Positions 1 to 64,000 of a DNA stretch of 64,000 bases are shown in pieces. The stretch is from Polaribacter vadi (GTDB lineage Bacteria; Bacteroidota; Bacteroidia; Flavobacteriales; Flavobacteriaceae). The stretch's first letter is position 1; every line of letters begins with the position of its first letter. The notes below the pieces were generated by a model that saw nothing but the letters and a program-made list of their open reading frames with translations, searched no databases and was not told the DNA's origin. The position numbers and the translations under genes were made by a program. Location: NCBI RefSeq assembly GCF_001761365.1, contig NZ_CP017477.1:1920501-1984500 (forward strand), written 5' to 3'.

Positions 1-263
1 TTAGAATGATTTTAGCAGACCCATCTGAATGCATAGATTCTGAAAGTATAATGCCTACTATACATAAACATTACAAAACTATTATTGAAAAACCTTATGG
101 AGGTAATTTATTAATGAGTGTTTTAAGAGATATTTCTCATCATTTTTATACTTTAGATGATGAAAAGGAAGCAATTTTAGAAAAGCTTTTTTTGCTAGAA
201 GATACGTATATGAAAAATAATCCTTCAGATTTAGTGTTCGGTATTTATGAAAACAAAAAATAA
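1..263 (+). CDS. C-terminal fragment of a probable class I SAM methyltransferase (partial)
   Basis: The reading frame is already open at base 1 and ends with a stop at 261-263, so the ATG at base 6 is probably internal and the gene begins outside the window. The last 85 residues are visible: a segment ILADPSECI, a GGN turn near residue 33, a predicted helix, and an ending LVFGIYENKK. This resembles the tail of small flavobacterial methyltransferases, where the last strand often reads (V)FGIYxxK. No SAM-binding motif lies in the visible part, so the family is a guess from the tail alone. It sits 14 bases upstream of the CYTH gene and may share its transcript. Confidence 0.45.
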   Translation, partial: RMILADPSECIDSESIMPTIHKHYKTIIEKPYGGNLLMSVLRDISHHFYTLDDEKEAILEKLFLLEDTYMKNNPSDLVFGIYENKK

Positions 264-277
264 TTTATAGAACCTTT

Positions 278-748
278 ATGAGCTTAGAAATTGAAAGAAA
301 GTTTTTAGTGAAAAATAATGATTTTAAGAAAGCATCTTATCAACAAAAAACAATAAAACAAGGCTATTTAAGTACTGCAAAAAATAGTACTGTAAGAGTT
401 CGTGTTTCAGATGAAACTGCATTTTTAACAATTAAAGGGCCATCTAACGAATCTGGCACAACTCGTTTTGAATGGGAAAAAGAAATTGACATAAATGAAG
501 CTGAACAACTACTGCTATTATGTGAACCTTCTATTATTGACAAAACCCGATATTTGGTAAAAAATGAACATCTTGTTTTTGACGTTGATGAATTTTATGG
601 CGATAATTTAGGTTTGGTTATTGCAGAAATAGAATTAAGTTCTGAAGATGAAGTTTTCGAAAAACCAACTTGGTTAGGCAAAGAAGTTACAGGAATTGAA
701 AAATATTATAATTCTAAAATGAGTAAAAATCCTTTTAAGGATTGGTAA
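278..748 (+). CDS. CYTH domain protein (triphosphate tunnel metalloenzyme family)
   Basis: This 156-residue protein begins MSLEIERKF, which holds the ExExK signature (E4, E6, K8) of the CYTH/triphosphate tunnel family. Later alternating charged strands (TIKG, FEWEKEI, DKTRYLV, FDVDEFYG, AEIEL) supply the acidic and basic residues that line the tunnel. Family members hydrolyse inorganic triphosphate or organic triphosphates with a divalent metal, and bacterial single-domain forms are usually tripolyphosphatases. The length matches single-domain cytosolic members. The exact substrate cannot be read from sequence. Its stop lies two bases from the stop of the convergent trhA-like gene. Confidence 0.85.
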   Translation: MSLEIERKFLVKNNDFKKASYQQKTIKQGYLSTAKNSTVRVRVSDETAFLTIKGPSNESGTTRFEWEKEIDINEAEQLLLLCEPSIIDKTRYLVKNEHLVFDVDEFYGDNLGLVIAEIELSSEDEVFEKPTWLGKEVTGIEKYYNSKMSKNPFKDW

Positions 749-749
749 T

Positions 750-1388
750 TTATAAATTATATATCGCTATAAAATGGCTTAAACTACCCAACAAAACAAA
801 AATGTGAAAAATAAAATGGTTGTAAGGTATTTTTTTAATGGAGTATAAAATAGCTCCAACTGAATAAAAAATTCCTCCAGCAACAAGATAAAAAAAAGCT
901 TCTGTGGTTAAACTTTCCATTAATGGTTTTATAAAAAACATTACTTGCCAACCCATTAGTAAATACATAGCTGTTGATAATTTATCAAACCTTCCTGTAA
1001 AAAACAGTTTTAAAATGATGCCTGTAAATGCAAAAATCCACACAAATAAAAACATATACCAGCCCAAATCCGAATTTAAACCCACCAAACAAAAAGGCGA
1101 ATAACTACCAGCAATTAAAACATAAATAGCTGCGTGATCAAAAATGTTTAGCTTTCTTCTTTTCTTCGGATTTTTTGCTGCATGGTAAAATGTAGATGCT
1201 GCATACAAAACAACCATACTAAATCCGTAAATTATAAAACTTGTTGGTTTCCAAAAACCATCAAAATTAAAGGATTTAAGAATCAAAAAAGGTAGCGCTA
1301 TTACACTTAAAACGAAGCCAAGACCATGAGAAATCACATTTAATTTCTCTTCTTTTATGCTATATAGGTGATTTAAACTCTCGCTCAT
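750..1388 (-). CDS. trhA: TrhA / hemolysin III family membrane protein (PAQR superfamily)
   Basis: The 212-residue protein is almost entirely hydrophobic, with about seven membrane segments. It carries the family's conserved blocks: FYHAA near residue 67, an FDHAAIYVLIAGSYSP block near residue 83, and a C-terminal HxxxH (HFIFH) followed by SLSHF. In PAQR-type proteins these His and Asp residues bind zinc. Bacterial TrhA is linked to membrane-energy and lipid homeostasis; the historic name hemolysin III is not evidence of a toxin. The start overlaps the end of the upstream acyltransferase gene by 29 bases, so the two are probably co-transcribed and both act at the inner membrane. Confidence 0.85.
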   Translation of the reverse strand: MSESLNHLYSIKEEKLNVISHGLGFVLSVIALPFLILKSFNFDGFWKPTSFIIYGFSMVVLYAASTFYHAAKNPKKRRKLNIFDHAAIYVLIAGSYSPFCLVGLNSDLGWYMFLFVWIFAFTGIILKLFFTGRFDKLSTAMYLLMGWQVMFFIKPLMESLTTEAFFYLVAGGIFYSVGAILYSIKKIPYNHFIFHIFVLLGSLSHFIAIYNL

Positions 1389-2151
1389 TATTAGGTCTGT
1401 TTGTATCTTTCATATATTTAAAATCTGCCACTAAATCATTATAAATAATATCGAAAGTTTGTTGTTTTAAACTTTCTACATCCTCTAAAGTTAGGCCTTT
1501 TGTTTCAATAAATCTATGTTGATGAACTCTAAAAACACCAGGACTTCCTTTAAAAAAATCCCAAGAAAATAATCGCTTGCAATCGTAATAAACTTGAGGC
1601 ACAATTGGCATTTCAAATTCTATAGCTAAACTAAAAGCACCATTTTTAAAAGATGCTAAAACAATATTTTCAGTAGGTACTAATCCTTCAGGAAAAATTG
1701 CCATACTTGTTCCATTTTGTAGTTTTTCTTTGGCTAATTGGTACACTTTTTTTCTACTTTTTGGACTGCTTCTATCAACCATAATCACTACTCTTTTATA
1801 TATAAAGCCAAAAATGGGTATTTTAACAAACTCTTTTTTACCAACAAAAACAATTGGATTTTTGCTTAATACAATCAACACAAAAGCATCCATTAAAGAA
1901 GCGTGATTTGGGCAAAACATATAGCTTTTACTCCTGTCCAATTCTTGATCTTTAGTCACTTTTAAACTAAAACCCATTCCATATACCAAAATCTTAGACC
2001 AAAAACGTGCAACTCTCCAAAAAGCAGCATAATATGTTTCTTTAGCTGATAAAATAAACAAAAGTGGCAGCAATAAAATAATGGTTACAAACATTAAAAT
2101 GTAGAACCATAAACGCCAAACTAAAAGAAAAGGAATTTTTATGTACTTCAA
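1360..2151 (-). CDS. plsC: 1-acyl-sn-glycerol-3-phosphate acyltransferase (PlsC family)
   Basis: The 263-residue protein has an N-terminal membrane segment (about residues 8-34). The acyltransferase catalytic motif HxxxxD is at H83-D88 (NHASLMDAF), and an FPEG substrate-binding motif is at 153-156. Family members acylate the sn-2 position of lysophosphatidic acid at the cytoplasmic face of the inner membrane to make phosphatidic acid. A lysophospholipid or ornithine-lipid substrate cannot be excluded, because Bacteroidetes carry several paralogues. It is the first gene of a two-gene minus-strand unit with the TrhA-family gene, which it overlaps. Confidence 0.85.
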   Translation of the reverse strand: MKYIKIPFLLVWRLWFYILMFVTIILLLPLLFILSAKETYYAAFWRVARFWSKILVYGMGFSLKVTKDQELDRSKSYMFCPNHASLMDAFVLIVLSKNPIVFVGKKEFVKIPIFGFIYKRVVIMVDRSSPKSRKKVYQLAKEKLQNGTSMAIFPEGLVPTENIVLASFKNGAFSLAIEFEMPIVPQVYYDCKRLFSWDFFKGSPGVFRVHQHRFIETKGLTLEDVESLKQQTFDIIYNDLVADFKYMKDTNRPNNEREFKSPI

Positions 2152-2240
2152 GAATTTAGAACTAATTTTTAAAAATATTATTTTATTTAAAATTTATTTT
2201 TGCACACTAATTTGTAAAAGTACTAATATTCTTTTGTTTA

Positions 2241-2270
2241 TTGGTTTTCTGAATCAAAACCTTATTTTTG
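2241..2270 (+). promoter_or_regulatory. Candidate Bacteroidetes-type promoter for trpS
   Basis: TTG at 2241-2243 and TATTTTTG at 2263-2270 are separated by 19 bases. This matches the -33 TTTG / -7 TAnnTTTG pattern of the major Bacteroidetes sigma factor. Transcription would start near 2277 and give a leader of about 75 bases. A second -7-like box at 2195-2202 has no partner upstream. Confidence 0.5.
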
Positions 2271-2352
2271 TGCTCTGAAATAGTTTTAATTGCTAATTAA
2301 AATTAGATTAAAATTATTCTTTTCACTAAATTGATTTTAAACATATAATTAA

Positions 2353-3321
2353 ATGTCAAGAATTTTAACTGGCGTACAAAGTACAGGAACACCACATTTA
2401 GGTAATTTATTAGGTGCTATTTTACCTGCTATTGAAATGGCTAACAATCCAAAAAACGAAGCTTTTTTATTTATTGCAGACCTACACTCTTTAACACAAA
2501 TTAAAGACGGAAATCAATTAAGAGAAAACACTTACAGCACAGCTGCTACTTGGTTAGCTTGTGGTTTAGATATTAATAAAACTATTTTTTACAGACAAAG
2601 TGATATTCCTCAAGTAACTGAATTAGCTTGGTATTTGAGTTGTTTTTTTCCTTATCAACGTTTAACATTAGCTCATAGTTTTAAAGATAAATCTGATAAA
2701 TTAGATGATGTTAATGCTGGTTTGTTCAATTACCCAATGCTAATGGCTGCTGATATTTTATTATATGATGCAGAAATTGTACCTGTTGGAAAAGATCAAT
2801 TACAGCATTTAGAAATTACAAGAGATGTTGCCAATAAACTTAATAATACTATTGGTGACACCTTAATTATTCCTGAACCAAAAATTCAAGAACATGTAAA
2901 ACTTGTGCCTGGAACTGATGGAGGAAAAATGAGCAAATCTAGAAATAACATTATCAACATTTTCTTACCAGATAAAAAATTGAGAAAACAAATAATGAGT
3001 ATTCAAACTGATAGTACTCCTTTAGAAGAGCCTAAAAATCCTGATACAGATAACGTTTTTGCACTTTATAAATTATTAGCTTCGGAAACTGAAATAGCAA
3101 CCATGAGAGCAAATTACGAAGGTGGAAATTATGGTTATGGACATGCAAAACAGGCTTTATATGAGTTAATTTTAGAGAAGTTTGCTACCAATAGAGAACG
3201 TTACAATCATTTTATGGAAAACAAACATGAAATTGATAACGCTTTAAAAATTGGTGCAGAAAAAGCAACTTTAGTCGCTAATGAAGTTCTAAAAAGAGTT
3301 CGAGTAAAAATTGGTTATTAA
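2353..3321 (+). CDS. trpS: Tryptophan--tRNA ligase
   Basis: The 322-residue class I aminoacyl-tRNA synthetase charges tRNA-Trp in the cytosol. The HIGH-like signature is TPHLGN at residues 13-18. The KMSKS loop is intact at 192-196, within GGKMSKSRN. The Rossmann-fold blocks FIADLHSLT, YPMLMAADILLYDA and VPVGKDQLQHLE are all present, and the length is standard for bacterial TrpS. The ATG at 2353 places the first strand directly at the start, as in other TrpS proteins. The gene is monocistronic, with its own promoter and a strong terminator. Confidence 0.97.
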   Translation: MSRILTGVQSTGTPHLGNLLGAILPAIEMANNPKNEAFLFIADLHSLTQIKDGNQLRENTYSTAATWLACGLDINKTIFYRQSDIPQVTELAWYLSCFFPYQRLTLAHSFKDKSDKLDDVNAGLFNYPMLMAADILLYDAEIVPVGKDQLQHLEITRDVANKLNNTIGDTLIIPEPKIQEHVKLVPGTDGGKMSKSRNNIINIFLPDKKLRKQIMSIQTDSTPLEEPKNPDTDNVFALYKLLASETEIATMRANYEGGNYGYGHAKQALYELILEKFATNRERYNHFMENKHEIDNALKIGAEKATLVANEVLKRVRVKIGY

Positions 3322-3340
3322 AAATAATTTATCTTCATAA

Positions 3341-3367
3341 AAAATGCCGCTTTTTAGCGGCATTTTT
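3341..3367 (+). terminator. Rho-independent terminator of trpS
   Basis: An 11-bp stem AAAATGCCGCT / AGCGGCATTTT with a TTTT loop is followed by T residues. It starts 19 bases after the trpS stop. The A-run on the other side means it could also stop transcription of the convergent DUF1761 gene. Confidence 0.9.
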
Positions 3368-3388
3368 AGTTTTAATAGTTTTTTAAAA

Positions 3389-3886
3389 TTATACCCATTG
3401 GCAAATAATACCACCCATAATTGCTAAGGTTGCAATCCAATAACCAGCATTAATAGCTACATATTTAAATGATTTCTTTTCAAATACTGCTATAATTCCA
3501 ATTATAGGTAAAATTAAAAAGAACCCAAATAATACTCCATGAAAAGCACCATGTTTAAAGGTTCTAAATCGATCACTGTAGGTTGCAACAAAGTTTTCGA
3601 AATAAGAATATGCTTCTCCTGTTTGTTCGCTAAAACCTGGCTCGCCAGCTAAAGTAGAATAAACACCCATTTGATGTATTACCATTGGCATTAAAGCAAA
3701 AGCAATTAAAAAACTCAATACATAACAAATAAGTAAAGTTTTTAACATATTAGTGCCTTTTAAGGATTCTTCTGTAAAACCCATTTGGTTCATCCATGCT
3801 TTACCAAATAATGGGCCATACCACACAAAGCCAATAATCATTGGCACAAGTGCCGCTAAAAAAAAGATGTAAAAATTCATTTCCAT
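3389..3886 (-). CDS. DUF1761 family integral membrane protein
   Basis: The 165-residue protein starts MEMNFYIFFLAALVPMIIGFVWYGPLFGKAW. This is the hallmark opening of DUF1761: a first helix ending in the WYGPLFGKAWM segment. About four membrane helices follow (residues 5-25, 48-70, 112-132 and 140-160). The function of the family is unknown. The gene stands alone between two convergent or divergent units. Its upstream 230 bases hold only AT-rich sequence and the terminator of the next gene. Confidence 0.8.
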   Translation of the reverse strand: MEMNFYIFFLAALVPMIIGFVWYGPLFGKAWMNQMGFTEESLKGTNMLKTLLICYVLSFLIAFALMPMVIHQMGVYSTLAGEPGFSEQTGEAYSYFENFVATYSDRFRTFKHGAFHGVLFGFFLILPIIGIIAVFEKKSFKYVAINAGYWIATLAIMGGIICQWV

Positions 3887-4034
3887 GATAAAAAAGTTTT
3901 TGGTTGAATACCAAATATAGCAAATTTGTTTTTAATTGATTATTAAATACTTATGACAAAATATAGACTTTTAATATCAACAAATAAAAATACCCAAAAC
4001 ATTATAATTTTTGATTTCTAAAATAAAATAGCAC

Positions 4035-4066
4035 AAAAAAGAGAGCTGATTTACATCAGCTCTCTT
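4035..4066 (-). terminator. Terminator of the giant T9SS protein gene
   Basis: A perfect 12-bp inverted repeat (AAGAGAGCTGAT, loop TTAC, ATCAGCTCTCTT) spans 4039-4066. Read on the minus strand, the hairpin is followed by TTTT. It lies about 60 bases downstream of the stop at 4125. Confidence 0.88.
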
Positions 4067-4124
4067 GGGATCAATAGTTTTAATTAATACCCCTAAAAAT
4101 TATTTAAACTATTGATATACTTTA

Positions 4125-7100
4125 CTATCTAAATAGAATTTTTGTTGTTCCATAGTTAGTCTCTGGACTAGTTACGTTTAATAACATCACTCCAGTTTTT
4201 ACTTTAAAGTTAAAATCTAACTCGTTTTTACCAGCATTTAACGTAGCTTTCTGACTGTAAATAATTTTACCAGTAATATCTGATAATGTTACAGTTGCTT
4301 CTGTATCTGTTTCACTGAATAATAACAAGTTTACATTTCCTTGAGATGGGTTTGGATACGCCATAAACTCATTCTCAAACTTATCTATCTTATTTACAAT
4401 TTGTCCTTCTACTGCAGTTTTTGCAAAACGAACATCTGAGATTTTTAAATCTAACTCATTTGTTTGTGCTTCTACTGGTAAGAAAGTAAATGTTAACGTT
4501 GTTAAATCTTCTGCTGTCATTTTATTTTGACTCGCACTTGATGTAAATATTTCAAAAGGAACATAATATGTTTGCTCTTCTTCAGAGAAATCTACCATTA
4601 CTCTGTACTGTGCTTTCCAGTCTTGGATTGATGATTTAATTAAACCTAATTCCATTAAACCAGATCCTGTTGCTGTAAAAGCTACATAATTATACTCAGA
4701 GTAATCTGCTGAGATAGTTCCAGGTAATAATGATTTGTATACTGTTAAGTAATCATAATTACTAGTTGCTTTTATTTCAACATCTCTGTTGATTGCATAC
4801 TCATCATCTTTATACTCTCTGTCGAAATTATTCCATACAAAGTAGTTTTTGATTTCTGTGTAACGCTTGTCAAAGTCTAAGCCCCAGTTTCCATCTGCAT
4901 GATAAAATGCATCCTCTACTTCGTTATCTACTTTTACCAATCCATCATATTCATATCCATCTGCGATGTCTAATCGTAAACTTTGTTGAATCTCTGTGCT
5001 TAAAGAATTAGTTCTGTGCTTAATGTTATTGGCAGTCTCAGAATACAATTCTACCATAGATACTTCTGCAGTATTTCCTTCTTCTGTACTTCTTAACATC
5101 ACAACTAATTCAGCTTTATCTCTATAAATTTTAGAAGCATACGTTTCTGGAACTTTCTGAATTTCTGTTTGTTTTACAGGAATAAAAGATTGTAAGTTAT
5201 TTAAAACATCAGCAACTAACTTTTGAGTATCTGCTGGCTTTGTAGACCATACTTGAAAGTTATATACATCATTAAACTTGGTGTAATTATTTACATACCA
5301 GTTTGTTTGAATTGTATAGTTGGTATCATTATTGTTCTTAGCTGTTGCAAAAGAAATTGCATATTCAACAACACCATTTCTTTGTTTAATTCCTTGCATT
5401 AAGAAATTATACCCTTTTACTTGTACAGTCTGAATATTTAAAATTTCTGCTCCTCTTAAACGATCACAAGATGCTTTTGTATGATTGTAAACCTTATCAG
5501 TTGTTTTAATACCTAAAACAACACCTTTTGTTTCGCCATCTAAAGAGAAATCTACAGCTAACACTTCATCTGCTGTGGTGATATCTAAAATATCTGTTGG
5601 CGATGTTATATTCGCTACGTTTCCTGCTACTAATTCAGTTGGAAACATATCTAACATCGTTTGTCCTTTTCCTTGGTAAGGCTGAGCAGACTTCATTTTA
5701 GATTTATTGTACAAGTTTGCTTCCGACTTTACAAATACTGTTGGTACAGAATTTTTCTTTCTCCCTACATACAATTTAGTCAAGGCATCTCCTAAAGATT
5801 CTGATTCAATTCCTCCATCATTTCCTGTGTTAACACCTCCTGAAGAAACGCTATACCCAAAGTCTTGATCTAAATTAGTTTCTCCTAATGATAAAGAAAC
5901 AGTACTTGTATTTGCAGTTCCTACTCCATCTGCATCAAATGTTGGAATTAAATCTGCAATTGTTTTACCAGATGGAATCCCTGAAGTTACAGTACTTAAA
6001 TCTACAGTAATTGTATAAACGCCTGCTGGTAAATTATCAAATAAGTAGTTTCCATTTGCATCTGTTGTAGTTGTTGTATCATCAGCTGGATTACTTGGTG
6101 TTCCTGGGTCTAAAGTTACAGTAGCTCCTCCTAATCCGTTTTCTCCTGCATCTTTAAGTCCATCTCCATCTGTATCAAACCAAACTGTATCTCCAATAGA
6201 ACCTAATCCAGAACTAGTCACTGTAAAAGTAACATCATCAGAAGTTGCAGCACAATCTCCATCTGCAGCAATTGTATAACGAATTGTTATATCTGTATCA
6301 GTGTTGATATCTGCTGGAGTATAAGTTGTTCCATTGATAACTCCTCCTCCAGAAACGATTGACCAAGTTCCTCCAATTGGAGCACCTGTTAATGTTTTTG
6401 TCTCTCCTTCAGTGATATCTGCTGTTGATGTTGTGTTATCAGCAACTACATCACAAACTGGTGTTACTGTAAAAGTAACATCATCAGAAGTTGCAGCACA
6501 ATCTCCATCTGCAGCAATTGTATAACGAATTGTTACATCTGTATCAGTGTTGATATCTGCTGGAGTGTATGTTGTTCCTGAGATAGTTCCACCACCAGAA
6601 ACAATTGACCAAGTTCCTCCAGCTGGAGCACCTATTAATGTTTTGGTTTCTCCTTCAGTAATATCTGCTGTTGATGTTGTATTATCAGCAACTACATCAC
6701 AAACTGGGGTCACTGTAAAAGTAACATCATCAGAAGTTGCAGCACAATCTCCATCTGCAGCAATTGTATAACGAATTGTTACATCTGTATCAGTGTTGAT
6801 ATCTGCTGGAGTGTATGTTGTTCCATTGATGTTTCCTCCTCCAGAAACGATTGACCAAGTTCCTCCAGTTGGAGCACCTGTTAATGTTTTTGTGTCTCCT
6901 TCTGTAATATCAGCTGTTGATGTTGTGTTGTCAGCAACTACATTACAAACTGGTGTCACTGTAAAAGTAACATCATCAGAAGTTGCAGCACAATCTCCAT
7001 CTGCAGCAATTGTATAACGAATTGTTACATCTGTATCAGTGTTGATATCTGCTGGAGTGTATGTTGTTCCTGAAATGTTTCCACCACCAGAAACGATTGA

Positions 7101-10100
7101 CCAAGTTCCTCCAGTTGGAGCACCTGTTAATGTTTTTGTCTCTCCTTCAGTCATATCTGCTGTTGATGTTGTATTCTCAGCAACTACATCACAAACTGGG
7201 GTTACTGTAAAAGTAACATCATCAGAAGTTGCAGCACAATCTCCATCTGCAGCAATTGTATAACGAATTGTTACATCTGTATCAGTGTTGATATCAGCTG
7301 GAGTGTATGTTGTTCCTGAAATGTTTCCTCCTCCAGAAACGATTGACCAAGTTCCTCCAGTTGGAGCACCTGTTAATGTTTTTGTCTCTCCTTCTGTAAT
7401 ATCTGCTGTAGATGTTGTGTTGTCAGCAACTACATCACAAACTGGTGTTACTGTAAAAGTAACATCATCAGAAGTTGCAGCACAATCTCCATCTGCAGCA
7501 ATCGTATAACGAATTACAACAGTTGTATCTGTGTTGATATCTGCTGGAGTGTATGTTGTTCCATTGATGTTTCCTCCTCCAGAAACAATTGACCAAGTTC
7601 CTCCAGTTGGAGCACCTGTTAATGTTTTGGTTTGTCCTTCTGTTATTGAAGCTGTTGATGTTGTATTATCAGCAACTACATTACATACTGGTGTTACTGT
7701 AAAAGTTACATCATCAGAAGTTGCAGCACAATCTCCATCTGCAGCAATCGTATAACGAATTACAACAGTAGTATCAGTGTTGATATCAGCTGGTGTATAA
7801 GTTGTTCCATTGATAGCTCCACCTCCAGAAACGATTGACCAAGTTCCTCCAGTTGGAGCACCTGTTAATGTTTTTGTCTCTCCTTCAGTGATATCTGCTG
7901 TTGATGTTGTATTGTCAGCAACTACATTACATACTGGTGTTACTGTAAAAGTTACATCATCAGAAGTTGCAGCACAATCTCCATCTGCAGCAATCGTATA
8001 ACGAATTACAACAGTAGTATCAGTGTTGATATCAGCTGGTGTATAAGTTGTTCCATTGATAGCTCCACCTCCAGAAACGATTGACCAAGTTCCTCCAGTT
8101 GGAGCACCTGTTAATGTTTTTGTCTCTCCTTCAGTGATATCTGCTGTTGATGTTGTATTGTCAGCAACTACATTACATACTGGTGTTACTGTAAAAGTTA
8201 CATCATCAAAAGTTGCAGCACAATCTCCATCTGCAGCAATCGTATAACGAATTACAACAGTTGTATCAGTATTGATATCAGCTGGTGTATAAGTTGTTCC
8301 ATTGATGTTTCCACCACCAGAAACAATTGACCAAGTTCCTCCAGTTGGAGCTCCTGTTAATGTTTTTGTCTCTCCTTCTGTAATATCAGCTGTTGATGTT
8401 GTATTATCAGCAACTACATTACAAACTGGTGTTACTGTAAACGTAACATCATCAGAAGTTGCAGCACAATCTCCATCTGCAGCAATCGTGTAACGAATTA
8501 CAACAGTTGTATCTGTATTGATATTGTCTGGTGTGTACGTTGTTCCATTGATGTTTCCACCACCAGAAACGATTGACCAAGTTCCTCCAGTTGGAGCGCC
8601 TGTTAATGTTTTTGTTTCTCCTTCAGTGATATCTGCTGTTGATGTTGTATTGTCAGCAACTACATCACACACTGGTGTTACTGTAAAAGTTACATCATCT
8701 GTTGTTGCAGCACAATCTCCATCTGCAGCAATTGTATAACGAATTACAACAGTTGTATCTGTATTGATATTGTCTGGTGCGTATGTTGTTCCATTGATGT
8801 TTCCACCACCAGAAACGATTGACCAAGTTCCTCCATTTGGAGCGCCTGTTAATGTTTTTGTCTGTCCTTCTGTTATTGAAGCTGTTGATGTTGTGTTATC
8901 AGCAACAGAGCAAACAGTTAAAGTTGCCGAATTTACCTCATAAATACAGTTGTTATTATCATGTGTAATTACAGAGTAATATACGCTACCATTTAAACCT
9001 GTAACATTGCTAATATTCAAAGTTGCAGATGTCGTATTAGAATAAACCCCTCCATTATTAATAATTGTACCACCATTATTTGGATCTCCTAAATACCATT
9101 TGTAATTTATACCTGAATTTGAGTTACCAGGAGTTCCGTAAACAGGAGTTCCTGTATTATAACTTGTTGCATTATCTGCTGTTGCTGTTACGTTAAAAGT
9201 AGCTGAATCTCCTTCAGATTTAGTTTCATTAGATGGAGTTGAAGTTACATTGATTTTGGTTGCTTTAACTTCATTACCAGTTATACCATTATATCCATTG
9301 GTTCCACCTGTAACTTTACCATAAGAATCATACCCTGTACCGTCTAAAATACCATCTGCAGGATTAGCATCAACACCTCCAGATTCTATAGCATCAGGAC
9401 AGCCATCATTATCTGAGTCTAAATCTAAAGAGTTTGGGATACCATCATTATCGAAATCGCAATTACCAGATAAAATTGAAAAAGGTATTGTTGTTTTAGA
9501 AATATTTGAGCTTTTGTATGAAGCAGAAAGTACATGGTCTCCAGAATTTTCAAAAAATAAAATTGTAATTGAATGGTAACCTGCATTTAGAAAAATATCG
9601 CCCTCTTTTTCTGAATTAGAATGAAGTCCATCATTATTTACAACTTCAGTACCATTTATATATAATTTAGATCCATCATCAGAACTTGTATAAAAAGTAT
9701 AGGTATTAGTTGCTGCTATATTAATATATCCTGTATATCTAATACTATAAGTAGTAACATCATTAGGTGTTGCTATTTGTTGAAGTGCAGTTACATTAAA
9801 ATCAGAAACTGTTCCTGTTTTAATTGCTCCGCTTGTAGGTATGTTATCAGCCTTATTGTCATAAGGTAATGAATTATAAAATTCATAATTCAAAGAACCA
9901 GCACAATCAGTATTTTCATTTACATCTAATATCCCATCATTATCATCATCTAAATCACATATATTGTTAATACCATCTGCATCTGGGTCATTAGCAGTAA
10001 CTACTCCAACAGTTGCACCATCTGTACAAGGATTTGAGACTACTGGAGTTACTGTGAAAATTACATAATCATAAGTCCAAGCACAATTTCCATTAGCAGG

Positions 10101-11984
10101 AATAGAGTACTTAATTTTAACTTCTGTATTTGTATTAATATCATCAGGAGTATAAGTGGTTCCATTAATAGTTCCACCACCATAAATAATTGACCAAGTT
10201 CCACCAGAAGGAGTTCCTGTTAAGGTTTTAGTTTCACTTTGAGTAATTGAAGCAGTAGATGTAGTATTGTCTGCAGTAAGACATACAGGAGTTACTGTAA
10301 AAGTTACATCATCAGTTGTAGCTGCACAAGAGCCATCAGCTGCGATTGTATATCTTATTTTTACAGTTGTGTTTGTGTTAATATTATCTGGAGTATACGT
10401 AGTTCCGTTTATAGTTCCACCACCAGAAACGATTGACCAAGTTCCTCCTGAAGGAGTACCTGATAATGTTTTTGTTTGTCCTTCAGTAATATCAGCTGTT
10501 GATGTTGTATTGTCAGCAGTATCACAACTAACACAATTAATTACTTCAATGGCATCTAATTCATAATCTGTATGATTTATATCTCCTTTATCGAATGCTA
10601 CATATCTAAAACTAGAATTTGAGGTTACAGTTGTAGTAATAAAATTTTTAGAAGTAGTTTGAGGTCTTGTAGGATGATTTGTAAAACCAGAACTAGAAGA
10701 AGTAGATTCTGATAAATCTATATACGCTGTTCCTGATTCACTATTTCTTACACGCCAAGTAATTTTATATTGAGTTCCTGCAGGAAAAACATTATTAAAG
10801 TCTACAATTAATTGTTGGTTACTATTATGAATTTCTGCATAGCTTCCATCTGGAGCACCAGCAATATTATACTTACCTACTACACTATTTTGATTACTTT
10901 CATAAGAAGCATAAGTACTTGTACAATTAGAACCTGAACCAGAAGCAACTGTAACTGTATAGTCTGTAAAACATCCATCTATGTTTGTAAAAACTCTAAT
11001 AATATATTGACCTCCACTATTGGGAGCGTTTGAAACTAAAGTTGTCGGTAATGAATTTGGAATTTTTGTTGCAGTTGCAATTGTAGTTGCCCCATTGTAA
11101 CTTGAAGCATTTAATGAACTTACTCCATAATACTGAGCACCAGATGCAGATTCTAAAATAATTTCGCCATTATTATTTGTAGGTGCATTTGTACTTGTTG
11201 TAATTGATGGAGGAGTAGGACAACAGTTTGAAGAAGCATTTTCATTTAAAATAACCTCTGGCTGTCTATTACTATTTTGAGGAATTAACCAAATTACATT
11301 TGAAGCAGGAAGATAATTAGTATTAACCGCTTGTTTTAAGTCATTAACAGTATAAGTATTACCATCTCCTCCTACCCAAGAGTAATTATAACTACTTGTA
11401 TCTAACCCATTTGTATAATGCCAAACAACAACAGCAATAGCTCTATAAAAATTAGAAGTAAGAGATGTTGAACTAGATGCAAAGCTAGGATATTTAATTA
11501 CAGATAAAGTTCTTTGTACTTTATCTAAAATCTGAGCATCAGTATAATTATTATTCCCAAAATTAATATATGTAAGAGGTGTTAATGTTGTATTGAAAAC
11601 ATCATTTACTTTTGGAGCTTCACTTGGAAGATCTAAACAAAAAGAAGGTGTTCCGCTATTGTTTATAGTAGATCTAGAGATTCCCCAAGAACTTTCTTCT
11701 GTAATTAAAAGTGAACTTTCTGGAGAACAAACACTTGTCTTATTTGTAGAAGTATAAGCATCTAAACTTAAAACATTTCTCTTTGTTTTAGTTTTAGATG
11801 TAATTCCACTTGATTGCCTAATACTTGCTTTACCATTCGCATCATTAAAACTTTTACTCTCGTTTTGAGAATAAAAACTTACTGAGCTTAAAAAAGCAAC
11901 GATAAGTAAGGTTGATAATTTGTTTAGGTTTAAACTTTTAAAAAGATTAAACTCTAGGGTTTGGTTTTTTGTAATTTTTTTCAT
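4125..11984 (-). CDS. Giant multidomain T9SS-secreted surface protein with thioester-like domain, PA14 domain and 82-residue repeats
   Basis: This 2,619-residue protein has an N-terminal signal segment (hydrophobic about 23-39, ending FYSQ). Domains in order, with approximate residues: a region resembling the Gram-positive adhesin thioester domain (100-245, with FCLDLP at C116 and a hydrophobic helix ending at W188); a jelly-roll-like segment (350-485); two copies of an 82-residue repeat (487-650); a DxDxDG calcium-type repeat (660-692); a PA14-like domain (697-840); another DxDxDG stretch; an Ig-like domain (905-1024); eleven tandem 82-residue repeats (1025-1925); an SdrD-B-like domain (1926-2045, opening SIGDTVWFDTDGDG); a conserved region of unknown fold (2090-2530); and a type A T9SS sorting domain (from AYPNPSQGNV to KILFR). 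I infer a cell-surface adhesin or matrix protein. The gene is monocistronic, with an 800-base upstream region and its own terminator. Confidence 0.88.
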   Translation of the reverse strand: MKKITKNQTLEFNLFKSLNLNKLSTLLIVAFLSSVSFYSQNESKSFNDANGKASIRQSSGITSKTKTKRNVLSLDAYTSTNKTSVCSPESSLLITEESSWGISRSTINNSGTPSFCLDLPSEAPKVNDVFNTTLTPLTYINFGNNNYTDAQILDKVQRTLSVIKYPSFASSSTSLTSNFYRAIAVVVWHYTNGLDTSSYNYSWVGGDGNTYTVNDLKQAVNTNYLPASNVIWLIPQNSNRQPEVILNENASSNCCPTPPSITTSTNAPTNNNGEIILESASGAQYYGVSSLNASSYNGATTIATATKIPNSLPTTLVSNAPNSGGQYIIRVFTNIDGCFTDYTVTVASGSGSNCTSTYASYESNQNSVVGKYNIAGAPDGSYAEIHNSNQQLIVDFNNVFPAGTQYKITWRVRNSESGTAYIDLSESTSSSSGFTNHPTRPQTTSKNFITTTVTSNSSFRYVAFDKGDINHTDYELDAIEVINCVSCDTADNTTSTADITEGQTKTLSGTPSGGTWSIVSGGGTINGTTYTPDNINTNTTVKIRYTIAADGSCAATTDDVTFTVTPVCLTADNTTSTASITQSETKTLTGTPSGGTWSIIYGGGTINGTTYTPDDINTNTEVKIKYSIPANGNCAWTYDYVIFTVTPVVSNPCTDGATVGVVTANDPDADGINNICDLDDDNDGILDVNENTDCAGSLNYEFYNSLPYDNKADNIPTSGAIKTGTVSDFNVTALQQIATPNDVTTYSIRYTGYINIAATNTYTFYTSSDDGSKLYINGTEVVNNDGLHSNSEKEGDIFLNAGYHSITILFFENSGDHVLSASYKSSNISKTTIPFSILSGNCDFDNDGIPNSLDLDSDNDGCPDAIESGGVDANPADGILDGTGYDSYGKVTGGTNGYNGITGNEVKATKINVTSTPSNETKSEGDSATFNVTATADNATSYNTGTPVYGTPGNSNSGINYKWYLGDPNNGGTIINNGGVYSNTTSATLNISNVTGLNGSVYYSVITHDNNNCIYEVNSATLTVCSVADNTTSTASITEGQTKTLTGAPNGGTWSIVSGGGNINGTTYAPDNINTDTTVVIRYTIAADGDCAATTDDVTFTVTPVCDVVADNTTSTADITEGETKTLTGAPTGGTWSIVSGGGNINGTTYTPDNINTDTTVVIRYTIAADGDCAATSDDVTFTVTPVCNVVADNTTSTADITEGETKTLTGAPTGGTWSIVSGGGNINGTTYTPADINTDTTVVIRYTIAADGDCAATFDDVTFTVTPVCNVVADNTTSTADITEGETKTLTGAPTGGTWSIVSGGGAINGTTYTPADINTDTTVVIRYTIAADGDCAATSDDVTFTVTPVCNVVADNTTSTADITEGETKTLTGAPTGGTWSIVSGGGAINGTTYTPADINTDTTVVIRYTIAADGDCAATSDDVTFTVTPVCNVVADNTTSTASITEGQTKTLTGAPTGGTWSIVSGGGNINGTTYTPADINTDTTVVIRYTIAADGDCAATSDDVTFTVTPVCDVVADNTTSTADITEGETKTLTGAPTGGTWSIVSGGGNISGTTYTPADINTDTDVTIRYTIAADGDCAATSDDVTFTVTPVCDVVAENTTSTADMTEGETKTLTGAPTGGTWSIVSGGGNISGTTYTPADINTDTDVTIRYTIAADGDCAATSDDVTFTVTPVCNVVADNTTSTADITEGDTKTLTGAPTGGTWSIVSGGGNINGTTYTPADINTDTDVTIRYTIAADGDCAATSDDVTFTVTPVCDVVADNTTSTADITEGETKTLIGAPAGGTWSIVSGGGTISGTTYTPADINTDTDVTIRYTIAADGDCAATSDDVTFTVTPVCDVVADNTTSTADITEGETKTLTGAPIGGTWSIVSGGGVINGTTYTPADINTDTDITIRYTIAADGDCAATSDDVTFTVTSSGLGSIGDTVWFDTDGDGLKDAGENGLGGATVTLDPGTPSNPADDTTTTTDANGNYLFDNLPAGVYTITVDLSTVTSGIPSGKTIADLIPTFDADGVGTANTSTVSLSLGETNLDQDFGYSVSSGGVNTGNDGGIESESLGDALTKLYVGRKKNSVPTVFVKSEANLYNKSKMKSAQPYQGKGQTMLDMFPTELVAGNVANITSPTDILDITTADEVLAVDFSLDGETKGVVLGIKTTDKVYNHTKASCDRLRGAEILNIQTVQVKGYNFLMQGIKQRNGVVEYAISFATAKNNNDTNYTIQTNWYVNNYTKFNDVYNFQVWSTKPADTQKLVADVLNNLQSFIPVKQTEIQKVPETYASKIYRDKAELVVMLRSTEEGNTAEVSMVELYSETANNIKHRTNSLSTEIQQSLRLDIADGYEYDGLVKVDNEVEDAFYHADGNWGLDFDKRYTEIKNYFVWNNFDREYKDDEYAINRDVEIKATSNYDYLTVYKSLLPGTISADYSEYNYVAFTATGSGLMELGLIKSSIQDWKAQYRVMVDFSEEEQTYYVPFEIFTSSASQNKMTAEDLTTLTFTFLPVEAQTNELDLKISDVRFAKTAVEGQIVNKIDKFENEFMAYPNPSQGNVNLLLFSETDTEATVTLSDITGKIIYSQKATLNAGKNELDFNFKVKTGVMLLNVTSPETNYGTTKILFR
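6210..8912 (-). repeat. Eleven tandem 246-bp repeats encoding 82-residue modules
   Basis: The modules share the pattern ADNTTSTADITEGETKTL, GGTWSIVSGGG, GTTYTP, RYTIAADGDCAAT and DDVTFTVTPVC. Each has two cysteines, one at its start and one in DGDC. The first unit is one residue shorter. Two further, more diverged copies of the same module lie at about 10036-10526, upstream of the PA14 domain. DNA identity between adjacent units is very high, which points to recent expansion or gene conversion. Confidence 0.95.
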
Positions 11985-12785
11985 GGCGTGAAAAAGTTTA
12001 TAATTAGGGTTACAACTTTTATTCTCCTGGGAACAAGACTTAGAGGTTTTGGACTTAGGGAAAAAATTGTTGAAAGGTTGTTAATTATCCATCATTATTT
12101 TATTTTAGGTGAAATAAAATAATATAGAAATCTTAACTAAATACTATTATTATAGTATAGTTGATTTAAAAATAAATTGAGATTTGTTAAACAAATGGTC
12201 TAATGTTTTAAATACTGATAGTATCAGTAAATTTTGCAGTTTAGGGTGTACTTTTTTCCTCATTGAAAAAGTTTTAATTTAGGGTTAACAATTTTATTAT
12301 TAAGAACAAAATTATAAAATTTTAGTCTTAGGGATACTTTTTTTCGATTAAGGACAGTATTCTTTCGGTAACTGACACCTCAAAAGATTAATTTGCTTAC
12401 AAAAAATTAAATGAGGGTAAAATCATTGAGTCTCAGGGAGAAATCAATGAAATAAATAATTGATATAAGCCTACAAATTTAATACATTATTAATAACAAA
12501 TAAAATAAATTTAACACAAAAGAAGTAAAATAAACCTATATCACACTTAAGATGTTAATTATCAATTAATTACGTTTTTAAAATATTTGTAAATTATTGG
12601 AAATCAGTCTATAAATATTTAAAATATGAACCATTTTTTTATAAAAATACAGCTAAAAAAATCTATAAACCATTCAAAATCAGTAGCGAAAAATCAAACT
12701 TAAATATAAATAGATAGCTTTGAATATAGTTAAATTTAATATTTTTAAATGATTAGTTTATCAACTTTAAAAAATAAAATTAATA
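11985..12785 (-). promoter_or_regulatory. 800-base intergenic region upstream of the giant T9SS gene
   Basis: No convincing gene is present. The region contains a leader that occurs twice (11982-12070 and 12261-12344, diverged). It contains the minus-strand motifs AAAAAAGTACACCC (12244-12257) and AAAAAAAGTATCCC (12331-12344). It also holds palindromes at 12182-12196 (ATTTGTT, A, AACAAAT) and 12213-12229 (TACTGATA, G, TATCAGTA). A 38-codon minus-strand ORF starting at 12263 looks like a decayed remnant, not a gene. The part from 12350 to 12785 is AT-rich sequence in which I see nothing definite. Confidence 0.5.
12261..12336 (-). repeat. Diverged second copy of the giant gene's 5' leader
   Basis: Bases 12261-12336 align with 11982-12062. 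Both run from a minus-strand ATG through CTTTTTC, AACCCTAA, an AT-rich stretch and a final CCCTAAG element. The copy next to the gene is functional by position. The distal copy starts only a 38-codon ORF. Confidence 0.55.
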
Positions 12786-14096
12786 TTATTTCTGTCTGAA
12801 ATAAACAGTAACAGGTACTCCAGAAAAATCATAAATTTCCCTTAATTTATTTTCTAAAAACCTTCTGTAAGGATCTCTTACATATTGAGGTAAATTACAG
12901 AAAAAAGCAAATTGCGGAGTTGCTGTAGGCAACTGCATACAATATTTAATTTTCACAAATTTCCCTTTAGTAGCTGGTGGTGGATAACTTTTAATGATGT
13001 CTAACATTACATCATTCAATTTACTTGTAGGTATTTTCTTTTTTCTCTTTTCAAAAACTTCTACAGCAGTTTCTATCGCTTTAAATAAACGTTGTTTTGT
13101 AAGTGCAGAAATAAAAATAATAGGCACATCTGTAAAAGGTTCAATTTGCTTTCTAACCATCGCTTCAAAATCTCTTAAAGTGTTGGTTTCTTTCTCAATT
13201 AAATCCCATTTATTAATTAAAATCACAATACCTTTTCTGTTTTTTTCTGCCAACCAAAATATATTTTGATCTTGGCCTTCAAAACCACGAGTGGCATCAA
13301 CAACTAATATAATTACATCTGCATATTCTATAGAACGCACTGCACGCATTACAGAATAAAATTCTAAATCTTCTTTTACTTTTGATTTTTTTCGGATTCC
13401 AGCTGTATCAACCAAATTAAAATCGAAACCAAATCTGTTATATTTTGTATCGATAGAATCTCTTGTAGTTCCAGCGATATTGGTTACAATATTCCTATCT
13501 TTACCTATTAAAGAATTTATAAAAGATGATTTTCCAGCATTTGGTCGTCCAACAACCGCAAATCTTGGTAATTCTTCTTTATCTGCATCAAAAGGTTCTG
13601 GATCTGGCATTTCTGCAACCAAAGCATCTAATAAATCTCCAGTTCCACTTCCATTAATTGACGCAATTGTAAAATATTCGCCCAAACCAAGATTATAAAA
13701 TTCTATAGCATCTGGCTCACGCATTGCGTTATCAACTTTATTAACAACTGTAAAAATTGGTTTTTTTACCTTGCGTAAAAGTTTAGCAACTTCAGCATCC
13801 ATAGGTGTTATACCATCTTCTACATTTACTACAAAAACTATTAAATCTGCTTCTTCAATAGCAAGATTTACTTGTTTTCTTATTTCTCCTTCAAAAATAT
13901 CATCAGAACCAGTAATGTAACCACCAGTATCTATCACCGAAAATTCTTTTCCATTCCAGTCAGATTTTCCATAATGCCTGTCTCTTGTAACTCCGCTAAC
14001 AGAATCTACAATTGCTTCTCTTCTTTGAACCAGTCTATTAAAAAGTGTTGACTTTCCTACATTTGGTCTTCCTACAATGGCAACAATACTATTCAT
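12786..14096 (-). CDS. der: Ribosome biogenesis GTPase Der (EngA)
   Basis: The protein has two consecutive GTPase domains. The first P-loop is GRPNVGKST at residues 8-16 and the second is GRPNAGKSS near residue 182. Each is followed by a DTxG switch (DTGGY, DTAGI) and an NKxD motif (NKVD, NKWD), and a KH-like C-terminal domain ends in VYFRQK. Der acts in 50S subunit maturation in the cytosol. An ATG ten codons upstream (14126) is in frame, but the conserved N-terminus begins [12 protein letters not shown], so I place the start at 14096 (436 residues, normal for Der). The gene is essential in most bacteria. Its upstream region is shared with a divergent small membrane-protein gene. Confidence 0.96.
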
Positions 14097-14178
14097 TTTG
14101 TGTTGATATTTTTTGCAAAGATACAATTTACTGTACGAAAAATAATTGTAAATTTAAACTGTTATTAAACTGATTTTA

Positions 14179-14703
14179 ATGAGTGCAAAAATTAACCTTT
14201 TCATAGAGAAAAGAAATAGTGAAATTTCTTTAAGACCTCGATTTACAATTGAGTTAAAAGAAAAGAAACAAGAGGTTTTAAATCGTTTTGCAGATGAGTT
14301 TAAAAAAGAAACCACAAAATTTAGTGGTAGTTTTGTTGATGGACATCTTTTTATTTCTGTTTCTAAGAAAGATGAGCATTTTTGGTCACCTCAATTGCAT
14401 TTAGAAATAGTAGAAGAATCTGATAATACAGCAACCTTAAAAGGATTATTTGGACCAAAACCACAGGTTTGGACACTCTTTATGTTTATTCATTTTATAA
14501 TAGGATGTTCTTTTTTAGCGTTTTGTGTAGTTTTATACACAAGAATTTCTTTAAATGAATCTATCTTTTTTCCAATTATTATGATGATAGTTTTGCCTTT
14601 TATTTGGATTGTTCTTTATATGTTAGGAAAAATAGGCAAAGACACAGGAAAAAATCAAATGAAGAATTTGCACGATTTTATGATAAATACAATCAATTCT
14701 TAA
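14179..14703 (+). CDS. Conserved two-helix membrane protein of unknown function
   Basis: The 174-residue protein has a soluble N-terminal part (about 1-95) rich in beta strands, including FVDGHLFISVSKKDEHFWSP. Two membrane helices follow (about 98-122 and 130-150), with a short basic tail. No catalytic motif is visible and I do not recognise a named family. Homologues adjacent to der are, to my recollection, common in flavobacteria. It is transcribed divergently from der, with 82 bases between starts. A helix-tail-anchored envelope or sensor role is possible but unsupported. Confidence 0.7.
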   Translation: MSAKINLFIEKRNSEISLRPRFTIELKEKKQEVLNRFADEFKKETTKFSGSFVDGHLFISVSKKDEHFWSPQLHLEIVEESDNTATLKGLFGPKPQVWTLFMFIHFIIGCSFLAFCVVLYTRISLNESIFFPIIMMIVLPFIWIVLYMLGKIGKDTGKNQMKNLHDFMINTINS

Positions 14704-15049
14704 TCTAATTTTCAGAGACTTACAATTAAAATTCCTCGTAAGAAAAGGTTGTTTTTTAGGGTGTTTTCCCCCTTTTTTGTTAAATCTTATGATTTTATAA
14801 TAGCAAATTATATAGCACCTCTTAAAACACAAAAAACTGATATAGAGGTATTTAAATTTATTTTTTTATTTTATTTTTGATATAATTTTATAGAATTGTT
14901 TTTTGTTGCGTATTTTTCTAATTTTATTTTCGTTATTTTTGAATATCAAACTAATAGTATTTAAAATATTATTCTATCCCCCCAAAAGCTATTTCCCTCG
15001 AATTTTTTAAGCTCTGAGCATATATATTTTAAGTATTTAAAACCTACTT
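14704..15049 (+). other. 346-base intergenic region before the T9SS/regulator operon
   Basis: The sequence is very AT-rich with no gene. TATCCCCCCAAAA at about 14974-14986 resembles the C-rich leader motif found ahead of the giant gene at 17385, followed by TTTCCCTCG. No clean promoter pair or terminator hairpin could be identified. Confidence 0.4.
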
Positions 15050-15520
15050 ATGAAACTATATTTACTCCCAATCTTTTTATTTTTCTTTACAAATCTTTTA
15101 TTTTCTCAAGAAAATATAGCTACTTCTGGAGGTAATGCTACTGGTTCAGGATCTTCTAGCTATACTATTGGTCAGCTGTTTACAGCCACAAATGTTTCAA
15201 ATAGCGGTTCTGTATTACAAGGAATTCAGCAAAGCATAGAGTTGTTTACGTTAGCAAATCCAAATGTAAAATCTTTTGCTTTAGAAGCAATTACATTTCC
15301 AAATCCGACAAAGGATAATATCATTTTATCTATTTCAAATACTGAAATTGAAAAACTTGTTTTTTCAATTTTCGATATTCATGGAAGGTTATTAAAAAAA
15401 GAGAACATACATACAAAACTGACTACTATCAATATAAAAAACTTTCCAACTGGTATTTACTTGCTTAAAGTTCATCACCATAAAAAACAATTGAAAGTAT
15501 TTAAAATTATAAAAAACTAA
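15050..15520 (+). CDS. Small T9SS type A sorting-domain protein
   Basis: The 156-residue protein has a signal peptide (1-19, ending LLFSQ) and a short Gly/Ser-rich segment with SSSYTIGQLF. The second half is a T9SS sorting domain: FPNPTKDNI near residue 83, FDIHGRLL, PTGIYLLKV, and a basic end FKIIKN. It is therefore exported by Sec and then across the outer membrane by T9SS. The mature part before the sorting domain is only about 60 residues, and is a conserved flavobacterial module of unknown function (ATSGGNATGSG...YTIGQ). It is the first gene of a probable three-gene operon, two bases ahead of the next. Confidence 0.85.
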   Translation: MKLYLLPIFLFFFTNLLFSQENIATSGGNATGSGSSSYTIGQLFTATNVSNSGSVLQGIQQSIELFTLANPNVKSFALEAITFPNPTKDNIILSISNTEIEKLVFSIFDIHGRLLKKENIHTKLTTINIKNFPTGIYLLKVHHHKKQLKVFKIIKN

Positions 15521-15522
15521 CT

Positions 15523-16440
15523 ATGAAAAGAATATTACTAATTTTAGCGCTTACTTTTACTACGATTGGGTTTTCACAAACACCAGAAAAAATGAGTTAT
15601 CAAGCCATTATAAGAGATGCAAATGATAACCTGTTGAGTAATAAATCTATTGGCTTACAAATAAGCATTTTACAAAACACAGCTACAGGAAAAACAGTCT
15701 ATTTAGAAACACACACACCAACAACTAATATTAATGGCTTAATTACCATAGAAATAGGAACTGGATTTGTAGTATCTGGTGTTTTTTCTCAAATAGATTG
15801 GAGCTCAGGAAATTATTTTATAAAATCTGAAACAGATCCTTTAGGAGGAACAGATTATTCAATTTCTGGCACTAGCCAACTCTTGAGTGTTCCTTATGCA
15901 TTACATGCAAAAACGGCAGAAAATTTTTCAGCATACAAAATAGGTGATGCTGCACATGGAGGAATAGTTTTTTGGGTTGATGAAAGTGGGCAACATGGTT
16001 TGGTATTTTCAGCTAATGAAATATCAGATGCTACAAAATGGTTTGCAGGCACATTTGGTTCCACTCAAGCAAAAGGTAATGGAGTTGGTGCTGGTAAAGC
16101 AAACTCTAGTATCATAATTTCATCGCATGTTTTTCTTGGTGATGATGGTGAGCTTTATGCTGCCAGATTGTGTAATGAACTTGAAGTTGTGTCAAATAAT
16201 GTAATTTATGGAGATTGGTATTTGCCTAGTGTTTTCGAACTAAAATTAATGTCTCTAAATGTGGCTACTTTAAATGCTACAACTACTTCTATAAGTGGAG
16301 ACAATTTATCAAATAACTTTTATTGGAGTTCTACAGAGGCATCAAATAGTATGTCTAAAATTGTAAACCCAACTAACGGTCAAGAATCTAGTGTTTTAAA
16401 AGGTAGCTTAAATAGGGTTAGAGCTGTAAGAACATTTTAA
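15523..16440 (+). CDS. Secreted protein with C-terminal DUF1566/Lcl-like domain
   Basis: The 305-residue protein has a signal peptide (1-18, ending GFSQ). Its N-terminal beta-rich region (20-135) has the pattern MSYQAIIRDANDNLLSNKS found in many flavobacterial surface proteins. The C-terminal region carries DUF1566-type marks: GGIVFWVDESGQHGLV near residue 146, GDWYLPSVFELKLM, NFYWSSTEAS and NRVRAVRTF. DUF1566/Lcl domains are C-type-lectin-like and bind glycans or collagen in some proteins, so binding is inferred. There is no T9SS sorting domain, so the protein may stay periplasmic or partner the preceding T9SS protein. Confidence 0.75.
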   Translation: MKRILLILALTFTTIGFSQTPEKMSYQAIIRDANDNLLSNKSIGLQISILQNTATGKTVYLETHTPTTNINGLITIEIGTGFVVSGVFSQIDWSSGNYFIKSETDPLGGTDYSISGTSQLLSVPYALHAKTAENFSAYKIGDAAHGGIVFWVDESGQHGLVFSANEISDATKWFAGTFGSTQAKGNGVGAGKANSSIIISSHVFLGDDGELYAARLCNELEVVSNNVIYGDWYLPSVFELKLMSLNVATLNATTTSISGDNLSNNFYWSSTEASNSMSKIVNPTNGQESSVLKGSLNRVRAVRTF

Positions 16441-16458
16441 TTTTTAACAATTTACCAA

Positions 16459-17019
16459 ATGGATAAAATTAAAACTGTACTTATAGATACTGATGAATCT
16501 TTTTTAAGAAGATTAAACAGCTTACTTGCAAACTTTAAAGAAGTCGAAGTTATTGGTGCTTTTGAAAACGCAAACGAAGGATTAGACTTTATACTAAAAA
16601 ATGAACCAGATTTAGCTTTTGTACAAATTGAAATGCCAAATCTTTCTGGTTTAGAAATTGCAGAAGAAATTAGCAAAAGAGAAACCAATGTAAAAATAAT
16701 ATTAGTTTCTGAACATTCTCATTATGCTGTTAAAGCTTTAAAAGTAATGGTTTTCGATTATCTTCTAAAACCTATTTCTATTGATGAATTAAAAACTTCT
16801 CTACAACGTTTCAACATAAAATATAAAATAAACTTAAACAATAGAGAGCTGCAAATTATTAGAGAAATGTCGAACGGATTAAGTAGTCAAAATATTGGTG
16901 AAAAACTATGCATTAGTAGGCATACAGTAGATACATATAGAAGAAGTATTTTAGAAAAAACAGCATGTCAAAATACAGCGCAATTAATTAAGTTCTCCTT
17001 AAAAAGCGGACTTATTTAA
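16459..17019 (+). CDS. LuxR/NarL-type response regulator with degenerate receiver (no phospho-acceptor Asp)
   Basis: The 186-residue protein has an N-terminal receiver domain (1-115) and a C-terminal LuxR helix-turn-helix (about 122-180: LNNRELQIIREMSNG, IGEKLCISRHTVDTYRRSI). In the receiver the acidic pair is present (D10, D12) and so are the switch lysine K104 and S84. The position that normally carries the phosphorylated aspartate is glutamine: AFVQIEMPN, with Q56 encoded by CAA at 16624-16626. It therefore cannot be controlled by ordinary Asp phosphorylation and may act constitutively, through dimerisation or through a ligand. It closes the operon that begins at 15050 and lies 365 bases before the giant gene at 17385, whose regulator I infer it to be. 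Confidence 0.85.
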   Translation: MDKIKTVLIDTDESFLRRLNSLLANFKEVEVIGAFENANEGLDFILKNEPDLAFVQIEMPNLSGLEIAEEISKRETNVKIILVSEHSHYAVKALKVMVFDYLLKPISIDELKTSLQRFNIKYKINLNNRELQIIREMSNGLSSQNIGEKLCISRHTVDTYRRSILEKTACQNTAQLIKFSLKSGLI

Positions 17020-17384
17020 AAACTTAATTCGCTGAATTGTAGCATATAACCGATAATTTACTCATTAATGAGGTTGAATAGTATCAATTGTGATGATGGT
17101 TTAACTTAAGGTAAATAGTATTTTTGTAGACTAAAGTATTTTGGAATTTTTGTTTTTAATAGTTAAAAAGAATGCGTTAGATTCTAATAATTATGATTAA
17201 TATCAAATTTATTTTAGTTAAAATATTTTTTATTCAATAAGAAAATATTTTTTTTACTCCCCTTCAAAAAAGTACACCCCCAAAAAAATTAAACAAACAT
17301 TACTCCCCTAAAATAATGTGATATACTGCAATTGCAGTTATAAATATATAATAAAGTTTTTTAAAACACCTAACTACGATAGCT
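17020..17384 (+). promoter_or_regulatory. 365-base upstream region of the giant repeat protein gene
   Basis: No gene is present. A -7-like box TATTTTTG lies at 17119-17126 without an obvious -33 partner. The leader contains AAAAAAGTACACCC at 17266-17279, identical to a motif upstream of the other giant gene, and further C-rich patches (ACTCCCC at 17256-17262 and 17302-17308). It also contains a perfect 14-bp palindrome ACTGCAATTGCAGT at 17325-17338, 47 bases before the ATG. Confidence 0.5.
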
Positions 17385-20300
17385 ATGAAAAGACAATTAC
17401 TATTTATTTTAGTATGCTTATTTGTATTAAACTACACTTCAGCTGAAATTCCATTTAACGATTTTAACTTTGCACCAACAGATATAATATTATCTTCAGA
17501 AGCTATAAATGAGAACAAATCCTCAGGAACAACAGTAGGTACGTTATCATCTACAGATGCGGATTTTGGAGATACATTTACCTATACTTTAGTTGCTGGA
17601 ATAGGAGATGCAGACAATGCATCTTTTTCCATTTCAGGTTCAGACTTATTAAGTGCTGCAAGTTTTAATCATGAAATGAAAGATTCTTATTCTATAAGAG
17701 TTAGAACTACAGATGCTAATGGCTTATGGTACGAAGAAGAGTTTACCATTACAGTAAATGATATTAATGAAATACCTACAGACAGTGCGTTGACATCAAC
17801 AAATATAAATGAGAATGAATCTTCAGGAACTACAGTGGGTGCTTTATCAACTACAGATGTAGATGATGGAGATACGTTTACCTATACTTTGGTTGCTGGA
17901 ACAGGCGATACAAACAATGCATCTTTTTCCATTTTAGGTTCTGACTTATTAAGTGGAGCAAGTTTTAATCATGAAATTAAGGATTCTTATTCCATAAGAA
18001 TACAAACTACAGATGCAAATGGTTTATCTTATGCTCAAGGCTTTATCATTACAGTAAATGATGTTAACGAAATACCAACAGATATCGCATTATCATCAAC
18101 GGATATAAATGAGAATGAATCTTCAGGAACAACAGTAGGTACATTATCAACTACAGATGTAGATGATGGAGATACATCTACCTATACGTTAGTTGCTGGA
18201 GCAGGAGATACAAATAATGGATCTTTCTCTATTTCAGGTTCAAGCTTATTAAGTGGGGCAAGTTTTGATTATGAAATTAAAGATTCTTATTCCATAAGAA
18301 TAAGAACTACAGATGCTAATGGCTTATCGTATGATGAAACCTTTACCATTAATGTAAATGATGTTAATGATACACCAACAGATATGGTATTATCATTAAC
18401 AAATATTGATGAAAATGAAGCATCAGGAACAACAATAGGTGCTTTATCGACTACAGATGCAGACGCTGTGGATTCTTTTACATATACTTTGGTGACTGGA
18501 ACAGGAGATACAGATAATGGATCCTTTTCTATTTCAGGTTCAGATTTATTAAGTGCTGCTATTTTTGATTATGAAACTCAAGATTCTTATTCTATAAGAG
18601 TGAGAACTACAGATGATAATGGTTTATTTTATGAGGAAACCTTTACCATTACAGTAAATGACATAAATGAAATACCTACAGACAGTGCATTATCATCAAC
18701 AAATATAGATGAGAATGAATCTTCAGGAACAACAGTGGGTGCTTTATCAACTACAGATGTGGATGATGGAGATACATTTACCTATACCTTGGTTGCTGGA
18801 ACAGGAGGTACAGACAATGCATCTTTTTCCATTTCAGGTGCAGATTTATTGAGTATTCCTATTTTTGATCATGAAACGAAAGATTCTTACGCTATAAGAG
18901 TGAGAACTACAGATAATAATGGTTTATTTTATGAGAAAACCTTTACTATTACAGTAAATGATATTAATGAAACACCAACAGATAGTGCTTTGTCATCAAC
19001 AGATATTGATGAGAATGAAGCATCAGGAACAACAGTAGGTGCTTTATCAACAACGGATATAGATGATGGAGATACATTTACCTATACTTTAGTTGCTGGA
19101 ACAGGAGATACAAATAATGGATCTTTCTCTATTTCAGGTTCAAACTTATTAAGTGGAGCAAGTTTTAATCATGAAACGAAAGATTCCTATTCAGTAAGAG
19201 TACAAACTACAGATTCAAATGGTTTATCATATGCCCAAAGCTTTATCATTATAATAAATGATATTAATGAAACATCAACAGATATTGCATTATCATCATC
19301 AGATATAGATGAGAATGAAGCATCAGGAACAACAGTAGGCGATCTATCAACTACAGATGAAGATGATGGAGATACATTTACCTATACTTTAGTTGCTGGA
19401 ACAGGAGATACAAATAATGGATCTTTCTCTATTTCAGGTTCAAACTTATTAAGTGGAGCAAGTTTTAATCATGAAACGAAAGATTCTTATTCCATAAGAG
19501 TAAGATCTACAGATGTTAATGGCTTATGGTATGAAGAAGCATTTACCATTACAGTAAATAATGTTAATGAAACACCAGCAGATATGGTATTATCATCAAC
19601 AGATATAAATGAGAATGAATCTTCAGGAACTACAGTAGGTGCTTTATCAACTACAGATATAGATAATGGAGATACATTTACCTATACTTTGGTTGCTGGG
19701 ACAGGAGATACAGACAATGCATCTTTTTCTATTTCAAGTTCAAATTTATTGAGTGATGCTATTTTTGATCATGAAATTCAAGATTCTTATTCTATAAGAG
19801 TGAGAACTACAGATACTAATGGTTTATCATATGATGAAAGCTTTACCATTACAATAAATGACATTAATGAAACACCAACAGATATTATATTATCCTCAAC
19901 AGAAATAGATGATGATCAAGTTTCAGGAACAACAGTAGGTACTTTATCAACTGCAGATGTAGATGATGGTGATACTTTTACATATACTTTAGTATCTGGA
20001 ACTGGAGATACAGATAATGGATTATTTAACATTACAGCTAACGGTTTATTAAGTGCAACTGCTTTTGACTATAATGCGAAATCTACTTATTCAATTCGAG
20101 TAAGAACCACAGACAGTGGTATTTTAACTTTTGATAAAGAATTTACGATTACAATAAACGATAAAACTTCTCCTGTTATTTCAAATGTCAGAATGTCTAC
20201 AAGTAATACTAATGTAGCATTTGCCAAAGTTGGAGACGTAATTACCTTAAGTTTTGATTCGGATGAAACAATAAATGCACCAACAGTATTTATTGCTAGT

Positions 20301-23300
20301 GAGCCTGCAAGCGTTTCAAATCCTTCAGGAAATAGTTGGATAGCTACATTAACGGTTGGGCTGGCTTCAATAGAAGGGCTTGCTGCTTTTAATATTTCAA
20401 ATATATCAGATGATGATAACAATGCAGCTTTAGATGTTGCTATATTATCTTCTGGTAATGCTATTGAAATAGATAGAACAGCACCAACAGGATATGGAGT
20501 TTCAAGTGTTTTAGATCCTGTAAATATAGATAACCAAACAGCATTTACTTTTAATATTACAGGTTTAGAAAATACATCTACTTATAATTGGACAGTTACA
20601 GATGTTAACAACGCTTCAGTATCAGGTAATGGCTCAACAAATGGAGCTAATCCAATTTCTATTAGCACAAATGTTTCAAGTTTAGCTGATGGTGCACTTA
20701 CAGTTACAGTATCTTCAACAGATGCTGCTGGGAATTTAGGATTGAATGAGACAGGAAATTCAGATAAAAATACAGTAAGGCCAGTAATCACTTTATTAGG
20801 TGATAATCCACAGATAATAGATGTAAATACAGTTTATGTAGAATTAGGAGCTACAGCAAATGATGATATAGATGGTGATATAACTGGAACAATAAATATT
20901 AATTCAAGTGCTATAAACTTAACGGTTGTGGGTTGTTATCCAATAATATATACTGTACTAGATTCTCATGGTAATTCAGGACAAGAAACAAGAATTGTAT
21001 TTGTATTAGATCCTGGAAAACCCTGGGCAAAAAATGATTCATATACTGTAAATGAAAACAGTCAAAACAATATGCTTGCTATTATAGGGAATGATAGTTA
21101 TGGAACAAATGGTCCAAATCCAAATCACCCAATAGCAATATCAGGAGCTTATACTGATAATGGAGCTAAGATTGATTTAGTAGGTAATCAAATTCAGTAT
21201 ACTCCAAGAACAAACTTTACAGGAGTTGATTCATTTAGTTATACAATTACAGATGATAATGGAAATGGTAGTGGAGATGGAGCTTCAGCGACAGTAACTG
21301 TAACAGTAACAGCAGCCACTGTAAATATTTCAGCAGTAGCAGATACAGCAAATGCAGTTCAAGGAAGTAATGATGTAGTTGTTATCGATGTTTTAGCTAA
21401 TGATACTTATGGTTCAGCAGCAGCACATGCAACTGAGTCATTAACATTACCTTCATTAACAAGTACACAAGGCGCAACTTTATCAGTAGTAAATGGAACT
21501 ATTGGTTATGTAGCGTCAGCACTTTTTGCAGGACCAACAGACACCTTTAATTATACAATTAAAGATGTAAACAATGTAACGTCAACGGCTACAGTAACAG
21601 TAACAATAGGCGCAGCAGATTCAGTAAATGGAGTTCCTTCAGCTAAATCAGATTCATTCTCAGTAGTTCAAAATACGATGACATCCTTAGCTATTTTGGC
21701 AAACAATGGATCAGGAGTAGATACTTATGGTACAGATGGAGCCCATCCAACAGGAGCATTAACTTTTATCAATGGAACAACTTCATCTAAGAGTGTTAAG
21801 CAAATAGAAAGTGGAAATGTTGCAAACAATATTATTGTTAATGGAACTGAGATAGAATATACACCAGTAACAGGATTTACAGGATCAGATAGTTTTTATT
21901 ACATGATTACTGATGGTAGTGGAGATACTTCAATAGCTCAAGTTATGATCACAGTAACAGAGGTAGCATCACCAACCGCAAATGATGATGCAGCAACTGT
22001 AGCTGCAGGAACTTTAGTAGCAAAAACGATTGATGTATTAGCAAATGATAGTTTTGGATCAGATGGTCCAGGAGTTACACCATTAGCAATTACCAATGTA
22101 AATGGAAGTACATCTACACTAAATATAGTTGATAGTAAAGTAACTTATATTCCAGATGCAGCATTAGTAGATGGAGACACAGAGACTATTGAATACACCA
22201 TAACTGATGGTAGTGGAGATACTACAACAGCAGAAATCACAATCACTATAGGAGCTGGAACAAGCACAAACGATACACCAACTGCAAAAGATGATGCAGT
22301 AACAGTAGCACAGAATAGTATGGATAATGTGATTAGTATTTTATTAAATAATGGAAATGGAGCAGATGATTATGGAATAGATTTAGCAAATGCAAATCAT
22401 CCAATATCATTATCAGCATTTTTCACGGATAATGGAGGTGAATTAGAATTAGTTGGAGAAACTGTATTGTATACGCCAAGAACAAACTTTACAGGAGTAG
22501 ATACCTTTGGCTATATAATTACTGATGGCAGTGGAGATGGAGCTTCAGCGACAGTAACTGTAACAGTAACAGCAGCCACTGTAAATATTTCAGCAGTAGC
22601 AGATACAGCAAATGCAGTTCAAGGAAGTAATGATGTAGTTGTTATCGATGTTTTAGCTAATGATACTTATGGTTCAGCAGCAGCACATGCAACTGAGTCA
22701 TTAACATTACCTTCATTAACAAGTACACAAGGCGCAACTTTATCAGTAGTAAATGGAACTATTGGTTATGTAGCGTCAGCACTTTTTGCAGGACCAACAG
22801 ACACCTTTAATTATACAATTAAAGATGTAAACAATGTAACGTCAACGGCTACAGTAACAGTAACAATAGGCGCAGCAGATTCAGTAAATGGAGTTCCTTC
22901 AGCTAAATCAGATTCATTCTCAGTAGTTCAAAATACGATGACATCCTTAGCTATTTTGGCAAACAATGGATCAGGAGTAGATACTTATGGTACAGATGGA
23001 GCCCATCCAACAGGAGCATTAACTTTTATCAATGGAACAACTTCATCTAAGAGTGTTAAGCAAATAGAAAGTGGAAATGTTGCAAACAATATTATTGTTA
23101 ATGGAACTGAGATAGAATATACACCAGTAACAGGATTTACAGGATCAGATAGTTTTTATTACATGATTACTGATGGTAGTGGAGATACTTCAATAGCTCA
23201 AGTTATGATTACAGTAACAGAGGTAGCATCTCCAACCGCAAATGATGATGCAGCAACTGTAGCTGCAGGAACTTTAGTTACAACAACAATTGATGTACTG

Positions 23301-25382
23301 GCAAATGATAGTTTCGGATCAGATGGTCCAGGAGTTACTCCTTTAGCAATTACGAATGTAAACGGAAGTACCTCTACACTAAATATAGTTGATAGTAAAG
23401 TAACTTATATTCCAGATGCAACATTAGTAGATGGAGACACAGAGACTATTGAATATACCATAACTGATGGAAGTGGAGATACTACAACAGCAGAAATCAC
23501 AATCACTATAGGAGCTGGAACAAGCACAAACGATACACCAACTGCAAAAGATGATGCAGTAACAGTAGCACAGAATAGTATCGATAATGTGATTAGTATT
23601 TTATTAAATAATGGAAATGGAGCTGATGATTATGGAATAGATTTAGCAAATGCAAATCATCCAATATCATTATCAGCATTTTTCACGGATAATGGAGGTG
23701 AATTAGAATTAGTTGGAGAAACTGTATTGTATACGCCAAGAACAAACTTTACAGGAGTAGATACCTTTGGTTATATAATTACTGATGGCAGTGGAGATGG
23801 AGCTTCAGCGACAGTAACTGTAACAGTAACAGCAGCCACTGTAAATATTTCAGCAGTAGCAGATACAGCAAATGCAGTTCAAGGAAGTAATGATGTCGTT
23901 GTTATCGATGTTTTAGCTAATGATACTTATGGTTCAGCAGCAGCACATGCAACTGAGTCGTTAACATTGCCTTCATTAACAAGTACACAAGGCGCAACTT
24001 TATCAGTAGTAAATGGAACTATTGGTTATGTAGCGTCAGCACTTTTTGCAGGACCAACAGACACCTTTGATTATACAATTAAAGATGTAAACAATGTAAC
24101 GTCAACGGCTACAGTAACAGTAACAATAGGCGCAGCAGATTCAGTAAATGGAGTTCCTTCAGCTAAATCAGATTCATTCTCAGTAGTTCAAAATACGATG
24201 ACATCCTTAGCTATTTTGGCAAACAATGGATCTGGGGTAGATACTTATGGTACAGATGGAGCGCATCCAACAGGAGCATTAACTTTTATCAATGGAACAA
24301 CTTCATCTAAGAGTGTTAAGCAAATAGAAAGTGGAAATGCTGCAAACAATATTATTGTTAATGGAACTGAGATAGAATATACACCAGTAACAGGATTTAC
24401 AGGATCAGATAGTTTTTATTACATGATTACTGATGGTAGTGGAGACACTTCAATAGCTCAAGTTATGATCACAGTAACAGAGGTAGCATCACCAACCGCA
24501 AATGATGATGCAGCAACTGTAGCTGCAGGAACTTTAGTAGCAAAAACGATTGATGTATTGGCTAATGATAGTTTTGGATCAGATGGTCCTGGAGTTACAC
24601 CATTAGCAATTACGAATGTAAATGGAAGTACATCTACACTAAATATAGTTGATAGTAAAGTAACTTATATTCCAGATGCTGCATTAGTAGATGGAGACAC
24701 AGAGACTATTGAATATACCATAACTGATGGTAGTGGAGATACTACAACAGCAGAAATCACAATCACCATAGGAGCTGGAACAAATACTAACGATACGCCA
24801 ACTGCAAAAGATGATGCAGTAACAGTTCTTAGAAACAGTACAAACAATGATATCTTTATCTTATTGGATAATGGAAATGGAGCAGATGATTATGGAGCAG
24901 ATTTAGCAAATCCAAATCATCCAATATCACCATTACCTGGAGCAACAGATATAGGAGGAACATTAGTATTAGATGGTAACAAAGTAGTTTATACACCAAA
25001 ATTAAACTTTACAGGAGTAGATACTTTTAACTATACGATTACAGATGGAAATGGAGATTCAGATACAGCAACTGTAACTATAACTGTTGCAGTAGCTAAA
25101 AACTCAACAGATGACTTTAATAGTTCTCAAATTAAAGAATTACAAGTATCACCAAATCCAACAAGTGGGAACATAAATGTAAGACTATATTGTGCTAAAG
25201 CAGCACAAGCAACTATAGTACTATTTGATTTAACAGGTAAAGTAGTTTATAAAAGTAAACAAGATCTTACAGAAGGAAATAATACATTGAACTTCGATGT
25301 AATTTCTAAATCAGGTATTTTATTATTAAAAGTATACACTGATAAAACAAATTTTGGAACTAAAAAGATAATTTTTAAATAA
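17385..25382 (+). CDS. Giant cadherin/Ig-like repeat protein with T9SS sorting domain
   Basis: This 2,665-residue protein has a signal peptide (1-20, ending TSAE). Nine cadherin-like repeats of exactly 100 residues follow (about 27-927), each with (P)TDxxLSSTxIxENxxSGT, DxDDGDTFTYTLVxGTGD and TITVNDxNE. The acidic DxDDGD and NDxNE positions are typical calcium ligands. Next come Ig-like segments (930-1130) and a DUF5011-like domain (about 1132-1210, TLLGDNPQ...VYVELGATANDDIDGDI). Then come thirteen VCBS/Ig-like modules of about 105 residues with IDVLANDxxG and GxDxFxYxITDGSGD motifs. Most of these form three near-identical 420-residue blocks. The T9SS type A sorting domain is at the end (about 2588-2665, VSPNPTSGNI to KKIIFK). 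I infer a long, calcium-stiffened surface adhesin. Confidence 0.9.
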   Translation: MKRQLLFILVCLFVLNYTSAEIPFNDFNFAPTDIILSSEAINENKSSGTTVGTLSSTDADFGDTFTYTLVAGIGDADNASFSISGSDLLSAASFNHEMKDSYSIRVRTTDANGLWYEEEFTITVNDINEIPTDSALTSTNINENESSGTTVGALSTTDVDDGDTFTYTLVAGTGDTNNASFSILGSDLLSGASFNHEIKDSYSIRIQTTDANGLSYAQGFIITVNDVNEIPTDIALSSTDINENESSGTTVGTLSTTDVDDGDTSTYTLVAGAGDTNNGSFSISGSSLLSGASFDYEIKDSYSIRIRTTDANGLSYDETFTINVNDVNDTPTDMVLSLTNIDENEASGTTIGALSTTDADAVDSFTYTLVTGTGDTDNGSFSISGSDLLSAAIFDYETQDSYSIRVRTTDDNGLFYEETFTITVNDINEIPTDSALSSTNIDENESSGTTVGALSTTDVDDGDTFTYTLVAGTGGTDNASFSISGADLLSIPIFDHETKDSYAIRVRTTDNNGLFYEKTFTITVNDINETPTDSALSSTDIDENEASGTTVGALSTTDIDDGDTFTYTLVAGTGDTNNGSFSISGSNLLSGASFNHETKDSYSVRVQTTDSNGLSYAQSFIIIINDINETSTDIALSSSDIDENEASGTTVGDLSTTDEDDGDTFTYTLVAGTGDTNNGSFSISGSNLLSGASFNHETKDSYSIRVRSTDVNGLWYEEAFTITVNNVNETPADMVLSSTDINENESSGTTVGALSTTDIDNGDTFTYTLVAGTGDTDNASFSISSSNLLSDAIFDHEIQDSYSIRVRTTDTNGLSYDESFTITINDINETPTDIILSSTEIDDDQVSGTTVGTLSTADVDDGDTFTYTLVSGTGDTDNGLFNITANGLLSATAFDYNAKSTYSIRVRTTDSGILTFDKEFTITINDKTSPVISNVRMSTSNTNVAFAKVGDVITLSFDSDETINAPTVFIASEPASVSNPSGNSWIATLTVGLASIEGLAAFNISNISDDDNNAALDVAILSSGNAIEIDRTAPTGYGVSSVLDPVNIDNQTAFTFNITGLENTSTYNWTVTDVNNASVSGNGSTNGANPISISTNVSSLADGALTVTVSSTDAAGNLGLNETGNSDKNTVRPVITLLGDNPQIIDVNTVYVELGATANDDIDGDITGTININSSAINLTVVGCYPIIYTVLDSHGNSGQETRIVFVLDPGKPWAKNDSYTVNENSQNNMLAIIGNDSYGTNGPNPNHPIAISGAYTDNGAKIDLVGNQIQYTPRTNFTGVDSFSYTITDDNGNGSGDGASATVTVTVTAATVNISAVADTANAVQGSNDVVVIDVLANDTYGSAAAHATESLTLPSLTSTQGATLSVVNGTIGYVASALFAGPTDTFNYTIKDVNNVTSTATVTVTIGAADSVNGVPSAKSDSFSVVQNTMTSLAILANNGSGVDTYGTDGAHPTGALTFINGTTSSKSVKQIESGNVANNIIVNGTEIEYTPVTGFTGSDSFYYMITDGSGDTSIAQVMITVTEVASPTANDDAATVAAGTLVAKTIDVLANDSFGSDGPGVTPLAITNVNGSTSTLNIVDSKVTYIPDAALVDGDTETIEYTITDGSGDTTTAEITITIGAGTSTNDTPTAKDDAVTVAQNSMDNVISILLNNGNGADDYGIDLANANHPISLSAFFTDNGGELELVGETVLYTPRTNFTGVDTFGYIITDGSGDGASATVTVTVTAATVNISAVADTANAVQGSNDVVVIDVLANDTYGSAAAHATESLTLPSLTSTQGATLSVVNGTIGYVASALFAGPTDTFNYTIKDVNNVTSTATVTVTIGAADSVNGVPSAKSDSFSVVQNTMTSLAILANNGSGVDTYGTDGAHPTGALTFINGTTSSKSVKQIESGNVANNIIVNGTEIEYTPVTGFTGSDSFYYMITDGSGDTSIAQVMITVTEVASPTANDDAATVAAGTLVTTTIDVLANDSFGSDGPGVTPLAITNVNGSTSTLNIVDSKVTYIPDATLVDGDTETIEYTITDGSGDTTTAEITITIGAGTSTNDTPTAKDDAVTVAQNSIDNVISILLNNGNGADDYGIDLANANHPISLSAFFTDNGGELELVGETVLYTPRTNFTGVDTFGYIITDGSGDGASATVTVTVTAATVNISAVADTANAVQGSNDVVVIDVLANDTYGSAAAHATESLTLPSLTSTQGATLSVVNGTIGYVASALFAGPTDTFDYTIKDVNNVTSTATVTVTIGAADSVNGVPSAKSDSFSVVQNTMTSLAILANNGSGVDTYGTDGAHPTGALTFINGTTSSKSVKQIESGNAANNIIVNGTEIEYTPVTGFTGSDSFYYMITDGSGDTSIAQVMITVTEVASPTANDDAATVAAGTLVAKTIDVLANDSFGSDGPGVTPLAITNVNGSTSTLNIVDSKVTYIPDAALVDGDTETIEYTITDGSGDTTTAEITITIGAGTNTNDTPTAKDDAVTVLRNSTNNDIFILLDNGNGADDYGADLANPNHPISPLPGATDIGGTLVLDGNKVVYTPKLNFTGVDTFNYTITDGNGDSDTATVTITVAVAKNSTDDFNSSQIKELQVSPNPTSGNINVRLYCAKAAQATIVLFDLTGKVVYKSKQDLTEGNNTLNFDVISKSGILLLKVYTDKTNFGTKKIIFK
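17464..20163 (+). repeat. Nine 300-bp repeats encoding cadherin-like domains
   Basis: The period is exactly 300 bases. The ACCAACAGAT-type junction recurs near 17471, 17771, 18071, 18371, 18671, 18971, 19271, 19571 and 19871. Units differ by scattered substitutions with no insertions. The ninth is the most diverged (IDDDQVSGT instead of INENESSGT). Confidence 0.93.
21274..24835 (+). repeat. Three near-identical 1,260-bp repeats encoding four Ig-like modules each
   Basis: Unit boundaries recur every 1,260 bases (21274, 22534, 23794). The third unit diverges after about 24835. Units one and two appear identical by eye over about 670 bases (21274-21948 against 22534-23208), and unit three differs at only a few sites there. 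Each unit encodes four modules of about 105 residues, in the same order. Confidence 0.95.
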
Positions 25383-25403
25383 ATCAATATTTTTATAAAA
25401 AGA

Positions 25404-25440
25404 AAAAAGTGAAGTTTTAAAAAACTTCACTTTTTTTTTA
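25404..25440. terminator. Bidirectional terminator between the giant gene and era
   Basis: The stem GTGAAGTTTT (25409-25418) pairs with AAAACTTCAC (25421-25430). It is flanked by an A-run on the left and nine T residues on the right. It can therefore end transcription of both the plus-strand giant gene and minus-strand era. Confidence 0.85.
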
Positions 25441-25480
25441 TTCTTAAATTCAAAGAATAGACACACTTTAAAGCAATCTA

Positions 25481-26365
25481 TTAACTTTGATTGTAACCAA
25501 AGCGTTTCAACTGATTCTTATCACTTCTCCAGTTTTTATTAACTTTAACATACAATTCTATAAAAACTTTTTTATCAAAAAACTTCTCTAAGTCTTTTCT
25601 AGCTTCAGCACCAACTCTTTTTAAAGCACTTCCTTTATGACCGATAATGATTCCTTTTTGAGTTTCACGTTCTACCATAATTATAGAACGAATTCTAACA
25701 ATATTTTCTTCCTCTACAAATTCTTCTGTTTCAACTTCTACAGAATATGGAATTTCTTTCTTATAATGCATTAGAATTTTTTCCCTGATTTTTTCATTTA
25801 CAAAGAAACGTTCAGGTTTATCTGTTAATTGATCTTTAGGATAAAATGCAGGTCCTTCTGGTAAAAGTTCTTTTATTTTTTCAAAAACAGCAGAAACTCC
25901 AAACCCTTCTAAAGCAGAAATAACAAACACTTCTGCATTCGGCACTTTAGTTCTCCAATATTCAATTTTTTGTTCAACTTCTTCTTGAGAAGATTTATCA
26001 ATTTTGTTTAATAGAAGAATAATAGGTATTTCACTATGAATAATTCTTTTAAAGAAAGCTTCGTTTTTTAACTCCATCTCCCCTACTTCAACCATGTAAA
26101 TAAGAATATCGGCATCTTCAAAAGCAGATTTCACAAAATCCATCATAGAAGATTGCAACTCATAGGCAGGTTTTATAATTCCTGGAGTATCAGAAAATAC
26201 AACCTGATAGTTATCTTCATTTACAATTCCTAAAATTCGATGCCTTGTTGTTTGTGCTTTTGGCGTTATAATGGAGAGTTTTTCGCCCACCAAAGCATTC
26301 ATCAAAGTAGATTTACCTACGTTAGGATTTCCTATAATATTTACAAAACCAGCTTTATGTATCAT
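25481..26365 (-). CDS. era: GTPase Era
   Basis: The 294-residue protein has one GTPase domain: P-loop GNPNVGKST near residue 12, the TTRHR switch, DTPGI, and NKID. A C-terminal KH domain contains the conserved QKGIIIGHKGSALKRVG segment, followed by a conserved FIELYVKVNKNWR block. Era binds 16S rRNA and the membrane and acts in 30S assembly. The length and domain order are standard, and the ATG at 26365 gives the usual HKAGFVNIIGNPN start. It is monocistronic on the minus strand. With Der in the same window, both double- and single-domain ribosome GTPases are accounted for. Confidence 0.96.
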   Translation of the reverse strand: MIHKAGFVNIIGNPNVGKSTLMNALVGEKLSIITPKAQTTRHRILGIVNEDNYQVVFSDTPGIIKPAYELQSSMMDFVKSAFEDADILIYMVEVGEMELKNEAFFKRIIHSEIPIILLLNKIDKSSQEEVEQKIEYWRTKVPNAEVFVISALEGFGVSAVFEKIKELLPEGPAFYPKDQLTDKPERFFVNEKIREKILMHYKKEIPYSVEVETEEFVEEENIVRIRSIIMVERETQKGIIIGHKGSALKRVGAEARKDLEKFFDKKVFIELYVKVNKNWRSDKNQLKRFGYNQS

Positions 26366-26433
26366 ATTACAAAGATAATTCCTTTTTACTTTTGTTTATA
26401 TTTTAGAGTATTAAAAAATAATTAAAATAAAGC

Positions 26434-26465
26434 TTGGAAAATAGTTTCATTGTTTTGTATCTTTG
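26434..26465 (+). promoter_or_regulatory. Bacteroidetes-type promoter of the initiator tRNA
   Basis: TTG at 26434-26436 and TATCTTTG at 26458-26465 are separated by 21 bases. The second box is an exact match to TAnnTTTG. It lies about 70 bases upstream of the tRNA, so the primary transcript would carry a short 5' leader. Confidence 0.6.
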
Positions 26466-26536
26466 CAGTCCAATAATTTAAGCGAAATTATGAATCGCAA
26501 AGTTAATAGCTAAATTTAAATAATTGGAACCCAAAT

Positions 26537-26609
<73 letters not shown>

Positions 26610-26615
26610 CAAAAT

Positions 26616-26647
26616 AAAAGTCAAAACTTAATTGTTTTGACTTTTTT
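26616..26647 (+). terminator. Terminator of the tRNA gene
   Basis: AAAAGTCAAAAC (26616-26627) pairs with GTTTTGACTTTT (26634-26645) around a six-base loop. A T-run follows. It begins seven bases after the tRNA 3' end. Confidence 0.88.
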
Positions 26648-26862
26648 GTTTTTAAAATATACTCATAATACAATTACAACTTCGTATTAATTAAATATTT
26701 AAGACTAAAAAAAATAGTATTTAGTTTCATAACTTTGATTTTCGTACTCTTTTTTTTAATAATTTAGCGTAAACTAAGCTTCTATTTTACTCGCCATAAA
26801 AGAGTTAGTTGAAACTTTAATAACATTAACAACTATGTTATTTATTATAAAGAATCGCTTTT

Positions 26863-29172
26863 ATGAAATTTAATGTTTTCGAAATTTTAAAGAAGAAATT
26901 AAAAAAAAGTATTTCCTATATAAAAAAACATCCATTTAAAAGTATATTTTACCTAATTGCTCTTGTTATCTGTTCTGCAATTTTGTTAATAACACTTACT
27001 TACGCAGGTGTTTTTGGTAAATTACCTACAAAGGATTTCTTACTGCAACTTAAAACACCACTTACATCTACACTTTACGCCAGCAATAAAGAACAAATTG
27101 GTTTTTACTACCTTCAAAATAGATCGAATATAGATAGTACAGAAATACCAAAAGCCTTAAAAGATGCTTTAATTGCAACTGAAGATAATAGGTTTTACGA
27201 ACACAATGGAGTTGATTATAAAAGTTATGGCCGCGTTTTTATAAAATCGGTAATCTTGAGACAAAATGCAGGTGGTGGAAGCACTTTAACACAACAAGTA
27301 GCAAAAAACACATTTGGGAGAAAAAATCATTTTTTATTCTCTACACCTATCAATAAAATAAAAGAAATTTTTATTGCAAGAAAATTAGAGAAAATTTACA
27401 CAAAAGATGAAATTTTATTATTGTATTTAAACACTGTAACTTTTGGAGAAAATATTTACGGAATAGAAAAAGCTGCGTTTCGTTTTTTTAACAAACCTCC
27501 AGCAAAATTATCAATTGCTGAATGCGCTACACTTGTAGGTTTGCTAAAAGCACCAACATTTTACAATCCTAGAAGAAACCCTGAACGTGCAACAAAAAGA
27601 AGAAATGTGGTACTGCAACAAATGGTTAAATATAATTATTTATCTATTGATGAGCAACAAAAAGCACAGACACCCTTAAAATTAAATTACCAAGAACCTA
27701 AAAAATTATCATCATTAAATTCTTATTTTAAAGAATATATAAATACTGAATTTAATACTTGGGCAAAAGAAAACCCAGCAAAAGATGGGCATATTTATAA
27801 TTTAGAAACAGATGGTTTAAAAATATATTCCACCTTAAATAGTTCTGTACAAAAATCGAGCGAAAAAGCGATGTTAAGACAAATGATAAATCTTCAGAAA
27901 TTGATGGATTTACATTGGGAAGCTCTAAGTACAGAAGGTGGAAAAGAAGCCTTGCTCAAAAAATTGCTTTATCAAACAAATAGTGTAAAAAAATGGAAAT
28001 CTGAAGGTAAAAGTGATGTTGAAATAGACCGACTTTCATCAGAAAAAAAACAACGAAAACATTATACGCTTCCTTCAGGAAATGATCAAAAATTACAATC
28101 TTTAAAAGATTCTATTGCAACAGCTATTAACAGATTGCACACTGGCTTACTTACAATTAACAGCCAAAATGGAAAAATCTTGGGCTATGTTGCAGGTATC
28201 GATTATGGTATGAGTCAAAAAGATAATATTTTAGAGAAAAAACAAGTAGGCTCTACTTTTAAGCCTATAACCTATTTAGCAGCACTCGAAAAAGGTAAAA
28301 ATCCTTGTGATTTTTATGACAATAACTTAAGAACTTATAAAGATTACGAAAACTGGCAACCAAGAAATTCGAGTGGAAAATATGGAGGAAGTTACACTAT
28401 GCATGGTGCATTAGCAAACTCTGTAAACACAATTTCGGTTCGTATACAGATGGAGGTTGGTATAGAACCTGTTCAAAAATTGGCAGAAAAAATGGGAATT
28501 ACAGCAACATTACCCAAAGTACCCTCTATTGTTTTGGGTACTGGAACTATTTCTCTTTTTGATATGGTTACTGCTTATGCAAGTATTTCAAATGGTGGCA
28601 AACGTATAAAACCTTATGCAATTGAGCGTATTGAAGATGATAAAGGAGCTATTTTATACCAAGCAAAACCAACATACAGCAATCGAGTTGCTAGTGAACA
28701 GAATGTAAAAAAATTACAACAAATGATGGGATCAGTTTTAACAGAAGGCACAGCTTCTCGCATTCAAAATTATGCGATTCCTATTAATTTAATTGGTAAA
28801 ACAGGTACCACTCAAAACAATGGAGATGGTTGGTTTATTGCCTGTTCTCCAGAAATTGTGGTTGGTTCTTGGGTTGGTACTTTTGATAAAAGAGCGCAAT
28901 TTAAAAGTACCAATATGGGTTCTGGAGCAAATACAGCATTACCAATGGTGGCATCAGTTTTTAAGGATTTAAGTCTTTGGAATAAAACTATGCTCACAAA
29001 TTTTGAGTATGAAAAAACCTATTTTGATTGCCCTCCTTTTTTAGAAATGAATTCAGTAGATGCTGTGGAATATATAAAAACAGACAGTACCTTTATCAAT
29101 CAACAAAAAATAAAAGATTCTATTTTTGAAAATTCCAAAATAATGACAGATTCAATTTTAGAAAATCAATAA
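26863..29172 (+). CDS. Class A penicillin-binding protein (PBP1A-type, bifunctional transglycosylase/transpeptidase)
   Basis: The 769-residue protein has a basic cytoplasmic N-terminus and one membrane helix (about 26-47). The glycosyltransferase family 51 domain has the catalytic EDNRFYEHNGVD block (about 107) and GGSTLTQQVAKN. The transpeptidase domain has the active serine in STFK (S464-K467), SVN at 520-522 and KTG at 646-648. All catalytic motifs are intact. It polymerises lipid II and cross-links peptidoglycan at the periplasmic face. The C-terminal tail is about 60 residues with repeated DSxxxNxK-like pieces. A -7-like box TAACTTTG at 26730-26737 may be its promoter. The gene is monocistronic. 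Confidence 0.93.
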   Translation: MKFNVFEILKKKLKKSISYIKKHPFKSIFYLIALVICSAILLITLTYAGVFGKLPTKDFLLQLKTPLTSTLYASNKEQIGFYYLQNRSNIDSTEIPKALKDALIATEDNRFYEHNGVDYKSYGRVFIKSVILRQNAGGGSTLTQQVAKNTFGRKNHFLFSTPINKIKEIFIARKLEKIYTKDEILLLYLNTVTFGENIYGIEKAAFRFFNKPPAKLSIAECATLVGLLKAPTFYNPRRNPERATKRRNVVLQQMVKYNYLSIDEQQKAQTPLKLNYQEPKKLSSLNSYFKEYINTEFNTWAKENPAKDGHIYNLETDGLKIYSTLNSSVQKSSEKAMLRQMINLQKLMDLHWEALSTEGGKEALLKKLLYQTNSVKKWKSEGKSDVEIDRLSSEKKQRKHYTLPSGNDQKLQSLKDSIATAINRLHTGLLTINSQNGKILGYVAGIDYGMSQKDNILEKKQVGSTFKPITYLAALEKGKNPCDFYDNNLRTYKDYENWQPRNSSGKYGGSYTMHGALANSVNTISVRIQMEVGIEPVQKLAEKMGITATLPKVPSIVLGTGTISLFDMVTAYASISNGGKRIKPYAIERIEDDKGAILYQAKPTYSNRVASEQNVKKLQQMMGSVLTEGTASRIQNYAIPINLIGKTGTTQNNGDGWFIACSPEIVVGSWVGTFDKRAQFKSTNMGSGANTALPMVASVFKDLSLWNKTMLTNFEYEKTYFDCPPFLEMNSVDAVEYIKTDSTFINQQKIKDSIFENSKIMTDSILENQ

Positions 29173-29369
29173 ATAAGAACGCTCGTAGATTTTTTATCTT
29201 ATATATATTGATTAATTTTTTTTCAGATTTATCACTAATTTTAAAAAAAATAAAATAGAAAATATCACATATCATATTGAAAACTGTACTTAGTCTTCGA
29301 ATATTGAAAAAAAAGCTCTTTTTGAGCAATAATTAAATATATTTGTGAATGAAACTTCAAACAAAAGAA

Positions 29370-31316
29370 ATGAAAAAAATACTTTACGCATTTGTAATTT
29401 TCTCTTTAGTTTTTTCAGGATGTACGAGTCCAAAAACAGAAGAAGAAGAAATGAACGATACTCCTACTGCTGTTGATGATTCTTCTTCAACAAACGAAAA
29501 TACGGCTGTTAATATTAATGTTTTAGCAAATGATAGTTTTGGTAATGATGGCCCTAATACTGGCTCAATTTCTACACTTTCTACAACTACAATAAATGGA
29601 GCTAGCATAGCTGTAAATAATGCAGGAACTCCAAATGACCCAACAGATGACACTATAGATTACAATCCTGAAACTAATTTTAACGGAGCAGATACTTTTG
29701 ATTATAGGATTACTGATAGTAATGGAGATACTTCTTCTGCTACTGTGAGTGTAAATGTTATTCCTCCAACAGGACCAGCATTAGGAACTGTTTTTAACGA
29801 TGGAACGTTAAAATACACAATAACAAGTGCAAGTAATAATGAAGTTTCTGTAGAAAAAAATACAGACGATGGTCCTTCAGGTGCATTAGAGATCCCAGAG
29901 ACTATTAATCAATTTGATATAAATTACAGTGTTACAAGTATTGTAGACGAAGGTTTTGCTTATACTTATAACATTACCAGTGTTACGATTCCAAACAGCG
30001 TAAGAAGTGTAGGTAATTTAGCTTTTTACGATTCTCAAGCAATTACGAGTGTAAATATTGCAGATTCTGTTACAGAAATTGGGCATGATGCTTTTGGTAG
30101 ATGTATCAGTTTATCTACTATTAACATTCCTGCTGGAACATCTCATTTATCAGATGGTCTTTTTGCTAGTAATCGAAGTTTAGCAAATATTACAATTCCA
30201 AGCAATATTACAAGTATAGGAAACAGTGTTTTTTATGATTGTAGCAGTTTAAATAATGTTACAATTCCTAGCAGTGTTGTAAATGCTAATATGGGAACAT
30301 CTGTTTTTGGTTTGTGCGCTAGTTTAACAAATATTACTTTTCCTAATACCTTTACAACAATTCCTAATGAAACGTTTTATGCTTGTAATAGTTTAGAAAA
30401 CTTTACAATTCCAAATAACATCACTACAATAGGTTCATCAGCATTTTATGAATGTAGTGTATTAAAGGAAATTAATATACCTGCAACTGTTTCTTCTATT
30501 GGAGAATCTGCTTTTGGTGCTTGTATCAACTTAACCAAAGCTGTTATCCCTAATAATATTACAAGTTTACCAAACAATCTTTTTTATGAGTGCTCATCAC
30601 TTAAAGAAGTTAATATTCCAAATGGAGTAACTAGCATTGGAAGTAGTATTTTTTATGCGTGTGCTACTCTAGAAGACATTGTTTTACCTAACAGCATTAC
30701 AAGTATTGGAAATAGTGCATTTGGTAATTGCCCTCAATTGAAAAATTTTGATTTACCAACTAATTTAACAACTATAGCTGCAACTACTTTTTTTAACTGT
30801 AGTAGCTTAACTGAAATTAATATTCCAAGCAGCGTAACAAGTATAGAGAATGGAGCTTTTGCAGGTTGTAATAGTATTAGTCAAATAACAATTCCTGAAG
30901 GTGTAACTTCTATTCCTAATATTGCATTTTACAATTGTAGCAGTTTAACGAAAGTTAACTTTCCAAGCACTTTAACTACAATAGGAGAAACTGCTTTTGG
31001 TAATTGCTTTAGCTTAACTACTTTCGATATTCCTAACACTATCACAAGTATTCCAAAACAAGCTTTTTTTCAATGTACTAGTTTAACAACTATAAATATT
31101 CCTAATACTATTACAAGTATTGGCGAACAAGCTTTTTATAATTGTAATGGTTTAAAAAACATGAATATTAATGTACCAACTCCAATAACTATCAATGCAA
31201 ATGTTTTTGAATTTGTTGCAACAAATGGTATCGATTTAAAAGTACCTTCTAGTTCAGTAAATACATATAAAAATGCTGATATATGGAAAGGGTTTAGCTC
31301 AATAACAGCGCTTTAA
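29370..31316 (+). CDS. BspA-like leucine-rich-repeat lipoprotein with N-terminal Ig/VCBS-like module
   Basis: I start at the second in-frame ATG (29370), because MKKILYAFVIFSLVFSGC is then a compact lipoprotein signal with the lipidated Cys at residue 18. The ATG at 29349 would add seven residues. After an acidic linker comes one Ig/VCBS-like module (VDDSSSTNENTAVNINVLAND...GADTFDYRITDSNGDTSS), of the same family as the modules in the giant gene at 17385. The rest, from about residue 140, is some eighteen BspA/TpLRR repeats of about 23 residues (pattern SIPSSVTSIGxxAFxxCxSLxxI). Such proteins sit on the outer membrane surface and in some species bind host or matrix proteins. There is no T9SS sorting domain, so outer-membrane lipoprotein export is expected. 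Confidence 0.85.
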   Translation: MKKILYAFVIFSLVFSGCTSPKTEEEEMNDTPTAVDDSSSTNENTAVNINVLANDSFGNDGPNTGSISTLSTTTINGASIAVNNAGTPNDPTDDTIDYNPETNFNGADTFDYRITDSNGDTSSATVSVNVIPPTGPALGTVFNDGTLKYTITSASNNEVSVEKNTDDGPSGALEIPETINQFDINYSVTSIVDEGFAYTYNITSVTIPNSVRSVGNLAFYDSQAITSVNIADSVTEIGHDAFGRCISLSTINIPAGTSHLSDGLFASNRSLANITIPSNITSIGNSVFYDCSSLNNVTIPSSVVNANMGTSVFGLCASLTNITFPNTFTTIPNETFYACNSLENFTIPNNITTIGSSAFYECSVLKEINIPATVSSIGESAFGACINLTKAVIPNNITSLPNNLFYECSSLKEVNIPNGVTSIGSSIFYACATLEDIVLPNSITSIGNSAFGNCPQLKNFDLPTNLTTIAATTFFNCSSLTEINIPSSVTSIENGAFAGCNSISQITIPEGVTSIPNIAFYNCSSLTKVNFPSTLTTIGETAFGNCFSLTTFDIPNTITSIPKQAFFQCTSLTTINIPNTITSIGEQAFYNCNGLKNMNINVPTPITINANVFEFVATNGIDLKVPSSSVNTYKNADIWKGFSSITAL

Positions 31317-31342
31317 AATAAAAATAAATTTTTTATTGATAT

Positions 31343-31376
31343 AAAACAGTTTAACTAAAGTTAAACTGTTTTTTTG
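31343..31376 (+). terminator. Terminator after the BspA-like gene
   Basis: A perfect 14-bp stem AAAACAGTTTAACT / AGTTAAACTGTTTT is separated by only two bases (so the real loop is larger) and followed by a T-run. It lies 26 bases after the stop. Confidence 0.88.
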
Positions 31377-31597
31377 TTGAATGATATTAATAAAAACATC
31401 ACATCAATTACAAATCATTTTGGCTTCATATTAAGAGCTATTAAACATTAAAGAAATTATGTTAATATAAAAAATCACTTCATTTAAATTAAACAAAACT
31501 CTTTAAGAAAATTATCAGTAATTTTGAAAATATATCTATATATTTGTAATTCATATATAGTTCATTCCCCCTTTAAAATATAAAAATATCAATAATA

Positions 31598-33121
31598 ATG
31601 ATGAACTCATTAAAGCTAGGTGCTATTTTTAAATCACTTAAAAATAGTAGTTTATGTCTTTTTATGTTTTTTTATATGGTTGCTCTTTCTCAAAATCAAC
31701 CGAATAAAACGACCACAACAAACTACACTACCTCAACAGAAATTACTGAAGACGAATTATTTAAAACAACAAAAGAATTTGTTGCATCAAAAGAATTCAA
31801 TAAAGCACTTTTAATTTTATCGAAAAATTACGATCGTTTTTCTGAAAGTTTAAATATTAATTGGTTGTATGCACACGTTTTATCTTTAAATAATGATAAA
31901 ATTAAAGCTGAAGCCAAATTTAAAAAAGCAATTTCTCTTTCTCCTGATAACAAAAATTTACAAAAAGATTACGCTAGGTTTTTGTACGAAAACGGAAAAT
32001 TAAATGAAGTTGAAGTTATCTTATCAAAATATATTGCAGAAGATTCAAAAGACGTTGAGTTTTTATTAATGCAAGCAAATATTAGCTTTTGGAATAGTGA
32101 TGTAAAAACGGCGAGAGAAAATGTCGCTAAGATTAAAGAAATATATCCAGAAACAAATCTTACAGACAATTTATCAAGCCAAATAAAAGAATTAACTGCT
32201 TTTTATGTGAAGGCTAATTTTGAATATCAAACAGATTCACAACCTTTAGAATATTTTGCACAACACATATCTCTAGAAAAATACATTTCTAAAGTTTTAA
32301 ATCCTAAGTTAGAAATTTCAAATTATAATTTTTCTCCACAATCAGAACAAGCTTTAATTGCCAAACTACATAACAAATTTCATTTTTATGATGTTGGTTT
32401 GAAAATAAACGTAACTGGTGGTGCTTATAAAAACTTTTCTGGTGAAACAGATTGGTTAGGTGGCATTCGATTTACACAACAGTTAAGCCAAGAAGCATCC
32501 CTAAATTTTGGGTATTCTAAAAATAGTTTATTAAGCACAACTGCGAGTACTACATTTAATTTAACAAATCAAAATGTATTTGGAGAGTTTGATTATAATC
32601 ATAAATATGTAGCTATTCATGCAGCTTATAATCAACAATTTTATGAAGATGATAACAATATAAAATTATTTGGAGCCTACATTGTATCACAACCTATTAA
32701 AGTTTACAAATTTAGCTTTCAGGCTGGTTATGGTTATAATTTTTCTGATGCTAAAAACATTTTATTTATTTATAATAATGAAGGTGTAGGAGTTTACGAT
32801 CCTTATTTTACTCCAAAAGAACAGGAAGTTCACTCTGCGCTTTTTATAACAAATTTTAAACCTACAAAAAATTTAACATTAAAAGCAAAGTTAAATTATG
32901 GTATACAAGCTTCTGTTAGCAACCCATACTCTAGTGAAGTAACTCCAGGTAATTTTGAAATAGGAGGTTTTTACGATGAAACTTTTTCTTATACAGATAT
33001 TGAAGGTTCGATTAATTATGCTGTTTCCAACAATTTAGGAATTAATGTAATGTACACTTTTCAAGAAACGTTTTTTTATGACAGAAATAATATTAATTTA
33101 GGATTGAATTATAGATTTTAA
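31598..33121 (+). CDS. TPR plus YaiO-like outer-membrane beta-barrel protein (polysaccharide export)
   Basis: The 507-residue protein has a signal peptide (hydrophobic 17-30, ending ALSQ). Three to four TPR-like helical pairs follow (about 50-205: LLILSKNYDRFSESL, WLYAHVLSLNNDKIKAEAKF, LQKDYARFLYENGKLNEAE-type). The C-terminal part is about 290 residues of alternating strands rich in aromatic residues, ending NINLGLNYRF; a terminal Phe is typical of outer-membrane barrels. The TPR-then-barrel order matches PgaA and BcsC, which export polysaccharide. It overlaps the GT2 synthase start by one base (TAATG), indicating translational coupling. A -7-like box TATATTTG at 31539-31546 and a CCCCC patch at 31566-31570 precede the gene. 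Confidence 0.8.
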   Translation: MMNSLKLGAIFKSLKNSSLCLFMFFYMVALSQNQPNKTTTTNYTTSTEITEDELFKTTKEFVASKEFNKALLILSKNYDRFSESLNINWLYAHVLSLNNDKIKAEAKFKKAISLSPDNKNLQKDYARFLYENGKLNEVEVILSKYIAEDSKDVEFLLMQANISFWNSDVKTARENVAKIKEIYPETNLTDNLSSQIKELTAFYVKANFEYQTDSQPLEYFAQHISLEKYISKVLNPKLEISNYNFSPQSEQALIAKLHNKFHFYDVGLKINVTGGAYKNFSGETDWLGGIRFTQQLSQEASLNFGYSKNSLLSTTASTTFNLTNQNVFGEFDYNHKYVAIHAAYNQQFYEDDNNIKLFGAYIVSQPIKVYKFSFQAGYGYNFSDAKNILFIYNNEGVGVYDPYFTPKEQEVHSALFITNFKPTKNLTLKAKLNYGIQASVSNPYSSEVTPGNFEIGGFYDETFSYTDIEGSINYAVSNNLGINVMYTFQETFFYDRNNINLGLNYRF

Positions 33122-34731
33122 TGAATTCAAAACTACGAAACGATTTATTTAAATTTAAAGAAGCTAAAAAAGTTACTGGCTTTGATAGGGCTATTTTTTT
33201 AGGCTTAACATTTGCAGGACTATTAAGCATGTTTAATTTAATTGAATGGTGGTTTAGAGGCGAACATATTTCCAATCTTTTTCTTTTTGTAATATTAAGT
33301 CTCTTTTTTTTATACGGAATTATTAGAGTTGCATTAATTTGGATAAATTATTTACGTATTCAAAAACCTAAAGAAGTTCCTGTTCCAGAAAAAAATTTAA
33401 GTGTCGCTGTTTTTACAACATCTGCTCCTGGAGAACCTTTATCGATGTTTGAAAATACTTTTAAAGCGTTAAAAAACTTAAACTATCCACACACAACTTA
33501 TTTATTAGATAGTACAGAAGATATCGCTTTTAAAGAATTAGCAGAAGAACATGATGTTGTTTGGTTAAATTTAGCAAATTTACCTGGAGCAAAAGCAGGT
33601 AAAATAAACGAAACGCTAAAAAGGACAAAAGAAGAATTCATCTTAATACTAGATCCTGATCATATTGTTTTTCCAAATTTTTTAGATCAAACATTAGGGT
33701 TTTTCCAAGACGAAAAAGTTGGTTTTGTACAAGTAAGTCAAGGGTATTATAACATGTATCGTTCTTTTACAGCCAAAGGTGCTGCAGAACAAACGTACAC
33801 CTTTTATGGACCAACTCAAATGGGTTTAAATGGCTATGGAAGTGCAGTTGCCATAGGTGCAAATTGTACTTTTAGAAGAAAAGCCCTAGAGAGTATTGGA
33901 GGTCATGCTCAAGGTTTAGCAGAAGATTTACAAACATCTTTAAGAATCCATGCAAAAGGTTGGCAATCTATTTATAATCCTGTAATTGTAAGTCGTGGCT
34001 TAGTACCCGAAGATTTTACATCATTTTGTAAACAACAATTAAAATGGGCAAGAGGTGTTTTTGAGTTATTGTTTGATGAAATTCCATCAACTTTAAAAAA
34101 CCTTACTTTTTGGCAAAAATTATCTTATTTATCAATAGGAACTTATTACATATTTGGGCCTATAACTGCTTTCTTTATTTTTGTTCCGTTATTATTTTTT
34201 ACAACAAAAATAAGTCCTGCAAGTATGGATTTTACCGAGTTTATTGTACTTGGAACACCAATACTACTAATTTCTATTTTAATTTATGGGTATGCTCAAA
34301 AATTTTTGTGTGATCAAAAAACAGAAAGAGGAATCCACTGGAGAGGTATGGTGTTAAAATATTCTTGCTGGCCTGTATTTACTTATGCATTCTACTTAAC
34401 CTTAATTAATAAAAAAATTCCTTATATTCCCACAGCCAAAATAGCTGTAAAAGGATTTATGAATCCTTTTGTAAAGCCATTAATATTATATTGTGTTCTA
34501 TTTTTATTGATGATGATTGGCTTATATATAGAAAGAAGATATTACATACCTGAAAGCGAATTAATTCTTACAGCTCAAAAAACTTGGGCAATGATAGGTT
34601 TTGCTATGATTGCTTTCGTGCAATTTTTAGGTGGTATTGGAGCTGCTTTTAAATCTTTATATATCAAAGCAGAAAATGCTTGGAGTAAAATAATTGTATC
34701 CGCAGATAAAAAAATCAAAATAAAAGAGTAA
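33121..34731 (+). CDS. Cellulose-synthase-like family 2 glycosyltransferase (membrane polysaccharide synthase)
   Basis: The 536-residue inner-membrane enzyme has two N-terminal membrane helices (about 26-42 and 52-76), a cytosolic GT2 domain (about 92-330) and four or so C-terminal helices. Processive-synthase motifs are present: D130 in YLLDSTED, the DxD at D178-D180 (LDPDHIVF), the acceptor-site E268-D269 (LAEDLQTS), and Q305-x-x-K308-W309. This last motif has Lys in place of the usual Arg of QxxRW. I see no C-terminal PilZ domain for cyclic-di-GMP. The product is unknown; the neighbouring CDP-sugar genes and the GH26 enzyme suggest a heteropolysaccharide with a deoxysugar and a beta-mannan- or glucan-like backbone (inference). 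Confidence 0.87.
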   Translation: MNSKLRNDLFKFKEAKKVTGFDRAIFLGLTFAGLLSMFNLIEWWFRGEHISNLFLFVILSLFFLYGIIRVALIWINYLRIQKPKEVPVPEKNLSVAVFTTSAPGEPLSMFENTFKALKNLNYPHTTYLLDSTEDIAFKELAEEHDVVWLNLANLPGAKAGKINETLKRTKEEFILILDPDHIVFPNFLDQTLGFFQDEKVGFVQVSQGYYNMYRSFTAKGAAEQTYTFYGPTQMGLNGYGSAVAIGANCTFRRKALESIGGHAQGLAEDLQTSLRIHAKGWQSIYNPVIVSRGLVPEDFTSFCKQQLKWARGVFELLFDEIPSTLKNLTFWQKLSYLSIGTYYIFGPITAFFIFVPLLFFTTKISPASMDFTEFIVLGTPILLISILIYGYAQKFLCDQKTERGIHWRGMVLKYSCWPVFTYAFYLTLINKKIPYIPTAKIAVKGFMNPFVKPLILYCVLFLLMMIGLYIERRYYIPESELILTAQKTWAMIGFAMIAFVQFLGGIGAAFKSLYIKAENAWSKIIVSADKKIKIKE

Positions 34732-34754
34732 CTAACTAACAAATATCAAAAAAC

Positions 34755-35525
34755 ATGAAAGTAGTAATTTTAGCAGGTGGGTTTGGTACCAGATTAAGTG
34801 AGGAAACAGCCTCTATTCCAAAACCTATGGTAAAAATTGGTGATAAACCAATTATTTGGCACATCATGAAACATTACTCTAGTTATGGTTTTAATGATTT
34901 TGTAATATTAGGAGGTTATAAATCTTATGTTATCAAAGAATATTTTGCAAATTACTACTTACATCAATCTGATGTTGAGTTTGATATGACAAATAATACA
35001 ATGACAACCTTAGATTCTAAAACAGAAGACTGGAAAGTAACAGTTTTAGACACAGGTTTACATACAATGACTGGTGGAAGAATTAAAAGAGCTGCCAAAT
35101 ATTTAGATGAACCATTTATGCTAACCTATGGAGATGGTGTGAGTAACGTAAATATTGGGAAACTTGTAGATTTTCATAAAAGTCATTCTCAAAAAGTAAC
35201 CATGACTTGTGTTCAACCAGAAGGTAGATTTGGTGCTGTAGATATAAATGTTGAAAGTAATGTTATTAACAGCTTTATGGAAAAACCTAAAGGAGATGGA
35301 GCTTGGATTAATGGAGGTTTCTTTGTTTGTGATCCTATCGTTTTCGATTACCTTGAAAATGATGCTACAATATTTGAAAGAAGCCCTTTAGAAAACATTG
35401 CTAACGACAAACTTTTAGCGGCCTATAAACACACAGGTTTTTGGAAACCTATGGATACTTTAAGGGACAAAAATGAGTTAGAGTCTAAATGGGCAGACAA
35501 TAAAGCTCCTTGGAAAACATGGTGA
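34755..35525 (+). CDS. rfbF: Glucose-1-phosphate cytidylyltransferase
   Basis: The 256-residue nucleotidyltransferase opens MKVVILAGGFGTRLSEET, the signature of RfbF. The later blocks IPKPMVKIGDKPIIWHIMKHY and VQPEGRFGAVD are also characteristic of the CTP-specific family, and EKPKGDGAWINGGFFV and WKPMDTLRD agree. It makes CDP-glucose from CTP and glucose 1-phosphate, the entry to CDP-3,6-dideoxyhexoses. The length is standard. It overlaps rfbG by seven bases (ATGGTGA), so the two steps are coupled. Confidence 0.95.
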   Translation: MKVVILAGGFGTRLSEETASIPKPMVKIGDKPIIWHIMKHYSSYGFNDFVILGGYKSYVIKEYFANYYLHQSDVEFDMTNNTMTTLDSKTEDWKVTVLDTGLHTMTGGRIKRAAKYLDEPFMLTYGDGVSNVNIGKLVDFHKSHSQKVTMTCVQPEGRFGAVDINVESNVINSFMEKPKGDGAWINGGFFVCDPIVFDYLENDATIFERSPLENIANDKLLAAYKHTGFWKPMDTLRDKNELESKWADNKAPWKTW

Positions 35526-36625
35526 ATTTCGAATCCCTTTTTGAAGGAGTTTATAAAGACAAAAAAGTTCTTTTAACTGGTCATACAGGTTTTAAAGGCC
35601 CTTGGCTAGCACTTTGGTTAGAACAAATGGGTGCTAAGGTTTATGGATTTTCGTTAAAAAATGAAGATGATATTAATCATTTAAGTTTATTAAATCTTGG
35701 GCTAGAAGAAAAGATAAGCGACATTAGAAATGCTGATGTTTTAGAGAAATATTTTCAAGAAGTTCAGCCAGATATTGTATTTCATTTAGCAGCACAAGCT
35801 TTAGTAAGAAGATCTTATGATGATCCTGTAGAAACATTTTCTACAAACGTAATGGGAACTTTAAATATTTTTGAAGCTTGCAGAAAAACACCTTCTGTAA
35901 AAGCTATTGTAAATGTTACCACAGATAAATGTTACGAAAATAAGGAATGGGAATGGGGTTATAGAGAAAATGAGCCAATGGGTGGTTATGATCCTTATAG
36001 CGCTTCTAAAGGATGTTCAGAATTACTAACATCATCTTATAGAAACTCTTATTTTAATCCTAAAGATTTTGGTAATAAACACGAAGTATTATTAGCAAGC
36101 GGACGTGCTGGAAACGTAATTGGTGGAGGTGATTGGGCTGTAGATAGACTAATTCCAGATATCATAAAAGCAACTGCAAAAAATGAAGCTGTTTTAATTA
36201 GAAACCCTTTAGCAACAAGACCTTGGCAACATGTTTTAGAACCCTTAAGTGGTTATTTAACGTTAGGTTGGAAATTACTTAAAAAAGATGTTTCTGCTGC
36301 TGAAGGTTGGAATTTCGGTCCTGATAATAACAGCAACTTACAAGTAGGAGATATTGTAAAATTATCTCATGAATATTGGAGTAATATCCAAATTGAAATC
36401 AGTAAAAATACAGATGAGCATCATGAAGCAAATTTATTGATGTTAGATTGCTCAAAAGCTAATAAAAAATTAAAGTGGAAAGCTGTTTGGGGAATTGATA
36501 AAACGATTGACAAAACAATCACTTGGTACAAAGAATATTACGAAAACAATAAAATTTTGTCTCATGCTGATTTAGAGGAATATATATCAGATGCAAAGGC
36601 AGCAAATATTCTATGGGCATTATAA
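35519..36625 (+). CDS. rfbG: CDP-glucose 4,6-dehydratase
   Basis: This short-chain extended dehydratase has an NAD-binding glycine motif (TGHTGFKGPW near residue 20), VNVTTDKCYEN, and the catalytic YxxxK within YDPYSASKG. The blocks RAGNVIGGGDW and RPWQHVLEPL are typical of RfbG. It converts CDP-glucose to CDP-4-keto-6-deoxyglucose. I start at the ATG at 35519, inside the rfbF stop (ATGGTGA); an in-frame TTG at 35510 would add three residues. The 3' end overlaps the next gene by 13 bases. It is the second step of the CDP-sugar branch of this locus. Confidence 0.95.
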   Translation: MVNFESLFEGVYKDKKVLLTGHTGFKGPWLALWLEQMGAKVYGFSLKNEDDINHLSLLNLGLEEKISDIRNADVLEKYFQEVQPDIVFHLAAQALVRRSYDDPVETFSTNVMGTLNIFEACRKTPSVKAIVNVTTDKCYENKEWEWGYRENEPMGGYDPYSASKGCSELLTSSYRNSYFNPKDFGNKHEVLLASGRAGNVIGGGDWAVDRLIPDIIKATAKNEAVLIRNPLATRPWQHVLEPLSGYLTLGWKLLKKDVSAAEGWNFGPDNNSNLQVGDIVKLSHEYWSNIQIEISKNTDEHHEANLLMLDCSKANKKLKWKAVWGIDKTIDKTITWYKEYYENNKILSHADLEEYISDAKAANILWAL

Positions 36626-37518
36626 ATTTAAAAGATAAGAAAGTTTTAGTTATTGGCGGAAATGGATATTTAGGGAGTTTTTTAGTAAAAGCCTTAAAAG
36701 AACAAGAAGCTGATGTTTTTATAATTTCTAGAAATTGTGAAGCATCAAACTCTCAATTTATAGTTGATATTACTAATTTTGAGGAAACTAATACCATCAT
36801 CCAAAAAATAAAACCAGATATTGTTTACCATTTAGCAGCTAATATTAGCAGAAATAGAGATTTTTCTATCTACGAAAATATGGCAGCTGTAAATGTGCAA
36901 GGAACCTTAAATATTTTAAAATCTTTAGAAGGCATAGATGCGCATTTTATCTTTACATCTTCTAGTGAAATTTATGGTAATAATGAATCTCCTTTTCAAG
37001 AAAATCAAATTCCTAAACCAGTATCACCCTACTCTTTAAGTAAAATTAATGCAGAAATGTTAATTCAAACTTACTGTACTAATCATCAGGAAAAATTTAC
37101 GAATTTAAGAATTTTTAATTTTTATGGAGAGCATATGCCTGAAGAATTTTTTATTCCTCAGATGATAAATTCACTTAAAAAAGGAGAAGATTTTTTAATG
37201 ACAAAAGGAGAACAAGTCAGAGATTTTTTATATGTTAGTGATGTTGTAAGTGCATTAATTTTATCGGCACAAAACACAAATGCTTATGGAGAAACCATGA
37301 ATGTTTGTAGTGGTAAAGGAACAAAATTAAGTACTTTAGCAGCTGCTGTAAACAACAGTATGAAAACCAAAGCTAAAATTATGTTGGGAGCAATACCTTA
37401 CAGAGATAATGAAGTTTGGGAAATGATAGGAGACAATTCAAAAATTAAAAATAAGATTGGTTTCAAACCTGCTATTAGTATAGAAAAAGGCATAGAAATC
37501 GTTATAAACAAATCATAA
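36613..37518 (+). CDS. NAD-dependent epimerase/dehydratase, probable CDP-deoxysugar reductase or epimerase
   Basis: The 301-residue extended SDR has the GGNGYLGSF nucleotide motif at 15-23. It also has the FTSSSEIYG block, the catalytic YSLSK (Tyr-x-x-x-Lys), LRIFNFYG, and QVRDFLYVSDVV. Because it follows rfbF and rfbG in the same transcript, it most likely reduces or epimerises CDP-4-keto-6-deoxyglucose, as CDP-abequose or CDP-paratose synthases do. No RfbH-type (PLP/iron-sulfur) 3-deoxygenase is seen in the window, so a simple 6-deoxy product is as likely as a 3,6-dideoxy one. The specificity is inference. Confidence 0.75.
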   Translation: MGIINLKDKKVLVIGGNGYLGSFLVKALKEQEADVFIISRNCEASNSQFIVDITNFEETNTIIQKIKPDIVYHLAANISRNRDFSIYENMAAVNVQGTLNILKSLEGIDAHFIFTSSSEIYGNNESPFQENQIPKPVSPYSLSKINAEMLIQTYCTNHQEKFTNLRIFNFYGEHMPEEFFIPQMINSLKKGEDFLMTKGEQVRDFLYVSDVVSALILSAQNTNAYGETMNVCSGKGTKLSTLAAAVNNSMKTKAKIMLGAIPYRDNEVWEMIGDNSKIKNKIGFKPAISIEKGIEIVINKS

Positions 37519-37520
37519 TT

Positions 37521-38705
37521 ATGGGATCATCCAAAAAAACTTTTAAAAGACTTTTTAACGTAATAATTGCTTTAGTTATTGGTTATTTTGTTATTTATGG
37601 TTTAGCAGCCATCAGCAAAAACTCTAAAGGACCTTTAGGAGGCCTTTTAGAAAACATGAGCGATATGGTTCAAGATTTTGAACGCGATAATATTCTAGAA
37701 AAGAGAGAACAAAATAGAGAGAAAAAATTAAGTTGGTTTAAAGATCAGCGAAAAAATAAATTTGCTTTACTAAAAACTAAATATATTCTTTTTGGTGCTT
37801 CTGATGATAGTAAAGGTGAATCTTACGAAAACATTATCAATTTAGAAGATTCTTTAGCGATAACATTTCCTATTATACATATTTATAAAGCTTGGGGAGA
37901 AGGCCAAGAATATAAGTTTCCTGAAAATGAAGTTAATGCTATTAATAGAATAGGTTCTATACCAATGATAACTTGGGAGCCTTGGTTTGGTAAATTTTCT
38001 CAAGAAAACTTCCCGAAAATTAAAGCTCCAGAGCAAAGAGATAATCATGGTTTAACAGCTGTTGCAGAAGGTCATTATGATAAATACATAAAAGAATGGG
38101 CAAAAGAAGCTGCAAAAGTTGGCTATCCTATTTATTTAAGAGTTGGTCATGAAATGAATGATCCATATCGTTATCCTTGGGGACCTCAAAATAATGATCC
38201 ATCAGAATATGTTGCTGCATTTAAACATGTTAGAGATGTTTTTGAAGAAGTTGGTGCTAAAAATATTATATGGGTTTGGAGCCCACATTTAACATACGGA
38301 AAATTTAATGAATATTACCCTGGAACCGATTATGTAGATGTTGTTGCAACAGGAGCTTTAAATTATGGTACAAGTACAAGCTGGAGTGATTGGTGGACTT
38401 TTGAGCAAATTTTTGGAAATTATTACGAGCAATTAGCTTCTTTTTATAAACCAATTATGATTGCCGAGTTTGGCTCTTTAAAACCTGGAGGAAGCAGAGC
38501 AAAATGGTTTGGAGATACTTTTGAAAATTTTTACACCAAATATCCTTATGTAACTTCTATTGTGTTTTTTCATTATTCAAGTGATCCTTCTACTACATAC
38601 AAAGCTGTAAGCTGGTATATAAAAGATGATCAAGAAGTAACAACTGCAATTAAGAATGAATTAAAAAAATGGGATCCAAGCATAAAGCAACCAGATATGC
38701 AATAA
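37521..38705 (+). CDS. Membrane-anchored GH26 glycoside hydrolase (beta-mannanase-like)
   Basis: The 394-residue protein has a single N-terminal membrane helix (about 13-31), a charged coiled linker (45-80) and a TIM-barrel domain. The GH26 catalytic residues are recognisable: the acid/base E211 in LRVGHEMND and the nucleophile E316 in MIAEFGS. The substrate-site tryptophans in WEPWFG and WVWSPH are present. Family members cut beta-1,4-mannan or beta-1,3-1,4-glucan or xylan. Placed two bases after the epimerase in a synthase operon, it probably trims or releases the polymer being made, as BcsZ (GH8) does for cellulose, rather than digesting food. It is the last gene of the operon; a terminator follows. 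Confidence 0.82.
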   Translation: MGSSKKTFKRLFNVIIALVIGYFVIYGLAAISKNSKGPLGGLLENMSDMVQDFERDNILEKREQNREKKLSWFKDQRKNKFALLKTKYILFGASDDSKGESYENIINLEDSLAITFPIIHIYKAWGEGQEYKFPENEVNAINRIGSIPMITWEPWFGKFSQENFPKIKAPEQRDNHGLTAVAEGHYDKYIKEWAKEAAKVGYPIYLRVGHEMNDPYRYPWGPQNNDPSEYVAAFKHVRDVFEEVGAKNIIWVWSPHLTYGKFNEYYPGTDYVDVVATGALNYGTSTSWSDWWTFEQIFGNYYEQLASFYKPIMIAEFGSLKPGGSRAKWFGDTFENFYTKYPYVTSIVFFHYSSDPSTTYKAVSWYIKDDQEVTTAIKNELKKWDPSIKQPDMQ

Positions 38706-38747
38706 CTTTTATTTATACATTTTTAAATAAAATCTTTTAACCAATAA

Positions 38748-38785
38748 AATAACGATAGTAATTTAAAATTACTATCGTTATTTTT
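38748..38785 (+). terminator. Terminator of the polysaccharide operon
   Basis: AATAACGATAGTAATT and its complement AATTACTATCGTTATT form a 16-bp stem with a very short spacer, followed by T residues. It lies about 45 bases after the GH26 stop. Confidence 0.88.
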
Positions 38786-38889
38786 ATTCATTAGTATGTC
38801 TTAGAGTAAAAACATGAAACTAAAATGTTTTTTGTAACTTTAAAGCAAAAACTACGTCTAATATATTTCTATCTTACAAATATCAAAAA

Positions 38890-41277
38890 ATGAAAATTTT
38901 AGAATCTACTTTTTTTTCAGAAGTTGAATTACCAATACAACTGAATATTTCCTTTAAAAAAGTTTTTAGCTTTTTTGAGAAATATGCTCATTTAGACTAT
39001 CATACACATCCTTTTCATAAATCTTCTTTAGTGTTTATTAAAGAACTAGAGAAATATCCTGAACTTAAAGATGGCTTTTCAGATTTAAAACTATTAGAAA
39101 AATATTACGATCAAATAAATATTTTATTAGAACCTTTATTTCCAGAGGCTCTACTATCAAACGAAATTAAAGCAGCTACAGTACCTTTTTCTTTTACCTC
39201 TTTTAAATTTACAACTCGTTTTGAGGATATTTTAGAAAATGCGGGAAAAGATTATCAATTAACTGTTAGAAATTTTGAAGAAAACGACATGTATATTATT
39301 GCATGTACGTTTATTTTAGAATATGTTTATGATTATAAAGTTGATACAAAAAGACCTTTTTATTTTGATATTCCTGATAAAAATTTAGGAACAATGAAAT
39401 ATTATAGAGCAGCTTTTAATGGTGATTTTTCTGAAATTTATGCCACTGAAAAAGCTCCAAAATTAACAGAAAAAGATTTTAAAGAATTACTTAATAATTT
39501 TGATAATATAAATATTTGGAGAGAAAAATTCCCTAAAGATAGTTACATTTTTAAAGGCTTTGGCATCATAAATTTATTTGATGTTACAGCTGAGGAAATG
39601 ATTTCATCAATCAAAGCGAATTTATTAGCTGGTGATGATAATTTAATATATAAACTTCAAAATAACTTAAGAGATTTTTATAGCCTCAAAGATTTACTTT
39701 TAGGATATTCTATTTTCGATAAAGTAAGTTCTAAAGTTTGTGAAACGATTGTAAAAAAATCTAGTAGCTTAATCCTTAAAAATGCAGAGGAAATTAATTG
39801 CGACAACTCTTATTTCTGTAGCAACTTTATACAAAAAGTATTTAAAGATCATGAAACTTTTATAATTTCTGATGTTAATAATTATGGATTAAAAACGAAT
39901 AAAAATCCTTTTTATCAAAATTTATACGATTCTGGAATACAAAGTATTATCATCATACCAATAAAAGCAACTAATAATGGAGATTTAGCATTATTAGAAA
40001 TTGCATCACCAAGAGCATATGATTTAAACTCTGTAAATATTAATAAATTAAAAGATATAATTCCTGTTTTTGAAGCCGCTGTTAAAAGAACATCAGAAGA
40101 ACGCCAAAATGTTTTAGAAGCAACTATTCAAGAAAATTATACATCTATACATAAATCAGTAAAATGGCGTTTTTATGAAGCTGCTGAAAAATATCATTTA
40201 GAATCTCAAACAAATGAGAATGCTAAATTAGATGAAATAGTTTTTAAAGATGTATATCCTTTATTTGGTCAAAGTGATATAAAAGGGTCTTCAGAGGCTA
40301 GGAATACTGCTATTCAAGAAGATTTAATTACACAACTAACATTAGCTATTAATGTTTTTAAAGATGCTTGCAAAGCAGAAGAACTTCCTATTTACAAAGA
40401 ATTAATGTTTAGAGTAGCATCATTTTTAAAAGATGTTAAAGATGGTTTAAATGCAGGTGATGAGGTAAATATTCTAGACTTTTTAAATCGTGAAATTTAT
40501 CCTGTTTTTAATCATATTAAAAAAATGAATGCACAATTAGCCATTAAAGTTAATGTGTATATGAATCGTTTAGACAAAGATTTAGGCGTTGTTTATGAGA
40601 GAAGAAAAGAATATGAAGATAGTGTTACATTACTAAACGATAAACTGGCTTCTTATATTGATAAAAAACAAAAGCAGGTTCAGGAAATGTTTCCTCATTA
40701 TTTTGAAAGATACAAAACAGATGGTGTAGAATACAACATGTACATTGGGGCATCTATCACCAAAACAAGAGTTTTTAACGAAATTTATTTATTTAATTTA
40801 CGTTTATGGCAATTGCAAACTACTTGCGAAATGGAAAATATTGCCTATTCTCTTCGTAAAAAAATGAAAAATGAGTTAAGAGTAGCTTCCTTAATTTTAG
40901 TACATAGTAATTCTATGGCTATTAAATTTAGAATGGATGAAAAGCAATTTGATGTTGATGGAGCTTACAATATTCGTTATGAAATTATTAAAAAAAGAAT
41001 TGATAAAGCTTTTATAAAAAATACTGAAGAACGTTTAACTGTACCAGGTAAAATAGCAATTGTATACTCACAAGATAAAGATGCTTTGGAGTATATTAAA
41101 TATATAAACTTCTTACAATCTAAAAAACAACTAGGTAAATTAGAGTTTTTAGAATTAGAAGTTTTACAAGGTGCTTCTGGCTTAAAAGCTTTGCGAGTAG
41201 AAGTTATTTACCAAGAAGATTTCGACGAGAAAAAAGTAATTACTTTTAATGATTTAATTAAAGAAATAACTAATTAA
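38890..41277 (+). CDS. Large cytosolic GAF-like protein of unknown function
   Basis: The 795-residue protein has no signal peptide or membrane helix. A GAF-like segment seems to lie at about 290-400 (LLLGYSIFDKVSSKVCETIVKKSSSLIL, then FIISDVNNYG, then SIIIIPIKATNNGDLALLEIASPRAYDLN). Before and after it are long helical stretches rich in Lys and Glu, including a coiled-coil-like region at 555-610. No catalytic output domain (kinase, GGDEF, HTH) is visible. I recall it as a conserved Bacteroidetes hypothetical protein. A ligand-sensing regulatory role is inferred from the GAF fold only. Its end overlaps the convergent HD/PycTM gene by four bases. Confidence 0.7.
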   Translation: MKILESTFFSEVELPIQLNISFKKVFSFFEKYAHLDYHTHPFHKSSLVFIKELEKYPELKDGFSDLKLLEKYYDQINILLEPLFPEALLSNEIKAATVPFSFTSFKFTTRFEDILENAGKDYQLTVRNFEENDMYIIACTFILEYVYDYKVDTKRPFYFDIPDKNLGTMKYYRAAFNGDFSEIYATEKAPKLTEKDFKELLNNFDNINIWREKFPKDSYIFKGFGIINLFDVTAEEMISSIKANLLAGDDNLIYKLQNNLRDFYSLKDLLLGYSIFDKVSSKVCETIVKKSSSLILKNAEEINCDNSYFCSNFIQKVFKDHETFIISDVNNYGLKTNKNPFYQNLYDSGIQSIIIIPIKATNNGDLALLEIASPRAYDLNSVNINKLKDIIPVFEAAVKRTSEERQNVLEATIQENYTSIHKSVKWRFYEAAEKYHLESQTNENAKLDEIVFKDVYPLFGQSDIKGSSEARNTAIQEDLITQLTLAINVFKDACKAEELPIYKELMFRVASFLKDVKDGLNAGDEVNILDFLNREIYPVFNHIKKMNAQLAIKVNVYMNRLDKDLGVVYERRKEYEDSVTLLNDKLASYIDKKQKQVQEMFPHYFERYKTDGVEYNMYIGASITKTRVFNEIYLFNLRLWQLQTTCEMENIAYSLRKKMKNELRVASLILVHSNSMAIKFRMDEKQFDVDGAYNIRYEIIKKRIDKAFIKNTEERLTVPGKIAIVYSQDKDALEYIKYINFLQSKKQLGKLEFLELEVLQGASGLKALRVEVIYQEDFDEKKVITFNDLIKEITN

Positions 41278-42476
41278 ACAACCATTTCTTGAAAATAAAA
41301 AGAAAAAGCAAAAGCTAAAACACTTACTATAATACCTGTCATAAAAACGGTATAAGTAATTCTTAATAACTTATATTTTCTATTTAAAACTAATCCTAAA
41401 AAGTATAAATCTTTAGTTAAAGATCCATATAGGTAATCTCTATCTTGCATCATTTCACTAATCCCCCATTCAAAATCTTCTAATTTCATTTGATGAAAAT
41501 TACCAAAAAACAATAAGTTAACTTTCTTATTTGCAACATCTTCTTTCGTAAATTTACCTTCAGTAACATTTGGTCTTGTTGCTAATATTGATAAAACTAT
41601 AGAAATTACTGTAAATATTATAAAAATAATACTTGGTATAAATAAATGAGAATTAGATGGATTGTCTAATTTTGGAAGTAAACTAGAAAGTGCCAAAGAA
41701 ACAATAATTGCATTTACAGAAAGTAAAATATTGGCTTTAGTATCTGCAATATCACTTAAGGTAATATGGTTTCTCAAAGCTACTCTAAACATTGTTTCTA
41801 CACCTCTTTCTGGTACAAGACTCTTGTTTTTCTTTATGTTTAAAGCCTCTTCTTTTTGCTGAAATTTCTTATTATCTTTTTTAAATTTCTTTTGATTTTT
41901 TAATATTTTAGATAAGTTTTTCTCTTTATCCTTAGTCCAGTTTTTTAAAGCATAATCTGTATAATAACGATGTTTTTGCGTAAAAAATGATAAATTTAAA
42001 GCAATCCATTCCTTATTTTTATACTTTTTACCCAAAACTAACTCCCACTCTTTTCTTAACAGAGAATTATAATTAAAAAAATCTTTAGAAGATAAATGAG
42101 CAGCGTCTGCATCTCTTAAAATCTTCTCTAAAATAGTTTTCGGTACAGAATTCATTTTAGTAGCTAAAATAAGTTCTGTAATTGTTTGCAATCTATCTTC
42201 AGATAAATTATGCGATTTTAAAAAATCAACAGCAATTTTAACACTTTTTTCTTCGTGATTTTCTCCACTCTCTATAAAACCAACATCATGAAACCAAGCT
42301 GCAATTTCTAAATTTTCCACATCAATTACAGAAACCTCTAAATTTTCAGAAATTTCTTTCACATTCTCTACAACTCTCTGTGTATGAGCTAAGTTATGAT
42401 ACAGATAATTTGAGTGTAATTTTTCACTCAAAAGACTATTCACATGTTTTTCAATCTCTACAATTAATGCGCTCAT
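41274..42476 (-). CDS. HD-domain phosphohydrolase fused to a PycTM (Pycsar effector-type) membrane domain
   Basis: This 400-residue protein has an N-terminal HD domain (about 1-190). It carries HNLAHT (H31), FHD at 63-64, GENHEEKS (H74) and a later RDADAAHL (Asp), i.e. the metal-binding set. A basic linker (190-225) follows. The C-terminal domain matches the Pycsar effector PycTM family: RNHITLSDIADTKANILLSVN, then paired membrane helices (about 253-275 and 280-305) and a final helix (about 370-392). PycTM proteins bind cyclic pyrimidine nucleotides and damage the inner membrane in phage defence. No pyrimidine cyclase gene is nearby, so this may be a nucleotide-metabolism or signalling protein. 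I chose the ATG at 42476; an upstream in-frame ATG at 42503 is less likely. Confidence 0.8.
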   Translation of the reverse strand: MSALIVEIEKHVNSLLSEKLHSNYLYHNLAHTQRVVENVKEISENLEVSVIDVENLEIAAWFHDVGFIESGENHEEKSVKIAVDFLKSHNLSEDRLQTITELILATKMNSVPKTILEKILRDADAAHLSSKDFFNYNSLLRKEWELVLGKKYKNKEWIALNLSFFTQKHRYYTDYALKNWTKDKEKNLSKILKNQKKFKKDNKKFQQKEEALNIKKNKSLVPERGVETMFRVALRNHITLSDIADTKANILLSVNAIIVSLALSSLLPKLDNPSNSHLFIPSIIFIIFTVISIVLSILATRPNVTEGKFTKEDVANKKVNLLFFGNFHQMKLEDFEWGISEMMQDRDYLYGSLTKDLYFLGLVLNRKYKLLRITYTVFMTGIIVSVLAFAFSFYFQEMVV

Positions 42477-42561
42477 GGTATAATTTTTAACAAAAATAAA
42501 CAAATAATTTTATCTATTTTATTGTAAATTTAAAGTTCAAATGTAAGAATATTTAGTTGAT

Positions 42562-42590
42562 AGTTATCTGTAAGATGATAACTGTTTTTT
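42562..42590 (+). promoter_or_regulatory. Terminator-like hairpin in the msrB leader
   Basis: AGTTATC (42562-42568) pairs with GATAACT (42577-42583) and six T residues follow at 42585-42590. An outer pair ATTTAGT / ACTAAAT (42551 and about 42593) encloses it. No plus-strand gene precedes it, so it would lie in the msrB 5' leader if transcription starts upstream. Confidence 0.3.
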
Positions 42591-42639
42591 CGACTAAATT
42601 TTAAAGGAAACCTTATTAATTTAGAAAAGAGAAAACAAT

Positions 42640-43086
42640 ATGTTAACATGGAAAGATGTAATAAGTTTTGCAACTAAAGGAAACCCAACTCCAGATAAAA
42701 TAGTTCAAAAAACTGAAAAAGAATGGAAAGCTCAATTAACACAAGAGCAATTCAGAATTACAAGATTAAAAGGAACTGAAAGACCACATTCAGGCGAATT
42801 ATGTAGTATTTATGATGAAGGGAAATACAACTGTGTGTGTTGTAATACACCGCTTTTCGATTCTACCATTAAATTCGAATCTAGTTCTGGTTGGCCAAGT
42901 TTTACACAACCAATTAAAGAAAATGCTATAAAATATGTGAAAGACACAACTTTAGGCATGATTAGAGTTGAAGTGCTTTGTAATACTTGCGATGCTCATT
43001 TAGGACATATTTTTCCTGATGGACCAGAACCAAGTGGTTTGCGCTATTGCATAAATTCTGAATCGATGGTTTTAGACACAAAATAG
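42640..43086 (+). CDS. msrB: Peptide-methionine (R)-S-oxide reductase MsrB
   Basis: The 148-residue protein reduces methionine-R-sulfoxide in proteins. It has two zinc-binding CxxC pairs (CVCC in YNCVCCNTPLF, and CNTC in VLCNTCDAHLGH). The substrate motif SSGWPSF is present, and the catalytic Cys is C137 in RYCINS. No signal peptide is visible, so it acts in the cytosol. It is 48 bases upstream of msrA and very probably co-transcribed, giving repair of both sulfoxide diastereomers. Confidence 0.96.
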   Translation: MLTWKDVISFATKGNPTPDKIVQKTEKEWKAQLTQEQFRITRLKGTERPHSGELCSIYDEGKYNCVCCNTPLFDSTIKFESSSGWPSFTQPIKENAIKYVKDTTLGMIRVEVLCNTCDAHLGHIFPDGPEPSGLRYCINSESMVLDTK

Positions 43087-43134
43087 ATATTCCAAAAACA
43101 ATAAGGGCTTTAAACCCATTGCTAAAAATATAAA

Positions 43135-43671
43135 ATGAGTAAAAACATACAAATTGCCACAATTGGTGGTGGCTGTTTTTGGTGTACAGAAGCAGTTTTT
43201 CAAAAAGTAAAAGGCGTAGAAAAAGTAGTTTCTGGTTATGCAGGTGGTAATGCTCCAGGCAAACCAACCTATAGAGAAATTTGCTCAGGTTTAACTGGTC
43301 ATGCAGAAGTTATTCAAATTACTTTTGATGCAAATGTGCTGTCATATCAAGATTTATTAATCATTTTTATGACTACTCACGATCCTACAACCTTAAATCA
43401 ACAAGGTGCAGATAGAGGAACTCAGTATAGATCTGTTATTTATTATCATGATGAACATCAACAAAAAATTGCAGCAGAAGTTTTAAAACAAGTTCAGGAA
43501 GTTTATTCCAATAAAATTGTGACTGAACTAAGTGCTTTACCAACTTTTTATGTTGCTGAAAAAGAGCATCAAAATTATTATAGAGATAATACAAGACAAG
43601 GATATTGCACCTATGTAATTGAACCAAAATTGGCGAAATTAAGAAAATTACATGCTGATAAATTAGCATAA
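43135..43671 (+). CDS. msrA: Peptide-methionine (S)-S-oxide reductase MsrA
   Basis: The 178-residue enzyme has the canonical active site GGGCFWCTEAVF (catalytic C14, C17). It also has GYAGG, YREICSGLTGHAEV, HDPTTLNQQGADRGTQYRS and FYVAEKEHQNYY, all family hallmarks. It reduces methionine-S-sulfoxide in the cytosol using thioredoxin. It pairs with msrB directly upstream. A second, divergent MsrA is encoded at 46639. Confidence 0.96.
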   Translation: MSKNIQIATIGGGCFWCTEAVFQKVKGVEKVVSGYAGGNAPGKPTYREICSGLTGHAEVIQITFDANVLSYQDLLIIFMTTHDPTTLNQQGADRGTQYRSVIYYHDEHQQKIAAEVLKQVQEVYSNKIVTELSALPTFYVAEKEHQNYYRDNTRQGYCTYVIEPKLAKLRKLHADKLA

Positions 43672-43683
43672 ATTATTACAAAC

Positions 43684-43718
43684 AAACGCTTCAAATTTCT
43701 AAAACTTGAAGCGTTTTT
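43684..43718 (+). terminator. Terminator after msrA
   Basis: AAACGCTTCAA (43684-43694) pairs with TTGAAGCGTTT (43706-43716), followed by T residues. It ends just 14 bases before the selO start codon, so selO either has read-through or a promoter inside msrA. Confidence 0.75.
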
Positions 43719-43731
43719 AAAATACATATTT

Positions 43732-45288
43732 TTGAAACTCAACTTAAAAAATACATTTATAGAAAATTTGCCTTCGGATAAAATTCTTGAAAACTCAAGA
43801 AGACAAGTTCCTGAAGCTGTTTTTAGTTTTGTAGAGCCAAAAAAAACTGCAAATCCAAAAGTGTTACACGTTTCTGACGAAATGCTTCAAGAACTTGGAA
43901 TTACCAAAGAAGAATCCAAATCTGAATTTTTTAAAAATATAGTTACAGGAAACGAAATTTATCCAAATACAAAGCCTTTTGCGATGTGTTATGGAGGACA
44001 TCAATTTGGTAATTGGGCAGGACAATTAGGAGATGGAAGAGCCATTAATTTATTTGAAATAGAACATCAACATAAAAACTGGAAAGTACAATTAAAAGGC
44101 GCAGGTGAAACTCCATATTCAAGAACGGCTGATGGTTTGGCTGTTTTACGATCTTCTGTAAGAGAGTATTTATGTGCAGAAGCCATGTTTCATTTAGGTG
44201 TGCCAACCACAAGATCTTTATCTTTAAGTTTGTCTGGAGATCAAGTTTTGAGAGATGTTTTATATGATGGAAATCCTGCTTATGAAAAAGGTGCCATCGT
44301 TTCTCGAATTTCGCCAAGCTTTTTACGTTTTGGAAATTATGAAATATTTTCAGCAAGAAAAGATGTAAAAAATTTAAAGATTTTGGTTGATTATACCATC
44401 AATCATCATTTTCCACATTTAGGAAAACCCTCCAAAGAAAATTATATTAACTTTTTTAGGGAAGTTTCAGAACGAACTTTAAAGATGATTGTTGATTGGC
44501 AAAGAGTTGGTTTTGTGCATGGAGTTATGAATACTGATAATATGTCAATCTTAGGTTTAACCATCGATTTTGGACCTTATGGCTGGTTAGAAGGTTTCGA
44601 TTTTGGTTGGACACCCAACACAACAGACAGACAAAACAAACGCTACAGATATGGAAATCAGCCAAATATTGGGTTGTGGAATTTGTATCAACTTGCAAAT
44701 GCTTTGTATCCGATAATTGAAGATGTTGAACCTTTAGAAGCTGTTTTAAATCAATATAAAGTAGATTTTGAAGCGCAATCTTTTGCAATGATGAAAAGTA
44801 AATTGGGTTTATTTACTGATGATGAAAATGATATGAACCTAATTCAAGCTTTGGAAGATAATTTGCAATTAGTAGAAACAGATATGACCATTTTCTTTCG
44901 TTTATTGAGTGATTTTTCTGATGTAAAAACAGGATTTCATTTGATAGAAAATGCATTTTACGATTTAGAAAATATTACTGATGAAGTAAAAATGAGATGG
45001 ATTAATTGGTTTGAAATTTATCAAAATAGAATAGCAAAAGAAACAATTTCATCCGAAGAAAGAAAAACAAAAATGGATTTAGTAAATCCTAAATATGTGT
45101 TGCGAAATTACATGTCTCAATTAGCAATTGATGCTGCAGATAAAGGCGATTATTCTTTGATTGATGAATTATATCAACTCTTAAAAAAACCTTACGATGA
45201 ACAACCAAAATACCAAAAATGGTTTGCAAAAAGACCTGAATGGGCTAGAAATAAAGTAGGTTGCTCCATGTTATCTTGTAGTTCATAA
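43732..45288 (+). CDS. selO: Protein adenylyltransferase SelO (YdiU family)
   Basis: The 518-residue pseudokinase-fold enzyme transfers AMP to Ser, Thr or Tyr of proteins and protects against oxidative stress. Family motifs are MCYGGHQFGNWAGQLGDGRA, VQLKGAGETPYSR, GLAVLRSSVREYL, VHGVMNTDNMSI and IDFGPYGW. The C-terminal cysteine pair, in GCSMLSCSS, is at the position where eukaryotic SelO carries selenocysteine. The start is TTG at 43732, because conserved sequence (NLKNTFIENLPSD) begins at once and no ATG or GTG is available nearby upstream. It lies among methionine sulfoxide reductases, which fits a redox role. Confidence 0.93.
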   Translation: MKLNLKNTFIENLPSDKILENSRRQVPEAVFSFVEPKKTANPKVLHVSDEMLQELGITKEESKSEFFKNIVTGNEIYPNTKPFAMCYGGHQFGNWAGQLGDGRAINLFEIEHQHKNWKVQLKGAGETPYSRTADGLAVLRSSVREYLCAEAMFHLGVPTTRSLSLSLSGDQVLRDVLYDGNPAYEKGAIVSRISPSFLRFGNYEIFSARKDVKNLKILVDYTINHHFPHLGKPSKENYINFFREVSERTLKMIVDWQRVGFVHGVMNTDNMSILGLTIDFGPYGWLEGFDFGWTPNTTDRQNKRYRYGNQPNIGLWNLYQLANALYPIIEDVEPLEAVLNQYKVDFEAQSFAMMKSKLGLFTDDENDMNLIQALEDNLQLVETDMTIFFRLLSDFSDVKTGFHLIENAFYDLENITDEVKMRWINWFEIYQNRIAKETISSEERKTKMDLVNPKYVLRNYMSQLAIDAADKGDYSLIDELYQLLKKPYDEQPKYQKWFAKRPEWARNKVGCSMLSCSS

Positions 45289-45294
45289 ATTTTT

Positions 45295-45322
45295 CCTGCC
45301 AGGTTTCAAAAACCTTGTAGGT
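45295..45322. repeat. Degenerate palindromic intergenic element
   Basis: CCTGCCAGGTTT, a short spacer, and AACCTTGTAGG form an imperfect inverted repeat. It resembles the better-preserved element 33 bases downstream and is probably a decayed copy of the same family. Confidence 0.5.
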
Positions 45323-45354
45323 ATATTTAATTCAATAAAATATAAATTATTGAA

Positions 45355-45385
45355 GACCTCACAGGTTTTTAAAACCTGTAAGGTC
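45355..45385. repeat. REP-like palindromic element
   Basis: GACCTCACAGGTTTT and AAAACCTGTAAGGTC are 15-base arms with one mismatch and a one-base centre. Elements built on ACCTCACAGGTTTT are, to my knowledge, scattered between genes in many Flavobacteriaceae. It could fold into a strong RNA hairpin between selO and the DUF427 gene. Confidence 0.7.
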
Positions 45386-45420
45386 AGTAAAATTAATAAA
45401 GATTTATAAAAATAAAACGT

Positions 45421-45702
45421 ATGAAAGCAATTTGGAACGACGAAATTATTGCTGAAAGTAAAGACACCATTGTTGTAGAAAACAATCATTACTTTCCTGA
45501 AAACAGCATTAAAAAAGAATATTTTATACCAAGTACAACAAGAACAGTTTGCCCTTGGAAAGGTGAAGCTTCTTATTATACAATTGTTGCAAATGGCAAA
45601 GAAAATAAAGATGCAGCTTGGTTTTATGGTAGACCTTTTGAAGCTGCAAACAACATAAAAAATTATGTTGCATTTTGGAAAGGTGTAAAAATTACAGACT
45701 AA
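45421..45702 (+). CDS. DUF427 domain protein
   Basis: The 93-residue protein is a single DUF427 domain: MKAIWNDEIIAES at the start, the conserved TVCPWKGEASYYTI block in the middle (with Cys and Trp), AAWFYGRPFEAANNIKNYVAFW, and a short end. The fold is a small beta barrel with a conserved pocket; the biochemical function is unknown. It is two bases from the aldo/keto reductase gene, so it belongs to the same transcript. Confidence 0.9.
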   Translation: MKAIWNDEIIAESKDTIVVENNHYFPENSIKKEYFIPSTTRTVCPWKGEASYYTIVANGKENKDAAWFYGRPFEAANNIKNYVAFWKGVKITD

Positions 45703-45703
45703 T

Positions 45704-46648
45704 ATGAATTTAGGATTAGGAACAGCAGCTTTAGGAAGACCTCAATATATTAACGTTCGTCAAAATGATGTTGACAACTCTGATTTAGCAGCATTCAGAA
45801 AACAAAGTTTTCAGGTTTTAGAAGACGCTTATAATGCTGGAATTAGATATTTTGACACAGCTCCTGGTTATGGTTTAGCAGAAGAATTAGTATTAGATTG
45901 GTTAGAAACAAAAGATGATAATTCCATTGAAATCGCTACAAAATGGGGCTATACTTACACTGCAAATTTTGATGCAAATGCAACTGTTCATGAAGTTAAG
46001 GAACACAGTTTAGCAAAGTTAAATGAGCAATGGAATTTCTCAAAACAACTCCTGCCCTATTTAAAAGTATATCAAATTCATTCTGCAACTCTAGAAACTG
46101 GCGTTTTAGAAAACCAAGAAGTTTTAAAACAATTGGCTTTTTTAAAAAAGGAATACAATCTAAAAATTGGCTTGACAACAACAGGCACAAATCAAGTTGA
46201 TGTTATAAAAAAAGCACTTGATGTTTTTGTTGATGGGAAACAATTATTTGATGTTTTTCAAGTAACTTATAATTTTTTAGAGCAAAGTTTACTAGAAATT
46301 ATTGATGAACTACAGCAACAAAATAAAAAAATTGTTATTAAAGAAGCTTTGGCAAATGGACGCGTTTTTAGCAATAAAAACTATGTTCATTATCAAAAAA
46401 TGTATGCGTCTTTAGAAAAATTATCAAAAAAACACAAGGTTGGTATTGATGCAATTGCTTTAAAATATTGTGAGCAAACTATTCCTAAAAGCACAGTTTT
46501 AAGTGGTGCAAGTAATGCTAATCAACTAAAAGAAAATTTAAAAATAAATTCTTTTTCGCTTTCTGCTGATGATGTAAATCTTCTAAATTCTTTTAATACT
46601 GATGCTGAACATTATTGGTCTGAAAGAAAAAACTTAGAATGGAATTAA
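45704..46648 (+). CDS. Aldo/keto reductase
   Basis: The 314-residue TIM-barrel oxidoreductase has the catalytic tetrad D51 (FDTAPGYG), Y56, K80 (IATKWGY) and H126 (YQIHSA). The NADPH-binding end KSTVLSGASNANQLKENL is present. The substrate is unknown. No signal peptide is present. The last ten bases overlap the second msrA, so this is part of a redox operon with DUF427, MsrA2 and the hydrolase-OsmC fusion. Confidence 0.9.
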   Translation: MNLGLGTAALGRPQYINVRQNDVDNSDLAAFRKQSFQVLEDAYNAGIRYFDTAPGYGLAEELVLDWLETKDDNSIEIATKWGYTYTANFDANATVHEVKEHSLAKLNEQWNFSKQLLPYLKVYQIHSATLETGVLENQEVLKQLAFLKKEYNLKIGLTTTGTNQVDVIKKALDVFVDGKQLFDVFQVTYNFLEQSLLEIIDELQQQNKKIVIKEALANGRVFSNKNYVHYQKMYASLEKLSKKHKVGIDAIALKYCEQTIPKSTVLSGASNANQLKENLKINSFSLSADDVNLLNSFNTDAEHYWSERKNLEWN

Positions 46649-47157
46649 CAAAAATAGCTTTTGGAGGTGGTTGTCATTGGTGTACAGAAGCCGTTTTTCA
46701 ATCTTTAATTGGTGTAGAAAAAGTGGAACAAGGTTGGGTTGCATCCACAGCAAAAAACAACACATTTTCTGAAGCTGTAATTGTATATTTTGATGAGAAT
46801 AAAATCGATTTAAAAACATTGATTCAAATTCATTTATCAACACATAAAAGCACAAGCAATCATTCTTTTAGAAACAAATATCGTTCTGCGATTTATTATG
46901 TTGATGCTCATCAGCAAGAAAAAAGCAAAGAAATTATGGAAGAATTACAACCAAATTTTGATGCTAAAATTATCACTCAAATTTTAGAATTTAAAAATTT
47001 TAAACCATCTACAGATGAGTTTCAAAATTATTATCAACAAAACCCAGAGAAACCTTTTTGCGAAAAATACATCAATCCAAAATTGACTTTTTTATTAGAA
47101 AAATTTTCTAATAAAGTTGATCAAAGTAAAGTTTCTCATTTAAATTCGACTACCTAA
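46639..47157 (+). CDS. Divergent second MsrA-family protein
   Basis: The 172-residue protein has an MsrA-type active site GGGCHWCTEAVF (C12, C15), with His in place of the usual Phe between the cysteines. The NKYRSAIYYVDAHQQ and FQNYYQQNPEKPFCEKYI blocks match the family. The GYAGG and the HDPTTLNQQGxDxGTQYRS substrate loops are replaced by GWVASTAKN and HKSTSNHSFRNKYRS. It probably still reduces a sulfoxide, perhaps of free methionine or a special target, but this is inference. It overlaps the aldo/keto reductase gene by ten bases. Confidence 0.83.
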   Translation: MELTKIAFGGGCHWCTEAVFQSLIGVEKVEQGWVASTAKNNTFSEAVIVYFDENKIDLKTLIQIHLSTHKSTSNHSFRNKYRSAIYYVDAHQQEKSKEIMEELQPNFDAKIITQILEFKNFKPSTDEFQNYYQQNPEKPFCEKYINPKLTFLLEKFSNKVDQSKVSHLNSTT

Positions 47158-47169
47158 AAAACCAAAACA

Positions 47170-48390
47170 ATGAATACTGTAAGATTGGAAATTGAAAATA
47201 GAAAAGGCTTAAAATTACAAGCGTATTTAGAATTGCCTGCAAACCAAAAACCAAATCATTTTGCGATTTTTGCACATTGTTTTTCTTGTAATAGTAATTT
47301 TAATGCTGTAAAAAATATCAGTAGATCTTTATCAAACCATGGTTTTGGCGTTTTACGTTTCGATTTTACAGGTTTAGGCAAAAGCGAAGGCGAATTTGCT
47401 GAAAGTCACTTTTCTGCAAACGTAGAAGACCTCTTAGATGTGAATGCTTATTTAGCAAAACACTACAAAGCACCAGAATTATTAGTTGGGCATTCTCTGG
47501 GTGGAGCAGCTGTAATTGTGGCAGCATCAAAATTAGAAAATGTAAAAGCAATTGCTACAGTTGGTGCTCCTTCAACAGTAAATCATGTGACACATTTATT
47601 TTCTCATGGGTTAGAAGACATTCCAGAAAAAGGTGAAATTGAAGTGAAAATTGGTGGGAGATCTTTTAAAATTAATCAAGATTTTGTGAGCGATTTCAGT
47701 AAAACAGACTTACCAAAAATTATCAAAGAATTACGCAAACCTATTTTGGTAATGCATGCTCCTTTTGATCAAATTGTTGGGATAGAAAATGCGCATCAAA
47801 TTTATAAAAATGCCATGCATCCAAAAAGTTTTATCAGTTTAGATGATGCAGATCATTTACTTTCAAAATCTTCTGATAGCGTTTATGTTGGGAATATGAT
47901 TGGCACTTGGGTTGATAAATATTTTCCTCAAAAAGAAAACAAAATGATGCAAACTGATGGTGAGCAATTAGTAGCGCATTTAAACTTATTGCAAGACAAT
48001 TTTACAACCTCTATTCAAACCAAAAAACACTCTTTTATTGCAGATGAACCTGCAACCATTGGTGGAGATGATTTTGGTCCTTCACCTTACGATTATTTGA
48101 GTGCTGGTTTGGCTGCTTGTACAGTTATGACTTTAAAAATGTATGCTGAACGTAAAAAATGGGATTTACAAGAAGTTTTCGTTTACATCACCTACTCAAA
48201 AAAGCATAGTGATGATTTAGGTTTAAATGTTGATAAACCAACACGTTTTGATCATCTTCGAAAAAAGCTAAAATTCGTTGGTAATTTGGATGATAAACAA
48301 ATTAAACGTTTAAAAGAAATTGCTTCAAAATGTCCTGTTCACAAAACTTTATTAAGCACAACTCTTATCGATACTGAAATTATTGATTAA
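47170..48390 (+). CDS. Bifunctional alpha/beta hydrolase - OsmC family protein
   Basis: The 406-residue protein is a fusion. The N-terminal alpha/beta hydrolase (about 1-255) has the nucleophile S109 in GHSLGG, an Asp in APFDQIVG and a His in DADHLL. The C-terminal OsmC domain (about 262-406) carries its two redox cysteines, C317 (AACTVMTL) and C388 (KCPVHKTL). OsmC domains reduce organic hydroperoxides. The fused hydrolase may release or process lipid peroxides or acyl substrates (inference). This architecture is a known conserved family. It closes the redox cluster. Confidence 0.93.
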
Positions 48391-48548
48391 AGTTATTCTA
48401 ACCAATTTGTGAGTTCGTGGCTAAAAAACCATCTAAAATTTTTCTAAAAAAATACAAATTTCAAAAATTCTGATATCTAAATAAATTGTAGTAATTTTAG
48501 CTAAATCTCAAAATATCATTTTTTTGAGCATTGCTAACTTAAAACTAT

Positions 48549-49163
48549 ATGAAAAAATCTAAACGGTTATATGTAATACCCCTATTCTTATTAGGTGGTA
48601 TTTTATTGGCTTCCAACTATTCAAAATCAACTTCAGAATATATTTCTTTGGATGAAAAAGTCATAAATTTATCAGAAAACAAAGACAACTTTAATAAAAT
48701 GATGGATGTTTTAACACATCCAAGATGCATGAACTGTCATCCAAATGATAACGTTCCAAAACAAGGAATTGAAAGTCATCCTCATTATTTTGGAATGGAA
48801 GGTGGACAAAATGATCATGGTTTTGAAGCTACAAAATGCACTACTTGTCATCAATCAGAAAACAACAATTATTCTGGAGTTCCTGGTGCTCCACATTGGG
48901 GTTTAGCACCTCAAAAAATGGCTTGGAAAGGTTTAACGAGAAAAGAAATTGCTGCTGTTATTTTAGATAAAAACAAAAACGGAGGTAAAGATTTAAAAGG
49001 AGTTGAAAAACATTTAACTGAAGATGAACTTGTTTTATGGGCTTGGAATCCTGGCATTGACGCTGCTGGAAACAAGAGAGAAACTCCACCAATTTCTGAA
49101 GAAGAATTTAAAAAAGTTGTAAAAGAATGGATTGCAGATGGCGCAATAATTCCTGAAAATTAA
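48549..49163 (+). CDS. Exported diheme c-type cytochrome
   Basis: The 204-residue protein has an N-terminal membrane or signal segment (8-22) and two CxxCH heme attachment sites: CMNCH at 60-64 and CTTCH at 97-101. Several extra His and Met residues could be axial ligands. Heme attachment means it is periplasmic. It is 17 bases upstream of the [2Fe-2S] subunit of a molybdenum hydroxylase and is probably that enzyme's electron acceptor. It is the first gene of the operon; 158 bases separate it from the previous unit. Confidence 0.85.
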   Translation: MKKSKRLYVIPLFLLGGILLASNYSKSTSEYISLDEKVINLSENKDNFNKMMDVLTHPRCMNCHPNDNVPKQGIESHPHYFGMEGGQNDHGFEATKCTTCHQSENNNYSGVPGAPHWGLAPQKMAWKGLTRKEIAAVILDKNKNGGKDLKGVEKHLTEDELVLWAWNPGIDAAGNKRETPPISEEEFKKVVKEWIADGAIIPEN

Positions 49164-49180
49164 TCACATAAAACATCAAA

Positions 49181-49654
49181 ATGAACATATCATTTAAAAT
49201 AAATAATAAAGACGTTTCTGTTGAGATAGAAGATGGTAATACACCTCTTTTGTGGGTTGTAAGAGATGTTTTAGATTTGAAAGGAACAAAATTTGGTTGT
49301 GGAAAAGCATCTTGTGGAGCTTGTACGTTACACGTAAATGATGTTGCAATTCGTTCTTGTTCTTATGCAGTTAAATTTGCAGAAGGTAAAAATGTAACCA
49401 CTATTGAGGGTTTGGGTGATGCAGAAAATCCACATCCTGTTCAACAAGCTTGGATTGATGAAATTGTACCTCAATGTGGGTATTGCCAGCCAGGATTTAT
49501 CATGGCAACTGCTGCTTTGTTAAAAGAAAATGACAACCCTACAGATGAAGATATAGACAAAAATATCATTAACATTTGTAGATGTGCAACTTATTATAGA
49601 ATGCGAAAAGCGATTCATAGAGCTGCTGAATTAACCAGAGCAACTAAAATATAA
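49181..49654 (+). CDS. [2Fe-2S] subunit of a molybdenum hydroxylase (IorA-like)
   Basis: The 157-residue protein has the plant-type ferredoxin cluster ligands C40, C45, C48 and C60 (FGCGKASCGAC). A second [2Fe-2S] set is C99, C102, C133 and C135 (QCGYCQPGF and NICRCATY). This arrangement is the small subunit of xanthine-dehydrogenase-family enzymes. There is no FAD subunit gene in the operon. That fits the two-subunit isoquinoline 1-oxidoreductase or aldehyde-oxidase type, which passes electrons to cytochrome c. It is three bases from the large subunit gene. Confidence 0.93.
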   Translation: MNISFKINNKDVSVEIEDGNTPLLWVVRDVLDLKGTKFGCGKASCGACTLHVNDVAIRSCSYAVKFAEGKNVTTIEGLGDAENPHPVQQAWIDEIVPQCGYCQPGFIMATAALLKENDNPTDEDIDKNIINICRCATYYRMRKAIHRAAELTRATKI

Positions 49655-49657
49655 GAT

Positions 49658-51808
49658 ATGAGCAAAAATATATCACGTAGAAAATTTTTAGTGAGAGGTG
49701 GTTTAGGAACTTTAGGAGTTTTAGCAGTTGGAACGTATGTTTTGAGAAATCCAATTCGTAGACAAATTATCGATTTTGCAGATTCTTTTGTTTCACCATA
49801 TTCAGGAACTGGAACTGAGCCAAATTTATGGTTTGAAATCACAAAAGACAATACTGTAATGCTACATTCTCCAAAAGTAGAAATGGGACAAGGAACGTTT
49901 ACAGGATTGGCTCAAATTGCTGCTGATGAATTAGACATCAACATGAATCAAATTCAAGTTATTGCAGCATCTACAGCAAGTGGAGTTGTAGATGGTTTAG
50001 GAACTGGAGGTAGTTTATCTGTGGCTTCTATGTGGATGCCTTTGCGTGAAATGGCTGCTACAATGCGTGAAATGATTAAGATTGAAGCCTCTAAAAAACT
50101 AAATATTCCTATTGAAAATTTGGTTACGAAGGATGGGATTGTTTCTGGCAATAATCAACAAATAAGTTATGTTGATGCTGTTAAAGATGTTACAGAATGG
50201 GAAATTCCTGATACTCCAAAATTAAAAGCAGTTAAAGATTATAAATTAGTCGGAAAACCAGTTGCTAGAATCGATTTGAAAGCAAAAGTTTATGGTGATG
50301 CTATTTTTGGAATGGATGCAGAAATGGACAATATGTTACACGCAGTTGTAATTAGACCAGAACATATTGGAGCAACTTTTAAAAGTGCAAATTTTGGCAA
50401 AGCTGAAAACATGCCTGGCATTGTAAAAGTGGTTCAAATTGATGATTGGGTTGGTATTGTTGCTAAAACATATCCACAAGCATTGGCTGCAAAAATGGAA
50501 GTTGATGTTGAATGGAACATTCCTAAAAAATGGACAGAAGAAGAAATTAGAACATTAATTTCTGTAGGAAGTGGAGATGAAATGATTGTTCAAAAAGAAG
50601 GAAATAATTTAGAAAATGATGATAAAGAGGTTCTAGAAATAGAATTTAAAAGTCCTTTAGGTGCTCATGCTCAAATGGAACCAAATGGCGCTGTTGCTTC
50701 TTATAAAGATGGTAAAGTAACAGTAATTCTTTCTACACAAGTTGTGGGAATTACGCAAAATCAAATTTCAAAAGCCTTAGATATTGATAAAGAAAATATC
50801 AATATTATTCCTACGTATTTAGGGGGTGGTTTTGGGAGAAGATTAAATACCAGTCATGCAATTCAAGCTGTACAATTATCTAGAGAAGTTGGGCAACCTG
50901 TAAAATATTTTTTCACCAGAAAAGAAGAATTTCAAAATGATATGTTTCGTCCACCAACGCATCATATTATGAAAGGAAAATTAAATAAAGAGGGGTTAAT
51001 TGAAAATTTAGAACATCATTTTGCAAGTGGAAACGTGGCAATTGATTCTGCTTTATTACCAGATATTGCCAATAAAGTTTTAGGTGCAGATTTTGGTGCA
51101 ATTAGAGGTGGAAGTATTCACTATTCTGGAATCGAAAATAAGAGAGCTGTTCAATGGCATAAAACGTTGCCTTTTGCCACAAGTTGGTGGCGAAGTTTAG
51201 GTTTATTAGCCAATACTTTTGCCATTGAAAGTTTTGTAGATGAATTGGCTTTGAAAGCAAATAAAAATCCGATTGAATTGCGTTTGGCACAAATTAAAGA
51301 CAATGAAGAGGGTGTCAGATTAAAAAACGTCATCAAAAAAGCGCAACAAGAATCTAATTATTCTGATGCAATTGTTGATGGAAAAGCGATGGGCTTTGCC
51401 AGTTCTACTGATACAGGAACACCTTGTGCCCAAGTTGCAGAAGTTTCTATTGTAGATAACAAAATAAAAGTTCATAAAATAACCTGTGTAATGGATTGTG
51501 GAATTGCAGTAAATCCAGATCAAGTTAAAGCACAATGTGAAGGTGCAATGATTATGGCAATGAGTGCAGCAATGCACGAAAAAATGTATATCGAAGATGG
51601 GCAATTGCAACCCACCATTTTTGGACCTTATGATATGGGATTAATGAAACATTCACCTAAAGAAATTAATGTTTTTTTATTGCAAGGAGTTGATAAACCT
51701 TTGCCTGTTGGTGAACCTCCTTTAGGACCCATTGCAGCTGCAATTGCCAATGCTGTAAGAAGGTTAACAGGACAAAGATTAACAGAATTACCTTTAAAAT
51801 TATCGTAA
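49658..51808 (+). CDS. Molybdopterin-binding large subunit of a xanthine-dehydrogenase-family hydroxylase (IorB-like)
   Basis: The 716-residue protein has a twin-arginine export signal (SRRKFLVRGG, R7-R8). It therefore acts in the periplasm with its cofactor inserted. The two halves of the molybdopterin-binding domain are recognisable: WFEITKDNTVMLHSPKVEMGQGTFTGLAQIAADEL near 51, YLGGGFGRRLN near 387, DCGIAVNPDQVKAQCEGAMIMA near 611, and VGEPPLGPIAAAIANAV near the end. The final E of GEPPLG is the usual catalytic glutamate region. The substrate (N-heterocycle or aldehyde) cannot be read from sequence. It is four bases from xdhC. Confidence 0.92.
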   Translation: MSKNISRRKFLVRGGLGTLGVLAVGTYVLRNPIRRQIIDFADSFVSPYSGTGTEPNLWFEITKDNTVMLHSPKVEMGQGTFTGLAQIAADELDINMNQIQVIAASTASGVVDGLGTGGSLSVASMWMPLREMAATMREMIKIEASKKLNIPIENLVTKDGIVSGNNQQISYVDAVKDVTEWEIPDTPKLKAVKDYKLVGKPVARIDLKAKVYGDAIFGMDAEMDNMLHAVVIRPEHIGATFKSANFGKAENMPGIVKVVQIDDWVGIVAKTYPQALAAKMEVDVEWNIPKKWTEEEIRTLISVGSGDEMIVQKEGNNLENDDKEVLEIEFKSPLGAHAQMEPNGAVASYKDGKVTVILSTQVVGITQNQISKALDIDKENINIIPTYLGGGFGRRLNTSHAIQAVQLSREVGQPVKYFFTRKEEFQNDMFRPPTHHIMKGKLNKEGLIENLEHHFASGNVAIDSALLPDIANKVLGADFGAIRGGSIHYSGIENKRAVQWHKTLPFATSWWRSLGLLANTFAIESFVDELALKANKNPIELRLAQIKDNEEGVRLKNVIKKAQQESNYSDAIVDGKAMGFASSTDTGTPCAQVAEVSIVDNKIKVHKITCVMDCGIAVNPDQVKAQCEGAMIMAMSAAMHEKMYIEDGQLQPTIFGPYDMGLMKHSPKEINVFLLQGVDKPLPVGEPPLGPIAAAIANAVRRLTGQRLTELPLKLS

Positions 51809-51812
51809 ATTT

Positions 51813-52838
51813 ATGATGTACGAATTTAAAGAAATAATAAATCAAGCAGTTATCAATCAACAAAAAGGATTGAAAAACGTGCTGGCCTCTGTCGTTTATT
51901 TAGAAGGTTCATCTTACAGAAAACCTGGAGTTAAAATGCTCATTTCTGAAGATTTAAATTCTGTGGGTGCAGTTTCTGGTGGTTGTGTAGAAAAAGAAAT
52001 TATACACAGAGCAAAAACTGTTTTTAAAGATAATCAACCAAAAATTATTACTTATGATGGTAGATACAGATTAGGTTGTGAAGGTATTCTCTATATTTTA
52101 ATTGAACCTTTTTTTATTTCTGATGATTTTTTAAAATCTTTTTTAAATGCAAATACAAAAAGAGAAGCTTTAAAAATTGATAGTTTTTTTACAAAAGAAG
52201 ATGAAGCTTTTGGCAATTTTGGTTCTTTTGTAACCTTTGAGAATCAGCAACAATTTACTTTTTCTGATTCTTTTAATCATCAACAAAAAAATGATGTCGC
52301 AATTTTTACACAAATTTTAAAACCTGCTTTCAAGTTAATTATTATTGGTGGCGAACATGATGCTGTAAAACTGTGTAAAATCGCTGCTAATTTAGGGTGG
52401 GAAATAGAGGTAATTACCTCTGCAAAAGACTCAAAGGAGCTTAAAGATTTTCCTGGCGCAAATTCGGTTCTTGGAGATTCTCCAGAAACGATTCAATTTA
52501 AAGATATTGAAGAAAATTGTGCCATTGTAATTATGAATCATAGTTATGTGCAAGATTTGAAATACGTGGTAAAATTAGCTGAATACAAACCGAAATATAT
52601 AGGAATTATTGGATCACCAAAAAAGAGAGAACGCTTGTTTAATGAGCTTTTTGAGTTTGCTCCAGAAACAACTGAAGAATTTTTAGACTGTATTTATTCA
52701 CCTGCAGGTTTGCACATTGGAGCAAAAACGCCAGAAGAAATCGCTGTTTCAATTATTGCAGAAATTTTGTCTGTCACCAACCAAAAAGAACCTTTTTCTT
52801 TGAGAAAAATTAATGGTAAAATTCATTCACAACAATAG
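51813..52838 (+). CDS. XdhC/CoxI family molybdenum hydroxylase maturation factor
   Basis: The 341-residue protein has the XdhC/CoxI N-terminal domain (VVYLEGSSYRKPGVKMLISE and GAVSGGCVEKEI) and a C-terminal Rossmann domain (IIIGGEHDAVKLCKIAANLGW, GIIGSPKKRERLF, SPAGLHIGAKTPEEIAVSI). XdhC proteins bind molybdenum cofactor, promote its sulfuration and insert it into the apo-enzyme before export. Operon position directly after the large subunit supports this role. The start is one of two adjacent ATGs at 51813 or 51816. Confidence 0.92.
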   Translation: MMYEFKEIINQAVINQQKGLKNVLASVVYLEGSSYRKPGVKMLISEDLNSVGAVSGGCVEKEIIHRAKTVFKDNQPKIITYDGRYRLGCEGILYILIEPFFISDDFLKSFLNANTKREALKIDSFFTKEDEAFGNFGSFVTFENQQQFTFSDSFNHQQKNDVAIFTQILKPAFKLIIIGGEHDAVKLCKIAANLGWEIEVITSAKDSKELKDFPGANSVLGDSPETIQFKDIEENCAIVIMNHSYVQDLKYVVKLAEYKPKYIGIIGSPKKRERLFNELFEFAPETTEEFLDCIYSPAGLHIGAKTPEEIAVSIIAEILSVTNQKEPFSLRKINGKIHSQQ

Positions 52839-52881
52839 ATTTCCTTTAGGTTTTTATCTAAAGGTTTCCTTAAAAATGTCT

Positions 52882-52899
52882 TTCCTGTGAAAACAGGAA
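52882..52899. repeat. Short palindromic intergenic element
   Basis: TTCCTGT, a GAAA loop, and ACAGGAA form a perfect seven-base stem between xdhC and the MocA-like gene. The same core is, to my knowledge, common between genes in flavobacteria. It is too weak and T-poor to be called a terminator. Confidence 0.55.
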
Positions 52900-52990
52900 T
52901 CTAAAAATAAAAAGTTTTGATAATTGATTATTTTAGTTCAAATGAGTATACAAATTACAATAGCAAAATTATCTTAAAAATTATTTTTCA

Positions 52991-53590
52991 ATGAAAAACA
53001 TTGCTGTTTTAGTATTAGCTGCTGGCAAATCTTCTCGAATGAAAAGCATTAAACAGTTAGAGAAAATAAATCAAAAAACACTTTTAGACATCACTTTAGA
53101 GAAAATAAAAAGTATATTTCCTGAGTACATTTTTTGTGTTTTAGGTGCAAATGCTGATAAAATAAAACAAGAAATTTCTACAAAGAATATCAATTTTATC
53201 AACAATAAAAATTTTGAAACAGGTTTAAGTTCCAGTATTATTGCAGGAATTCATCACTTTAAAAATAATAATTTACATTTTGACAGCGTTTTTATCCTGC
53301 TTGCAGATCAACCAGCAATTGATGTTGATTATTTAAAATCGATGATTTTTTTATCCGAAGAAAATAACCATAAAATTATTGCCTCTAAGTATGGAAACAA
53401 ATTTGGAGTACCTGCAATTATCCCAAAAAAATATTTTAATGATTTAATTTTGATTGAGGCAGATAAAGGTGCAAAAGAGTTCATTAATCATCATAAAAAT
53501 GATGTTCTTTGCTCAGAATCATCCACAAATTTATTAGATATAGATACGAAAGAAGATTTGAATAATTATAAAAAATCAATTTCGAAATAG
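52991..53590 (+). CDS. MocA-like molybdenum cofactor cytidylyltransferase
   Basis: The 199-residue nucleotidyltransferase has LAAGKSSRM at 9-17, a later LLADQPAID metal-binding block, and NKFGVPAIIPKKYF near residue 135. These fit the MobA/MocA family. MocA adds CMP to molybdopterin to make the cytosine dinucleotide form used by hydroxylases of this type. Proximity to the hydroxylase and XdhC favours MocA over MobA. It is separated from xdhC by 152 bases and may have its own promoter. The next gene starts 14 bases after its stop. Confidence 0.85.
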   Translation: MKNIAVLVLAAGKSSRMKSIKQLEKINQKTLLDITLEKIKSIFPEYIFCVLGANADKIKQEISTKNINFINNKNFETGLSSSIIAGIHHFKNNNLHFDSVFILLADQPAIDVDYLKSMIFLSEENNHKIIASKYGNKFGVPAIIPKKYFNDLILIEADKGAKEFINHHKNDVLCSESSTNLLDIDTKEDLNNYKKSISK

Positions 53591-53604
53591 TTAATTTTGC
53601 ATTT

Positions 53605-56600
53605 ATGAAAACACTCAAATATTTTATATATATTTCTATTGTAGTTTTATTGATTTCTGCTTGTGCAACAATAAAAATGCAGGTAACAGAAGGTCAAAAT
53701 TTTGTTCCAAGAACAGATTCTTCTAATGTAATTCACTCTTTTTATTTAATTGGTGATGCTGGAAATTCTGATTTATATAGAAGAGATTCTGCTTTGTCTT
53801 ACTTAAGTCAAGAAATTGCAAACGCAAAAAAGAATTCGACTTTAATTTATTTGGGTGATAATGTATATCAGAGAGGAATTCCAGAGGAAAACTCTAAAGA
53901 ATACGAATTGGCTAGTCATCGTTTAAAAGTTCAAACTGATATTGGTAAAAAATTTCCTGGTAACACTTTGGTAATTCCTGGAAATCATGATTGGTATAGT
54001 GGTTTAAAAGGTTTAAAAAGACAAGAAAAGTTAGTTGAGGATGCTTTAGGTAAAAAAAGTTTTGAGCCAGATAATGGTTGCCCTTTAGAGAAAATTGAAA
54101 TAAATGAAGATATTAATATTATTGTTGTAGATACCCATTGGTTTGTTACAGATTGGGATAATCACCCAGGAATAAATGACGAATGTGAGATAAAAACACG
54201 TGAAAAATTCTTTGAAGAATTAGAAGGGATGATCAAAAAATCTCAAGGCAAAACAACAATTTTAGCTTTGCATCATCCTATGTTTACAAATGGTCCTCAT
54301 GGAGGTTATTATTCTTTTAAAAGCCACATGAAACCTTTGCCAATTATAGGAAGTGCTATAAATATTCTTCGTAAAACTGCTGGTGCTTTAGATGTAGATC
54401 AACAAAATGAAAAATACAATACCTTAAGAAAACGCGTTATTAGTTTGGCGCAACAAAATGAAAAGATAATTTTTGTTTCTGGTCATGAACATAGTATTCA
54501 ATACATAGTTCAAGATAATATACCTCAAATTGTAAGTGGATCTGGCTCTAAATTAACAGCAACAAAAAATGTAAATGGTGGTAAATTTTCTTACGGAACA
54601 CAAGGTTTTGCAAGGTTAGATGTTTATAAAGATGGTTCTTCTACTGTGCATTTTTATACAGCTAAAGATCGTAAAATTGTCTATGAGGCAAATGTGTTTA
54701 AAAAAGATAGTATCATAGAATATACCGATTTTCCGAATGCCAAATTATCTGAAAAAGAAGCCTCAATTTATACAGATCAAGAAGTTACAAAAGGAAAATT
54801 TTATAATTTACTTTGGGGAAAAAGATACCGAAAATATTTTGGTCAAAAAGTAAATGCATCTACTGTAAATTTAGATACTTTACATGGTGGTTTAAAACCT
54901 GTTAGAAGAGGTGGAGGTCATCAATCTAAAACTTTACGATTAGAAGACAAAGAAGGTCGAGAATTTACAATGAGAGCTTTACGAAAAAACGCTGTGCAAT
55001 ATTTGCAAGCTGTTGCTTTTAAAGAACAATATGTAGAAGGGCAATTTAATAAAACATATACAGAAAGTTTATTGTTAGACGTTTTTACGGGTTCACATCC
55101 TTATGCGCCTTTTACAATAGGAGATTTAGCAGATGCTATTGATGTTTATCATTCAAATCCTGTTTTATATTATGTACCAAAACAAATAGGTTTAGGTGAG
55201 TTTAATGCAGATTATGGTGATGAATTGTATATGATTGAAGAACGAACTGCAGATGGTCATGGAAATCAAAAAAGTTTTGGGTATGCTAATGAAATTATCA
55301 GTACAGACGATTTAAGAAAAAACTTAAAAAAAGACGAAAAATATAGTATTGACGAAGAATCTTACATAAGAGCTCGTTTGTTTGACATGCTAATAGGAGA
55401 TTGGGACAGACATCAAGATCAGTGGAGATGGGCTGAGTTTAAAAAAGATGATAAAGTAGTTTACAGACCTGTACCAAGAGATAGAGATCAAGCATTTTCT
55501 ATTTTTTCTGATGGGATTTTACTAAATATTTTTACACGATTAATACCTGATTTAAGAGGTATGAGATCTTACAAAGAAGACATCGAAAAACCAAGATGGT
55601 TTAATTTATCTGGCTATCCTTTAGATATGACTTTGATTCATAATTCTGATAAAAAAGTTTGGGATGCACAAGTTGCTATTATACAAAGCCAAATTACAGA
55701 TGAGATTATTGATGGTGCTTTTGCAAAATTTCCAAAAGAAGTTAATGATGAAACCATCGAAGATATTAAAAGAAAACTGAAAGGTAGAAAAAAGAATCTT
55801 CAAAAAATATCAGATAAATACTTTGCTTATTTAAACAACTTTCAAGTGATAAAAGGAACCAACAAAGATGATTGGTTTGATATTGAGCGATTTGAAAATG
55901 GAGATACTAAAATATCAGTTTACAGAATAAAAGATGGAGAAAAAGCAGATATCATGCTTCAAAGAACCTATAAATATAATCTTACTAAAAATATTTGGTT
56001 GTATGGTTTAGATGATGATGATGTATTTACCCTAAATGGAAATGCTGGTAGAAAAACAATAAATTTAAAAATTGTTGGTGGTTTAAATAATGATGTTTAT
56101 GAAATTAATGAAACTAAAAAAGTAAAAGTTTACGACTATAAATCTAAGAAAAGTACTTTTAAGACACCAAATGTAAATAAAAAACTTACAGACGATTATT
56201 CCACAAATATCTACGATTATAAAAAAATTAGAAGCTTTAAAAACTCTCTTTCTCCTGCAATAGGTTATAATCCAGATGATGGGATAAAATTAGGCGTAAA
56301 AAATACATTTCTCGTAAATAGTTTCGAGAGAAACCCTTTTACAAGAAAACATGTATTGTCTGCATTTTACTATTTTGCTACCAATGGTTTTGAGCTTGCA
56401 TATGATGGCGAATTTGCAAACGTTATTAAAAAATGGAATTTAGGTTTTGAAGGAAAATATACAAGCGCAAATTTTGCACAAAATTTCTTCGGATTTGGAA
56501 ATAACTCCGTTAATTTAGAAGCAGACGAATTAGAAAACAGAGATTTTAACAGAGTTAAAATAGAGCAAGTAATTGGAGGAACGTATTTAAAATGGAGAGG

Positions 56601-57303
56601 AGATTTAGGTGCTGAATTTAAAGTTGGAGCAAAATATCAAAACTATAATGTAGATAGAACAGCTGATAGATTTTTAGAAACGCAATATGCAGCAGGTAAT
56701 AGAATTTTTGAAAGACAACAATTTATTAATACAGAAGCCAGTTATTCTTATCAACATTCAGACAATCCTGCTTTTCCAACTTTAGGAATTCAATTTTTAG
56801 CAAAAGCTGGTTTTACAGGCAACATAAAAGAAAATAGAGATTTTTCTTACGCAGAATCTTCATTATCAATTACACACAAATTAATACCAAGTGGAAAGTT
56901 AGTTTTAGCATCAAAAATTAATGGTCAATTTATTTTTGATGATGAATTTGAGTTTTATCAAGCATCAAGTATTGGTGGTAATAATGGAATGCGTGCTTAT
57001 AGAAATGAACGTTTTACAGGCAAAAATGCTTTTTATCATTCTTCTGATATTCGTTGGAATTTAAGAAGCGTAAAAACAAATCTATTACCTACTAACATTG
57101 GTCTTTTTGGTGGTTTTGATTATGGTAAAGTTTGGGGAACTCCAGATAGCTTAACTGCTTTCCCAAATGATACTGGACAACCAAGAACTTCTTATGGAGG
57201 TGGTATTTTTATAAATGCAGCAGATATTCTTGCTGGAAATATTGGTGTTTTTACTGGTGATGATGGTGCACGTATAACTTTTACTTTAGGGTTTGATTTT
57301 TAA
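53605..57303 (+). CDS. Lipoprotein fusing a metallophosphatase, a kinase-like segment and an outer-membrane beta barrel
   Basis: The 1,232-residue protein has a lipoprotein signal (lipidated C20 in LISAC). The calcineurin-like phosphoesterase domain is about 43-360, with all five motifs: GD at 50-51, GDN at 84-86, GNHD at 126-129, HHP at 223-225 and GHEH at 293-296. A central region (about 430-640) opens with strands SKTLRL and FTMRALRK. It contains GDWDRHQDQWRW at 598-609 and RDRDQAF at 625-631, which resemble the catalytic and metal-binding loops of FAM20/CotH/HipA-like kinases. The C-terminal 350 residues alternate aromatic strands and end TFTLGFDF, as BamA/surface-antigen barrels do. Catalysis of the middle part is inference. 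It forms a compact unit with the DUF423 gene downstream. Confidence 0.82.
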   Translation: MKTLKYFIYISIVVLLISACATIKMQVTEGQNFVPRTDSSNVIHSFYLIGDAGNSDLYRRDSALSYLSQEIANAKKNSTLIYLGDNVYQRGIPEENSKEYELASHRLKVQTDIGKKFPGNTLVIPGNHDWYSGLKGLKRQEKLVEDALGKKSFEPDNGCPLEKIEINEDINIIVVDTHWFVTDWDNHPGINDECEIKTREKFFEELEGMIKKSQGKTTILALHHPMFTNGPHGGYYSFKSHMKPLPIIGSAINILRKTAGALDVDQQNEKYNTLRKRVISLAQQNEKIIFVSGHEHSIQYIVQDNIPQIVSGSGSKLTATKNVNGGKFSYGTQGFARLDVYKDGSSTVHFYTAKDRKIVYEANVFKKDSIIEYTDFPNAKLSEKEASIYTDQEVTKGKFYNLLWGKRYRKYFGQKVNASTVNLDTLHGGLKPVRRGGGHQSKTLRLEDKEGREFTMRALRKNAVQYLQAVAFKEQYVEGQFNKTYTESLLLDVFTGSHPYAPFTIGDLADAIDVYHSNPVLYYVPKQIGLGEFNADYGDELYMIEERTADGHGNQKSFGYANEIISTDDLRKNLKKDEKYSIDEESYIRARLFDMLIGDWDRHQDQWRWAEFKKDDKVVYRPVPRDRDQAFSIFSDGILLNIFTRLIPDLRGMRSYKEDIEKPRWFNLSGYPLDMTLIHNSDKKVWDAQVAIIQSQITDEIIDGAFAKFPKEVNDETIEDIKRKLKGRKKNLQKISDKYFAYLNNFQVIKGTNKDDWFDIERFENGDTKISVYRIKDGEKADIMLQRTYKYNLTKNIWLYGLDDDDVFTLNGNAGRKTINLKIVGGLNNDVYEINETKKVKVYDYKSKKSTFKTPNVNKKLTDDYSTNIYDYKKIRSFKNSLSPAIGYNPDDGIKLGVKNTFLVNSFERNPFTRKHVLSAFYYFATNGFELAYDGEFANVIKKWNLGFEGKYTSANFAQNFFGFGNNSVNLEADELENRDFNRVKIEQVIGGTYLKWRGDLGAEFKVGAKYQNYNVDRTADRFLETQYAAGNRIFERQQFINTEASYSYQHSDNPAFPTLGIQFLAKAGFTGNIKENRDFSYAESSLSITHKLIPSGKLVLASKINGQFIFDDEFEFYQASSIGGNNGMRAYRNERFTGKNAFYHSSDIRWNLRSVKTNLLPTNIGLFGGFDYGKVWGTPDSLTAFPNDTGQPRTSYGGGIFINAADILAGNIGVFTGDDGARITFTLGFDF

Positions 57304-57306
57304 GAT

Positions 57307-57684
57307 ATGAGTCAATTAGCGTTAATTTTTGGAAGTCTTTTTGGTGGTTTAGCAATAATTTTAGGTGCTTTTGGAGCACATTTATTAAAGAAGAAACTCA
57401 CCTCAGAGCAATTACAAAGTTTTGAAACTGGTGTAAAATACCAAATGTATCATGCAATTGTATTGCTTCTTTTAGGCTTTCATTTAGATATTTCTGCAAC
57501 TATAAATGCCTATATAGTTTATAGTTTTATAATTGGTACAATTTTATTTTCGTTTTCTATTTATGGCTTGGTCTTATCATCAGCAAATAATAAGAAATTG
57601 AAGTTTTTAGGGCCAATAACACCACTTGGTGGTTTGTTTTTAGTTGCAGGTTGGGTGTTGTTGCTTTTTAAATTTTTGATTTAA
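57307..57684 (+). CDS. DUF423 family membrane protein
   Basis: The 125-residue protein has four membrane helices and the DUF423 hallmark opening: FGSLFGGLAIILGAFGAHLLKK, then FETGVKYQMYHAIVLLLLG, and near the end ITPLGGLFLVAGWVLLL. The function of the family is unknown. It lies three bases after the barrel-fusion gene, so they share a transcript. Its stop overlaps the convergent next gene by four bases. Confidence 0.92.
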   Translation: MSQLALIFGSLFGGLAIILGAFGAHLLKKKLTSEQLQSFETGVKYQMYHAIVLLLLGFHLDISATINAYIVYSFIIGTILFSFSIYGLVLSSANNKKLKFLGPITPLGGLFLVAGWVLLLFKFLI

Positions 57685-58526
57685 TCAATTTTAAATTCAT
57701 ACAGAAAACCACCTTTTTTACCTGATTTTTCGTCAGTTATAATTAAAGTATTGTTGTCTTTAAAGCAAACACCTTCTTTTTGAGATTGATGTTCTAAAGC
57801 TATGTTATGTACTTTTCCTGATAAAAAATTATCGTTTTTATAACCTGTAAAAATTAAAATATTTTTCTTTGATAGCAGTACCACTTTTTTTCCATCATCA
57901 GAAATATCAGCAGCAGTTATCCAAGAATCAGCATCTTTACCATTATTAAAGTCTCCGATTTTTTTAGCAGTATGCTTCCCCTTAATGGCAGGTATTTTAT
58001 AAAGTGATGTTTTACCATATTCATCTTTAACCCTACTTTTTGTAAAAACGTAAAAGTTATTTTTGAAATAAAAGAAACTTTCAGCATCAAAAAAGCGGTC
58101 TTTCTTTTTTGTTGGAAATTTATCTTGATCTTCGTATTCAAACTCTATCTCCTCTACTTCTGCCTCTTTTTTATCTAAATCTTCTTTATTAACTTTTAAG
58201 ATTTTTAGATGTTTTCTTTCACTGTAATTATTACCAAAGTCACCAATATAAAGATTCCCAAACTCGTCAGAAGTAATATCTTCCCAATCGCTATTTTTCT
58301 CGTTAATATCAAGTTCTTTTATAATTTTTCCATTTGAATCAATGGCAAATATTTCAGATTTATTTCCACCATCTTCATGAATCCAAATTAAGTCTGAACC
58401 TGCAATTATTTCATTTCCCGAAATTTCTTTTAAACCTCCTGGTAATTCTCCAAGTACTTTTAATTGTCCAAAATTTTGGCAACTTATTAATAAAAATATG
58501 CTTAAAAGTATTGTGATTTTTTTCAT
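57681..58526 (-). CDS. Beta-propeller lipoprotein (SdiA-regulated-like)
   Basis: The 281-residue protein has a lipoprotein signal (LLISCQ, C16). Strand repeats of a propeller type follow: LKEISGNEIIAGSDLIWIHEDGG, DWEDITSDEFGNLYIGDFGNN, DAESFFYFKNNFYVFTKSR, and EGVCFKDNNTLIITDEKSG. The WEDI and YIGDFGNN blocks recall SdiA-regulated and NHL-like periplasmic propellers. The ligand is unknown. It is monocistronic, and 195 bases with no gene separate it from the next minus-strand operon. Confidence 0.72.
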   Translation of the reverse strand: MKKITILLSIFLLISCQNFGQLKVLGELPGGLKEISGNEIIAGSDLIWIHEDGGNKSEIFAIDSNGKIIKELDINEKNSDWEDITSDEFGNLYIGDFGNNYSERKHLKILKVNKEDLDKKEAEVEEIEFEYEDQDKFPTKKKDRFFDAESFFYFKNNFYVFTKSRVKDEYGKTSLYKIPAIKGKHTAKKIGDFNNGKDADSWITAADISDDGKKVVLLSKKNILIFTGYKNDNFLSGKVHNIALEHQSQKEGVCFKDNNTLIITDEKSGKKGGFLYEFKID

Positions 58527-58721
58527 AATAATTATGATTTGTTTTTCTGTAAAACGAAAAGATTGTGAAAATATTTATCTTTTTGAAAGTATTTTCTTCA
58601 AAAAAATAGATTTTAGATAAACTTGTTTTGATAGAGCATTAAAAAAAATATTCTCCAAAAAGTTTATACGAGTAAATTTAAAGCATGAGTGTTTCTTCTC
58701 TTTGGGAAGATTAAGATGGCT

Positions 58722-59579
58722 TTACCAGCCTCCAGAAGCTCCTCCACCTCCAAAAGAACCACCTCCAAATCCGCCACCAAAACCTCCACCACCAAAAGAG
58801 CCTCCTCCAGATGAACCACTTCCAAATCCGCCACCAAAACTTCCTCCACCTCTACCTGCATTACTCAAAATAATAGCTTCAAGAATTGAACCAGCTACAG
58901 AACCTTTTCTTCTAAAACCTCTGCCTCCACCTTTATTATTTTTATTCCCTCTAGAAACAATTAGGAAAAAGACGATAATCATGACTATAAAAATGATAAT
59001 TCCAGGATCAAAACCTTTTTCGTCTTGTTGACGAGTTCCAGTAAATTCGCCATTTAAAGTTTTAAATATATATATTGCACCTTTATCTAAACCTCCGTAA
59101 AAATCTCCTTTTCTAAATTCAGGTAAAATAACTCTCTCTATAATTCTTTTCGATTGAAAATCAGTTAATAACGGTTCTGCACCTCTACCAACTTGAATGG
59201 CTATTTTTTTATCATCCTTAGCCAATAAAATTAAAATACCATTATCTTTTTTAGCATCTCCAATTCCCCATTTTTCGCCCCAATTTGCAGCTAAATAATT
59301 TATATTTTCTCCTTCTGTTGATGCTATAATTGCCACAACAATTTGAGTTGAAGTAGTATCAGAATATTGTACTAACTTACTTTCTAAATTTGTTTTTTGT
59401 GATACTGATAATAAGTTTACATAATCGTAAACACTTGTTTGAAACTTTGGAGTTTCAGGAATTTTAAATCCTTGAGCAAAGGTTTGTAAAGAAAAAACGA
59501 GAGCAACAAAGAACAACCAGTTTTTACATAAACCTGCTAACTGAAAACTACCTACTGAATACTGCTTACTGAATATCAT
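58722..59579 (-). CDS. YgcG-type TPM domain protein with glycine-rich tail
   Basis: The 285-residue protein has a hydrophobic export segment (about 21-36, ending FAQ). A TPM_phosphatase domain follows (about 45-170: YVNLLSVSQKTNLESKL, TQIVVAII, WGIGDAKKDNGILILLAKDDKKIAIQVGRG), then a membrane helix (about 195-212) and a Gly/Ser/Phe-rich tail to the C-terminus. This is the YgcG layout. The start codon overlaps the upstream TPM gene (ATGA). The first 20 residues are encoded by a CAGT/TTCAGT-rich stretch unlike normal signal peptides. It forms an operon with LemA and a second TPM protein, a conserved trio linked to envelope homeostasis. Confidence 0.88.
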   Translation of the reverse strand: MIFSKQYSVGSFQLAGLCKNWLFFVALVFSLQTFAQGFKIPETPKFQTSVYDYVNLLSVSQKTNLESKLVQYSDTTSTQIVVAIIASTEGENINYLAANWGEKWGIGDAKKDNGILILLAKDDKKIAIQVGRGAEPLLTDFQSKRIIERVILPEFRKGDFYGGLDKGAIYIFKTLNGEFTGTRQQDEKGFDPGIIIFIVMIIVFFLIVSRGNKNNKGGGRGFRRKGSVAGSILEAIILSNAGRGGGSFGGGFGSGSSGGGSFGGGGFGGGFGGGSFGGGGASGGW

Positions 59580-60013
59580 CCTTTAGAAATTTCATTAGAA
59601 AGTTCGTTTTCATCATCAATTTGCCAAGGAAAATGTGCTTGTAATTCCTCACCAGCTTTTAAAATTCCATCAACAATTCCTTGTTTAAAGTTGCCATTTT
59701 TAAAGTGACTTTGCATTACATCTTTTGTGGAATTCCAGAAGTCTTTTGGTACTACTTTATTGATTCCTTTATCACCATAAATAACAAATTTTTGATCATT
59801 TACAGCAACATAAATCAACACAGCATTTGCATCTTTTGTATTGTCCATTTTTAAGAGATAAAATACTTCTAACGAGCGTTCATAAGGGTCTTTATCAGAC
59901 GTAGCTTCTATATGAACACGAATTTCGCCAGAAGTATTTTTCTCTGCAACTCTAATAGCAGAAATAATTTCTTGCTCTTCTTCTTTGGTAAGAAATGCTT
60001 CTACTTTAGACAT
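59576..60013 (-). CDS. Single-domain TPM family protein
   Basis: The 145-residue protein is a TPM domain without signal peptide or membrane helix. Its blocks are FLTKEEEQEIISAIRVAEKNTSGEIRVHIE, DANAVLIYVAVNDQKFVIYGDKGIN and FKQGIVDGILKAGEEL. TPM domains have been called phosphatases or photosystem-repair modules; the biochemical role in bacteria is uncertain. It is the middle gene of the lemA-TPM-ygcG operon. Its ATG abuts the lemA stop and its stop overlaps the ygcG start. Confidence 0.88.
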   Translation of the reverse strand: MSKVEAFLTKEEEQEIISAIRVAEKNTSGEIRVHIEATSDKDPYERSLEVFYLLKMDNTKDANAVLIYVAVNDQKFVIYGDKGINKVVPKDFWNSTKDVMQSHFKNGNFKQGIVDGILKAGEELQAHFPWQIDDENELSNEISKG

Positions 60014-60628
60014 TTATGCTGCTTTTTTATTATTAAAATCAAAATTTACATCTGGAGCATTTTCTGAACCAGCATCAGCTTGATAACGACTCATTTCATC
60101 GAAATTAAACATACCAGCTAATATAGAATTTGGGAAAATTTTGATATGTTTATTATAGTTATTTACACCTTCATTAAAACGATCTCTAGCAACATTAATT
60201 CTGTTTTCTGTACCTTCTAACTGACTTTGTAATTCTAAAAAGTTAGCATTCGATTTTAAATCAGGATAACGTTCTACAGATACCAATAATTTAGATAACG
60301 CACCAGACAAACCAGATTGTGCTTGTTGAAATTGCGCCATATTTTCTGGAGTTAAATCGCCAGCATTAATGTTTACAGAAGTTGCTTTTGCTCTTGCATT
60401 AATTACCTCTGTTAACGTACTTTTTTCAAAATCTGCTGCTCCTTGAACTGTTTTCACCAAATTCCCAATCAAATCATTTCTTCTTTGATATGCACTTTCT
60501 ACATTAGACCACGTAGTTTTTGCATCTTCTTGTAAAACAACAGCTTCGTTATTAAATCCTTTTGCCCAACTATAAACTGCAAAAACAATTACAGCAATAA
60601 TTATTACAGGTATTAACCATTTTTTCAT
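60014..60628 (-). CDS. lemA: LemA family protein
   Basis: The 204-residue protein has an N-terminal membrane helix (about 4-22) and a long helical cytosolic or periplasmic part. The family pattern is clear: VESAYQRRNDLIGNLVKTVQG, VSVERYPDLKSNANFLELQSQLEGTENRINVARDRFNEGVNNYNK, and FPNSILAGMFNF. LemA proteins form curved membrane-associated helical structures. The function is poorly defined, but the genes regularly occur with TPM proteins, as here. It is the first gene of the three-gene operon. Confidence 0.95.
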   Translation of the reverse strand: MKKWLIPVIIIAVIVFAVYSWAKGFNNEAVVLQEDAKTTWSNVESAYQRRNDLIGNLVKTVQGAADFEKSTLTEVINARAKATSVNINAGDLTPENMAQFQQAQSGLSGALSKLLVSVERYPDLKSNANFLELQSQLEGTENRINVARDRFNEGVNNYNKHIKIFPNSILAGMFNFDEMSRYQADAGSENAPDVNFDFNNKKAA

Positions 60629-60742
60629 AATTTCTAAATTTTATTTTTTGATTGATTTTTTATATTGTAAAAATACTCATTATTATCAACAGTAAAAAAA
60701 AGACTTTTAGCTGATACCCTATTTGTTTTAACTTGAATAAAG

Positions 60743-61495
60743 TTACAAAGAGGTTCCACCATCTAACGTGATTGTTTGTCCTGTTATAAACTTTGTATTA
60801 TCAGAAGCCAACCATACTACAGCTTCTGCAATTTCAGCTGCTTTTCCATAACGTTTCATGGGAATTACACTTTTTAAAATTGCATCCATTTCTGGTTTTG
60901 CACTCAGTAACTGATTTAACAAAGCAGATTCTGTATATCCAGGACACACTGCATTTACCCTTATATTTTTGGTGGCATATTCCATTGCTGCAGACTTTGT
61001 CATACCAACCACAGCAAATTTACTGGCACTATAACTAATATTATTGGGCGACGCTTTTAAACCTGCCAAAGACGCAATATTTACAATATTTCCATAACCT
61101 TGCTCTAAAAATTGCGCTAAAGCTACTTTCATACCATAATAAACACCTGTTTGATTCACTGCAATTACTCTATTCCAATCTCTCAAAGTAGATTCGTGCG
61201 TTCTTAAAAAACTAGGTCCAATTCCTGCATTATTTACAAGCACATCTAGTTTACCAAAATCTACAACTGTTTGTTTAATTAAGTTTTCTACTTCCTCAAA
61301 CTTTGCAACGTTTGCTTTTATTGGTAGCGATTTTCCTCCATTTGTTACAATTTCTGCCGCAACTTCTTTCGCTTTTTCTAAATTGATATCAGAAACCACA
61401 ACTGTTGCTCCATATTTTGCAAAATGAATTGCTGTTGCTTTTCCGATTCCAGAACCTGCTCCTGTAATAATTACTATTTTGTCTTTTACTTGCAT
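60743..61495 (-). CDS. Short-chain dehydrogenase/reductase
   Basis: The 250-residue classical SDR has the nucleotide motif TGAGSGIGKA at 11-20, VNNAG at 87-91, catalytic S142 and Y155-xxx-K159 (YSASK), and the end FITGQTITLDGG. A basic or acidic selector (SDIN at 35-38, with Asp36) suggests NAD preference. The substrate is unknown. A 160-base gap with an interspersed element separates it from the ACAD/kinase pair on the same strand. Involvement with those enzymes in hydroxyacyl metabolism is possible but not shown. Confidence 0.9.
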   Translation of the reverse strand: MQVKDKIVIITGAGSGIGKATAIHFAKYGATVVVSDINLEKAKEVAAEIVTNGGKSLPIKANVAKFEEVENLIKQTVVDFGKLDVLVNNAGIGPSFLRTHESTLRDWNRVIAVNQTGVYYGMKVALAQFLEQGYGNIVNIASLAGLKASPNNISYSASKFAVVGMTKSAAMEYATKNIRVNAVCPGYTESALLNQLLSAKPEMDAILKSVIPMKRYGKAAEIAEAVVWLASDNTKFITGQTITLDGGTSL

Positions 61496-61506
61496 ATTTT
61501 TGTATT

Positions 61507-61596
61507 TGGGCGTTCCCTAAAAAAGGTCGGGCTTTACACTATATCTTTTTGCGAAAAGCAAAAAGGATGTCGTTTCAATCCCTAACGCAAATTGGG
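61507..61596 (+). repeat. Conserved flavobacterial intergenic element (GGGCGTTCCC type)
   Basis: The element runs from GGGCGTTCCC through GGTCGGGCTTT to ATCCCTAACGCAA. An internal hairpin CTTTTTGC / GCAAAAAG (61545-61552 and 61558-61565) has a GAAAA loop. I recall near-identical segments between genes in many flavobacterial genomes, so it is likely an interspersed repeat, perhaps structured RNA. Confidence 0.65.
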
Positions 61597-61657
61597 TATT
61601 TAGTCATAAAACTAAGGAATATTATCAAAATTGTTAAAGTTCATAGTTCCACTTTGT

Positions 61658-62716
61658 TTAATCTATTGATTTCGTTTTGATCGCTTTTAAAGCCAACTTA
61701 CAACACAATTCTGATGCTTTATTCAAATTTGCAAAACGTGGATCTGTTGTAAAGCCTTTTGAATATCTAAAATAAATTTGCTGAGCAATTACTGCAATTT
61801 TAAACAAGCCAAAAACATAATAAAAAACCAAATTATCTACGTTTCTTCCAGATTTTTCTGCATACATTTTTGCAATTTCACTTCTAATTGGGTTTCCTTC
61901 AAAAACTGTAGGAGAAGGAATTCCTTGTTTTACAAAATCATGATCTGTAGCAACTGTCCAATATCCTAAAGAAGTTCCTAAATCCATTAAAGGATCTCCA
62001 AGAGTTGCCATTTCCCAATCTAAAACTGCTCCAATTTCCTGCCAAGAATCGTCTTTAAAAACAACATTATCATACTTAAAATCATTGTGAATTAAACAAT
62101 GCTCATATTTTTTTGGTTGATGTTCTTCCATCCATTTCATCACCATTGTTGCTTCTGGAACATCTTCTGTTTTTGCTTTTACATATTGCTTTCCCCAATT
62201 AGAAACTTGTCTTTCTACATAACCTTCTGGTTTACCTAAATCTTCTAAACCAATCGCTTTATAATCTACATTGTGTAATTCCACTAAAGTATCTAACCAA
62301 GAATTTGCTATTTTCTGGAACTCATCAACAGCAATATTTCTTTTATGCGCTTCTTTGTAATTTAAAATGATGCCCTCTACTTTTTCCATGATATAAAAAT
62401 CACTTCCTAAAATAGCTTGATCATCAGAAAATCCAAACATTTTTGGCACTTTAGAAAATGCTTTATAAACAGCACTTTGCACTTTGAATTCACGACTCAT
62501 GTCATGACCTCTTTTGATAGCTCCTTTTGGAGGTTTTCTCAAGACGAATTCCTTATTTTCTATTTTTAACAAATAGGTTAAGTTCGAAAATCCGTGAGTA
62601 AATTGTTCTACTAACAAATCACTTTCTACAGATTCAATTAAATTGATTTCTTGTAAATATTTTTTAAGAGCAACTTCTGGTAACTCTTCTCCTTTTCTTA
62701 CTTTTTGATTGCTCAT
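61658..62716 (-). CDS. APH-type phosphotransferase family protein (ACAD10/11 kinase-domain homologue)
   Basis: The 352-residue aminoglycoside-phosphotransferase-fold protein has [11 protein letters not shown] with the following Lys in FVLRKPP. The catalytic loop [11 protein letters not shown] and the metal-binding [16 protein letters not shown] are intact. The sequence resembles the kinase domain fused to acyl-CoA dehydrogenase in eukaryotic ACAD10 and ACAD11, not drug-resistance enzymes. Such kinases phosphorylate 4-hydroxyacyl-CoA. The gene overlaps the dehydrogenase gene at 62713-62716 (ATGA), making a coupled pair. Confidence 0.85.
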
Positions 62717-63933
62717 AAGTTACTACCGTATTTTTTAATACAACTTTTCCCTAATTGATACATATGTACTTCATCTGGACCATCTGCCAAACGTAACATT
62801 CTTGCAATAGCAAAATAATGTGGCAAATACGTGTCTTGTCCAACACCTTTTCCTCCCAAAATTTGCATGGCTCTATCAACTACTTTTTGTGCCATATTTG
62901 GAGCTACAATTTTAATCATAGCAATAATATCTTTGGCTTCTTTATTACCAGCTTTATCCATTTTATCTGCAGCAGAAAGTGTTAACAAACGTGCTTGTTC
63001 AATTTCACATTGCGATTTTCCAATTTCATGACGAATACTACTATACTCATAAAACTTTTTACCAAACGTTTCTCTTTCTAATGTTCTTTGAGACATGAGT
63101 TCTAAAGCGTATTGAGCCATTCCAACCAAACGCATACAATGATGAATTCTTCCTGGTCCTAAACGTCCTTGTGCAATTTCGAAACCTCTTCCTTCTCCTA
63201 AAATTAGGTTCTCTTTTGGAACTCTTACATTGTCTAAAATAATTTCTGCATGACCTTCTGGAGAATCAAAATAACCTAAAACAGATAATGGTCTTACAAT
63301 TTTTAATCCAGGCGTATTCATAGGAACCAAAACCATACTTTGCTGTTGATGTCTGTGCGCATTTACATCAGTTTTACCCATCACAATTGCCACTTTACAA
63401 TGAGGATCCATGGCTCCTGAAGACCACCATTTTCTTCCATTAATTACATATTCATCACCCTCTAAAACTATGGAAGTTTCAATATTTGTAGCATCAGAAG
63501 AAGCAACTTGTGGTTCTGTCATTAAAAAAGCAGATCTGATTTCTCCATTCATCAAAGGAGTTAACCATTGATTTTTTTGGGCTTCACTTCCATATTTTGC
63601 TAGTACTTCCATATTTCCAGTATCTGGAGCAGAACAATTAAAAATTTCTGAAATCCAGATTTTTTTTCCCATAATTTCTGCTAATGGTGCATATTCTAAA
63701 TTGGTTAAACCTGAACTTAAATTTCCATAATCTTTAGGTAAAAACAAGTTCCATAAACCAGCATCTTTTGCTTTTTGTTTTAGCATTTCCATTTTTGGGA
63801 AACGTTTCCACATATTGTTTGCATCACTTTGAAAAGCAATAAATTCTTCTTCTATAGGAATAATATGTTCTTCGATAAAAGTTGATAATTTATGTTGTAG
63901 ATTTTTTGATTTTTGGGAGTATTCGAAGTTCAT
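62713..63933 (-). CDS. Acyl-CoA dehydrogenase (ACAD10/11-like)
   Basis: The 406-residue flavoenzyme has the ACAD blocks [21 protein letters not shown] (FAD/substrate contact), [75 protein letters not shown] and [15 protein letters not shown]. Several of these, such as PGRIHHCMR and GPDEVH, are typical of the ACAD10/11 group. With the downstream kinase it can form the split version of ACAD11, which removes a phosphorylated 4-hydroxyl to give an enoyl-CoA. Longer or branched substrates are possible. It is the first gene of the pair. Confidence 0.9.
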
Positions 63934-63951
63934 AGTTTGTTTAAATTTTCT

Positions 63952-64000
63952 TTAAAGATTAATGCCAAATAAATAACCAATTAAAGCTGTTATACCCATA
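63952..64000 (-). CDS. C-terminal end of a further minus-strand gene (partial)
   Basis: The minus strand is open from the window edge to a stop at 63952-63954 and encodes MGITALIGYLFGINL at its end. The hydrophobic character suggests a membrane protein. An ATG falls at the edge by chance. Too little is visible to name it. Confidence 0.3.
   Translation of the reverse strand, partial: MGITALIGYLFGINL

Follow-up and report, generated by a model that had tools for sequence, protein, structure and literature searches.

The six genes at positions 31598-38705 of the window (the whole stretch of 64,000 nucleotides of Polaribacter vadi DNA analysed here) are a conserved system, in which an exporter, a cellulose-synthase-like GT2 and a GH26 hydrolase accompany three genes of a CDP-sugar cassette. 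We regard it as an evenly balanced call that these genes form a complete synthase-dependent exopolysaccharide system in their own right, with a synthase that takes a CDP-activated 6-deoxyhexose as its donor. Rather more tentatively, we suggest that a cellulose-synthase-like GT2 may have switched more than once from a UDP- to a CDP-sugar donor, in this reading through acquisition of a CDP-6-deoxyhexose cassette of three genes within the synthase operon, and that the polymer may have a 6-deoxyhexose backbone. What stands out in the alignments and models is that columns 102 and 131 of the GT2, both apparently situated in the donor pocket, take the top two ranks of 527 in their agreement with the presence of the cassette.

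In the list of open reading frames all six genes lie on one strand (+), with spacings of -1, 23, -7, -13 and 2 nt from exporter to GH26. They encode a TPR-barrel outer-membrane exporter (507 aa, 31598..33121), a BcsA-like processive GT2 synthase without PilZ (536 aa, 33121..34731), the glucose-1-phosphate cytidylyltransferase RfbF (34755..35525), the CDP-glucose 4,6-dehydratase RfbG (35519..36625 from an ATG, with an alternative longer TTG start at 35510), an SDR proposed to be a CDP-4-keto-6-deoxyglucose C4-reductase (36613..37518), and a GH26 hydrolase whose N-terminus, judged by eye, carries a hydrophobic anchor (37521..38705). The earlier note had described six tightly coupled genes, and its gene list is confirmed at these positions on one strand. 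Terminator-like hairpins on the plus strand, recognised by pattern only, stand before (31343..31372) and after (38746..38784) the operon; the region holds four such sites versus 2.7 (sd 1.9) in shuffles. Directly 5' of the operon (29349-31316) lies the gene of an LRR_5 (BspA-type) repeat protein, a relative of which likewise stands ahead of the operon in the related loci L031-L034 and L036. Elsewhere the window encodes a 2665-aa protein with cadherin-like tandem repeats and, by eye, a C-terminal secretion/sorting-like region (17385-25382), and a Flavo-1 sRNA (RF01705, 61521-61601 on the minus strand; 56.9 bits vs a gathering score of 42).

The exporter is recognised from its open reading frame, its Pfam matches and a structural model with TPR helices and a beta-barrel, and its best PDB matches are BcsC, PelB and the secretin 4y25, which we take to be the PgaA barrel. 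Against the PgaA model it scores 18.8 bits, far under the cut-off of 366.65. The GT2, also modelled, matches PF13632 and PF13641 and has chains of the cellulose synthase BcsA as closest PDB relatives; it is 97% identical to the GT2 of Polaribacter sp. Hel_I_88. It reaches 167.4 bits against the BcsA equivalog TIGR03030 (cut-off 699.1) and 71.7 bits against the PgaC model TIGR03937 (cut-off 422.3), and the complete genome has no match to BcsB (PF03170) or PilZ (PF07238). A known cellulose synthase, one of the findings that would have refuted the earlier note, is rejected on the TIGR03030 score and the absence of these partners. The earlier note had seen no PilZ, BcsB or acetyltransferase gene; the genome bears this out for the first two, and the lack of an acetyltransferase is in line with the Pfam matches found for the six proteins.

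With the Bcs systems the window shares a BcsA-like synthase, a BcsC-like TPR-barrel exporter and a glycanase in the operon. It differs from them in that BcsB and PilZ are missing, CDP-sugar genes lie inside the operon, the equivalent of BcsA Asp180 is replaced, and a GH26 enzyme stands in place of BcsZ, which belongs to GH8. The Pga systems are similar in having a TPR-barrel exporter beside a GT2, and 4y25 is among the best exporter fold matches, whereas the window's GT2 and exporter stay far under the PgaC and PgaA cut-offs and no deacetylase is found among the six genes. Judged from these comparisons the system is a variant of synthase-dependent export, which has scores below BcsA and PgaC level, no BcsB or PilZ, and a substitution of the uracil-contacting aspartate. 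The bacterial mixed-linkage, (1,3;1,4)-beta-glucan synthases RiGT2 of Romboutsia ilealis and BgsA of Sinorhizobium meliloti are, according to extracts of the work on RiGT2 (PMC10374906), processive GT2s that have no BcsB partner, a feature shared by the window's protein. RiGT2 has PilZ, a QRDRW motif and UDP-glucose as donor, whereas the window has QxxKW and a CDP-sugar cassette, and the main text on RiGT2 contains no occurrence of GH26 (PMC10374906).

The hydrolase passes the cut-off of PF02156 (42.9 vs 20.2 bits), and its best PDB relatives are chains of Endoglucanase H (E 5.8e-33), the best mannanase following at 2.6e-6. Glu211 and Glu316 align with Endoglucanase H, are kept in 72 of 72 rows, and are presumably the catalytic acid/base and nucleophile. 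A beta-mannan product is disfavoured by the nearer relationship to Endoglucanase H, with the reservation that sequence alone cannot fix GH26 specificity, and the mannan proposed in the earlier note thus finds no specific support. Other Flavobacteriaceae carry GT2 and GH26 domains in one open reading frame (L111, 946-4686, minus strand), and this natural fusion supports the view that GH26 acts on the product of the synthase. The fused protein has a related GT2 and GH26, but differs from the window in being a single protein, in having a GH2-like gene (PF02836) directly upstream, and in showing neither TPR-barrel nor cassette in the stretch of L111 that was read. Long GT2 open reading frames of 976-1285 aa were seen in 17 of the 20 GT2-bearing genomes of a draw of 299 from the family; the domain scan of such proteins covered L111 and L113, the latter being a long GT2 protein without a GH26 hit (3493-6405, plus strand). 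In two loci GH26 is split across two open frames, by frameshift or sequencing error (L058, 11598-12596; L074, 5721-6899).

A scan of the genome collection yielded 174 GT2 relatives, and the 80 best loci among them were retained for analysis. The core of exporter, GT2 and GH26 recurs across genera in these Bacteroidota-type loci, with the exporter counted in 75/80 and GH26 in 73/80. Most misses are contig ends; L069 and L072 show no exporter though upstream room exists, and the GH26 of L087 was removed by an overlap filter and is absent from the count. In 29 of the 80 loci (L064, at a contig end, on RfbF alone) GT2 and GH26 are separated by the cassette; it is not at this place in 46, and five are unclear. 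The full six-gene order can be followed in 24 of these 29, and contig ends interrupt the remaining five. Among the 46 loci labelled cassette-minus in the sequence comparison below, only 22 have at least 5 kb on both sides; in the others a more distant cassette is possible. This recurrence of gene order in 80 loci shows that the arrangement is not due to chance. The earlier note had proposed a synthase-dependent exporter whose hydrolase position is taken by GH26 and whose operon holds CDP-deoxysugar genes in its middle, and had suggested a search for co-occurrence of GT2, GH26, rfbFG and the TPR-barrel; the proposal is supported by conservation across genera, and the genes are linked in relatives, with all six in order in 24 of 80 loci. 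Among families seen in at least three loci, none other occurs in more than six of the 80, and none recurring beside the operon is a second glycosyltransferase. A decorated mannan or glucan, the other product envisaged by the earlier note, would need such an enzyme, and this part of the interpretation had to be changed.

In the cassette, RfbF and RfbG pass the cut-offs of TIGR02623 (390.1 vs 300.25 bits) and TIGR02622 (487.9 vs 278.45 bits). The SDR (PF01370) passes no NCBIfam cut-off among the 25 families listed out of 33; its best solved relative is 2pk3, a 4-hexulose reductase, and its relatives keep YxxxK in 30/30 and GxxGxxG in 29/30. By sequence we interpret it as a putative C4-reductase and would guess its product to be CDP-D-fucose or CDP-D-quinovose. 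The best match in the genome to NF011936, which we take to be RfbH, the 3-dehydrase of the CDP-3,6-dideoxyhexose pathway, is 150.3 bits, with a cut-off of 423. We have set aside a 3,6-dideoxyhexose product, since no RfbH over the cut-off is present in the genome, which makes a 6-deoxyhexose more likely. The same three activities (cytidylyltransferase, CDP-glucose 4,6-dehydratase and C4-reductase) lead to CDP-D-fucose in the HS:41 capsule of Campylobacter jejuni, as far as the extracts of that study show (PMC12369002). The HS:41 route differs in that epimerase and mutase steps follow and in that it feeds a capsule (PMC12369002).

The agreement between cassette and synthase sequence, an aspect absent from the earlier note, was examined in 78 rows, for which L087 and L101 were labelled by hand as cassette-minus and L098 and L103 as cassette-plus, their cassette being outside; in L103 it lies directly upstream and in L098 upstream on the other strand. 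Motif 130-131 of the GT2, aligned to BcsA D179-D180, is DD in 46/46 rows without the cassette and in 0/32 with it, where DS (26), DG (2), DN (2), SD (1) and TD (1) are found instead. At residue 102, cassette-bearing rows have Ala (28), Tyr (2) or Thr (2), and cassette-free rows have Ser (45) or Thr (1). Columns 102 and 131 agree with the cassette in 77 and 76 of the 78 rows; three contig-end loci outside these counts (L045, L052, L095) are all DS. In the window codon 102 (33424..33426, +) encodes Ala and codon 131 (33511..33513, +) Ser. We do not interpret the change of the DD motif as decay, because the catalytic residues D178, D180, D269, Q305 and W309 of the GT2 are each invariant in 81/81 rows.

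Exceptions to the main distribution of the cassette follow the same pattern. The genes flanking L034 are also those around L031 and L033, so that the cassette is missing at an orthologous place; L034 and L036, at the same genomic place as L031 and L033, have lost it and show DD with Ser102. L090 and L109, with a cassette between the same genes, have DN with Tyr102, and L098 and L103 have SD and TD with Thr102, the first Asp being broken there, not the second. In the GT2 tree a clade of 32 rows (SH-aLRT 100) has the cassette in all 30 scored rows except L034 and L036. L090/L109 and L098/L103 stand outside this clade, and presence of the cassette changes three times if these four are taken as one gain by parsimony. 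There are only three independent switches, and although all agree with the motif a sign test gives p = 0.25. The columns changed in the reversion (9) and in the independent gain (58) overlap in two of 527, namely 102 and 131, versus 0.99 expected (P = 0.26). Column 102 is altered in L098/L103 as well, and 0.09 columns would be expected to meet all three, a post hoc figure. With L098/L103 counted as cassette-plus, no column has fully disjoint states in GT2, GH26 or TPROM. Residue 282 of GH26 supports the association in part, being Phe in 22/29 rows with the cassette and 0/43 without, and Tyr in 43/43 without; the window itself has Tyr282, as in the cassette-minus group, despite its cassette.

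Of 120 GT2 protein hits whose gene context is not visible, 20 are DD, all with Ser102, and 97 combine DS or DG with Ala102; a single hit, which goes against the association, has DN together with Ser102, and two are unreadable at 102 by pattern. Three of the 20 GT2s from the family draw are free-standing, the window's own included. Draws from class and phylum, of 395 genomes each, both added a single new genome, identical in the two, and a draw from the order (321 genomes) gave six, including that one. The resulting loci L157-L162 are all six DD with GH26 directly after GT2, and test the cassette-minus side only; one of them repeats L110, with which L158 shares an exact stretch of 100 residues.

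In the model of the window's GT2, strand 1 is immediately followed by residue 102 and strand 2 by residue 131. BcsA D180 of the DD motif, with which residue 131 aligns, presumably contacts uracil, and the window has Ser131 in its place. In the available parts of a study of CesA8, the strand-1 STVDP motif forms a groove in which uridine lies, and one Asp of DDG, the motif that ends strand 2, is close enough to a uracil ring nitrogen for a hydrogen bond (PMC10592267). On chemical grounds a carboxylate should suit the N-H of uracil, not the bare N3 of cytosine, and with Ser, Asn or Gly the pocket could be compatible with cytosine or with both bases. As the nucleobase end of the pocket is changed whenever the cassette is present, and as the two most strongly associated columns fall there, we read the CDP-sugar as the synthase's own donor: the GT2 itself may take CDP-6-deoxyhexose. 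If so, its product would be a 6-deoxyhexose polymer or copolymer and not a side-decorated glucan.

Alternatively, the GT2 could use UDP-glucose to make a beta-glucan of cellulose-like or mixed-linkage type, with a CDP-6-deoxyhexose side group added by a glycosyltransferase encoded elsewhere. Such a division of labour is compatible with the relationship of the GT2 to cellulose synthases and of GH26 to endoglucanase H, with the retention of the same core in cassette-free relatives, and with three further GT2-type proteins over the PF13632 cut-off in the genome. We consider it unlikely, as it leaves the broken Asp-Asp in 32/32 cassette loci unexplained and as none of the gene families that recur beside the operon is a second glycosyltransferase. 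A true heteropolymer would result if one relaxed nucleotide pocket took UDP-glucose and CDP-6-deoxyhexose in alternation, for which the replacing Ser, Asn and Gly could provide room for uracil and cytosine by chemical inference. Hyaluronan synthase alternates two UDP-sugars at a single site, according to extracts of one study (PMC12987647), but reads one nucleobase, not two; alternation across two bases seems improbable to us, though the present data would fit a heteropolymer as well as a homopolymer.

The history of the cassette bears on a third explanation, by which the sugar genes share the operon only because they were inserted there and work for a different envelope glycan, the changes in the GT2 being ordinary lineage divergence. 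The small number of independent switches fits this scenario. A related RfbF-RfbG-SDR triplet occurs in another flavobacterial genome, within a cluster that looks Wzy-type (L147, 6230-8954), with an RfbG of 61% identity and flippase- and polymerase-like proteins, roles assigned by eye; triplets of this type are a possible source of the operon's cassette. In 29/80 loci the cassette nevertheless occupies one constant position, flanked by GT2 and GH26, and its loss in L034/L036 and gain in L090/L109 accompany the residue change, so that an unrelated function appears distinctly improbable. No flippase or polymerase gene (Wzx/Wzy) is found among the six genes, and no such family recurs near the 80 loci. 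Service to a distant O-antigen cluster, which the earlier note had considered, is rejected because the only rfbG over the TIGR02622 cut-off in the genome is the operon's own. In the RfbG tree L098/L103 stand apart, and L090/L109 nest among the main cassettes, so that their gain may represent a transfer of the same cassette. The RfbF of the window and of L031-L033 branches away from that of L035 while their RfbG and SDR group together; on this evidence RfbF has probably been replaced inside the cassette.

Returning to the reading we prefer, in which the synthase itself takes the CDP-sugar, RfbF would form CDP-glucose and RfbG CDP-4-keto-6-deoxyglucose, which the SDR would reduce at C4 to a CDP-6-deoxyhexose, CDP-D-fucose or CDP-D-quinovose. 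The BcsA-like GT2 in the inner membrane would polymerise the 6-deoxyhexose, alone or with UDP-glucose, and extrude the chain, which the anchored GH26 would trim in the periplasm and the TPR-barrel export. The donor switch, the SDR reaction, the polymer and its linkage are thus proposals, built on the gene content and order, folds, catalytic residues and cassette-motif association that we observed. To our knowledge, known processive GT2 polysaccharide synthases use UDP- or GDP-sugars, and among the literature matches listed none concerned a GH26-linked or CDP-using processive synthase.

If true, a cellulose-synthase fold would here have changed its donor in nature, with the switch traced to one or two residues. 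Naturally occurring pairs that differ in the cassette, such as the window type versus L034/L036, make the reading of the nucleobase by processive synthases directly testable. The system would likewise define a 6-deoxyhexose exopolysaccharide in Bacteroidota, including marine Polaribacter.
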